The notes beneath the pieces were generated by a model, which saw only the letters and a program-made list of their open reading frames with translations, did no database searches and had not been told where the DNA came from. From assembly GCA_017624495.1 (NCBI GenBank), contig JAGAMY010000009.1, forward strand, positions 1 through 38,844: 38,844 nt of DNA, read 5' to 3'. Every line of letters starts with the position of its first letter. The first letter of the stretch is position 1. Shown here in pieces: positions 1 to 38,844 of this stretch. The DNA is from Lachnospiraceae bacterium (lineage in GTDB: Bacteria > Bacillota > Clostridia > Lachnospirales > Lachnospiraceae). The translations under genes and the position numbers were made by a program.

Positions 1-641
1 ATTCCAGAATCTTCAGCTTCGTTTGCTGCCGGTGCATGTGTGTTCTGTTTGGAAGGAATCCATGGTGCCCATGGGCCTCCGTCGAATAATGTATACCAGC
101 TGTTGTTACAGGTATGATATGCTTTTGGTCCTTCTTCCCAGCATGTAGCAACTGCACATTTTACAGATGGGTATTTTTCTTTTATGTAGTTTGTTAAATC
201 TGCATCCATGTAGTAAGAACCTGTGGATTCCGGATAGAAACCGAAGGTCTCGTAGAATTTTCCGAATACATCGTCTACGATTGCTTTTTTGTCCTCCATG
301 GAGAACATCCAGATACAGAAATCTTTTGTTTTGTATTTTTCACGGAACTGTTCACATGGTAAGCCTAAGAGAGAAAGAGAAATTTCATCTCCGTATTTTT
401 CATGGTCAGCTTTTGCAAGTTCTACTGCTTCTGCATTGAAAAGTGCTGCATAAGTCATCTGAATGGTTGTTTTTAATCCATTTTCATGAGCTAATCTCTG
501 CTGTGTTTTGAAGATGTCTAAAGACTCTGTTAATAACTTCTTATCCCCGATATCTTCTTCTTTACCGTGTCCTGTTACAGTTGCGGAATACTCCGGAACC
601 ATTTCTGGACGATGAATGATGTTTACCACAAATTTGTCCAT
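1..641 (-). CDS. 5' part of a possible carbohydrate-active or deacetylase-like enzyme (truncated by the window edge)
   Basis: The frame is open from the ATG at 641 to the left edge of the window, giving 213 residues with no stop, so the C-terminus is missing. The start is preceded by a GGAG ribosome site. The protein begins MDKFVVNIIHRPEMVPEYSA and has no signal peptide, so it is probably cytoplasmic. It contains aromatic and acidic stretches such as FYETFGFYPESTGSYYMDAD and FDGGPWAPWIP, which resemble TIM-barrel or polysaccharide-deacetylase-like enzymes acting on sugars. It may belong to the DUF3863-type family, but I recognise that only weakly. A near-consensus promoter overlaid by a LacI-type operator lies just upstream, consistent with sugar-responsive control. 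The reading frame is certain; the function is not. Confidence 0.6.
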   Translation of the reverse strand, partial: MDKFVVNIIHRPEMVPEYSATVTGHGKEEDIGDKKLLTESLDIFKTQQRLAHENGLKTTIQMTYAALFNAEAVELAKADHEKYGDEISLSLLGLPCEQFREKYKTKDFCIWMFSMEDKKAIVDDVFGKFYETFGFYPESTGSYYMDADLTNYIKEKYPSVKCAVATCWEEGPKAYHTCNNSWYTLFDGGPWAPWIPSKQNTHAPAANEAEDSG

Positions 642-755
642 CGCTATTCTCCTTTTTTATGTTTTACCGGAATGTATCCGGCTGGTTTCTTTCTCTGCTG
701 TACGCTTGTGCTTTTGATTCATATTTGTCTATGTACTTATTCGTTTGCTGCACTT

Positions 756-771
756 GCGCAAGCGGTTGCTC
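756..771. promoter_or_regulatory. LacI-family operator-like palindrome at the transcription start of the 641 gene
   Basis: The site reads GCGCAAGCGGTTGCTC, with GCAA/TTGC arms around a central CG, the usual LacI/GalR-family layout. It begins about 10 nt downstream of the minus-strand -10 box at 786-781, so a bound repressor would block initiation. It closely resembles the perfect palindrome at 28381-28398 in front of the GH53 galactanase gene. The regulator is not encoded in this window. Confidence 0.6.
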
Positions 772-780
772 TATGGTTGT

Positions 781-809
781 AGTATAACAGGAGATTGTTT
801 TAGTGTCAA
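781..809 (-). promoter_or_regulatory. Sigma-A-type promoter for the 641 gene
   Basis: On the minus strand a perfect -35 TTGACA (809-804) is followed by a 17-nt spacer and a -10 TATACT (786-781). Transcription would start near 774, at the edge of the operator at 756-771. The untranslated leader would be about 130 nt. Confidence 0.75.
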
Positions 810-883
810 TGATATTTTTTACAGTTTTTGAAATGTTTTTTTGTAAATTTGTTACAAAGATTTTTTTGACTCGATTTAAAATA

Positions 884-899
884 GAGCAACCGGTTTTTC
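884..899. promoter_or_regulatory. Second LacI-type operator-like site
   Basis: The site reads GAGCAACCGGTTTTTC, with an AACCGGTT core. It shares GAGCAACCG with the minus-strand reading of the operator at 756-771. The two centres are 128 bp apart, flanking the minus-strand promoter, an arrangement that could allow looping. It also lies about 30 bp upstream of the plus-strand promoter at 928-956, so it could affect either gene. Confidence 0.45.
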
Positions 900-927
900 T
901 TCCTGCTTTTCCCTAGTGAATTTGTTC

Positions 928-956
928 TTGAACATTTCTCCTATCCCTCGTATACT
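928..956 (+). promoter_or_regulatory. Promoter for the 1027-2076 membrane protein
   Basis: A -35 TTGAAC (928-933), a 17-nt spacer and a -10 TATACT (951-956) lie upstream of the plus-strand gene. The predicted start near 963 places the hairpin at 973-1002 in the 5' untranslated leader. Confidence 0.6.
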
Positions 957-972
957 AATATCATAAGAAATC

Positions 973-1002
973 GTAACTATGCAGAATGACCTCTGCAGTT
1001 AC
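973..1002. repeat. GTAACT...AGTTAC hairpin in a 5' leader
   Basis: GTAACTATGCAG (973-984) pairs with CTGCAGTTAC (993-1002), with the two-base bulge AT. The outer arms match the palindromes at 2118-2144 and 21118-21144, but the inner sequence differs. It sits between the promoter and the start codon of the 1027 gene, and the in-frame ATG at 979 lies inside the stem, which argues against that ATG as a start. Confidence 0.5.
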
Positions 1003-1026
1003 AATAACATCACATGGAGATATATT

Positions 1027-2076
1027 ATGCAGGAAAATTACGAACACTACATCTCACGAAATATCAAGGCTCTCTATCGCAAACGTTTAGCAGGTCCAAT
1101 TTTATATCTGCTGTTTACAGCTATTCTCTGGACATGCCTTCCTATACATCCGGTTTTATCACCTACGATGCTAACATCTGTTTCTGATATGCAGAATTTT
1201 CACAAACACGGTGAAGTCTATGTATCCTCTTCCATAAAGGATTTAAAATTTACCGGCTACACAAAGACCCGTTTTGGAAAAACCATCGGCTACTATTACT
1301 ACCTATATAATACGGATAAAAATGAATGTTGCATTGTATTGCTTTCTCCTACCACTTGTGAGCAGGGACTTCCGCAAATTGATGAAATTTTCATCCGTGG
1401 GAAGATTTTATATACAGATGCGCATCACCAGACACTTTTAAGTAATCTTTCCGAAGATTTAGACTGGACAACTTTAGGTATACGCACTAAAGTCAGTTCT
1501 TACTATTTAAGCGAGCCGGATTTTCGGTATTTTGAAGGACTGCTCCTTGTCGTTGTATTAGCAGCCAGCAGTACTTTTGCGCTTATTTCCATTATTTTAA
1601 GCATTTTATATATTTTACGACCGGATTTTTCCCCGCCTTGCCGGGTTTTAAGAGCCTTTGGCAGACCTAAAGAGCTTTTAGCCCTTGCAGAAGAAGAGCT
1701 TGCCACTCTGCCACAGTTAGCTACAGAGGATATGTTTATTACGGAGCATTTCTTTATCGAAATCTCCCGCTATGGAATTGCCCTTGTGCCCATTCAGGAA
1801 ATCATCTGGATTTACAAACATTCCACACTGCACAAGCTGTTTTGGTATCATTTCAGTATATCTTATACCTTAAGTATTACTGCAAATAACCATATTTATA
1901 TCCACTGTCCAAAGAATATCAAATCCGATATTGATGGTATTATCGATTATCTTTCAGAGGCAAACCACGACATTCTTGTGGGATTTAACGAAGCAAACCG
2001 CCGGAAAATTCAGGCAATCCAGGGTGACCCCTTCCATTTTGAACGTCTGATAGCACTATTAAAAAAACGTATCTAG
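1027..2076 (+). CDS. Predicted membrane protein of unknown function
   Basis: This encodes 349 residues from the ATG at 1027, preceded by GGAGA at a proper distance. The in-frame ATG at 979 has no ribosome site and lies in a hairpin. The protein has a hydrophobic segment near the N-terminus (ILYLLFTAILWTCL) and a longer one near mid-protein (LLLVVVLAASSTFALISIIL, continuing). An extracytoplasmic domain of about 130 residues lies between them, and a cytoplasmic C-terminal domain follows. That topology suggests a small membrane sensor or scaffold. No family is firmly recognised. The gene has its own promoter and a strong terminator that overlaps the stop codon. Confidence 0.8.
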   Translation: MQENYEHYISRNIKALYRKRLAGPILYLLFTAILWTCLPIHPVLSPTMLTSVSDMQNFHKHGEVYVSSSIKDLKFTGYTKTRFGKTIGYYYYLYNTDKNECCIVLLSPTTCEQGLPQIDEIFIRGKILYTDAHHQTLLSNLSEDLDWTTLGIRTKVSSYYLSEPDFRYFEGLLLVVVLAASSTFALISIILSILYILRPDFSPPCRVLRAFGRPKELLALAEEELATLPQLATEDMFITEHFFIEISRYGIALVPIQEIIWIYKHSTLHKLFWYHFSISYTLSITANNHIYIHCPKNIKSDIDGIIDYLSEANHDILVGFNEANRRKIQAIQGDPFHFERLIALLKKRI

Positions 2077-2107
2077 TCATAATATTATGGCTAAATACGT
2101 TTTTTTA
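2061..2107 (+). terminator. Rho-independent terminator of the 1027-2076 gene
   Basis: AAAAACGTAT pairs with ATACGTTTTT, with an inner TAGTCATAAT/ATTATGGCTA stem, followed by a T run. The TAG stop (2074-2076) is inside the stem. The A-rich 5' side could make it work in both directions against the convergent gene. Confidence 0.8.
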
Positions 2108-2117
2108 TTAGAAAAAT

Positions 2118-2144
2118 GTAACTATGAAGGTACTGAATAGTTAC
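2118..2144. repeat. 27-nt palindromic repeat (short form)
   Basis: The arms GTAACTAT and ATAGTTAC enclose an 11-nt loop. The reverse complement matches the first 27 nt of the larger element at 21118-21249, except for one A-to-G and one T-to-C change at paired positions, so the stem is kept. It overlaps the stop codon of the DUF1002 gene (2141-2143) and may serve as its terminator. Confidence 0.75.
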
Positions 2145-3481
2145 GAAAAAATATTTTTTACAGCTTCTACGATAGCATCTAATAATTCTCTGACCTTCGC
2201 CCAGAATCCGCTGTCTGCTGTTTTTATTTTGTCATAAATGGACTGTGCAGAATTCAACAGACTGTCTAAATCCAAATCCAGTTCGCTGATTTTTAACATC
2301 AGTTTAACAATTTCCTGCATGTCTTCTTCACTTAATGTCACACCAAATTCTTTACAGCCTTCTTCGATAGCTTCACGAATCTCTTTTTCATCTGTCATAT
2401 CATGCTCTACAACTGCCTGTTTTACATAAGCAATCATAGCTTCGATTTCGTCCGCTTCTGCTCCTGTAGAGCTTTCTAACGCACCTGTAAGTACAAGCTC
2501 ATTTAATGCTGCATCAATGTTTTCCTCACCGATTTCTTTTCCCGTCATTTCTGTGTAGGCTTTAAAAATACCCACTAATGCTGCTGTACCGGAAATTGCA
2601 GTTGGACCTGCAACAATAATATCTGCATTTTCAATTCCTGCTGTAGCTAATGCATTCTTATACATACCTACTGTACAGTAAGAGATATTGTTGGTGGAAA
2701 TATTAATACCATTTCCATCCTCACGCTCAACAATTACAATGGAGGATAAGGATCTTGTTCCAATTTTGCTGCTGTCAATATATGCATCTAAGTATTTATG
2801 TTCTTCTTCGTTATTGACATACAGTACATCATATTCGCCAAGCTTCGCTGGGTCAATTCCCATAAGCGAAAGTACAACTGCCTGCTGCTCTGCTGTCAAA
2901 TCTGCGCCCAGCGCAAGATATGGCTTATCTTTTTCTTTAATTTCTACATTATCATCATTTTTGTCTGCTTCTACTTCCAATTTGACTGTGCCGGAAATTT
3001 CTGTGTCCTCTACAGTTACACTGCCGGAAATATCCGGTTCTGTCACTGCCGGTGCACTTTCTGCTTTTTCGGTTTCCGGTGTATTTTCTGTTACTGTACC
3101 GGTTGCCGGTGCATTTTCTGCTGCGGATGAATTTTCCGTTGACGGTGTACTTTCCGTTACCGGTGTTTCTGTTGCTGCTCCTGTTTCCGGTGTTGCAGAT
3201 GTATCTGTTTTCTCTGCCTTATCCGTACTCTCTGCCGGATTTTCCTGTACAGAAGCATCTTTGCTGCTTTCTGCCGCATTTTCCTGTACAGAAGCATCTG
3301 TATCGCTTTCTGCTGCATTTTCTTCCTGTTCTATTTCTGCTACTGGCGATACAGCCATCTCTGCTGTACTTTCTGCTGTTGTATCTGCCGGTACTTCTGT
3401 CGCAAATACAGCTACTGTAGAACCAATTGCCATAGTCATTGCCATGAGCATAGCTGTTAAACGTATAAATCTTTTTTTCAT
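2141..3481 (-). CDS. Secreted DUF1002-domain protein
   Basis: This 446-residue protein starts at 3481 behind a strong AGGAGG site. Residues 1-28 form a signal peptide (basic start, hydrophobic core, AxA-like end VFATEVPA). Residues about 30-175 are a low-complexity Ala/Thr/Glu/Ser region with imperfect repeats such as DASVQENAAES, probably an extended linker. Residues about 185-350 match the DUF1002 family (YpuA of Bacillus), whose role is unknown, including the stretches LGADLTAEQQAVVLSLMGI and NISYCTVGMYKNALATAGI. The C-terminus is helical and acidic, ending in an amphipathic segment (IVEAVKNIFS). It is transcribed alone, with the palindromic repeat at its stop codon. Confidence 0.9.
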   Translation of the reverse strand: MKKRFIRLTAMLMAMTMAIGSTVAVFATEVPADTTAESTAEMAVSPVAEIEQEENAAESDTDASVQENAAESSKDASVQENPAESTDKAEKTDTSATPETGAATETPVTESTPSTENSSAAENAPATGTVTENTPETEKAESAPAVTEPDISGSVTVEDTEISGTVKLEVEADKNDDNVEIKEKDKPYLALGADLTAEQQAVVLSLMGIDPAKLGEYDVLYVNNEEEHKYLDAYIDSSKIGTRSLSSIVIVEREDGNGINISTNNISYCTVGMYKNALATAGIENADIIVAGPTAISGTAALVGIFKAYTEMTGKEIGEENIDAALNELVLTGALESSTGAEADEIEAMIAYVKQAVVEHDMTDEKEIREAIEEGCKEFGVTLSEEDMQEIVKLMLKISELDLDLDSLLNSAQSIYDKIKTADSGFWAKVRELLDAIVEAVKNIFS

Positions 3482-3521
3482 TTGAAGACCTCCTCTTTTT
3501 TAGCAACTAAAAACGCTTATC

Positions 3522-3550
3522 ATTTTCACATAAAATAGCGTTCTTGTCAA
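3522..3550 (-). promoter_or_regulatory. Possible promoter for the DUF1002 gene
   Basis: A perfect TTGACA (3550-3545) is followed at 17 nt by GAAAAT (3527-3522), a weak -10 box. It is in the right place, about 40 nt before the start codon, but the -10 match is only partial. Confidence 0.4.
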
Positions 3551-3597
3551 AGGAATCTTCAAATCTTAATATTTATTTCATAATATTTTATACTTTA

Positions 3598-4536
3598 TCA
3601 ATTTTTTCGCACAGATATCCAGGAATAAATTTCCTCAAATACCTCTTTTCGGTTAATTTCATTTAATATCTCATGTCTGCCATCTGTATATAATTTCCAT
3701 GTGATATCTTTTAGACCTGCTGCTTCATACTGCGCATATGCTTTTTTTACCCCTTCACCCATATCACCTACAGGGTCTTTATCACCGGAAACAAAAAATA
3801 CCGGTAAGTCTTTTGGAATCTTTGCATGATTTTGAGGCTGATTATCGTAATACACTGCCTCCATAAGTCCATAATATCCATTTACTGTAAAGGAAAAGGA
3901 GGATTTTTTATCATGATAATACTTTTCTGCAATCACTAAATCCCTTGTCAGCCAATTTTTCGTAATATCATTTCCTGTTACATCATATTTCTTATATGGT
4001 CCCATAAAAGAAAGCTTTTTCACAAATCCGCTGACGTAATGCCAGCCTCTGAATTTTGCCAGCGTCCGGCAGATAAACATGCCAAGCTTCATCGTAGCAT
4101 CCGGCATACATCCTGTTCCTACAATAATCGCACCGGAAAGATTTTTGTTATGTATGGTAATATATTTTCTTAACATATAAGACCCCATGCTGTGTGCAAG
4201 CATAAAATAGGGAAGAGATGGGTTTTCTTTCTGCACCAGCTCCCGCAGTGTGTGCATATCTGCCACAAGGGTGTCACTTGGTGCCACTTCCGTAAAAAAT
4301 CCGTATTCCTGTGGGGAAGTCACAGATTCGCCATGTCCTAAATGGTCATGTCCTACCACTAAAAATCCCCGTTTTGTCAAAAATTCTGCAAATTCCGCAT
4401 AACGCTCAATATACTCCTGCATTCCGTGGGTAATTTGCAAAACCACTGACCATTCTTTTGTATCCGGCATCCATTTTACTGCATGAATTTGTGTTTTTCC
4501 ATCCTTTGATAAAAACGTAAAATTTTCTTTTAGCAT
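3598..4536 (-). CDS. Alpha/beta hydrolase of the monoacylglycerol lipase/lysophospholipase type
   Basis: The 312-residue protein begins at the ATG at 4536 (MLKENFTFLSKDGKTQ), preceded by AAGGAA. Upstream in-frame codons overlap the preceding gene and have no ribosome site. It is a serine alpha/beta hydrolase of the Hydrolase_4 type. The nucleophile elbow is AHSMGSYM (GxSxG type), the acid is in VSGDKDPVGDMG and the catalytic His is in DGRHEILNE. An oxyanion HG pair is seen in QITHGMQEY. There is no signal peptide, so it probably acts in the cytoplasm on a lipid or small ester. It follows the MCP-like gene by 14 nt and is the last gene of the truA-recJ cluster. Confidence 0.9.
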   Translation of the reverse strand: MLKENFTFLSKDGKTQIHAVKWMPDTKEWSVVLQITHGMQEYIERYAEFAEFLTKRGFLVVGHDHLGHGESVTSPQEYGFFTEVAPSDTLVADMHTLRELVQKENPSLPYFMLAHSMGSYMLRKYITIHNKNLSGAIIVGTGCMPDATMKLGMFICRTLAKFRGWHYVSGFVKKLSFMGPYKKYDVTGNDITKNWLTRDLVIAEKYYHDKKSSFSFTVNGYYGLMEAVYYDNQPQNHAKIPKDLPVFFVSGDKDPVGDMGEGVKKAYAQYEAAGLKDITWKLYTDGRHEILNEINRKEVFEEIYSWISVRKN

Positions 4537-4550
4537 TTTATTCCTTCTTT

Positions 4551-5480
4551 CTATTTTTTGTATACTGGCATAAGTTGTTTTTCTGCTGCTTCTTTCGCTT
4601 TTTGCGTTTTTCTTTCCTTCTCCTGTATAGTACAAAGACGCTCCGTAACGTTGTCTAAACCTTCTTCAGAAACGGTTATCTTTTTCATGATTTCCTGCTG
4701 CATATCCATCTGCGTCTGCAAGTCATCACACAATGCTTTTATCTGCGATTCCTTATCTTCTTCCTCGGTAAGAAATTCTTCTATTTTTGCTGCCCGCTCT
4801 GTTTTTACCTTTAAAACATCTAATGTATTCGTGCTAGTTTCCGGTCTGTCTAACACTTTTATCTGCTCATTTAAGGTATTTAACATACTGCTATACTCTT
4901 CCGCAAGCTTTCGTACACCTTCCGCAGCCTCTAAAAAATCTTTTCCTGCTCCACCTAATCTTCCCGCTTCTATTCCGGCAGTCAGCGCAAGTACAGACAT
5001 CTCTCCGGCAGATGCTAAAAGCTTTGCCACAATCTCTATGGAGCAGTCCACAGCTTCTTTTCTACTGTCTAATAACTGCGTTTCTTCTTCCTTCGCTTTA
5101 CCGCAAAGCTCATTAATCTCCTGCATAAGCTGCTGCTGTTGTCTACTGTCTTCTTTCTTCTGCTCCCGCTGTGTTTTCTCTTCTTTTTGTTTTTGATACA
5201 ATTGATTCTGCCGATTTAGGATGTCACTAAGACTTTCATTTGCCTCTGACATCTGCTGTTTTAGTTCTTTTGTGCTCTGCTTTTCTGTTGCAAGTGTTTC
5301 TTTTACCGCTTCTATTTCCTGCTTAACCAATTCTGTATCATCCGACACTGCAGCCAAAAACTCTTCTACCACAGGTTTTGTCTTTTGTACTTCTTCTGAA
5401 AAAGTCTGATATTCTCCCTGTATACGTTCTAATTCCTGTATCTTCTCCTCAGCCTCTTTTATCTTTTTTCCACCAAACAT
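4551..5480 (-). CDS. Cytosolic coiled-coil protein with a degenerate chemoreceptor hairpin tip
   Basis: This 309-residue protein is almost entirely charged coiled coil, with no membrane segment and no sensor domain. Residues about 163-197 (LALTAGIEAGRLGGAGKDF and then EGVRKLAEE) align with the signalling tip of methyl-accepting chemotaxis proteins, usually LALNAAIEAARAGEAGRGF followed by EVRKLAE. Several residues that normally contact CheA and CheW are changed, for example Gly for Ala and a Leu-Gly-Gly stretch. It may be a soluble receptor-like scaffold rather than a working chemoreceptor. It lies 14 nt after recJ and 14 nt before the hydrolase, so it is cotranscribed. No other chemotaxis gene is visible. 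Confidence 0.75.
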   Translation of the reverse strand: MFGGKKIKEAEEKIQELERIQGEYQTFSEEVQKTKPVVEEFLAAVSDDTELVKQEIEAVKETLATEKQSTKELKQQMSEANESLSDILNRQNQLYQKQKEEKTQREQKKEDSRQQQQLMQEINELCGKAKEEETQLLDSRKEAVDCSIEIVAKLLASAGEMSVLALTAGIEAGRLGGAGKDFLEAAEGVRKLAEEYSSMLNTLNEQIKVLDRPETSTNTLDVLKVKTERAAKIEEFLTEEEDKESQIKALCDDLQTQMDMQQEIMKKITVSEEGLDNVTERLCTIQEKERKTQKAKEAAEKQLMPVYKK

Positions 5481-5494
5481 ATTTTCTTCTCCTG

Positions 5495-7216
5495 TTATAT
5501 CTGATACCCCGAAATGACAAACTGAATCTCTTCTTTTCCCATATAAGAATTAATTTCCGGATAGTATACTATAGAAACTATACTGTTTTTTTCTAAATCT
5601 GCATACATAGCTTTTGCATCACCAAAATATACAGCAGAATAGCAATTCTGATAATTGTCTTGTATTGTCAGTTTTAGTACATTACCATTTTTCCCTACAA
5701 TCCGCTTATCCCGGATGCGGATATTTTTATCTGCAAAAACAGGTTTCGGATTTCCTTTTCCAAAGGGTGCTAATTTCTCCAAATCCCGAATCAACTCCAT
5801 AGACACATAGGATAAGGGCATAGGCACATCAATGAGAATTTTGGGAATAAAATCCTCTTCTGTCAATGTTGCATGTACATTCATGTTTTTACGAAAAATT
5901 TCTACATTTTCTTTCGCTAAAGATAAACCTGCTGCCATGGGATGACCGCCAAATTTACTGAAAAGCTCCTGACATTTACACATTTCTTCGTACATGGAAT
6001 AGGTTTCTATAGAGCGACCGGAGCCTTTTACCCCATCTTCTGCATCAGTCAGCACGAATACCGGCTTATTATACTGTTCCCGAATCCTTCCTGCCACAAT
6101 TCCTGCCAGACTTTCATGCAGCTTTGGCAGATATACAATCATAACCTTGTCCTTATCAATGCCTTCTCTTAAAATAAGCTCCTGCGCAGCTTCCACGCCT
6201 TCTATTGTCATTCGTTTGCGTTCTTCGTTCAAATCCGAAAGTTCAATTGCTAAAGCCGCTGCATCCTCTTCTTTTTCGGAAAGCATCAGCTTTAAGGAGC
6301 GCACAGCCGTGTCTAATCTGCCACTGGCATTCAGACATGGTCCTAAGACAAAGCCTAAATGATATGCACCTAATTTTTCCGGCAGAATCTCCTTTTGCTG
6401 CATCAATGCTGCCAATCCTGTATTTTTTGTATAACGCATTTTTTCTAAACCATATTTTACAATAATCCGGTTCTCATCCAGCAAATCCATGACATCTCCC
6501 ACAGTGGCAAAAGCTGCATTTTCTAAAAACTCCATAACCTCTTCCTCTGCAATATCAAAGGCTTCATACAATGCCCAGATAACTTTAAATGCCACCACAG
6601 CACCACAAATACCCGCAAAGGGATATGTACAATCCTCCTGCTTTGGATTGACAATGGCATCTGCAAGACTTTTTTTATAGGTACGGATGCCATTTTCCTC
6701 CGTATAAGGAATATCATGATGGTCTGTTACCAATACTGTAAGTCCTATCTCTTTCGCATAGGCAATGGCTTCAATGGCTGCAATGCCGTTATCGCAGGTG
6801 ATAATAGTATCTGCCCCTTCTTCTTTTGCCTTAGTAATCAGGTTTTCGTTGATACCATATCCATCCTTCATTCGGTCTGGAATGGCAGCAGATACCACTC
6901 CTCCTGCACGTTCTATCCCCTTTAACAAAATATATGTGGACTGAATCCCGTCAATATCATAGTCTCCAATAATGCGAATATGTTTTTTCGCTTCTATTTT
7001 TTCTTTTAAAATAGATATCAGCTTATCCATATCCTTCATGGTATGGGGTGAATATAAATCCGTCAGCTTTCCGTTTAAAAATTTATCTATTTCTGCATCT
7101 TCTATAATATCACGATTCCGAATAATACGTGCTGTTACCTGATCAATTCCATATTTTTTTCCAATGGCAGTAAAATCTGCTTTTTTTCCTGCCACCATCC
7201 ATCTTTCTTTTTGCAT
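5495..7216 (-). CDS. recJ: Single-stranded-DNA-specific exonuclease RecJ
   Basis: The 573-residue protein is of normal RecJ length. It shows the DHH phosphoesterase motifs in order: IGDYDIDGIQSTYILLKG (metal-binding Asp pair), ITCDNGIAA, VTDHHDIP (the DHH box) and VNPKQ. Further on come the DHHA1 motif FGGHPMAAGLSL and a C-terminal OB-like domain (APFGKGNPKPVF onward). RecJ degrades single-stranded DNA 5' to 3' in recombination and repair. The gene starts 13 nt after truA, with a weak purine-rich ribosome site (AGAGAGAAAG). It heads a run of closely spaced genes that continues into the MCP-like and hydrolase genes. Confidence 0.95.
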   Translation of the reverse strand: MQKERWMVAGKKADFTAIGKKYGIDQVTARIIRNRDIIEDAEIDKFLNGKLTDLYSPHTMKDMDKLISILKEKIEAKKHIRIIGDYDIDGIQSTYILLKGIERAGGVVSAAIPDRMKDGYGINENLITKAKEEGADTIITCDNGIAAIEAIAYAKEIGLTVLVTDHHDIPYTEENGIRTYKKSLADAIVNPKQEDCTYPFAGICGAVVAFKVIWALYEAFDIAEEEVMEFLENAAFATVGDVMDLLDENRIIVKYGLEKMRYTKNTGLAALMQQKEILPEKLGAYHLGFVLGPCLNASGRLDTAVRSLKLMLSEKEEDAAALAIELSDLNEERKRMTIEGVEAAQELILREGIDKDKVMIVYLPKLHESLAGIVAGRIREQYNKPVFVLTDAEDGVKGSGRSIETYSMYEEMCKCQELFSKFGGHPMAAGLSLAKENVEIFRKNMNVHATLTEEDFIPKILIDVPMPLSYVSMELIRDLEKLAPFGKGNPKPVFADKNIRIRDKRIVGKNGNVLKLTIQDNYQNCYSAVYFGDAKAMYADLEKNSIVSIVYYPEINSYMGKEEIQFVISGYQI

Positions 7217-7229
7217 TTTTCTTTCTCTC

Positions 7230-7967
7230 TTAATACTTTACTTCTAGTAACGTCAATCCCTGTGCCGGAGCTGTGTAACCGGCTTTTTCACGATTTTTTG
7301 CAGACAAAATCTCCTCGATATCTTCCGGGTCTTTTCTGCCGCATCCGACTTCTAGCAATGTACCTGTCATAATGCGAATCATATTCTGCAAAAATCCGTT
7401 TCCGCTATAGGTTATGCGAATTTCCTCTTCTTTTTCTTCTATAGTAATCTTATATACACTACGTACTGCGGATTTTTTCATATGTTTATTGCCACAAAAA
7501 GAGGTAAAATCCTTTGTTCCCGTCAAATATTCTGCCGCCTGCCGCATTTTATCTATTTGTAAGGGTTCTGTAAACGTATACAGATATCTGCGCTCAAAGA
7601 CATTAGGAATTTTTGCTGTATGAATCCTGTACTGATATGTCTTTTCCACTGCATGATAACGGCTATGAAAACGTTCCTCTGCTTCTTCTACAGATAAAAC
7701 AGCAATATCCTCCGGCAGATATTCGTTTAAATACGTCAGCAGATATTCGGATGAAAAATTATCCTCCATATGAAAATTTGCTATCTGCCCTTTTGCATGT
7801 ACGCCGGCATCGGTTCTTCCCGAACCAATCACATCCACCGGATGACAGGCAAGCTTTTCCAAAACGCTCTCTATTTTCCCCTGTATGGTATCTTTTGTAG
7901 ACTTCTGCACCTGCCAGCCCTTATAACGACTTCCGTCATAGGCGACTTTTATTTTAAAATTCTTCAT
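7230..7967 (-). CDS. truA: tRNA pseudouridine synthase A
   Basis: The 245-residue protein starts at the ATG at 7967 (MKNFKIKVAYDGSRYKGWQ), behind AGAGGTG. A GTG nine bases upstream lies within that ribosome site and is unlikely to be the start. TruA modifies U38-U40 of the tRNA anticodon stem-loop. The catalytic Asp lies in the signature GSGRTDAGVHAKGQIANF, followed by FHSRYHAVEKTYQYRI and the C-terminal FLQNMIRIMTGTLLEVG. It sits between azlD and recJ, with 43 nt to the former. Confidence 0.95.
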   Translation of the reverse strand: MKNFKIKVAYDGSRYKGWQVQKSTKDTIQGKIESVLEKLACHPVDVIGSGRTDAGVHAKGQIANFHMEDNFSSEYLLTYLNEYLPEDIAVLSVEEAEERFHSRYHAVEKTYQYRIHTAKIPNVFERRYLYTFTEPLQIDKMRQAAEYLTGTKDFTSFCGNKHMKKSAVRSVYKITIEEKEEEIRITYSGNGFLQNMIRIMTGTLLEVGCGRKDPEDIEEILSAKNREKAGYTAPAQGLTLLEVKY

Positions 7968-8010
7968 GCTGTTCACCTCTAATATATCTTAACATAGCAC
8001 CGGAAATTTT

Positions 8011-8343
8011 TCAAAATACCCTTTGTATCAAAACCATATATAACACTGTCCCTACTCCGATACTAAGCAAATTATTCCTTTTCCACACATGCAGCACAAT
8101 CACCACAATTGCAGCGATTGCCTCCGGTATCCCATGTGCATATACCATAGGATTTACTGATTTAAAACAGTATACAATCAACATACCGATAACTGCAGGT
8201 GGCAGCACTTTTCCAAGATATTGTACAATCCCCGGTATTTCTTTATCCTTTGGAAAAATCACAAAGGGGATTGCCCTGGTAGCAAAGGTGGTAATGGCTA
8301 CAACAATAATAATACATAAAGATTTTTCTACACTAAGCGGCAT
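8011..8343 (-). CDS. azlD: AzlD-family branched-chain amino acid exporter subunit
   Basis: The 110-residue protein starts at 8343 (MPLSVEKSLCIIIVVAITTF), behind GGAGAG. It is almost wholly hydrophobic with about four membrane helices, the size and pattern of AzlD. The early TRAIPFVIFP motif is typical of the family. The start overlaps the end of azlC by 11 nt, so the two are translationally coupled and form the small and large subunits of one permease. Members export branched-chain amino acids or analogues; the exact substrate is not shown here. Confidence 0.9.
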   Translation of the reverse strand: MPLSVEKSLCIIIVVAITTFATRAIPFVIFPKDKEIPGIVQYLGKVLPPAVIGMLIVYCFKSVNPMVYAHGIPEAIAAIVVIVLHVWKRNNLLSIGVGTVLYMVLIQRVF

Positions 8344-9058
8344 CTGTTTTTCTCTCCTGTTTTTCAATATATTTTCTTCCTGCAATCAGACATAGCATTA
8401 TGCAAATCATAGACGGCAGAATAAAATTGTCTGCACCGGACAGTATGCGAAAAACTGTTGCTGACACAAGACCAATCACTGCCGGTATTCGGTTTCCGCC
8501 AGCTAACCACTGTTCAACAAATATCACAATAAACAATGCCGTCATGGCAAAGTCTATTCCTTCCGCATTAAATGGAATCAATGCTCCGGCAATTGCACCT
8601 ATTGCAGAACCAAGTACCCAATAGGACTGGTCTAAAAGTGCAATGGCAAATAGAAACTTATCCTCCTCCACATCCTTTGGCACTTTTGTAATAAAAAACA
8701 AAGAATATGTTTCATCTGTCAGTGAAAACATCATATATAAACGTTTTTTTCCCATTTTTCCAAAACGTTCTAAAAGCGATAAACCATAAAAAATATGACG
8801 GATATTCACCATAAACGTCATAAAAATTACATCCCACCAGCCAACTTGCGGAGCAAAAAAGTTTACTGCAAGATACTGTCCGCTTCCTGCGTACACCAGA
8901 ATACTCATCAAAATTGCCCATAAAAAATTGTATCCTTTTTCCTGATACATAACGCCAAAGGCAATTCCAATAAATAAATACCCTGTCAACACAGGTATCG
9001 TATAGGGAAACGCCGCCCGAAAGGCTTTTAAATATCCCTTTTTTTGCATTTTCATCAT
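8333..9058 (-). CDS. azlC: AzlC-family branched-chain amino acid exporter, large subunit
   Basis: Starting at 9058 this gives 241 residues, the usual AzlC size. The in-frame start at 9121 is excluded because it lies inside the predicted promoter (9134-9106). An ATG at 9079 is possible but has a poorly placed ribosome site. The protein shows the AzlC pattern AFPYTIPVLTGYLFIGIAFG, then NIRHIFYGLSL and LTDETYSLFF, with about seven membrane helices. With AzlD it forms an amino-acid efflux permease. It is the first gene after its own promoter and is divergent from the lytic transglycosylase. Confidence 0.9.
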   Translation of the reverse strand: MMKMQKKGYLKAFRAAFPYTIPVLTGYLFIGIAFGVMYQEKGYNFLWAILMSILVYAGSGQYLAVNFFAPQVGWWDVIFMTFMVNIRHIFYGLSLLERFGKMGKKRLYMMFSLTDETYSLFFITKVPKDVEEDKFLFAIALLDQSYWVLGSAIGAIAGALIPFNAEGIDFAMTALFIVIFVEQWLAGGNRIPAVIGLVSATVFRILSGADNFILPSMICIMLCLIAGRKYIEKQERKTDAA

Positions 9059-9105
9059 AATCTCATTCAGTCCTCTCATCCTATGCAAACTGCTAATACA
9101 TGGTA

Positions 9106-9134
9106 ACTCTACACCACTCATTTTTGAAATTCAA
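9106..9134 (-). promoter_or_regulatory. Promoter for azlCD
   Basis: TTGAAT (9134-9129), a 17-nt spacer and TAGAGT (9111-9106) on the minus strand. The predicted transcription start near 9099 supports an azlC start codon at 9079 or 9058. Confidence 0.55.
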
Positions 9135-9173
9135 CATTTTTTTGGAAATATTGCTTCATTTTGTCAAAAAATA

Positions 9174-9182
9174 TGGTATACT
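9174..9182 (+). promoter_or_regulatory. Extended -10 promoter for the lytic transglycosylase
   Basis: TGGTATACT forms an extended -10 box (TGn plus TATACT). No good -35 is visible at the matching distance, as is common for extended -10 promoters. The start near 9189 leaves a leader of about 30 nt before the GAAGGAG site and the ATG at 9221. Confidence 0.55.
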
Positions 9183-9220
9183 GTAGAAAAGTATGGCTAT
9201 TTGAAGGAGATAAAACTGTT

Positions 9221-10075
9221 ATGACAAATGTTTCAGCCCTTGAGGTTTTGAAAGCTGCCGTATCAGCTTCCAATACAATTACACAACAATCCGAATCTAA
9301 TGTGGATTTTTCTTCTTATTTAAAAACAAATAAGAATTTAGAAGATATTTATAAAGAAGCATCACAGACCTATGGTGTGGCTGTCGAATTATTAAAAGCC
9401 ATGACCAAGCAGGAATCTAATTTTAATCCAAATGCTACCAGCCGCAGCGGTGCACAGGGATTAATGCAGCTTATGCCTGCTACCGCAGCAAGTCTTGGTG
9501 TAACCAATGCCTATGACCCTTACCAAAACATTATGGGGGGTGCAAAGTATATTCGCCAAATGCTCGATAAATATAATGGAAATGTAACACTTGCTTTGGC
9601 CGCTTATAATGCAGGCAGTGGAAATGTAGACAAATATGGCGGTGTTCCTCCATTTCCGGAAACACAAAATTATGTGGCAAAGATTACAAAATATCTCGAA
9701 GAAGGCGTAACCATTCCCGATAATGAAACACTTTATGCCGCAGAAAGTACTATAAATGGCAATACAGATATTACCTATCAGGATTTGAATAATTTAGCCG
9801 GAGATATTCTTACAGAAATTTTTTCCTACGACGATTATATGAAATACTTAAATGCAATGCTTGGTAAAGAAGAACAGGAACTGACACTTTCTCTTTCCGT
9901 AACTTCTTCCTCTTCGGTTGATGAAGAAATTGACACTTCTGTAGCAGATACGGTCACAGCAGACACTTCTATGACAGAAGAACCTGCTACAGACAGTTAT
10001 ATTGCCTATCAGGATATGAACAGTACACCTGCTGCTGTTTCCTTAAATATGACAAGTACAGAAAATGACGCTTAG
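9221..10075 (+). CDS. Lytic transglycosylase (SLT domain)
   Basis: The 284-residue protein starts at 9221 behind GAAGGAG. Upstream in-frame codons lie in the promoter. Residues about 42-160 are a complete SLT/Slt70-like lysozyme fold. The catalytic Glu is in MTKQESNFNPNATS, followed by GAQGLMQLMPATAASLGV, then YDPYQNIMGGAKYI and LALAAYNAGSGNVDKYGG. The enzyme would cleave peptidoglycan glycan strands. The C-terminal 120 residues are acidic and Ser/Thr-rich, probably unfolded. There is no recognisable signal peptide, which is odd for an enzyme acting outside the membrane; export by a flagellar-type or other route is possible. It has its own promoter and terminator. Confidence 0.9.
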   Translation: MTNVSALEVLKAAVSASNTITQQSESNVDFSSYLKTNKNLEDIYKEASQTYGVAVELLKAMTKQESNFNPNATSRSGAQGLMQLMPATAASLGVTNAYDPYQNIMGGAKYIRQMLDKYNGNVTLALAAYNAGSGNVDKYGGVPPFPETQNYVAKITKYLEEGVTIPDNETLYAAESTINGNTDITYQDLNNLAGDILTEIFSYDDYMKYLNAMLGKEEQELTLSLSVTSSSSVDEEIDTSVADTVTADTSMTEEPATDSYIAYQDMNSTPAAVSLNMTSTENDA

Positions 10076-10099
10076 CCTTTATGGGCAGCGTCATTTTTT
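10062..10099 (+). terminator. Terminator of the lytic transglycosylase gene
   Basis: AATGACGC pairs with GCGTCATT, followed by TTTTTT. The stop codon TAG (10073-10075) lies just inside the loop. It stands between two convergent genes. Confidence 0.85.
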
Positions 10100-10107
10100 A
10101 TGGAAAT

Positions 10108-10863
10108 CTATCCTAAAGCAATATCCAAAACCATCATAAGGATAAATCCCACCACAAAACCAAGGGTTCCGGATTTATCATCATCCTCAAAATGTGCCTC
10201 CGGTATCAATTCTTCCACCACCACATAAATCATAGCACCTGCCGCCATGGCTAAAAATACCGGCATATAGGAAAGCATCCTTCCTGCCAAAATAGCCGCT
10301 AAAACCCCAAATATCGGTTCAACTATGGCAGACATACTTCCAATAAAAAATGCTTTTCTCTTTGACATACCATCCCGAATCAATGGCAATGCCACCGCTG
10401 TGCCTTCCGGATAGTTTTGAATACCAATGCCGATGGCAAGTGCTATTGCACCGGAAAACAACGCTTCGTTTCCCGGCTCTGCTGCTGACATGGCAAATGC
10501 AATACCAATTGCCATTCCCTCCGGAATATTATGAGCAGTAACTGCAAGCACCAGCATAATTGTATTTTTCAACTTTTTCTTCTGTATCAGTTTATCTACC
10601 ATCAAAAGCAAACCAACACCTGCCAAAAATCCTACGGATACAACCAGATAGCTAATCTGCCCTAATGCTTCCGCCCTTTCCATTCCCGGTATCAGCAATG
10701 ACCATACGGATGCCGCAATCATCACGCCACCGGCAAATCCTAACGTCAATGCTTCTATCGTATGACCGGATTTTTTTCGTATCATATAAACGTTCAATGC
10801 ACCTAGGGTAGTTATTCCAAAGGTAAATAATGTTCCTAAAAAAGCATATCCTACTCCATTCAT
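10108..10863 (-). CDS. ZIP-family divalent metal transporter
   Basis: The 251-residue membrane protein has about eight predicted helices. It shows the paired metal-binding helices of the ZIP family, HNIPEGMAIGIAF and NYPEGTAVALPL, with the second His replaced by Asn. EELIPEAHFEDDD follows near the C-terminus. Family members import zinc, iron or manganese down their gradient. The start at 10863 has GGAAGG upstream. It is monocistronic and convergent with the lytic transglycosylase. Metal specificity cannot be told from sequence. Confidence 0.9.
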   Translation of the reverse strand: MNGVGYAFLGTLFTFGITTLGALNVYMIRKKSGHTIEALTLGFAGGVMIAASVWSLLIPGMERAEALGQISYLVVSVGFLAGVGLLLMVDKLIQKKKLKNTIMLVLAVTAHNIPEGMAIGIAFAMSAAEPGNEALFSGAIALAIGIGIQNYPEGTAVALPLIRDGMSKRKAFFIGSMSAIVEPIFGVLAAILAGRMLSYMPVFLAMAAGAMIYVVVEELIPEAHFEDDDKSGTLGFVVGFILMMVLDIALG

Positions 10864-10971
10864 GTTTTCCTTCCGCAGTTACATTTGCACAAATAATCTT
10901 TTATTTTATGTTATGCAGATGTCTTTAGAAGGTGTCTGTAAAATAAAATTGATGAAATTTAAAGAACAATA

Positions 10972-11000
10972 TTGACAATTTAGTCAAGCTATTGTATAGT
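10972..11000 (+). promoter_or_regulatory. Promoter of the tRNA-Thr gene
   Basis: A perfect TTGACA (10972-10977), a 17-nt spacer and TATAGT (10995-11000) stand 27 nt upstream of the mature tRNA 5' end, a strong stable-RNA promoter. Confidence 0.8.
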
Positions 11001-11027
11001 AATATGCGTTGAAGGAATTCAATAGAT

Positions 11028-11100
11028 GCTGCTATGGCTCAGTCGGTAGAGCGTCGCATTGGTAGTGCGGAGGTCACGGGTCCGATTCCCGTTAGCAGCT
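11028..11100 (+). tRNA. tRNA-Thr (anticodon GGT)
   Basis: The 73-nt cloverleaf has acceptor arms GCTGCTA/TAGCAGC, D stem GCTC/GAGC, anticodon stem TCGCA/TGCGG with the loop TTGGTAG (anticodon GGT), and T arm ACGGG/CCCGT. The discriminator is T. CCA is not encoded. It is transcribed alone, between its own promoter and terminator. Confidence 0.95.
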
Positions 11101-11111
11101 TGCATCAAGAA

Positions 11112-11152
11112 ATGTCTAAAACCTTATTTTTCAAGGATTTTAGGCATTTTTT
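11112..11152 (+). terminator. Terminator of tRNA-Thr
   Basis: ATGTCTAAAACCTT pairs with AAGGATTTTAGGCAT (one bulged A), followed by a T run, 11 nt after the tRNA. Confidence 0.85.
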
Positions 11153-11487
11153 GTTGCTAGAAATGTTGTTACATTTGTTACACTATATTACTTTTCTGCA
11201 AAATGTCATTCTCATTTAAAACTGCTCTCTTATATTCCTTATTTCTAATAGAATCATCTGCATATTTATCCTTTCTTTTCACAACAAAGAGAGTGGAATT
11301 TAAACACCACTCTCTGCCATCTTAAAATCTATACTTATTCTTTGCTAAACTACTCCCACCATTAATACGATTAAGAGCCATATCTTATGCCTCATTTTCA
11401 ATACCGAAGTATCACCTTAGAAATAGCTTTACCCGATTTCCTCTATCATTTTACCTTACTCTATCTAAATATTTTATAGGAAACCAA
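11153..11487. other. 335-nt gene-free AT-rich stretch
   Basis: No ORF with a ribosome site is visible on either strand. The only structure seen is the hairpin at 11288-11315. The segment begins the AT-rich accessory patch that runs to about 13340. Confidence 0.6.
11288..11315 (-). terminator. Hairpin, possible terminator of the YbjQ-like gene
   Basis: AGAGAGTGG pairs perfectly with CCACTCTCT across a 10-nt loop. On the minus strand it is followed by TTTGTTGTG, a weak T tract. It lies about 170 nt past the stop codon at 11488. Confidence 0.45.
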
Positions 11488-12612
11488 CTACTTCATATTT
11501 TCATAAAACTCGTTAAGGAATTTCACCGCAGCATCTTTACAATTACCATACATTCGTTCAATTCCTTTAATCTCTTCTAATTTAGGTATAACCTCATTAT
11601 CTATAATTGAATCAACCACATTTATTTGTTTGAAATAATCACATATTTCTTTTGCGCTGGAACATTTCATAATACATTCAATATGTTCGTTATATTTAAA
11701 TTCTGAATTCTCTACCTCATTATCCGTAAGTACAAATCGCAAATCTTTTATATTTACCTGTCTTTTACATAAGGAACATACAGAAATCTCTCTTGAATTT
11801 GTTTGACCGCAACAACACTTCCAATTATTAGCATCTTTATATGGCATAAATACTGCATCACAGCCGTTCTTATTGCGTAATTCATTCAATGATGATTCAC
11901 GAGTGTTGGAAATAATGTCTTGTTGGGAATCAACTTGAAATACTTTTCCATCTACTAGATATTTCTCTATTATGATATCAATATTTTTTATTATCTTAAA
12001 TTTGTTATCATCTATTTTAATTTCTACATATTCTGTACTATATTCATATTCATTAACAAATTCGATATCTGCAAACATAATATCTTTTAATACAATTTTT
12101 TCACCAAACAGAGTCTCACATTCAGCCCTAACTCCAATAGCCTCAATAATACCTTCTGAATAAGTTCTACCGGACACACCTAAATATATTTTGTTTTCTT
12201 TAATCACATTTATCAAATTAGCACTACAACAACGCACAGAATGAGCTAAATTATAACGTTTCAAAACAAAAGTTTTAACTTTCTTTTCTGGCACTTTTTT
12301 AATCACCTTTACAAAAGTGCCACCTGCAATTACCCCCATTACATCATTCGTAAATGTTGTGTAATCTATATCTATTCCAATGATGGCATTGCAACCTTTT
12401 TGAACTGCTTTTGATATCAACTTTTGTTTACATATGGATTCTGCATTTGCTAATTTATTTTCATATGTATTACTTGTTGTTCCAAGCAAATCAGCAAACG
12501 AACTTCCCAACGCACTCAAAAAGCCTGTTCCCAATACTACCTGTGCGCTTTCATAACCCACATATTCAACTATATCATAGCCTTCAAATTCATATCCTGA
12601 TGATAATAACAT
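11488..12612 (-). CDS. YbjQ/UPF0145-like N-terminal domain fused to a zinc-ribbon-containing region
   Basis: The 374-residue protein starts at 12612 behind GGAGGGTG. Residues about 1-105 match the YbjQ/UPF0145 (putative heavy-metal-binding) family, with the typical closing AVQKGCNAIIGIDIDYTTF and GVIAGGTFVKV. Two copies would form the family's pentamer-like core, but only one copy is present. The middle region is not recognised. Near residues 268-290 is a treble-clef or zinc-ribbon pattern, WKCCCGQTNSREISVCSLCK, whose CxC and CxxC pairs probably hold zinc. The gene is more AT-rich than the neighbouring housekeeping genes and has Ile/Asn-rich composition, consistent with accessory DNA. Its function is unknown. 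Confidence 0.75.
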   Translation of the reverse strand: MLLSSGYEFEGYDIVEYVGYESAQVVLGTGFLSALGSSFADLLGTTSNTYENKLANAESICKQKLISKAVQKGCNAIIGIDIDYTTFTNDVMGVIAGGTFVKVIKKVPEKKVKTFVLKRYNLAHSVRCCSANLINVIKENKIYLGVSGRTYSEGIIEAIGVRAECETLFGEKIVLKDIMFADIEFVNEYEYSTEYVEIKIDDNKFKIIKNIDIIIEKYLVDGKVFQVDSQQDIISNTRESSLNELRNKNGCDAVFMPYKDANNWKCCCGQTNSREISVCSLCKRQVNIKDLRFVLTDNEVENSEFKYNEHIECIMKCSSAKEICDYFKQINVVDSIIDNEVIPKLEEIKGIERMYGNCKDAAVKFLNEFYENMK

Positions 12613-12642
12613 TTATACACCCTCCTATACACATTTTATTAA

Positions 12643-12651
12643 ATTATAACA
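12643..12651 (-). promoter_or_regulatory. Extended -10 promoter for the YbjQ-like gene
   Basis: On the minus strand TGTTATAAT forms an extended -10 (TGn plus perfect TATAAT), about 30 nt before the start codon. No clear -35 is seen. Confidence 0.5.
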
Positions 12652-12747
12652 TAAAATAAGAATAATAAAATTAGTCTTACTTAATACTTTTTCCAATTTA
12701 CCGTTTTCCATAACTGCATCCAGTAGTGTATAGATTTTTTAGCAGAC

Positions 12748-13017
12748 TTATGTATTACTATAATGATATCTGCAAGCCAATATATAAACATTTTCTTCAT
12801 CAATTTTATATACCAATCTATCTTTATCATTAATGCGTCTGCTCCAAAATCCAGACAAATTTCCGGTTAATGGTTCTGGCTTTCCAATACCGACATTCCC
12901 ATTTCTACAAATATCCTCAATCAGACTATATATTTTCTTTAAAGTTTTCCTATCTTCTGTCTGCCAATAAACATAATCTTTCCATCCATTTTCCGTAAAC
13001 ACTTTATTCATCAGCAT
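12748..13017 (-). CDS. yoeB: YoeB/Txe-family mRNA interferase toxin
   Basis: The protein of 89 residues matches the YoeB fold (RelE superfamily). It has an early WKDYVYWQTEDRKTLKKIY helix, the basic loop GKPEPLTGNLSGFWSRRI, RLVYKI and the C-terminal CRYHYSNT, whose His-Tyr end is typical of the active site. YoeB binds the ribosomal 50S side and cleaves mRNA in the A site when freed of its partner. The ORF overlaps the antitoxin by 14 nt, so the pair is translationally coupled. The start could be 13017 or the ATG six bases later. All expected motifs are intact, so it is probably functional. Confidence 0.92.
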   Translation of the reverse strand: MLMNKVFTENGWKDYVYWQTEDRKTLKKIYSLIEDICRNGNVGIGKPEPLTGNLSGFWSRRINDKDRLVYKIDEENVYILACRYHYSNT

Positions 13018-13270
13018 CTACCTCGATAAGATTATGAACCGAAATATTTCCTCTTTCCAACTGTGCCTTAGATTCCATCAGCCAATCATAATTTGCTTTA
13101 TTTCCCATAATATAAGCATTTTCTATAAGATTATTATAAGATTCCTCGGAAAGCATAACAATGTTTTTATTATTCTTTCTAGTAACAATCATAGTTTCAT
13201 AATCATCTGTTATTTTGTCCATATAGTTTTTCATATTGTCACGCAAATTTGTGTAATTTACAGCTAACAT
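13004..13270 (-). CDS. yefM: YefM/Phd-family antitoxin
   Basis: The 88-residue protein begins MLAVNYTNLRDNMKNYMDKI behind GGAGGTG. The N-terminal half (VNYTNLRDN...MIVTRKNNKNIVMLSEESYNNL in two parts) is the Phd/YefM dimerisation and DNA-binding fold. The acidic C-terminal half (ERGNISVHNLIEVDADE) would wrap the toxin. It precedes the toxin as in the standard order. Two TGTACA-containing palindromes in the promoter match the known YefM operator core, so autoregulation is likely. Confidence 0.92.
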   Translation of the reverse strand: MLAVNYTNLRDNMKNYMDKITDDYETMIVTRKNNKNIVMLSEESYNNLIENAYIMGNKANYDWLMESKAQLERGNISVHNLIEVDADE

Positions 13271-13292
13271 AATTACACCTCCTTATTTATAT

Positions 13293-13341
13293 GTACAGTT
13301 TTCTGTACTTATATTTTACTGTACAATTTTCTGTACGTCAA
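13293..13341 (-). promoter_or_regulatory. Promoter with two YefM-type operators
   Basis: On the minus strand, TTGACG (13341-13336), a 17-nt spacer and TAAAAT (13318-13313) form the promoter. Two palindromes, GTACAGTTTTCTGTAC (13293-13308) and GTACAATTTTCTGTAC (13321-13336), have centres 28 bp apart. One fills the spacer exactly and the other lies just downstream of the -10. TGTACA-type half sites are the known recognition core of YefM. Confidence 0.8.
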
Positions 13342-13428
13342 TCCTTACTACAATCGTATTCTGCATGCATATTTTTCTACAAATCCACACATCCTATTCT
13401 TAAAAGCATAGAAAGGATGGACAAAAAT

Positions 13429-13617
13429 ATGAATCTTGATAAAGTTGTATGTAATTGTATGAGCATTACCAATGGTGACATTAAAGATGCTGTCGATTCC
13501 GGCGCAAGCACATTAGAAGAAGTACAGGAAGCAACCGGAGCCGGAACTGCCTGTGGTGTCTGCTGTGATGATATTCAGCACTTAATTGACCAATTTGTTG
13601 CAGAACGTGACAAATAA
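13429..13617 (+). CDS. Small BFD-like [2Fe-2S] ferredoxin
   Basis: The 62-residue protein starts at 13429 (MNLDKVVCNCMSITNGDIKD), because GAAAGG sits at the right distance. The in-frame ATG at 13417 overlaps that ribosome site. The four cysteines expected for a bacterioferritin-associated-ferredoxin-type [2Fe-2S] centre are present as CNC near residue 8 and CGVCC near residue 42. Members pass electrons, for instance to release iron from bacterioferritin. No partner gene is near. It is followed by a strong bidirectional terminator. Confidence 0.88.
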   Translation: MNLDKVVCNCMSITNGDIKDAVDSGASTLEEVQEATGAGTACGVCCDDIQHLIDQFVAERDK

Positions 13618-13640
13618 CTGTAAACGGTTTTGACAAAAAA

Positions 13641-13670
13641 TGGAAGATATGTTTTTTTGCATATCTTCCA
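13641..13670. terminator. Bidirectional terminator between the ferredoxin and sigH genes
   Basis: An 11-bp perfect stem TGGAAGATATG/CATATCTTCCA encloses an 8-nt T-rich loop. On the minus strand it is followed by TTTTTTG, ending the cysE-sigH operon. On the plus strand CTTTTCT follows. Confidence 0.85.
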
Positions 13671-13675
13671 CTTTT

Positions 13676-14278
13676 CTACTTCCCTGTATCCTGCAAATAT
13701 TTCGCCCGAATACGCTGTATGGCATTATCAATCGCCTTAGGCGTTTTTCCTGTCTTTTCCGCAATCTGGCGGTAATTAAAGCCCTCCAGCATGTAGTCAA
13801 AGACCTGCTTTTCCATTTTACTTAAACATTTCGAAACATCCTGCAGTTTCTGGGATATATTTTCTCTGTTAATAAGCATATATTCCGGGTTTTCATCATT
13901 TTCTCCGGCAAGTACATCCGCTAATACCATACCATCTTCTCTTGTATCATCATAGAGCGAAACATAAGAATTTAATGGTGCATGTTTTTTTCTCTGTGAA
14001 GCTTCAACCGCCGTATACATTTGTCTGGTAATACATAATTCTGCAAAATGATAAAATGATGTTTCTTTATCTGCGTTATAATCTCGGATGGCTTTAAATA
14101 ACCCAATCATTCCCTCCTGAATTAAATCGTCTGTATCACCGCCAATTAAGTATAATGCATTGGCATTTTTACGAACCAGGGGCTTATATTTATCCAAAAT
14201 ATACTCCATGATTCCTTCTTCGTTCTGATTTACCCTTATAATCAGTTCTTCATCCGAAGAGCCTGTATAATCTGCCAT
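13676..14278 (-). CDS. sigH: RNA polymerase sporulation sigma factor SigH
   Basis: The 200-residue protein starts at 14278 (MADYTGSSDEELIIRVNQNE), behind GGAGG. It has sigma70 region 2 (YKPLVRKNANALYLIGGDTDDLIQEGMIGLFKAIRDYN in overlapping parts, including the core-binding DLIQEGMIGLFKAI) and region 4 with a helix-turn-helix (GFNYRQIAEKTGKTPKAIDN). Its size and text match SigH (Spo0H), which drives early sporulation genes. It follows rlmB at 41 nt. In Bacillus the rae1 (yacP) gene lies between these two; here it is absent from this site. It is the last gene before the terminator at 13641-13670. Confidence 0.93.
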   Translation of the reverse strand: MADYTGSSDEELIIRVNQNEEGIMEYILDKYKPLVRKNANALYLIGGDTDDLIQEGMIGLFKAIRDYNADKETSFYHFAELCITRQMYTAVEASQRKKHAPLNSYVSLYDDTREDGMVLADVLAGENDENPEYMLINRENISQKLQDVSKCLSKMEKQVFDYMLEGFNYRQIAEKTGKTPKAIDNAIQRIRAKYLQDTGK

Positions 14279-14319
14279 TCTCTCCTCCCATACATTTTTC
14301 CTCTGCATATGTGTATAAA

Positions 14320-15060
14320 TTATATACCCCGCTGGCGTAAAATCTCATATGCAAGTACACCTGTTGCCACAGAAGCGTTTAGAGAATCAATATCTCCCTT
14401 CATCGGTATAGAAGCAATAAAATCACAATTTTCCTTTACCAGCTTAGAAACGCCTTCGCCTTCATTTCCGACAACAAGTCCTATCGGTCCTTTTAAATCC
14501 AAATCATACATCGTCGTTCCACCCATATCGGCACAGACAAACCAAAGACCTTCTTCTTTTAACTCTTTGATTGTAGTTGTAAGATTCGTAACCTTTGCTA
14601 CCGGTGTATAATTAATTGCTCCTGCAGAAGTTCTTGCAACAGTTCCCGTCAAGCCTACAGCTCTGCGCTTAGGAATAATCACTCCATGAGCCCCTGCAAG
14701 ATTGGCTGTACGAATAATTGCACCTAAATTGTGTGGGTCTTCAATATTATCTAATAAAATGATAAATGGTGGCTCACCTTTATCCTTTGCATTCTGCAAA
14801 ATGTCTTCCACTGTGGCATAATCATAGGCTGCTGCCATGGCAATTACACCCTGATGCTTCTTTGTCTCTGAAAGCTGATCTAAACGCTCTTTTGCCACAA
14901 AATTTACAATGGTATCATGCTTTCTTGCTTCACGCATAATGGTCTGTATAGGACCATCTTTACAACCATCTAAAACAAACAGCTTATCAATTGGTTTACC
15001 TGAACGAAATGCTTCTAACACGGCATTTCTTCCTTCTATTTTTAATTCTTCGTAATTCAT
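14320..15060 (-). CDS. rlmB: 23S rRNA 2'-O-ribose methyltransferase RlmB
   Basis: The 246-residue protein starts at 15060 (MNYEELKIEGRNAVLEAFRS), behind CTGGAGGAAAAT. It has the N-terminal substrate-binding domain and the SPOUT methyltransferase domain, with the motif series LLDNIEDPHNLGAIIRTANL, IPKRRAVGLTGTVARTSAGA, LVVGNEGEGVSKLV and IPMKGDIDSLNASVATGVL. The enzyme methylates the ribose of a conserved guanosine in the 23S rRNA P loop (G2251 in E. coli). It lies between mrnC and sigH in the conserved order. Confidence 0.95.
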   Translation of the reverse strand: MNYEELKIEGRNAVLEAFRSGKPIDKLFVLDGCKDGPIQTIMREARKHDTIVNFVAKERLDQLSETKKHQGVIAMAAAYDYATVEDILQNAKDKGEPPFIILLDNIEDPHNLGAIIRTANLAGAHGVIIPKRRAVGLTGTVARTSAGAINYTPVAKVTNLTTTIKELKEEGLWFVCADMGGTTMYDLDLKGPIGLVVGNEGEGVSKLVKENCDFIASIPMKGDIDSLNASVATGVLAYEILRQRGI

Positions 15061-15088
15061 ATTTTCCTCCAGCAGCGTATTCCTCACG

Positions 15089-15523
15089 CTATACCTTCTG
15101 ATTGATTGCGGATAATCCTTCTTTTACCAGAAAAAGAATCCGTTCAAACTTATCGGACAGATATAAATATCCCATCAAAGCTTCAAATCCTGTAGCTTTA
15201 CGGTAATCTGCCATAGTTGCATTTTTTGCCATGGTTGGGGATTTTGCGTTTCTTCCCCTGCGGTAAATATCACATTCCTCTTCTGTGAGCAGCGGCAATA
15301 GTTTTTCAATCATTTCCGCCTGTGTATGTGCTTTTACAATACGACTTGTCTTGCGATGCAGCTCATTTGCCCTTGTATTTCCCCGTCCTACCACAATAGA
15401 ACGAATAACCAGGTCAAAAATCCCATCTCCGATATATGCAAGGGTAAGAGGTGAATATGTCCGAATATCCACCTCTCCTAAATCAAATTGTTCCCGGATA
15501 TATGCATCTATGCCCTTTTCCAT
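15089..15523 (-). CDS. mrnC: Mini-ribonuclease III
   Basis: The 144-residue protein has the RNase III catalytic domain without a double-stranded-RNA-binding domain, as in MrnC. The signature is [20 protein letters not shown], with [20 protein letters not shown] and the second acidic motif [13 protein letters not shown]. The family matures the ends of 23S rRNA in Bacillus. The start overlaps the end of cysS by 16 nt, implying translational coupling. Confidence 0.94.
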
Positions 15524-16914
15524 TGTACACCTTCTCTGGTATCTTTTAAGATAATTCCCTTTTCAAGCAGTAAATCACGAATTTCATCCGCTCTGGCAAA
15601 ATTTTTCTCTTTTCTTGCAGCCTGACGCTCTTCAATTAAGCTTTCAATTTCTGCATCTAAAATTTCTTCTTCTTTTTCGATAACAATACCAAGTACATCA
15701 CATAATGTCTTCATGTTTGCATATAATCCATCTAAATATGCACTGGTATTTTCTGCGGATGCATTGGTATTCATGAATTTTACCAGTTCAAATACTGCGG
15801 AAATAGCATCTGCTGTATTAAAATCATCATCCATGGCAGCTTCAAACTTCGCTGTATACGCTTTGCTTTCTTCTAATAATGCTGCTTCTGCATCTGTCAT
15901 TTCTACTGTGGCTGCTGCTTTCTGTAAATGTCTGATGTTTTCTGCGGCAGTAACAATTCTTTCCAGACCATTCTTTGCAGCCTCCATTAAATCTGCGCTA
16001 AAGTTTAGTGGACTTCTGTAATGGGCACTTAACATAAAGAAACGAAGTACCTGAAGGTCGTATTTTTCACCAATTTCACGAACGGTAAAGAAATTTCCGG
16101 CAGATTTGGACATTTTCTTATTATCAATATTTAAAAATGCATTGTGCAGCCAGTATTTGGAAAATTCTACACCATTTGCAGCCTCACTCTGGGCAATTTC
16201 ATTTTCGTGATGTGGGAAAACTAAGTCCTCTCCACCTGCATGAATGTCAATTTCATCTCCAAGATATTTTTTAGACATTACGGAACACTCAATATGCCAG
16301 CCCGGACGACCATCGCACCATGGGGATTCCCAGTATGGTTCACCATCTTTTTTTGGTTTCCAGAGTACGAAGTCTAAGGCATCTTCCTTTAACTCACCGG
16401 TAACTTTGATATCTCTGTGTCCAGCCTGTAAATCATCGATGTTTTTATGGGAAAGTTTACCGTAATCTTTGAATTTACGGGTTCTAAAATACACTGTTCC
16501 ATCTGTTGCCGGATATGCATAGCCTTTTTCAATCAGCTTTGCAATCATCTCAATCATACCATCAATTTCCTGTGTAGCTAGCGGATGTGTGGTTGCCGGC
16601 TTTACATTCATATCTGACATATCTTTTTTACATTCTGCAATAAAACGCTGTGAAACTTCTTCAGCAGAAGTTCCTTCTTCAATGGCTTTTTTAATGATTT
16701 TATCATCCACATCGGTAAAATTAGATACATAATTTACATCATAGCCTTTATACTCCATGTAACGTCTTACGGTATCAAATACAATCATTGGTCTTGCATT
16801 TCCAATGTGAATATAATTGTATACCGTAGGTCCGCAGACATACATTTTTACTTTTCCTTCTTCTAAGGGAATAAACTCTTCTTTCTTTTTGGTAAGGGTA
16901 TTATACAGCTTCAT
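15508..16914 (-). CDS. cysS: Cysteine--tRNA ligase
   Basis: The 468-residue class I synthetase is of normal size. It shows the HIGH motif (YIHIGNARP), zinc-binding residues (CGPTVYN, then CSVM and [10 protein letters not shown]) and KMSKS ([12 protein letters not shown]). It charges tRNA-Cys. Its start overlaps the cysE end by 14 nt, so cysE and cysS form a coupled pair under the cysteine T-box upstream. Confidence 0.96.
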
Positions 16915-17590
16915 CCTTTTGTGTCCTTTCTTTTTCTAATTCTTTTATTTGGTTTTCTAAATCTATCAGTCTGTTACATAGTACCGTATTTACACGCTGC
17001 AATGCGGTAATATCCTCTTTGACAGGGTCCGGTAAATGAATCTGATCCATATCACTTCTTGGCACTTTCTGATTATCACGTTTAACAATTCGTCCCGGTA
17101 CACCCACCACCGTACAATTCGGCGGCACTTCCTCAAGCACCACGCTTCCGGCTCCGATTTTGGAATTTTCACCGATAGTAAACGAACCGATAATCTTTGC
17201 GCCCGCACTAACCATAACATTATCACAAAGGGTCGGATGACGTTTGCCGGATTCTTTTCCGGTTCCGCCTAAAGTCACCCCCTGATACAGTGTCACATTG
17301 TCACCTATGATGGTGGTTTCTCCTATAATTACGCCACTGCCATGGTCGATGAAAAAGCCTTTGCCAATAACGGCTCCGGGATGGATTTCGATTCCGGTTT
17401 TTCGTGCCGCTTTCTGGGATATTAGTCTTGCCCAGAAAAAGTGACCTTTTTCGTATAGTTTATGGGCTCTGCGATAACTAAGCATAACACGGAAGGATGG
17501 GTATAAGAGTACTTCCATTGCCGATTTTATGGCAGGGTCCCGTTCTTTAATTACCTGAAATTCTTCTTTGATACGTCCTATAAAACCCAT
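16901..17590 (-). CDS. cysE: Serine O-acetyltransferase
   Basis: The 229-residue protein starts at 17590 ([20 protein letters not shown]), behind AAAGGAAAAC. Upstream in-frame codons fall in the leader terminator. It has the hexapeptide-repeat beta helix of CysE, with the active-site stretch [20 protein letters not shown] and [18 protein letters not shown]. It acetylates serine as the first step of cysteine synthesis. The 45 or so C-terminal residues are a charged coiled coil. It is the first gene of the operon and is regulated by the T-box leader. Confidence 0.95.
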
Positions 17591-17608
17591 AGTTTTCCTT
17601 TCTAAACG

Positions 17609-17643
17609 AAAAAAAACTTCATCTCTGCTCAAGAGACGAAGTT
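17609..17643 (-). terminator. Leader terminator of the T-box
   Basis: On the minus strand AACTTCGTCTCT pairs with AGAGATGAAGTT across a 5-nt loop, followed by a T run of eight. It stands between the T-box sequence and cysE and would stop transcription when tRNA-Cys is charged. Confidence 0.85.
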
Positions 17644-17898
17644 ATCCGCTGTTCCACTCTTATAAAACAATCTGCTTTCACCTGTAAAACTGCCTGTGAC
17701 AGTTCTTTTGGCTGCATGGCAACATAAAAATGCTTAACGTGCATAATCCGTATCTGACTACTTGCAATCTGCTTTCACCAAATCAGCTCCCGGAGGCACT
17801 TCAAAAATCTTGTGTAAAACTGCTTACAGCCGGTGACAGTTTCTCTCTTGACAACAGCGGACTTCCTACTCTTTCCGTTCTTTGCTTTTTACTTATCT
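17609..17898 (-). promoter_or_regulatory. T-box (tRNA-Cys) leader of the cysE-cysS operon
   Basis: The roughly 290-nt leader ends in a T-box-like stretch GAGTGGAACAGCGG (17659-17646). Its UGGA would pair with the UCCA end of tRNA-Cys, whose discriminator base is U. A terminator follows at once. T-box control of cysE-cysS by uncharged tRNA-Cys is well known in Firmicutes. Two candidate TGC specifiers are visible (minus strand, at 17798-17796 after GAAG, and at 17766-17764); I cannot tell which is right. The leader contains a duplicated piece: the 15-mer CAATCTGCTTTCACC occurs exactly twice on the plus strand (17668-17682 and 17765-17779). Confidence 0.8.
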
Positions 17899-17904
17899 TT
17901 TTAT

Positions 17905-17933
17905 AGTTTATGCAGTGAAATGGATTTTGTCAA
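17905..17933 (-). promoter_or_regulatory. Promoter of the cysE-sigH operon
   Basis: A perfect TTGACA (17933-17928), a 17-nt spacer and TAAACT (17910-17905) lie just after the end of the MBL-fold gene. The start near 17898 begins the T-box leader. Confidence 0.75.
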
Positions 17934-17944
17934 TAGATTTTTTG

Positions 17945-19054
17945 TTACTCTCCGCCACAAACCCTGCATGCCTCATATCCTAAAGCTTTCGCTTCTTCTA
18001 TATCTATGGCTATTTTGCTTTTTTCCAAATGTTTGCAGCCTTCTGTATGGTATTTGCTTCCTGACTCTGTAATATATACCATTCCTGATGTATGAACCAC
18101 CGCATTATCTGCCGTATCTTCCTGCGTACTTCCTTTGGGTTCTCCTGCCTGCCAGCTTTCACTTGGACTGCAGTTAAAGGTAATATTTTTTCCATCTGAT
18201 TTCGCAACAATACTTCCCTGTTCATCCGTCCGGAAAACTTCTATATCCTGCGCCCGAAGCTGATTTAAAACTTCTGCCGAAGGGTGTCCGTAACGATTAT
18301 CTTCACCAACACTGATAACTGCATATTCCGGCTGCACTGCCTCTAAAAACTCTGCACTTGTGGAGGTTTTGCTTCCATGATGTCCCACCTTATATACATC
18401 TGCCTGAATATTCCTTCCTGTCGATAAAATATCTTTTTCTTCTTCTTCTCCCGCATCACCGACAAGAAGAAAACTATTTTCTCCATGCTCTAAATGTATA
18501 ACAATGGAATTCTCATTTGAATCACTGCCAAGCATTAATGGACCTTCGATAGTAAATGTAGCATCTCCTAGCGTATACTCCTCTCCTGCATTTGGCACAA
18601 CCATTTCATAATTACGATAGTCCATGGCAGATAACACATCTCTGTAAGTATCCGTATCACGTTCTTCTCCGGTTAAAAAAATCTTTTCGCAATCAAATTT
18701 GCTGATAATGACATCTAAACCTCCCACATGGTCTGCATCGGGATGTGTACCAATGACATAATCTAGTTTATCTATATTTTGTTTTAACAGGTACTGCTGC
18801 ACTGTAGTGCCTTTACTGTTATCTCCGGCATCAATCAGCATGCTTTCTCCATTGCAGGTAATCAGTGTGGCATCACCCTGTCCCACATCCATAAAATGTA
18901 CCTGCAAAAATTCCTTTGTCCCCGCCTTTGTATCCTCAGTCTGTATTTCTATATTTTCTTCATACAACTGACTTTGCGCACTATCCATACCACAAGCGGT
19001 AAGTGCACACAGACAAAACAATAAGACTGCTGCTGTACTTTTCTTTTTTTTCAT
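17945..19054 (-). CDS. MBL-fold hydrolase lipoprotein related to the ComEC metallo-hydrolase domain
   Basis: The 369-residue protein starts at 19054 behind GGAG. It has a lipoprotein signal (CALTACG; Cys21 would be lipidated), so it is anchored outside the membrane. Residues about 48-290 are a metallo-beta-lactamase fold of the ComEC type: FMDVGQGDATLI, THPDADHVGGLD (metal ligands), LLVGDAGEEEE and YKVGHHGSKTSTS. Residues about 325-369 hold an Ada-like metal-binding motif, KYHTEGCKHLEKS with CRVC at the end. A role as an extracellular phosphodiesterase or nuclease is plausible but not shown. Its stop is only 12 nt from the cysE promoter. Confidence 0.88.
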   Translation of the reverse strand: MKKKKSTAAVLLFCLCALTACGMDSAQSQLYEENIEIQTEDTKAGTKEFLQVHFMDVGQGDATLITCNGESMLIDAGDNSKGTTVQQYLLKQNIDKLDYVIGTHPDADHVGGLDVIISKFDCEKIFLTGEERDTDTYRDVLSAMDYRNYEMVVPNAGEEYTLGDATFTIEGPLMLGSDSNENSIVIHLEHGENSFLLVGDAGEEEEKDILSTGRNIQADVYKVGHHGSKTSTSAEFLEAVQPEYAVISVGEDNRYGHPSAEVLNQLRAQDIEVFRTDEQGSIVAKSDGKNITFNCSPSESWQAGEPKGSTQEDTADNAVVHTSGMVYITESGSKYHTEGCKHLEKSKIAIDIEEAKALGYEACRVCGGE

Positions 19055-19072
19055 CTGCTTTTCTCCTGATTT

Positions 19073-19113
19073 AAAAAAACTGTATCGCAGAAATTATCCA
19101 CGACACAGTTTTA
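19073..19113 (-). terminator. Terminator of the L-lactate dehydrogenase gene
   Basis: On the minus strand AAACTGTGTCG pairs with CGATACAGTTT (one wobble), with a stretch of T immediately after. It stands between ldh and the MBL gene, so the latter depends on readthrough or an unseen promoter. Confidence 0.75.
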
Positions 19114-19120
19114 TTATACC

Positions 19121-20089
19121 CTATTTTTCTATATCCTGCAGAATCTTTTTTAAGGTATCCGCAGAAATTTTTAACATTCCCTGTTCTTCTTCATTTAAGG
19201 TAATCGGTACTTTATTTTCCACACCATTTTTACCCACAATGGCAGGCATACTTAATACCACATCTTCAACGCCATATTCTCCATGCATCCTAGAGGACAC
19301 CGGCAATATGGATTTTTCATCCCGGATAATCACCTCGCAGATACGCTTTACTGCCATGGCAATACCATAGTAGGTTGCTCTTTTTTTCATAATAATATCA
19401 TATGCGCTGTTTTTTACCGTTTCTGCAATTATACGGGTATTTTCATCATGGGCATAATGTCCACGCATTTCGCAAAATTCACTTAATTCAATTCCGGATA
19501 CATTCGCACTGCTCCAGGCTGCTATTTCACTATCTCCATGCTCTCCGATGATAAATGCATGTATACTGCGGCTGTCCACAGATAAATGCTCACTTAACTC
19601 ATATTTTAACCGTGCAGTATCTAACACAGTTCCAGAGCCTAATACACGATTTTCCGGAAAACCGGACAGCTTTAAAGCCACATAGGTGAGAATATCCACC
19701 GGATTGGATACAATTAATAAAATTCCCTGACAATTCCGCTTTGCAATTTCCGGGATAATCGAATGATATATAGCTACATTCTTATGCACCAAATCCAGAC
19801 GGGTTTCCTCCGGCTTTTGATTAGCTCCTGCTGTAATCACAATTATTGCTGCATCCACAATGTCCGCATAGGTTCCTGCATATATTTTCATATGCTTTGC
19901 AAAAGGAACACCATGACTGATATCTAAAGCTTCTCCTTCTGCTTTTGCATGATCTGCATCAATAAGTACCATTTCTGAAAAAAGTCCACTCTGCATCAGA
20001 CTGAATGCAGAAGCAGAGCCGACAAATCCACAACCGATAACAGCTACTTTTCGTAAATTCACCTGCTTGTTTTCACTTTCACAATTCAT
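19121..20089 (-). CDS. ldh: L-lactate dehydrogenase
   Basis: The 322-residue protein starts at 20089 behind AGGAGG. It has the Rossmann start VAVIGCGFVGSASAFSLM. The substrate-discriminating residue is Gln in AGANQKPEETRLDLV (Gln favours pyruvate, Arg malate). The catalytic His is in IGEHGDSE, the active-site Arg is in DTARLKYEL, and NPVDILTYVA is present. It reduces pyruvate to lactate with NADH. It follows the 1-phosphofructokinase gene by 63 nt on the same strand and may be cotranscribed, linking fructose use to fermentation. Confidence 0.93.
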   Translation of the reverse strand: MNCESENKQVNLRKVAVIGCGFVGSASAFSLMQSGLFSEMVLIDADHAKAEGEALDISHGVPFAKHMKIYAGTYADIVDAAIIVITAGANQKPEETRLDLVHKNVAIYHSIIPEIAKRNCQGILLIVSNPVDILTYVALKLSGFPENRVLGSGTVLDTARLKYELSEHLSVDSRSIHAFIIGEHGDSEIAAWSSANVSGIELSEFCEMRGHYAHDENTRIIAETVKNSAYDIIMKKRATYYGIAMAVKRICEVIIRDEKSILPVSSRMHGEYGVEDVVLSMPAIVGKNGVENKVPITLNEEEQGMLKISADTLKKILQDIEK

Positions 20090-20152
20090 ATTCCGCTACC
20101 TCCTGTATTTCTACATAGGTTACGCAGACTTTTTGCGAATTATACGCACAGC

Positions 20153-21091
20153 TTACTCTAAAACTACCTGTTTTACCTGTTTTTGTAAAGCTGTAATAAC
20201 TGACTTTTCCGGTGTTTTTGTTCCCATCGTGGTTACTGCTCCGTTTGAAGCTGCCATAGCAAGGGTTATCCCTTCTTCCCACGACATATTTGTATCTTTT
20301 GCAAAAACCAATGCTGCCACCATGGCATCACCTGCGCCAACGGTAGAATGTACCTCTACCTGCATGGCATCACAGCGAATCACCTTGTTTTCTCCGGCAT
20401 GAAGGAAAAGCGCCCCATGACTTCCTCTGGAAACAGCTATGGACTCTACACCTTCTGCCAACAACTTTTTACCAAAGGTGATAAGCTGTTCTTCTGTGGG
20501 TTCTTCTTTTAAGCCAAAATATTCCGCTAATTCTATATGATTTGGTTTTAGCATGTCGGGAACTGCTTTTACTGCTTTAGCAAATAACTCTCCGTCAGCA
20601 TCTACAAAAACCTTTGCTCCCTTTGCTTTTAGCTTTTCTGTAATATGGGCATAAATATTTTTATCTACACCCTTTGGAATACTTCCAGCAAGGACAAACC
20701 ATACATCTTGTGCCGCATAACTTTCCAGTTTTTTTAACAGTTCTTCTATTTTCTCACCGGATACTGTCATTCCTTCTTCATTAATTTCTGTTAATGTACC
20801 GTCTTTTTCCATGATTTTTAGATTTGTACGGGTAACTCCATCCACAAACACAAAATCATTTTCTATCCCTTCTTTTTGCAGGCAACTTAAAATCGTTTCA
20901 CTACCTTCTTTTCCCAAAAAACCTGTGGCAATGGACTTTCCGCCCATTGCCTTTATGGTTTTTGATACATTAATTCCTTTTCCGCCTGCATCCGTCAGTG
21001 GAGGTGCTATCCGGTTCAGTGCTCCATAGAAAAAACGCTCGGTTTCTATGGTTTTATCGATTGCCGGATTCATTGTTACGGTTATAATCAT
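20153..21091 (-). CDS. fruK: 1-phosphofructokinase (PfkB family)
   Basis: The 312-residue PfkB-family sugar kinase begins MIITVTMNPAIDKTIETERF, the classic 1-phosphofructokinase/tagatose-6-phosphate kinase start. It has GGKGINVSKTIKAMGG and the ATP-site signature STVGAGDAMVAAL with the catalytic Asp. It turns fructose-1-phosphate into fructose-1,6-bisphosphate. No fructose PTS gene is next to it, so tagatose-6-phosphate kinase is an alternative, of interest because a galactanase gene lies upstream. The palindromic element at 21118-21249 lies 27 nt upstream of the start. Confidence 0.88.
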   Translation of the reverse strand: MIITVTMNPAIDKTIETERFFYGALNRIAPPLTDAGGKGINVSKTIKAMGGKSIATGFLGKEGSETILSCLQKEGIENDFVFVDGVTRTNLKIMEKDGTLTEINEEGMTVSGEKIEELLKKLESYAAQDVWFVLAGSIPKGVDKNIYAHITEKLKAKGAKVFVDADGELFAKAVKAVPDMLKPNHIELAEYFGLKEEPTEEQLITFGKKLLAEGVESIAVSRGSHGALFLHAGENKVIRCDAMQVEVHSTVGAGDAMVAALVFAKDTNMSWEEGITLAMAASNGAVTTMGTKTPEKSVITALQKQVKQVVLE

Positions 21092-21117
21092 TATACATTC
21101 CTGCCTGAATTATTTTT

Positions 21118-21249
21118 GTAACTGTTCAGTACCTTCACAGTTACATGCAAAAATCTATTTAAAATCGCTTTCAGCGATGAGATTTTTGCACACCTGAATC
21201 ATTTTCTTTCGGTCAGCGCAGTAAATGCGCAGACCTACTGAATAGTTAC
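21118..21249. repeat. 132-nt palindromic MITE-like element
   Basis: The ends are inverted repeats, GTAACTGTTCAGTA and TACTGAATAGTTAC (one mismatch). Inside are three hairpins: the 27-nt GTAACTG...CAGTTAC unit (21118-21144); TGCAAAAATC/GATTTTTGCA enclosing ATCGCT/AGCGAT (21146-21190); and GGTCAGCGCA/TGCGCAGACC (21211-21235), perfect apart from an A-A mismatch. It encodes no protein. It abuts the stop codon of the GH53 gene fragment and could act as its terminator. The 27-nt unit recurs alone at 2118-2144. Confidence 0.75.
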
Positions 21250-24200
21250 TTATTTTTTTACTTTTACTTTCTTTACGGCACTGTATTCACCATATATCTT
21301 CTTACCTTTTACAGTTTTGTATGCACGAACTTTAATATAACAGTTCTTGCCCTTGGATAATTTGGTTAGATTCTTTGTAACTGTTTTACCTGATTTTACA
21401 TTTACGGTCTTTGCCTTTTTAAAGTTCTTATTTGCCGCATATGTAATTTCATATCCATTAGCTTTGGCATCCTTTTTCCATTTAACGGCTGCCTGACCGG
21501 ATTTTTTACTCTTTACAGAGGTGATTTTTACTTTCTTTGGTGTAATGGTTACCGTAATTTTCTCTGTATCTGCCAAATAATCCGCAGATTCTGCACTGGT
21601 CAAGGTTACGGTTACTTTACCAATGGCAAGTGCCTTAACTTTATCTTTTACCAGCTTGATGACTTTCTTATTGTTCAATTTGTATGTTAATTTACTGCCA
21701 TCTGCTGTTTTTGCTCCTAATGAGAAGTTTTTGCTATTGTATGCTTTCTCTATAGAAACATTTTCCAGACAAATGTTATCATCAGATTTTGAAATTGTAA
21801 AGTTCTTTGTGACACTTCCTGTATAATTTCCTGTTCCGTTAATGGTTACTGCTGCTGTTCCTGCATGGATATTATCGGTATATGCAACTGTGTAGCCATC
21901 TGCCGGTACGACTGCACCATTTACAGTTAATGCTACGGATGGTTTCTTTTCTGTTCCATCATATTCATAAACATCCTGCTCTAATACAACTGCTGCACTC
22001 TGAATATCTGTCTTTTCTACTGAACCAGAATCCGTATCTGGCAATTTACCTGCATCCGGGTTTTTGTCTGTATCTGCGTCTTTGTCTGCATCCGAGTCTT
22101 TATCCGTATCTGCGTCACCCTCTTTGTCAACAAAGGAACTATCCACAGTCAGACTACAGTTTACATTGTATGCTATACCATCCACAACAACTGTTCCGGT
22201 AATCGTATAGTTTCCATCTGCTTCGGTAACCTTTTCTAAAGCTTCCTCATCCCATGTAACAGATACATTTTCACTGCTTCCATCCTTTAATGTTATGGCA
22301 ACTGTTTCCGGCAAATCGGAAGCAAGCTTATCTGCACCTGCAACGATAACCGGTGCACAAGATACTTCACTGACAATTTTTTCGGATAAAACATATTCTC
22401 CATTTACCTGCATAAGGGTTACACCAACCCAGCCTGTTCCTCCATTTTCCAATACATTTAAACGGATATGGCGGGTAACAATATTTTCAGGGAAGGTATC
22501 GGTACACGTCTCTGAATTATCGGATATACCGCCAGCAGCTTCTTTGGAATGATCCATAACTGTTGTCCAGTTTTCACCATCCTCTGAAATGTCAATGGTG
22601 TATTTTAACTGTGACCAGAATGAAGTCACTACATTATCAATACGGGCTTTCGCACCCAAATCTACACGAATTTCGCCTACTTTCGTTGCAGAACCAGTTG
22701 TCCATGCAGTATTTCCTGCATTTATATTCATTGTTCGTGCGTTGATAAATGCATTGGTTGCCGGTCTTGCTTCGTTTGTACCGGTAATCGTTACACCTTC
22801 TGTATCATACCATGAAGTCAAATCTGCAGTATCTTTTGCTGTTACAGTAATCTCTTTTGTGGCAGAAACTTTTCCATTTGCTCCCTTTGCTGTAATTACA
22901 ACAGTACCTTCACCAACTGGAATTAACATACCATCAGTTTTGCTGACAACCGCTACAGAAGTATCACTAGAAGTCCAGTATATTTTTTCCTTTGCTGCTG
23001 CCGGTACAATTTCTGCATTAAGCTGTACTTTTTTATTTACCAGAACTTTTCCGCTTAATTCCTGAATGGTAATGGCTCTAAGTACATCGTCCTGTTTTAA
23101 ACCTTCTACTGCAGCATTTAAGTCCTCTACATCTTTATCTAAAACAGACTGTTTTTCACTACTCCATTTTTCGGCTATTGCACTTGCTAAATCGCTTTCT
23201 GCCTGTTCTAAAGCCTTTTTGTAAGCTGTAAGACTTTCCGCAGTATAATAGTCGTCTGCTTCTGTTTTTGCTGCTTTTGCTGTTGCAATGGCTGTCTCTA
23301 ATGCAAAGGTATCCGCAAGTGCCTCTCCTGTAACTGTAAAATAAATTTCTCCAGTCAAAGGATTTCCTGTATACAATGTTACCGTAAGTGTTACCTTTGC
23401 ATTTCCCGGACCAACTGCTTTTAATTCTCCGGTTTTCGCATCAATCGTTACTACACTTGTATCCTCTGACTCCCATTTCACATCAGCAAGGTCTGTATCT
23501 CCATCACCACCGGTAAGTACAGGAATATACTGCTTCTGCTCACCTGTTTCTAATTCAACCGTAGAAGCACCTTCTCCCATTTCATACACATAGTTTCCTT
23601 CTTCGTCTTTAATAAAGAAAAATTCACTTGCATTCGGGCTGTTACTGATGTTTACTGTAATTTCTTTGTATACAGAAGGATTACTTGCAGAAGAAACTTT
23701 AACTGTGCAGCTTCCTGTTACGATTTCACTTAAGGAATCATAAGTTACCACAGGTGTAATAAGTCCATTTTCATCCACAGTTACCAAAGAGGTATCTAAG
23801 GATTCCCAAATCACTTCCTGTGATACACCTTCTGGAAGTACCTGTGCTGTAAGCTGATATTTTGTTCCTAATGTATCCTTAATTGGAATTAATTTTACTG
23901 TTTCTTTGTTTACATTGATTTCTTTTGCTTCTAAAGCTGTTTTATAAATGTTTATGTTATCTAAAGCTGGATTCCATGACAAATTTAAGCCACTTGCTCT
24001 TGTTCCCACAAACTGTATTGCAGCCACATCTCCTGCATAGGACAAGGCAGAATCAAACTCTGCTTCACCTGTTGCCGTAATTGCGGAATTCTCTTTATTT
24101 GTAATCGTAAATGAAGTCTTTTCTTCTTCCATATCAATGACTATGTGCAAATGATACCATACTTCTTTTCCGGTAAAATCTTTACCAAGAGAAACTGCAT

Positions 24201-24303
24201 TGGTTAATACGGAATCTGCCATGGCACCACCAACTTCCCATGAAAGTTCGCCTGCCGGATTAGTCTGAATACCAAAATATCTGTTGTTATTGGTATCCGT
24301 CAC
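21250..24303 (-). CDS. Downstream part of the TAG-interrupted GH53 galactanase gene
   Basis: This 1017-residue frame is in the same frame as the 24409-28320 gene. Only one TAG and 35 intervening sense codons separate them, so it is the C-terminal part of one 2356-codon gene. The GTG at 24303 has no convincing ribosome site. In order it holds: the second half of a concanavalin-like domain (to about residue 110); bacterial Ig-like (Big_2) domains; a FIVAR helical module (about 335-400, FALETAIATAKAAKTEADDYY); another Big_2; an F5/8 type C-like domain (about 490-640, LNVLENGGTGWVGVTLMQVNG); a Big_4-type domain; an Asp/Lys-rich linker (DTDKDSDADKDADTDKNPDA); and a C-terminal fibronectin-III-like, Lys-rich domain that may bind the cell wall. 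Confidence 0.8.
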   Translation of the reverse strand: MTDTNNNRYFGIQTNPAGELSWEVGGAMADSVLTNAVSLGKDFTGKEVWYHLHIVIDMEEEKTSFTITNKENSAITATGEAEFDSALSYAGDVAAIQFVGTRASGLNLSWNPALDNINIYKTALEAKEINVNKETVKLIPIKDTLGTKYQLTAQVLPEGVSQEVIWESLDTSLVTVDENGLITPVVTYDSLSEIVTGSCTVKVSSASNPSVYKEITVNISNSPNASEFFFIKDEEGNYVYEMGEGASTVELETGEQKQYIPVLTGGDGDTDLADVKWESEDTSVVTIDAKTGELKAVGPGNAKVTLTVTLYTGNPLTGEIYFTVTGEALADTFALETAIATAKAAKTEADDYYTAESLTAYKKALEQAESDLASAIAEKWSSEKQSVLDKDVEDLNAAVEGLKQDDVLRAITIQELSGKVLVNKKVQLNAEIVPAAAKEKIYWTSSDTSVAVVSKTDGMLIPVGEGTVVITAKGANGKVSATKEITVTAKDTADLTSWYDTEGVTITGTNEARPATNAFINARTMNINAGNTAWTTGSATKVGEIRVDLGAKARIDNVVTSFWSQLKYTIDISEDGENWTTVMDHSKEAAGGISDNSETCTDTFPENIVTRHIRLNVLENGGTGWVGVTLMQVNGEYVLSEKIVSEVSCAPVIVAGADKLASDLPETVAITLKDGSSENVSVTWDEEALEKVTEADGNYTITGTVVVDGIAYNVNCSLTVDSSFVDKEGDADTDKDSDADKDADTDKNPDAGKLPDTDSGSVEKTDIQSAAVVLEQDVYEYDGTEKKPSVALTVNGAVVPADGYTVAYTDNIHAGTAAVTINGTGNYTGSVTKNFTISKSDDNICLENVSIEKAYNSKNFSLGAKTADGSKLTYKLNNKKVIKLVKDKVKALAIGKVTVTLTSAESADYLADTEKITVTITPKKVKITSVKSKKSGQAAVKWKKDAKANGYEITYAANKNFKKAKTVNVKSGKTVTKNLTKLSKGKNCYIKVRAYKTVKGKKIYGEYSAVKKVKVKK

Positions 24304-24408
24304 TGCCAGATAACCTGCTGTACTTCCTTCTTTACCTACGAATGTTCCAACATTCCAGTCAAAATCAAGTACAATCTTATTATTCGTTATACTTTCTGCA
24401 AATCTCTT

Positions 24409-24411
24409 CTA
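24409..24411 (-). other. In-frame TAG codon interrupting the GH53 gene
   Basis: Reading the minus strand, the codons run AAG CGC AGT ATT TAG AAG AGA TTT GCA GAA, with no frame change. Translation beyond the TAG continues a sensible jelly-roll domain (NNKIVLDFDWNVGTFVGK). One base change could give CAG, AAG, GAG, TGG, TTG or TAC/TAT. TAG ends ordinary genes elsewhere in the window (for example at 10073-10075 and 33765-33767), so it is a real stop codon here. Confidence 0.9.
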
Positions 24412-27400
24412 AATACTGCGCTTTCCACTTCCGCCACCGCTGATTTGGAAAATATTTCCCGTTTCATCTGCGGCAACCGTTCCACCAAGTGCACCGCCGC
24501 CTAAAGAGCTGACCTTTGTTCCCCATGTATTTCCTACTTCAAGATTATCAAAACTTTCGCTTATGGATGGTACATAAATCTTTGTCTGGGCTTTAAATCC
24601 GCCTTCCTCTGTAGTTGCTGTAATTGTTGCCACACCACTGCTGACTGCTGTTACACGGCCAAGTGCATCTACAGTAGCTACATCCGGTGCATCAGATGTC
24701 CAGACTACTTCTGTATTTGTTGCTGTTTCCGGTTCTACTACCGCATTTAAGCGATATACTGGTGCATCCTCTGCCGGATTTTCCTCTGAAAAATAATCGG
24801 ATGCAAAATAATATTCCTCTGTATCAACCGTCATTCCTGTAACCGGAATGGCATCCTTTTGTACAGTTACTTCACAAGTTGCTGTAAATCCACCATTTTC
24901 TGTGGTTGCTGTAATGGTTACAGGTCCACCGATTGCAACGCCTGTAACTTCTCCTTTTTCATTTACAGAAACGATATTTTCATCCGCAGATGTCCATGAA
25001 ATATTCTTATTATCTGCATCTGCCGGAGAAATCAGAGCATTTATGGTCTTTGTAGAGCCAACCTGAATAGCCAGACTGCTCTTGCTTAATTCGATTCCTT
25101 CTACCTGAACCGGTAATACTTCTACTTCACACTCTGCATAAACTTCTGCATTGTCATCGGAAACAGCTTTAATGGTAGTTGTTCCCACACCTGTAGCTGT
25201 CACAAATCCTGTTTCATCCACCTTTGCAACGGATGCCTTTTCTGATACCCAGTTAATTAAGTAACGTGTTGTATTTTCCGGAGCTACTGTTGCAGAAAGC
25301 TGTTTGCTTCTTCCATAGCTTAAAGTAATTTTGCTATCGCTGATGGTTACACTTTCTGCAGCTACTTTATTACTGTTTAAAGTAAAGCTTACTGCGGCAT
25401 TGCCATCTGCGGATGCTGCTGTAATTGTTGTTGTTCCTGTTCCTTTTACATTTAACTGTACTTTTGTATTCTTTTCGGTTTCCTGACGCATTTCACCGTC
25501 CGGTGTCTGCCATGTTTCGCCTAAGAAAGAGGCAACTTCCGGATTGGAAGATGTATATACTACAGCCTTATTTGTTGCAGAATCAGGCAATTTTGCACTA
25601 AGCTGAACCTTATCAAACAAGGTCACTGTCTTTTCTGCATGATTTTCAATCTCTGCTCCATCTACAGTTAATGTAATATTTTCTGCTTTTTCCGCTTTTG
25701 TAACGGTTACATTTACTGTTGCTGTATAACCACCCTTTACAGAAGCTGTTACCGTTGTTGTACCTGCATTTACACCACATACAAATCCATCCTGTGTTAC
25801 CTTCGCAACAGAAGCATCTGCGGAAGTATACACAATATCACTGTCAGAAAGAATTTTATCCACTGGTGTAATGGTAGGCTGTAAACGTTCTTTTTTGCCT
25901 TCTGCAATGGTAATACTTTCCTTAGATAAGCTGATTCCTGTAGGCTCTGTCACCTCTACACTATATGTACCCGCATCTCTTAATGGTGTCTGCATGGTAT
26001 CTGCCTTATCCTTTGCACAGCCACGCATCAGATATGCATACATACTGTCCATCATATCTCCGGCTTTACCAGCCTGATTACTTCCCATTTCTTTAATGGA
26101 AGTATCACCGTTATTAAACATAATTCTGGCTGTTACATCCGCAGAACCGCCATCGGTAGAACCTGCTCCCGGAGTTGGAATCCAGTCTACTTCCCAGTAA
26201 TAAAAACCTCTGGTCTGACCATATGGATTTGGTGTATCCAACGCTGCCTGCATATAATCTAAAAGCCAGTTGTACTGACCATTGCCACTTGTATAGTAAT
26301 ACTGACTCTGTCCCATAGCTCCGGTCTGACTGTCAATTGTCGGATAATATCTTGTAAATGAGTAAGCCGTTTCTACATTTACATAATCCATATAACGCAT
26401 GGTTTCATTATTTAACATGGCATTTGTCATCAAAATAGTATTACCGGAAGAACGTCCGCCATATAAGGAAAGTGCTGCACCATCCATTTTTGCACCACTG
26501 GCAAGTATCTTTCCAAAAAATCCATCACTGTTAAACTGCGCCGGTGTATAACCATTATTGGAATGAATATAACCGCTGATACCCGGCATGGCATCTTCTG
26601 CTGCTTCATAAGAAGCCGCAATCAATTTTGCATGACCCTCTGATGTGGAACCGCTTCCTACCGGCCATACAATACCGCCATTCTGTTCATTACCATGCTT
26701 CACACCACATACATTTACATCATTATCTGCTAATGCTTTGATAAAATCATATACATAGTTATATACGATAGACTGCATATGCGCTAAATCCGTATTGCTG
26801 TAATTTCCTTCATAATCGGTATCTAACCATTCAATCGGTGTGAATGCTTTGGCATTACTCATCCATGTATCACTGTAATGGAAACTTGGAAGGTAACTCA
26901 TGCCAAGCTCTGTTGCACGTTTGCCAAGCTGCAGGGAATGTTCTTTGTCAAAATAGCCACCCTGAATCATTTTTAATTCTGCCTGACTGCCATCTTCCTT
27001 CATCCATGCGCCACTTGCCCAGTATTCGTCAATGTATACCGTTTTTAAAGAATCCGGATAATGTGCAGGTTCGCCTGCTTTTACAAAAATCATATTGGTA
27101 ATGGAATTCACACCATGGTTCGAAAGAATACGCAGACAATCCTGCTGTACACCATTGGCAAAGTACTTTCCATCTAAATCTTCAATCGCAGATAAGAAGG
27201 ATACATCTGCACCTCTTAAATAATTTTCATCCTGAATACGGAATATGTCAAAGTTGTCTACATAGGCATAATCTTCGCCATTTCCTGTCCAGTTATCTGC
27301 TAATTCTGTTCCTTCTGTTTTGTAAATCGTAACAGAATCTTTATAATTTTCGTCATAAATGGTATTTGCATAAATTTCTACTTCTTCATCCTCTGCTCCC

Positions 27401-28320
27401 GTAGTAAAGGTAAGTGTAATCAAAGAATATCCTTCCGTACCGGACGGCGCCTGACGAAGCACTGTACCATCTGTGGTTCTGACACCAATATTTACACGGT
27501 TACCTAAAGAAGTTCTTTCTACCATTTCTCCCATAACTGCCGGATTTCCTGCACTATCCTTACGATAGCTGCTGGTAACCTTTGTCGTTTCAAAGGTATC
27601 CTGATTGTCAACCTTTGCCCGCATGGTTACAGAATATCTGGTATTTGGCTCTACCGCAACCGTTTGTGCAATTTCACTGCCTGCGGAAAGCTTAATTGCT
27701 TTAGCACCTGTGTCTACATTCTCTGTATCCTCTGCTACTGTTCCTGTCTGTTCCCAATGGTTAAGTCCATCCTCAAAATCCCAGTTTGCAATGGTATTTG
27801 CATCTGCACTATCCAATGCCAGCTCCAGATTGTCCAGTTCTAAAGCGGTTGTTCCTGCTGTAATAGTAATCTGCATCTGTCCATTGTATACCAACACATT
27901 ACGATGACCCATTTGTGTCCATGTATCCGATTTCATGTATGTATCCAACAATGCAACCGAATCCGGTCCACCTGTCTGTGAGACAGTAATGTTGGCATTT
28001 TTGCCCGCTGTACCCTTCAACCATGCAGATAAAGTATAGCTACCCTGCTTAATATCTGTCAGCAACATTGTCATAGATGCTCCTGCTTCTAATTTTACGG
28101 ATTTACTTCCGCTTTGAACATTGTCTGAAACAACGGTCACTGTTCCGAATGTATCCCATCCTTCTAAATCATTTTCAAAATCAAAATTTGCTGTTTCACT
28201 GCCAGATACTGTTGCTGCTTTTGCGTCAACAGTTTTTCCTACAGAAAAATCACTCATGGTAAATACCATGGTTGCTGCAAGAAATGCAGATAACATTCTT
28301 GTCAGTTTTTTCCTTTTCAT
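24409..28320 (-). CDS. GH53 endo-beta-1,4-galactanase, multidomain, secreted (N-terminal part)
   Basis: The 1303-residue frame has a signal peptide (residues 1-35, ending VDAKA). Two related carbohydrate-binding-like jelly-roll domains follow (about 40-170 and 178-362, beginning NFDFENDLEGW and NWDFEDGLNHW). The GH53 catalytic domain spans about 367-785. The acid/base Glu545 is in KHGNEQNGGIVWP, the nucleophile Glu650 is in VNVETAYSF, and YYWEVDWIP is typical. Four or five Ig-like Big_2 repeats run from 793 to about 1240. The frame then stops inside a concanavalin-like domain at a TAG. GH53 enzymes cut beta-1,4-galactan of pectin. The catalytic part is complete, so a truncated active enzyme could be secreted, but without the C-terminal domains that may hold it at the surface. 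The promoter carries a LacI-type operator. Confidence 0.9.
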   Translation of the reverse strand: MKRKKLTRMLSAFLAATMVFTMSDFSVGKTVDAKAATVSGSETANFDFENDLEGWDTFGTVTVVSDNVQSGSKSVKLEAGASMTMLLTDIKQGSYTLSAWLKGTAGKNANITVSQTGGPDSVALLDTYMKSDTWTQMGHRNVLVYNGQMQITITAGTTALELDNLELALDSADANTIANWDFEDGLNHWEQTGTVAEDTENVDTGAKAIKLSAGSEIAQTVAVEPNTRYSVTMRAKVDNQDTFETTKVTSSYRKDSAGNPAVMGEMVERTSLGNRVNIGVRTTDGTVLRQAPSGTEGYSLITLTFTTGAEDEEVEIYANTIYDENYKDSVTIYKTEGTELADNWTGNGEDYAYVDNFDIFRIQDENYLRGADVSFLSAIEDLDGKYFANGVQQDCLRILSNHGVNSITNMIFVKAGEPAHYPDSLKTVYIDEYWASGAWMKEDGSQAELKMIQGGYFDKEHSLQLGKRATELGMSYLPSFHYSDTWMSNAKAFTPIEWLDTDYEGNYSNTDLAHMQSIVYNYVYDFIKALADNDVNVCGVKHGNEQNGGIVWPVGSGSTSEGHAKLIAASYEAAEDAMPGISGYIHSNNGYTPAQFNSDGFFGKILASGAKMDGAALSLYGGRSSGNTILMTNAMLNNETMRYMDYVNVETAYSFTRYYPTIDSQTGAMGQSQYYYTSGNGQYNWLLDYMQAALDTPNPYGQTRGFYYWEVDWIPTPGAGSTDGGSADVTARIMFNNGDTSIKEMGSNQAGKAGDMMDSMYAYLMRGCAKDKADTMQTPLRDAGTYSVEVTEPTGISLSKESITIAEGKKERLQPTITPVDKILSDSDIVYTSADASVAKVTQDGFVCGVNAGTTTVTASVKGGYTATVNVTVTKAEKAENITLTVDGAEIENHAEKTVTLFDKVQLSAKLPDSATNKAVVYTSSNPEVASFLGETWQTPDGEMRQETEKNTKVQLNVKGTGTTTITAASADGNAAVSFTLNSNKVAAESVTISDSKITLSYGRSKQLSATVAPENTTRYLINWVSEKASVAKVDETGFVTATGVGTTTIKAVSDDNAEVYAECEVEVLPVQVEGIELSKSSLAIQVGSTKTINALISPADADNKNISWTSADENIVSVNEKGEVTGVAIGGPVTITATTENGGFTATCEVTVQKDAIPVTGMTVDTEEYYFASDYFSEENPAEDAPVYRLNAVVEPETATNTEVVWTSDAPDVATVDALGRVTAVSSGVATITATTEEGGFKAQTKIYVPSISESFDNLEVGNTWGTKVSSLGGGALGGTVAADETGNIFQISGGGSGKRSI

Positions 28321-28380
28321 TCTTGTTCCCCTTTCTTTGTTAAAAACACTTTACGATTCCTTTTCGTGGTTTTCATTTTT

Positions 28381-28398
28381 TGCGCAAACGCTTGCGCA
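28381..28398. promoter_or_regulatory. LacI-type operator of the GH53 gene
   Basis: A near-perfect palindrome, TGCGCAAACGCTTGCGCA (7-bp arms TGCGCAA/TTGCGCA around a central CG), lies 13-30 nt downstream of the -10 box, where a repressor would block transcription. A TGCGCAA half site also occurs at 28541-28547. The site closely resembles the one at 756-771. Confidence 0.75.
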
Positions 28399-28410
28399 TT
28401 TATGTAATTT

Positions 28411-28440
28411 ATTATACGCTCATTGCACATTTCTCTGCAA
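28411..28440 (-). promoter_or_regulatory. Promoter of the GH53 gene
   Basis: On the minus strand TTGCAG (28440-28435), an 18-nt spacer and a perfect TATAAT (28416-28411). The leader is about 85 nt and contains the operator. Confidence 0.65.
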
Positions 28441-28549
28441 TTTACGTTTTTACCAAAATTTGAATTCAAAAAATGTATAAATACACAACAAAAAAAATAA
28501 ATACCTATCTTATTTTTTGAAAAAATGTATTATTCCTCTCTGCGCAAAT

Positions 28550-28600
28550 AAAGATGGCAGAAACAAGGATTCTTCTCCCTGTTTCTGCCATCTTTATCTT
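28550..28600 (-). terminator. Terminator at the end of the methyltransferase-GGDEF-GTPase operon
   Basis: A 16-bp perfect stem AAAGATGGCAGAAACA/TGTTTCTGCCATCTTT encloses a 14-nt loop. It is followed by TATTTG on the minus strand and TATCTTTTATT on the plus strand. It lies 14 nt after the stop codon at 28614. Confidence 0.75.
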
Positions 28601-28613
28601 TTATTCTCCGTAA

Positions 28614-29360
28614 CTATTCTTCTGTATAAGCGAGATATTGCTCTCTGTTTCTCTTTAAATAATTTTCATGATTATGCAGTTTTTCCTGCTGCTTGGGTGT
28701 CAGTTCTTCTAATCCACACAGATAATCATATGCCTGCTGCTTATTACGGTAGAGTATCAAAAACATTTTTTTCGCATACTCTTCTGCAACTTCCTGCCTG
28801 CGCTCTTCATCCTGCTGCCCGGACAATACGCACCAAACAATTTCTGCCAAAGACCTTGCATCTTCTAACGGATCAAAATCATGAATAAAATCAATATGAC
28901 AGATATAGGCATATTTTTCCAGACTGATATCATACTTCATGGAAAGCTTTTGCGGAAGATATTGTATGGCATCGCAAAATTCCCAGCCATCTAAACTCTG
29001 CGTAACAAATTTTTTCAATAAGTCCTCATCCTGCTTTCCAAAGGATACATACATTTTGGGCATAAATTCCTCATGGGCTGCCATAAGCTCTCCGGTGACC
29101 TCTTCCATGGGTTTGCCATAATCACGCAATAAATCCCTGCGGTATCCGATATTATCTAACTGCTCTCTCCACAATTCCATTTCATCACCGCACCAGATAA
29201 GGCTGTAGTAATTGCCAATCTCTTCTCCGCCACGCTGATAGCTGACCCCCACTGCTATTGGTACATTGTGTCTGCTGATACGCTCATTGCAAAATTCTAA
29301 ATCAAAATATGCAATCACCATATCCTCATGCACATCTGCCAGTTTTAATTTTTTTGTCAT
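28614..29360 (-). CDS. DEDD-type 3'-5' exonuclease-like protein, diverged
   Basis: The 248-residue protein starts at 29360 behind GGGAAG. The early AYFDLEFCN (Asp19, Glu21) looks like the DxE metal-binding motif of the DEDD exonuclease superfamily (RNase T, DnaQ). SFGKQDEDLLKKF and FDPLEDARSLAEIVW occupy the places of the second and third motifs, with Asp in DAR. The usual His before the last Asp is not clear. The last 60 residues are charged helix. Fold-level assignment only; the substrate is unknown. It is the last gene of the operon, 72 nt after the membrane-protein gene. Confidence 0.7.
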   Translation of the reverse strand: MTKKLKLADVHEDMVIAYFDLEFCNERISRHNVPIAVGVSYQRGGEEIGNYYSLIWCGDEMELWREQLDNIGYRRDLLRDYGKPMEEVTGELMAAHEEFMPKMYVSFGKQDEDLLKKFVTQSLDGWEFCDAIQYLPQKLSMKYDISLEKYAYICHIDFIHDFDPLEDARSLAEIVWCVLSGQQDEERRQEVAEEYAKKMFLILYRNKQQAYDYLCGLEELTPKQQEKLHNHENYLKRNREQYLAYTEE

Positions 29361-29432
29361 GGGTAACTTCCCAACCTTTCCTCTTTTTGTGCGGTAGTTT
29401 GCTTTGCAGGCAAATATGTCCCGACAGTTACT

Positions 29433-31073
29433 CTATTCTATAGATACCACCGTACAGATACCACTTTCTGCCATTTCGTATGCAAAGGAAATGTTATCTC
29501 CCTTTTCATATTTCACAATTTCTACTAATGTGCTGTCTGCCACATTGACATCAAATATCTCTTCTGACTGCTCTAAACATACATAATAATGGGTATTTCC
29601 TTCAATAACTACGGGTGCAATTGAAGCAATTTTCCCTTCTGCCTTCTCATAAATCCCTGTCCGTTCACTTTTGCTGATACCATTGGTAACTAAAAGCTTC
29701 ACATAGGACTTTTCACATTCCTGCACGGTATCACCAATGGCAACCCACTGGTATTTCTGTACATTTACCATGGCATATTTTTTAACCAGACCTGCGCCAT
29801 CCTTTAATGCCATAAAATAGGTCGGCTCACCGGAAATATTCAAAAGCAGCGGGAAGGTTGCCTGATAACCAAGGTTCTGCACCTGACCTTCTGCGGAGGA
29901 CATGGCAGAATCCTCAATGGCACCTTCTACCGTATAAAACTTTGTCTCCATGGTACGCTGATTCATGAGTACAAAACCTACATTTGACTGGTCTCCACTA
30001 ACAGAGGTCACTCCGGTATACACCCACACATCATCATCCAATGCAATATAATTATAGCCATTGGTCGCCTGTAAACAGTCCTTCTGTCCTAAAATACTGT
30101 TAAAATAGCCATGCTTTAATGTTCCATGATAATTGTAAAGCTGTGTCAAAAGTTCTGCAGAATATACCTTATCAACCCAGCTTGGAATATTCTCCACAGC
30201 ATATTCTTCACATTCTCCGGTAACGGCATTACAAAGTATGGCTTTTCCTACGGTCTGACCGCCAAATAAACCAATATTAAACTTCTTCACCGGGCAAACC
30301 CAGTATGGTGTACCATCATCCTTGATTTCAAAGAAAATCTGGTCATCAAAAATATACGTCGGATAGTTAAAACGCAGATGTCTGTAAATATTGCGATTAA
30401 AGTATTCAGACTTTGAATAACGGATTTCATCTGCTAATTTCACACATTCCGTATCCTGTGTCGTCATATCAATCATGATATATGCCGGAATACCTTCACT
30501 CTGATTTGTCAGCCATTTAATACCGCTGGCATAGACTAACGGTGTCACACGCACGGGCTTATCATTATAGTTTATCTGGGTATAATCACTTCCCACTTCA
30601 AACTGGGAAACCATATCCACCATACTTCCCATCTTACGGTTTCCTAAAAGCTCGGCAGAACTTTTGTCTAAAAGCGGAATACTGTTATAGCTGACTTCCT
30701 TAATATCTCGGGAAAAATCACCACTTTCCACCTTAAGAAGCTGCTGATATTTTGCGGCATTGATAATCGGGGAAGATAACAAACTTCCACCAATGTAGAC
30801 AACAATCAAAACTAACAGTAATGCCACCCATGCTTTTAACAGCTTGGATTTTTTCAGCAGATTTTTTACATCCATATTTTTACCATAAAGGTCATATTCC
30901 TTTTTGGCTTTTACTGCCAGACACAAAAGCCAGCCCACACCCACAATAAAAAACAACGCCATCCAGAAGCCATTGGCATGAATATTTATGGCAGGCAGTG
31001 TAATATAATAGTAAATAAATAATGCCAATACAACAGCAATAAGTAAAAATAGCTTGCTCATTACTTTTTTCAT
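29433..31073 (-). CDS. Membrane protein of unknown function
   Basis: The 546-residue protein has three membrane segments in its first 120 residues (KLFLLIAVVLALFIYYYITL, FWMALFFIVGVGWLLCLAV and WVALLLVLIVVYIGGSLL). A large, probably extracytoplasmic region of about 420 residues follows, rich in aromatic and beta-type sequence, with no motif I recognise. Repeated YxxxD-type strands suggest a beta-rich sensor or propeller-like domain. Its ATG overlaps the TGA of the preceding GTPase gene by 4 nt, so the two are translationally coupled and probably work together. Confidence 0.75.
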   Translation of the reverse strand: MKKVMSKLFLLIAVVLALFIYYYITLPAINIHANGFWMALFFIVGVGWLLCLAVKAKKEYDLYGKNMDVKNLLKKSKLLKAWVALLLVLIVVYIGGSLLSSPIINAAKYQQLLKVESGDFSRDIKEVSYNSIPLLDKSSAELLGNRKMGSMVDMVSQFEVGSDYTQINYNDKPVRVTPLVYASGIKWLTNQSEGIPAYIMIDMTTQDTECVKLADEIRYSKSEYFNRNIYRHLRFNYPTYIFDDQIFFEIKDDGTPYWVCPVKKFNIGLFGGQTVGKAILCNAVTGECEEYAVENIPSWVDKVYSAELLTQLYNYHGTLKHGYFNSILGQKDCLQATNGYNYIALDDDVWVYTGVTSVSGDQSNVGFVLMNQRTMETKFYTVEGAIEDSAMSSAEGQVQNLGYQATFPLLLNISGEPTYFMALKDGAGLVKKYAMVNVQKYQWVAIGDTVQECEKSYVKLLVTNGISKSERTGIYEKAEGKIASIAPVVIEGNTHYYVCLEQSEEIFDVNVADSTLVEIVKYEKGDNISFAYEMAESGICTVVSIE

Positions 31074-33760
31074 TTTACATTCTCCTCTCTCTTTCCATTT
31101 TCCAAAATCCAGTCTGCAACCTCTTTTGACACATCATCCAACAGATATTTTTTACCATTATCTGTAGTTTTATGTTCTTCTAACAGCCGCTTTGTGGATA
31201 CTTTAATTTCCTGCTCTAATTCCCTTGCCGATAAAAGCAGACACCCCTGTCCTCTAATGATAATCTGCTCTAAGCCATCCGAGGTTGCCACGGTAATCTT
31301 ATATTTTTTGCTGTTCTCATGGGCAAATTTCTCAATATACGCATCAGCGGTTTCCGCTTCCTTTGTATATACCACATGAATATTATGATAATCAAAAATC
31401 TCTGTTTTATGTCCTGCCACACGGTAAGCATCGAAAACCACAATGACCTGACATTTTTTCATCCCCTGATAATTACAGAGAATATCCAATAATTTCCCCT
31501 TTGCACCATCCATATTGACATCGGAAAGCTCTTTTAAATCTTTCCACGCAAAAATGATGTTGTAACCATCTACTAAAAGATATTCTTCTTTGGGCTCTGC
31601 TTTTTTCGCCGGGGCACGATACGTCGTTTCCGGTGCAGCCGATATACGTCTTGTACTCATATACTGCTTTTTCGGCTGGGATTTATCCCTTTTGTTGGCA
31701 TTATAGGTTTTGGCTAAAATATCATCCACTTCTTCAACTGCGAGCCATTCCTCCTGTGTATAAGTACTTTTTGCTATCGTTTCATTTGCCAGTTCCCTGC
31801 TGTCTTTTGCACCTTTTAAACAACTTTCCACATGCATATTTTCCTTGACCTTGTCCCATTCCACCAGATACCCTGCACCATGGGCACAAAATACAGACCC
31901 CGTCGGATTCGCCAAATCACGTTCAGAATCATATCCTATTTCTGCTATGACTTCCTCTGCATTATGACAGGGGTAATATCCACCATAACTTAAAAACAAG
32001 TGCCCTTCTCCTCTGGTATAGGCAGTCACTTCCCTTGCATATTCCTGCATCGTAGCAACGGGTGCTAAGCCTTTTAAAACTGTACATTCTTCGTTATGGA
32101 AAGGTCCTTCCATGGTTCCCTGCATTTTTTCAATATCGGTCATGGCTCTGCCCACCATGTTTTCCGGAATTTCCAATGTATATTTATACCATGGTTCTAA
32201 AAGCACGGATTCTGCTTCTTTTAACCCCTGCCGCACGGCACGATAAGTCGCCTGACGAAAATCTCCGCCCTCTGTATGCTTTAAATGTGCTCTGCCACCC
32301 ACAAGGGTAATTTTCATATCCGTAATGACAGAACCCGTCAGCACACCAATATGCTCCTTTTCCTGTAAGTGCGTCAAAATCAATCGCTGCCAGTTTTTAT
32401 CCAGCACATCTTCACTACAATCTGCTGCAAATACCATTCCGCTTCCTGCTTCTAAGGGTTCTAACAGCAGATGGGCTTCTGCATAATGACGCAGCGGTTC
32501 AAAATGCCCAACGCCTTCTACCACATTTTTTATGGTTTCTTTATATACAATCTTTCCTGTTCCAAAAGTCACATCCAGTCCAAAACGGTCGGCAATCTGA
32601 CGCTTTAGTACTTCTATCTGGACTTCACCCATGACCTGTACCAAAATCTCCTGATGCACTTCATTCCAGACAATGTGCAGCTCCGGTTCTTCTTCTTCTA
32701 ACTGCCGTAATTTTGGCAATACCTGCGGTGCATCATAGCCCTGTGGTAAAATAATCTGATAGGTTAAAACCGGCTCTAATACCGGCATATGCTCTCCCTC
32801 TTCACACCCAAGTCCTTCTCCGGCTTCTGTCTGTGTAAGACCTGTAACTGCACAGATTTCTCCTGCAGATACTTCATCCGTTGTCTTAAATTTTTCACCG
32901 GAATAAATACGAATCTGATTCACCTTTTCTTCCCAGGCACGTTCCTCTGACTCTGTGTGTCCGCTTAAAATATCCCGAACCTTTAATTTCCCACCGGTAA
33001 TCTTCAAATGGGTCAACCGGTTTCCCTGAGCATCTCTGGAAATTTTAAATACTCTTGCCCCAAACGCCTTTGGGTATTCTTTTTCTATCGTATACTTGCT
33101 AATTCCCTGCAAAAGTTCTTCCACGCCAGTCATTTTCAGTGCTGAACCAAAATAGACAGGAAACAGCTTTCTTACCTGTATCAATTTTTGTAACTGTTCT
33201 TCTGTCAGAACACCATTTTCCAAAAAATACTCTAAGGCATCTTCATCACACATTGCCGCATTTTCATAAAATGCTTCTGTCTGTTCCTCATCAAATGCCA
33301 CACAATTATCGGATAACTCCTGCTTTATCTCTTCTAGCAGTTTCGTTCTGTCTGTTCCATTTTGATCCATTTTATTCACAAACAAAAATACCGGTACATG
33401 ATAACGCTGCAAAAGACTCCATAATGTTCGTGTATGTCCCTGCACACCATCAGCTCCACTGATAACTAAAACCGCATAATCAAGCACCTGTAAAGTACGC
33501 TCCATTTCTGCGGAAAAATCCACATGTCCCGGTGTGTCTAACAACGTAATATTCAATTCCGGCAGTTCTATTACTGCCTGTTTGGAAAAAATGGTAATTC
33601 CTCTTTCACGCTCTAATACATCTGTGTCTAAAAACGTGTCCTGTTTATCTACTCTTCCTATCTTGCGAAGCATTCCGCCTGTATAGAGCAAGCCCTCCGA
33701 TAGTGTAGTTTTTCCTGCATCAACGTGGGCTAAAAGAGCCGCACAACAATTCCGTTTCAT
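31070..33760 (-). CDS. TetM-like ribosomal-protection-type GTPase fused to a YacP/Rae1-type NYN endonuclease
   Basis: The 896-residue protein has an N-terminal translation-factor GTPase closely resembling TetM/TetO: G1 AHVDAGKTTL (11-20), G2 RERGITI, G3 DTPGH (75-79), G4 NKMD (129-132). EF-G-like domains II-V follow, to about residue 660. A linker of about 60 residues rich in Lys, Ala and Pro follows. Residues 727-853 are a NYN/PIN nuclease of the YacP (Rae1) family, with the acidic residues in LLVDGYNIIFAW (Asp731), VVFDAYRV (Asp777), KEAETADAYIEKFA (Asp806) and VATSDGLEQ (Asp828). TetM-like proteins bind the ribosomal A site; Rae1 of Bacillus cuts mRNA there. The fusion suggests a ribosome-docked mRNA endonuclease. 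It may be annotated as tetracycline resistance, but the domain IV loop text differs from TetM, so resistance is unproven. Confidence 0.9.
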   Translation of the reverse strand: MKRNCCAALLAHVDAGKTTLSEGLLYTGGMLRKIGRVDKQDTFLDTDVLERERGITIFSKQAVIELPELNITLLDTPGHVDFSAEMERTLQVLDYAVLVISGADGVQGHTRTLWSLLQRYHVPVFLFVNKMDQNGTDRTKLLEEIKQELSDNCVAFDEEQTEAFYENAAMCDEDALEYFLENGVLTEEQLQKLIQVRKLFPVYFGSALKMTGVEELLQGISKYTIEKEYPKAFGARVFKISRDAQGNRLTHLKITGGKLKVRDILSGHTESEERAWEEKVNQIRIYSGEKFKTTDEVSAGEICAVTGLTQTEAGEGLGCEEGEHMPVLEPVLTYQIILPQGYDAPQVLPKLRQLEEEEPELHIVWNEVHQEILVQVMGEVQIEVLKRQIADRFGLDVTFGTGKIVYKETIKNVVEGVGHFEPLRHYAEAHLLLEPLEAGSGMVFAADCSEDVLDKNWQRLILTHLQEKEHIGVLTGSVITDMKITLVGGRAHLKHTEGGDFRQATYRAVRQGLKEAESVLLEPWYKYTLEIPENMVGRAMTDIEKMQGTMEGPFHNEECTVLKGLAPVATMQEYAREVTAYTRGEGHLFLSYGGYYPCHNAEEVIAEIGYDSERDLANPTGSVFCAHGAGYLVEWDKVKENMHVESCLKGAKDSRELANETIAKSTYTQEEWLAVEEVDDILAKTYNANKRDKSQPKKQYMSTRRISAAPETTYRAPAKKAEPKEEYLLVDGYNIIFAWKDLKELSDVNMDGAKGKLLDILCNYQGMKKCQVIVVFDAYRVAGHKTEIFDYHNIHVVYTKEAETADAYIEKFAHENSKKYKITVATSDGLEQIIIRGQGCLLLSARELEQEIKVSTKRLLEEHKTTDNGKKYLLDDVSKEVADWILENGKREENVK

Positions 33761-33764
33761 TTAT

Positions 33765-35810
33765 CTAATCCTGCTTTTTTACATATTTTTCTTCAAACTG
33801 TGATGCGCTCATTGGCTCATCATAATAAAATCCCTGAATCTGCTGTATCTTCATGCGTGAAAGCACTTCATACTGTTCTCTTTCCTCTACACCTTCCACG
33901 CAAACGGTTACACCAATGGTAGCTGCCAGCTCTGCCACCATTTTAACAAAAGACTCTGAAAATTCGTCTTTTCCAATATCCTGAACAAAACATCTGTCAA
34001 TCTTAATAATATCAAGCGGCATTTCCCGAATATGATTTAAAGAAGAATAACCGGTTCCAAAATCGTCCATAGCCACCCTTACGCCTAAATCTTTAATCTG
34101 CCCTAAAATCTGTTTCATTCTGCCCATATCGTTTACCGCAAGACTTTCCGTTACTTCCAATACCAGATTTTCAGGACATATGCGGAATTCGCGAATAACC
34201 TTTTCCACTTTTGTTACAATGTCATTTTGCAAAAGCTGTACAACAGATAAATTTACATTTACCTGATAATTCGGATGTCCCATATCATTCCAGCGTTTCA
34301 GATATTTGCAAGACTCCATCAATACGAACTCACCAATGGGATTAATAAGCCCTAAATATTCTGCCAGCGGAATAAATTCAGCCGGTGATACAAAACCCAT
34401 ACCATCTAGTTTCCAGCGGATAAGAGCCTCTGCTCCCTGACAGCAGCCATCCACGCCCATAATAGGCTGAAAAAATACTTCAAACTCTCTGCCTGCATCT
34501 CTCGCCGCATCACGCATTTTTTTGCCCAAATCCAAACGTTTAAAGGAAATGGATTCCACTGCATCATTGTAATATTCAATACGGTTTTTACCTGTTTTTT
34601 TCGCCTCATATAATGCAATATCTGCTTTTTTTATCAGCTCATCCACCGTATTTCCATCCTCCGGAAAACGGGCTACTCCCATACTCATCGTACAATAATA
34701 GTCTGCTCCCTTTAAGAACCACGGTTTGGTAAAAATGCTGCAAATATCATCTAAAATCGTTTTTAGCATATTAAACTGCGCATGCGGGACAATGATAATA
34801 AACTCATCTCCACCCATGCGGTAACAGGTATTTTCAATACCGGATACTCTCTGTAAACTGTGGGAAATAGAACGAAGCAGTGCATCTCCATACTGATGTC
34901 CCAATCCATCATTAATATGCTTAAAATCGTCCAAATCAATATATAAAAGAGCACCCTGACCGCCGAATTCCTTGGTCTGCTTTATAAAATGCTCTAAATC
35001 CTGTTCACAGCGCATACGGTTGTACAAACCGGTCAGAAAATCATTATTTATCTGTCTTTCAATTTTCTGCTGATAATTCTTTTTGTCAGTAACTTCATAG
35101 ATTGTATATAAAGTCACTTTTCTACCGTCCACCCACTGAATAGAGGAGTTATAGATATCAAACCAGCGATTATTTTCATTCACAAAAAATTCTGTATGTC
35201 CACAACCGCTTTGCAGCAAATTTTCCAACTCATTATTTGTAGTATTTCCCCGGAAATGCCTGCGATAATATTCATTTGTATACAAACATTTCTGATTGAG
35301 TGAATCATACACAAAAATTCCACAGCCAACATTTTCTATAATTGCCTCTAATGAAGCATATGAACCTGCCAGCGAATTTTGGACAATACGTTTCGCCAGT
35401 GCACTCTGTACAATAAGACGTACGGTTTCTAAAAAAGTACGGTATTCTTCCCGGTATTCCGGTAAAAGCGCATCAAAAAATGCCATATGCATACTTACCC
35501 GGCCATTTATTGCAATAGGAAGATATACATCTTCTTTTTCGTTTATATACGTCCTTTCAAATGCTTCAACGACTGCTTCTTCTTCATAAACCTTATCACA
35601 TATTCCATATTGGGAAAGAATTTTCCACTTATCCCCTTTCAGCTCTTTTTGCCGCAGTACAGCACTCTGAAAATGCAACTTCTTACATATACAGCTTAAT
35701 ATACCTTCTGTAACTGCCACAAAATCCTTATCTTCATCAAGTATCCCGACAATATCTGCCATTACTTCACTGTATTTTATCTCCAGCCCTATCTTCTCTT
35801 CAAATGACAT
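33765..35810 (-). CDS. GGDEF-EAL cyclic-di-GMP protein with GAF-like and PAS domains
   Basis: The 681-residue protein is soluble. Residues about 1-140 look GAF-like and 150-245 PAS-like (AIIENVGCGIFVYDSLNQ). The GGDEF motif (333-337, YRMGGDEFIIIVPHA) is intact but lacks the RxxD inhibitory site. The EAL domain (QGAEALIRWKLDG, 461-463) is followed by VNLSVVQL, LEVTESLAV, MDDFGTGYSSL, IDRCFVQDI and CVEGVEEREQ, so the phosphodiesterase metal and catalytic residues look complete. It probably makes, breaks or senses c-di-GMP in response to a small-molecule signal. It starts 2 nt after the methyltransferase gene stops and ends 4 nt before the GTPase gene. Confidence 0.93.
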   Translation of the reverse strand: MSFEEKIGLEIKYSEVMADIVGILDEDKDFVAVTEGILSCICKKLHFQSAVLRQKELKGDKWKILSQYGICDKVYEEEAVVEAFERTYINEKEDVYLPIAINGRVSMHMAFFDALLPEYREEYRTFLETVRLIVQSALAKRIVQNSLAGSYASLEAIIENVGCGIFVYDSLNQKCLYTNEYYRRHFRGNTTNNELENLLQSGCGHTEFFVNENNRWFDIYNSSIQWVDGRKVTLYTIYEVTDKKNYQQKIERQINNDFLTGLYNRMRCEQDLEHFIKQTKEFGGQGALLYIDLDDFKHINDGLGHQYGDALLRSISHSLQRVSGIENTCYRMGGDEFIIIVPHAQFNMLKTILDDICSIFTKPWFLKGADYYCTMSMGVARFPEDGNTVDELIKKADIALYEAKKTGKNRIEYYNDAVESISFKRLDLGKKMRDAARDAGREFEVFFQPIMGVDGCCQGAEALIRWKLDGMGFVSPAEFIPLAEYLGLINPIGEFVLMESCKYLKRWNDMGHPNYQVNVNLSVVQLLQNDIVTKVEKVIREFRICPENLVLEVTESLAVNDMGRMKQILGQIKDLGVRVAMDDFGTGYSSLNHIREMPLDIIKIDRCFVQDIGKDEFSESFVKMVAELAATIGVTVCVEGVEEREQYEVLSRMKIQQIQGFYYDEPMSASQFEEKYVKKQD

Positions 35811-35812
35811 GA

Positions 35813-37315
35813 CTATTTCTCCCTTAGTCCAATTATATATAATACAAATTTATCCTTCTCTCGAATCACAAACTCCTGTTTCAGACGCAATTTCGGATGT
35901 AAACGAAGCTGTTTTTTTATAAAACCATCTTCATTTGCATACAAGATAATATTTCCTTCCGGTGCTAACAATTCTAAGGATTTAGTGAAAAATCCTGCAT
36001 AGAAATTATCCTGTTCTTCCTTTGTCTTTTTTCCCCTTACTGGCATATTTGCTATAATCTCATCAAACAAATACTTATGTTTAAAATCCAGATAATCCTT
36101 ATGGATAAAATTCACACGCACATTCGCTGCTTCACAGTTTGTCTTTGCTTTTTCTATTGCATCCCCAAAAATATCTATTCCATAAATTTCTCGTGCCGGC
36201 AAAATCTTATGTCGCTCTACAAGCATAGTGCCTACGCCACAGCATGGATCTAAAATCTGTGCATTTTCTTTTAAATATGGTTTTGCCAGATGCATAAGCA
36301 TGGCAGCAGACGATGGATGCATAGATGCAGCTATGGACGCTTTACGGTAAGCAAAGCGTTCCATCTCCATCGTATTCATTTTTAAAAATGTCCGAATTTC
36401 ACCTTCTTTATTTGAAAGAATCCGAATTTCCACTTCATATTCATCCGTAGAATTAAGCAACATCCTGTCACTGCCTTCTTCTATGGCACATGCTGCCTTT
36501 TTTGTATAACGGCTTCTTTCCTCTAAAGTCATACCACTTCGCATTTCTAAACGGAAATAGAACGGTGAATCTTCTTTATGGCATTTTTTTAATAGCGGAA
36601 GAATATTTGAATCTGCCAATGCTTTTCCCAAAACTTCCGGCTTATCTTTTACTGTAATCGTCTGTCCTAATTTAATCGGAAACAGCAGTTCACGAAAAGT
36701 CCGAATCTGTGTCACTGCCCGCAAATCATCCACGCATGCCCGCACACCTAATGCGGTAAGACCAATACGATATGCCAGATGCTTTTCCTGCAATTCTTCC
36801 GCAGTAATTTCCCTATATTTAGGATTTGTCGTCAAAATGACCGTAACTTTTTCCTTCCATCCAATAAAAGTATGTCCTTTGTCCGGTCCTTCTTTTCTTA
36901 ATATTTTTTCTATTGCCCGCAATTCTTCCTGAATATGTTTCTTTTCATTCTCTTTGGGTACAACTGTACACAATTCCGTATATCTTTCCTGCAATTCACT
37001 CAGATAAGGATAAGCATTTGTTTTTTCCAATGCTAAAAGCAGTGTACTTTTAACAAACATAGTTTCTTCATTTTTATATGCCAAAAATATTGCTTCTGCT
37101 GCGTTTTCCATTTGCAAATCCCCTAAAAGTGCTGCTACATTCTTACGCACCTTGGGATCTGTATCCTGTAAAAAAGGAAGTAAAATTTCACCTTCACCGA
37201 TTAGCTTACGAAATTTTTCTAATTTTTCCGGCTCTTTGATTCCTGCACGAAGGCCGCTTAATGCCGCACGCACTTCTTTTTTTTCTTTTAACTGATTAAA
37301 AAAAGTTTCTATCAT
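35813..37315 (-). CDS. HEAT-repeat-like protein fused to a Trm14/RlmL-type RNA methyltransferase
   Basis: The 500-residue protein starts at 37315 behind AAGGGTAAGGAT. Residues 1-110 look like HEAT-type helical repeats (GEILLPFLQDTDPKVRKNVAALLG). Residues about 150-330 are of uncertain fold, in the place of a THUMP-type RNA-binding region. The C-terminal SAM domain has motif I DPCCGVGTMLVE (356-367), the acidic loop IYGIDIFGDAIEKA and motif IV NMPVR (423-427), a variant of the N-x-P-[FYV] motif of N2-methylguanosine enzymes such as Trm14/TrmN and RlmL. It probably methylates a base of tRNA or rRNA; the target is not known. It heads the five-gene operon. Confidence 0.85.
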   Translation of the reverse strand: MIETFFNQLKEKKEVRAALSGLRAGIKEPEKLEKFRKLIGEGEILLPFLQDTDPKVRKNVAALLGDLQMENAAEAIFLAYKNEETMFVKSTLLLALEKTNAYPYLSELQERYTELCTVVPKENEKKHIQEELRAIEKILRKEGPDKGHTFIGWKEKVTVILTTNPKYREITAEELQEKHLAYRIGLTALGVRACVDDLRAVTQIRTFRELLFPIKLGQTITVKDKPEVLGKALADSNILPLLKKCHKEDSPFYFRLEMRSGMTLEERSRYTKKAACAIEEGSDRMLLNSTDEYEVEIRILSNKEGEIRTFLKMNTMEMERFAYRKASIAASMHPSSAAMLMHLAKPYLKENAQILDPCCGVGTMLVERHKILPAREIYGIDIFGDAIEKAKTNCEAANVRVNFIHKDYLDFKHKYLFDEIIANMPVRGKKTKEEQDNFYAGFFTKSLELLAPEGNIILYANEDGFIKKQLRLHPKLRLKQEFVIREKDKFVLYIIGLREK

Positions 37316-37359
37316 ATCCTTACCCTTCTGTGTGTTTTCTCAATGCATACTATCTTTTT

Positions 37360-37388
37360 ATTGTACTTTATTCCCAGAGATTTGACAA
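37360..37388 (-). promoter_or_regulatory. Promoter of the methyltransferase-led operon
   Basis: TTGTCA (37388-37383), a 17-nt spacer and TACAAT (37365-37360) on the minus strand. It lies about 45 nt before the start codon at 37315 and would drive all five genes. Confidence 0.65.
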
Positions 37389-37424
37389 GATGTGGAAGTG
37401 CTAATCAAAAAAATCGGATATCGT

Positions 37425-38486
37425 CTACTCATCAGGTAAAACCAATTCCTGTATAACGTCATGAACAGTGGATATTTTTTGAATTTTCCCTACATTTGCG
37501 CCACAAAACAGCAAACCATTATCCACATCCCCTTTAACAGCTTTTATCAATGCATCTGTAATACAATATGGTATTTGTGTCGGATTGCATTTTGCCAGAC
37601 ATCCATAACATTTTTCTACTTTTAATTGTCCTTTATCTACCTGCTTTAAAAATGTATTTTTCAATGCCCGTCCCGGCATACCAACCGGGCTTTTGATAAT
37701 GGTTACATCCTCTTCTTTTGCCTGTACATATGCCTCTTTGTACGCTAACGCAGCATCACACTCCTGTGTTGCCACAAGCTTTGATGCCACCTGTATACCA
37801 TCTGCACCAAGCGCAAACGCATGTTTTACATCTTCTCTTGAAAAAATTCCTCCGGCAACAATTACCGGAATATTTCTACTATATTTTTTACCATATTCTT
37901 TAACTGTTGCTATAATTTTTTTAATTTCCGTATCATACTCCATATCTTTTCTATTTGAAAGTTCCTCTGGTGAAAATCCTAAATGTCCACCAGCATCCGG
38001 ACCTTCTATTACTACAAAATCTGCTGTTCTGTTATATTTTCTTTCCCACATTTTTAAAATCACATTTGCCGCCTTTTGTGTAGAAACAATTGGTGCAATG
38101 GCAGTATCTGAACCTTCCACCAGTTCTGGTAAATTTATCGGCAAACCCGCACCGGATATAATGACATCTGCTCCGGATTTCACTGCTGCTTTTACATGTT
38201 CAGCATAATCTTTTAATGCAACCATAATATTTGCACCCACTAAACCGCCCTTTGCCTGTGCTTTTGCTAAACGTATATGTTTTTCAATTGCTTTTAAATT
38301 ACAGTTTTTCTGGTCTTTTTCAAATCCTTCTTCATCATAACCAATTTGTGCTGTGGAAATTATACCTACTCCACCTTCTGCTGCAACTGTTCCGGCAAGT
38401 CCACAACGGCTGACACCTACACCCATGCCGCCCTGAACGAATGGAATTTTGGCTGTCTTTTTGCCAATTTTTAATTCTTTCATCAT
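37425..38486 (-). CDS. Nitronate monooxygenase / FabK-like flavoprotein
   Basis: The 353-residue protein starts at 38486 (MMKELKIGKKTAKIPFVQGG), behind AAAGG. It has the FMN-binding TIM-barrel signatures of the 2-nitropropane dioxygenase/FabK group: PFVQGGMGVGVSRCGLAGTV, VVIEGPDAGGHLG (with the His used in catalysis), PVIVAGGIFSREDV and ALGADGIQVASKL. The C-terminus holds a Cys cluster, CYGCLAKCNPTQIPYC, seen in clostridial members, whose role is uncertain. It oxidises nitronates, or may reduce enoyl groups if FabK-like. It is followed by the methyltransferase-led operon on the same strand. Confidence 0.9.
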   Translation of the reverse strand: MMKELKIGKKTAKIPFVQGGMGVGVSRCGLAGTVAAEGGVGIISTAQIGYDEEGFEKDQKNCNLKAIEKHIRLAKAQAKGGLVGANIMVALKDYAEHVKAAVKSGADVIISGAGLPINLPELVEGSDTAIAPIVSTQKAANVILKMWERKYNRTADFVVIEGPDAGGHLGFSPEELSNRKDMEYDTEIKKIIATVKEYGKKYSRNIPVIVAGGIFSREDVKHAFALGADGIQVASKLVATQECDAALAYKEAYVQAKEEDVTIIKSPVGMPGRALKNTFLKQVDKGQLKVEKCYGCLAKCNPTQIPYCITDALIKAVKGDVDNGLLFCGANVGKIQKISTVHDVIQELVLPDE

Positions 38487-38553
38487 TTTTTTAGCCTTTC
38501 TTTTATATTCGTTCAATTTGTTAGCTTTTGTAATTGTGTTTTTATGTCAATAT

Positions 38554-38593
38554 AACAAAAAAAGAGATAAATCCTTCTTTGACTTATCTCTTT
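38554..38593 (-). terminator. Terminator of the rRNA-tRNA-Met transcript
   Basis: AAAGAGATAA pairs with TTATCTCTTT, followed on the minus strand by TTTTTTTG. It lies 3 nt after tRNA-Met. Confidence 0.85.
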
Positions 38594-38595
38594 AG

Positions 38596-38669
38596 TAGCG
38601 GAAGGGAGATTTGAACTCTCGACACCACGGGTATGAACCGTGTGCTCTAGCCAACTGAGCTATTCCGCC
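38596..38669 (-). tRNA. tRNA-Met (anticodon CAT)
   Basis: The 74-nt gene reads GGCGGAATAGCTCAGTTGGC from its 5' end. The anticodon stem CACGG/CCGTG holds the loop TTCATAC (anticodon CAT). The acceptor has a G1-T72 wobble and discriminator A, and the T arm is GAGAG/CTCTC-like. It resembles the elongator tRNA-Met of other Firmicutes rather than the initiator. CCA is not encoded. It is the last gene of the rRNA operon. Confidence 0.95.
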
Positions 38670-38742
38670 ATATTTAATTAAGGTATGTACCTTCAAAACT
38701 TCATACAGAAATCCTTGAAACAGGTTTTGGCTGTTTCCGTAA

Positions 38743-38844
38743 ATTGGTCAAGCCCTCGACCGATTAGTAACAGTCAGCTACATACATTACTGCACTTCCA
38801 CCTCTGCCATATCTACCTTGTAGTCTTCAAGGGGTCTTACAATC
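38743..38844 (-). rRNA. 23S rRNA, 3' end (partial)
   Basis: The minus strand reads GATTGTAAGACCCCTTGAAG at the window edge and continues to GTCGAGGGCTTGACC, the standard 3' end of Firmicute 23S rRNA. The end near 38743 is approximate. The rest of the gene lies beyond the window. The downstream spacer holds a GAAACAG/CTGTTTC hairpin but no 5S gene. Confidence 0.93.

Follow-up and report, generated by a model that had tools for sequence, protein, structure and literature searches.

A translational GTPase fused to a Rae1-type nuclease in Lachnospiraceae and related Clostridia, a candidate A-site mRNA nuclease for stalled ribosomes

Translational GTPases of the EF-G and Tet type are expected, from EF-G and Tet structures, to place domain IV in the ribosomal A site. 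The A site is also where Rae1 and the RelE family cut mRNA, the latter with a fold unrelated to that of Rae1, in a toxin-antitoxin context and with no known GTPase. Rae1 (YacP) of Bacillus subtilis (structures 5mq8 and 5mq9) is free-standing, is the only studied member of its family, and is described as a translation-dependent mRNA cutter; in the portion of the literature considered here, there is a model but no settled answer for how it locates the right ribosomes and gets into their A site. RelE-family ribosome-dependent mRNA interferases are likewise presented as A-site cutters in the section of PMC12320835 used here. The architecture that we describe below, a GTPase joined through a linker to a Rae1-like domain, was reported in ten species of Clostridiales by Atkinson 2015 (BMC Genomics 16:78, PMC4342817), who took the fusion as a possible resistance protein or rRNA RNase. 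The sections of that paper considered here draw no tie to Rae1 or to rae1 loss, and we found no Rae1 link for the fusion in the literature searched, of which our coverage was partial.

We analyzed a 38,844-nucleotide contig from a Lachnospiraceae bacterium (hereafter the window). One gene encodes a single protein in which GTPase domains I-V of the EF-G/Tet family are followed by a conserved extension, then by a disordered linker and finally by a full Rae1/YacP-type NYN domain:

31070..33760, minus strand: GTPase-NYN fusion gene, 896 aa (ATG at 33760, stop-free ORF)
33092..33739, minus strand: G domain, residues 8-223, with G1-G4 motifs (GTP_EFTU PF00009, E 1.7e-50; motif alignment)
32813..33061, minus strand: domain II, EF-G_D2, residues 234-316 (PF22042)
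32561..32776, minus strand: domain III, EFG_III, residues 329-400 (PF14492)
32213..32557, minus strand: domain IV, EFG_IV, residues 402-516 (PF03764)
32255..32299, minus strand: domain IV tip loop GGRAHLKHTEGGDFR, residues 488-502 (TetM alignment; differs from the TetM tip ..SPVSTPADFR)
31961..32206, minus strand: domain V, EFG_C, residues 519-600 (PF00679)
31823..31981, minus strand: C-terminal extension GYYPCHN...SVFCAHGAGYLVEW...MH, residues 594-646 (alignment; folded in the structure model)
31583..31822, minus strand: linker, residues 647-726, mostly disordered (pLDDT <50 at 651-721)
31703..31735, minus strand: short low-confidence helix in the linker, residues 676-686, site of the recurring motif ELxxIFxRTYG
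31115..31579, minus strand: Rae1/YacP-type NYN nuclease domain, residues 728-882 (NYN_YacP, E 2.4e-50)

The original prediction had proposed a search for the same domain pair across genomes. The pair proved recurrent, appearing in well over 200 sampled genomes, which rules out chance or chimaeric assembly; the GTPase-NYN fusion is real, and the observation is confirmed. A named-genome scan found both parts in a single frame of >820 aa in 78 of 80 kept loci, the other two being a frame of 807 aa that holds both parts (L179) and a split gene (L185). A fused-type gene is present in ~168 of 200 family genomes, a count in which five genomes were assigned by elimination, and in 104 of 292 class genomes. 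Leaving the window aside, 103 class genomes are of the fused type; 99 of them have a frame of at least 789 aa, and in G432, G244, G362 and G393 the two parts sit at the ends of contigs or follow a frame break. The fused gene showed no common partner within 5 kb, the commonest neighbor cluster being found in at most 17 of 112 loci. Two records named 'Bacteriophage sp.' carry the fusion; the tested neighbors were feoB, mraW, gltX and glpK in the first record and dapF in the second, and we took both for bacterial contigs and rejected a phage origin.

The GTPase half has the five EF-G-type domains, an EF-G/EF-2 fold over domains I-V, and intact G motifs (AHVDAGKT, RGIT, DTPGH and NKMD). By sequence, TetM (3j9y, E 6e-70, residues 8-597) is its nearest relative of solved structure, and an annotated plasmid copy of the fusion (H52) is labeled 'TetM/TetW/TetO/TetS family'. 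Both observations favor the reading proposed in the relevant section of PMC4342817, that of a ribosomal-protection protein against tetracycline or another antibiotic to which an RNase has been added. The protein nevertheless scores 434 bits against the curated Tet family (NF012153, tet_protect), well under the cut-off of 775, where a Tet protein (L071) scores 892; it also falls short of the EF-G equivalog (TIGR00484, 290 bits against a cut-off of 659). Its identity to TetM/TetO is ~30-34%. Where TetM and L071 have a domain IV tip of the SPxSTPADFR type, the window protein has KHTEGGDFR, and an HTxGGDF-type tip is found in 107 of 112 fused and all 16 unfused GTPases of the family, with the SPxSTP tip in none of the 128. 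The extension at residues 594-646 is common to fused and unfused GTPases and missing from the outgroup rows (L069-L071). In the GTPase tree, from which one frame-broken fusion (L042) was excluded, the fused GTPases form one clade separate from the Tet rows. The distribution also speaks against a resistance gene, as the fusion is present in most family genomes, lies on a multi-megabase contig in G102, G191, G035 and G046, and is covered to 80% by only two of 927 matching plasmid records. Score, tip loop, tree position and distribution lead us to reject a role in tetracycline resistance, and we consider a ribosomal-protection protein of any kind very improbable. Of the original description of a 'TetM-like' GTPase with all G motifs, the motifs and the broad kinship stand, but the tree separates the protein from the Tet rows, its score misses the Tet cut-off and its domain IV tip is not of the Tet type.

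Other Clostridia and some family genomes encode an unfused sister GTPase (~650 aa, ending ..MHC) that lacks an NYN domain, shares ~41-49% identity with the fused GTPase, and has the same tip loop and C-terminal extension. Fifteen of the 16 unfused rows form a separate clade (SH-aLRT 97), with L064 apart. Seven of the 18 class-sample genomes with an unfused GTPase have no NYN, though one of the seven has a fragment; since these genomes need no NYN, the GTPase has a role independent of the nuclease. A coupling of the unfused GTPase with free rae1, of the Rosetta-stone kind, is not claimed: co-occurrence was 6/6 against 4/24 in the family sample (p 0.0004, kinship ignored, as in all our Fisher tests) and 11/18 against 79/170 in the class sample (p 0.32).

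An NYN-less sister is one of three observations that fit a passive tether, in which a ribosome-binding GTPase with its own job holds the nuclease nearby and hydrolyzes GTP without control over cutting. The others are the long disordered linker (54-140 aa, median 76.5 in 112 fusions) and the structure model (pTM 0.66), from which no GTPase-NYN interface could be read. On the other hand, both active sites are kept, with DTPGH in 111 and NKxD in 109 of 112 fusions alongside the invariant NYN residues described below, and a strict regular expression finds the motif ELxxIFxRTYG in 75 of 112 linkers, beyond what a bare tether needs. We consider a passive tether unlikely. Because the linker is long and disordered, reach of the NYN domain to the A site should not be limiting.

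The NYN half of the window protein matches NYN_YacP at 171 bits (Pfam cut-off 24.6) and has the Rae1 fold, with B. subtilis Rae1/YacP as its nearest solved structure (5mq8, E 4e-25). Residues D731, N734, D777, D806 and D828 are invariant in all 112 fused domains, and their equivalents are unchanged in 26 other NYN ORFs, 24 of them truly free-standing. We take the four aspartates to be the catalytic acidic residues of Rae1/YacP-type NYN domains; none of the 112 fused domains carries the ruined catalytic aspartates that the original prediction had named as counter-evidence. That prediction also placed a complete NYN domain with its acidic residues at 727-853; completeness and residues hold, and the extent needs correction, as the Pfam match reaches 882. 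Fused and free domains differ at the C-terminus. A loss-of-function mutation in B. subtilis Rae1 maps to a C-terminal motif that most fused domains lack: the LEKxR-type tail (R166 in B. subtilis) is present in 21 of 24 free NYN domains and 7 of 112 fused ones (missing in 105), and was not found in the window protein. In an NYN tree that left out L042, L043 and L111, the fused domains do not all form one clade (AU p 0.065), with the divergent L096 placed elsewhere; a second origin or a domain swap is thus possible.

Where the locus is readable, the fusion lies outside the cysS-mrnC-rlmB-rae1-sigH cluster that is the ancestral site of rae1. The window retains this cluster with the rae1 position empty:

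15508..16914, minus strand: cysS, first gene of the cluster (TIGR00435, 599 bits, over the cut-off)
15089..15523, minus strand: mrnC, mini-RNase III (PF00636; 58-59% to MrnC-type ORFs of related loci; no NCBIfam match)
14320..15087, minus strand: rlmB, 23S rRNA G2251 methyltransferase (TIGR00186, 249 bits, over the cut-off)
14309..14319, minus strand: empty rae1 site, 11 bp from rlmB to the called sigH start
13676..14308, minus strand: sigH (NF006148, 203 bits, just below the cut-off of 208; 49-51% to SigH-type ORFs of related loci)

Across 13501-17700 of the window, no NYN match rose above background (best E 0.047). We tried 57 fusion-type genomes, and in 25 the retrieved sequence contained no rlmB-sigH pair; in none of the 32 readable ones does an intact rae1 lie between the two genes. 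The genomes used for this test include six phylum genomes whose fusion was assigned from frame length alone. Searches with free Rae1 queries (tblastn) revealed rae1 remains at the old site, one clear relic and two fainter ones; Pfam NYN_YacP at E up to 1 lists that of G298 (E 0.019) and not those of G222 and G276. Matches at E 6e-4 or weaker also land inside rlmB, which sets the background; for this reason neither a match in G362 (E 0.006) nor an ORF of 60 aa that only blastp picked up in G339 was counted as a relic. In the class sample, none of the 104 genomes with the fusion carries a second NYN_YacP above the cut-off. Candidates in G321, G382 and G417 were all below the cut-off, and the one examined (L238, in G382) is an AsnC-type regulator. 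Within one genus, rae1 without the fusion is seen in one species, the fusion next to a dead rae1 in another, and the fusion with no rae1 in four more. The original interpretation is partly supported: its family relations hold, and the lack of a second NYN_YacP together with the decayed or empty old sites makes the link to Rae1 much stronger. The fusion appears to have replaced free-standing Rae1, and this is the new point here.

Replacement implies a shared function but does not say which RNA is cut. The protein could instead serve rRNA or tRNA maturation or ribosome assembly, with the GTPase checking pre-ribosomes and the NYN domain trimming rRNA. The description of Rae1 as an mRNA cutter argues against this, and an EF-G domain set with a conserved domain IV tip is what would be expected of a protein acting on mature ribosomes. 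Further, 20 of 200 family genomes have neither the GTPase nor the NYN part (15 of 164 well-assembled ones lack an NYN); unlike an essential maturase, then, the device is dispensable. We regard a maturation role as distinctly unlikely, and think it probable that the fusion supplies Rae1-type ribosome-linked cleavage.

In our best reading the protein would be an A-site mRNA nuclease that acts on stalled ribosomes and is tethered to a GTPase, with both nuclease and GTPase activities predicted. The GTP-bound EF-G-like part would bind a stalled ribosome with an empty or poorly filled A site, and domain IV with its KHTEGGDFR tip would probe or clear that site. GTP hydrolysis would then withdraw domain IV, and the tethered NYN domain would swing in on its 54-140 aa linker and cut the A-site mRNA. 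The cut would make the message available for decay and release the ribosome to tmRNA-type rescue, and the tether would do what self-docking does for free Rae1. Both domain IV of an EF-G-type factor and Rae1 are assigned to the A site, so their actions should be successive and not simultaneous, a point absent from the original prediction; the model has to assume this sequential step. We give GTP-driven delivery in this order slightly less than an even chance as the mechanism. The fuller account is more tentative still: a GTP-fueled A-site nuclease, whose GTPase picks stalled ribosomes and whose GTP hydrolysis times cleavage, might have spread in Clostridia, repeatedly ousted free rae1 and lost the docking tail. 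It seems to us somewhat more likely than not that these bacteria have their Rae1 in the fusion, where it now forms the C-terminal part of a translational GTPase.

In a large part of gut Clostridia, Rae1 has become part of an EF-G-type factor and the free gene is gone, which links the two activities. Some 'tetracycline resistance' labels, such as that of the fusion on an Agathobacter rectalis plasmid (H52), more likely mark core translation factors, which affects resistome counts. As both activities are predicted to reside in one purifiable protein, GTPase control of A-site cleavage is open to single-mutation tests. If the proposal is true, these bacteria would possess a class of ribosome-rescue factor in which mRNA cleavage is timed by GTP hydrolysis.

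The fusion gene proposed for this contig is real: among the matches listed from named genomes, 79 of 80 loci encode both the GTPase and the NYN domain in one frame. In the window, the 896-residue fusion is set among the following features.

38744-38844, minus strand: 3' end of a 23S rRNA gene, at the contig end
38595-38669, minus strand: tRNA-Met, beside the 23S rRNA 3' end
35813-37315, minus strand: methyltransferase with an NMPVRGKK motif (MTS/UPF0020 matches; weak HEAT match under the cut-off)
33765-35810, minus strand: GGDEF-EAL gene directly upstream of the fusion, in the same direction and 4 bp away
31070-33760, minus strand: the fusion
29433-31073, minus strand: 546-aa protein with a hydrophobic N-terminus and a 4-bp overlap at the stop codon of the fusion
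24409-28320 and 21250-24303, minus strand: two large probable surface proteins with Pfam domains

The 546-aa protein gave no Pfam or NCBIfam match. One surface protein carries a GH53 glycosyl hydrolase domain, CBM4_9 and Big_2 repeats, and the other carries F5/8-C and Big_2. The methyltransferase is a neighbour of the fusion in three of the 112 loci (the window, L044 and L147).

The function of Rae1, reportedly published by Leroy in 2017, postdates the work of Atkinson in 2015. The available text of the latter (Atkinson 2015, PMC4342817) already contains the GTPase-NYN domain pair, which is therefore no discovery. Our literature search found no link between the fusion and Rae1, though the Condon 2018 survey of Rae1 distribution might contain one. 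Our sequence data are best read as showing a Rae1 placed under GTPase control in these bacteria, which would change the meaning of a fusion known since 2015.

The GTPase had been described as TetM-like, and of this description the kinship to EF-G/Tet-type GTPases stands while the assignment to the Tet proteins does not. Against the Tet model, whose cut-off is 775 bits, the window protein scores 434 and two unfused relatives 427-431, with 606 for L069 and 892 for L071. An HTxGGDF-type tip of domain IV is found in 107 of 112 fused and all 16 unfused GTPases, in the exact form KHTEGGDFR in 99 and 12, respectively. The TetM counterpart of this tip is YYSPVSTPADFR, and the SPxSTP tip occurs in none of the 128 family members. 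Fused and unfused proteins also have in common an extension, GYxPCHN..SVFCxHGAGF.V.W...MH. In a GTPase tree built by a quick method, in which L111 has a very long branch, a single clade unites the 34 fused rows (SH-aLRT 98) and a second one 15 of 16 unfused rows (97), with L064 apart; the outgroup rows L071 (a Tet protein by score), L069 and L070 (Tet-like) are separate (100). Because of these scores, the tip, the extension and the tree, we do not file the fusion as a Tet protein.

Several relatives deserve separate mention. Two very divergent fusions, L111 (genome G178) and L096 (G407), have GTPase-part identities of 26% and 39%; both keep the NYN catalytic residues, and the domain-IV tip of L111 is wholly different. 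The fusion genes L042 (G042:C93) and L095 (G399) are in two frames, through sequencing error or a real split. Plasmids of ~169-214 kb from Ligilactobacillus salivarius (H53-H58) encode a GTPase relative with no NYN match and about 50% identity over residues 3-662; it is labelled a TetM-family resistance protein, which its kinship makes doubtful. We rejected a phage origin for two fusion records labelled 'Bacteriophage sp.' (MT835514.1 and MT835563.1; L220 and L221), as the neighbours tested look bacterial.

Among 200 sampled genomes of the window's family, five of them assigned by elimination, NYN_YacP is present in 180. A GTPase match at 1e-80 is found in 175, all of which also have NYN; five have NYN without such a match, and 20 have neither. 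The 175 include six with an unfused sister GTPase and NYN elsewhere (with a frame break in one, G099) and one, G068, with a Tet-like gene (34%). The fused type is present in about 168 of the 200, in a few of which a contig edge, a frame break or the limit of the rows listed falls at the join. A class sample of 292 genomes, including the window, contains the fused type in 104, the unfused in 18 (one a fragment) and NYN_YacP in 194. In the phylum sample, a frame of fused length (857-909 aa) occurs in 18 of 299 genomes, of which 12 belong to other classes, and a frame of unfused length in three. Named genomes yielded at least 587 stretches with some relative of the query; the 80 kept, among the matches listed, come from Lachnospiraceae, Oscillospiraceae, Anaerovorax, Fusibacter, Ruminococcus and others, which makes Lachnospiraceae the probable family of the window. 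Two of these distributions count against a GTPase-controlled Rae1: the 20 family genomes with neither part, and the 7 of 18 class genomes with the unfused sister that have no nuclease at all.

The original prediction called for a count of missing standalone rae1, and none of the 104 fused-type class genomes has a second NYN_YacP above the cut-off; the domain is found in 90 of the remaining 188. Three of the 104 gave a second match below the cut-off; the one that was inspected proved to be of the AsnC type. In the window's genome (54.7% complete), the single NYN_YacP is that of the fusion. The ancestral site of free rae1 lies between rlmB and sigH in a fixed cysS-mrnC-rlmB-rae1-sigH cluster, as it does in B. 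subtilis. In that species rlmB/yacO adjoins rae1 (PMC6613710, available text), and of 24 fetched free copies, 19 have rlmB on the upstream side within 5 kb and 17 have sigH on the downstream side. We fetched the mrnC neighbourhood from 57 fusion-type genomes and found both rlmB and sigH in 32, spaced by -55 to 592 bp; none of these 32 readable sites holds an intact rae1. In the window, cysS, mrnC, rlmB and sigH occupy 16914-13676, the rlmB-sigH gap is 11 bp, and the NYN nuclease is 17 kb away, inside the fusion. A second genome of the same genus agrees (G143, locus L194; gap 45 bp). Judged from these gene arrangements, the fusion has replaced free-standing Rae1.

Remains of rae1 persist at the old site in three fusion genomes. 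The relic in G222 is clear: tblastn with the intact Rae1 from another genome of its genus gives E 3e-18, and each of the three forward frames contains stops. Those in G298 (E 4e-6) and G276 (E 5e-5), also with stops, are fainter; chance matches inside rlmB reach E 6e-4. The Pfam model, searched to E 1, did not list the G222 and G276 relics and gave only 0.019 for G298. Within one genus, g229, G252 lacks a GTPase match at 1e-85 and has its rae1 intact (L110), G222 has the fusion plus the relic, and G382, G321, G417 and G463 have the fusion and a site without rae1. These stages are expected if arrival of the fusion made free rae1 redundant and, together with the closeness in the GTPase tree of fused genes from many families, suggest horizontal spread of the fusion.

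The fused NYN domain differs from free Rae1 at its C-terminus. An LEKxR-type motif is found in 21 of 24 free versus 7 of 112 fused proteins (p 8e-16, a value that ignores kinship), a looser tail pattern in 21 of 24 versus 23 of 112, and a domain end 12 or fewer residues from the tail start in 40 fused and no free proteins. The last Arg of the motif is residue 166 in the B. subtilis Rae1 structure sequence, and R166P is an efp suppressor grouped with loss-of-function rae1 changes (PMC6613710, available text). Since the motif persists in some fused proteins, the tail was probably lost after fusion, and a natural interpretation would have the GTPase take over docking. A single origin of the fused NYN domains is not clear in the NYN tree (AU p 0.065), which also counts against a GTPase-controlled Rae1.

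Domain IV of EF-G-type factors enters the A site. For Rae1 function we follow the available text of PMC6613710, PMC10100781 and PMC12320835, according to which Rae1 probably cuts there. Domain IV and NYN cannot share the A site simultaneously. In the simplest scheme, which is sequential, the GTPase would dock on the ribosome, domain IV would test or clear the A site and be withdrawn through GTP hydrolysis, and the tethered NYN would then go in and cut. The linker spans 54-140 aa in the 112 fusions (median 76.5), or about 180-480 Angstrom at a contour length of 3.4 Angstrom per residue, so reach should not hinder NYN. A linker motif, ELxxIFxRTYG, present in strict form in 75 of the 112, may be a switch or docking site. 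According to the available text of PMC12320835, a ribosome that has stalled internally depends on endonucleolytic cleavage in the A site for its rescue by tmRNA; a cut made there by the fusion would also serve such rescue.
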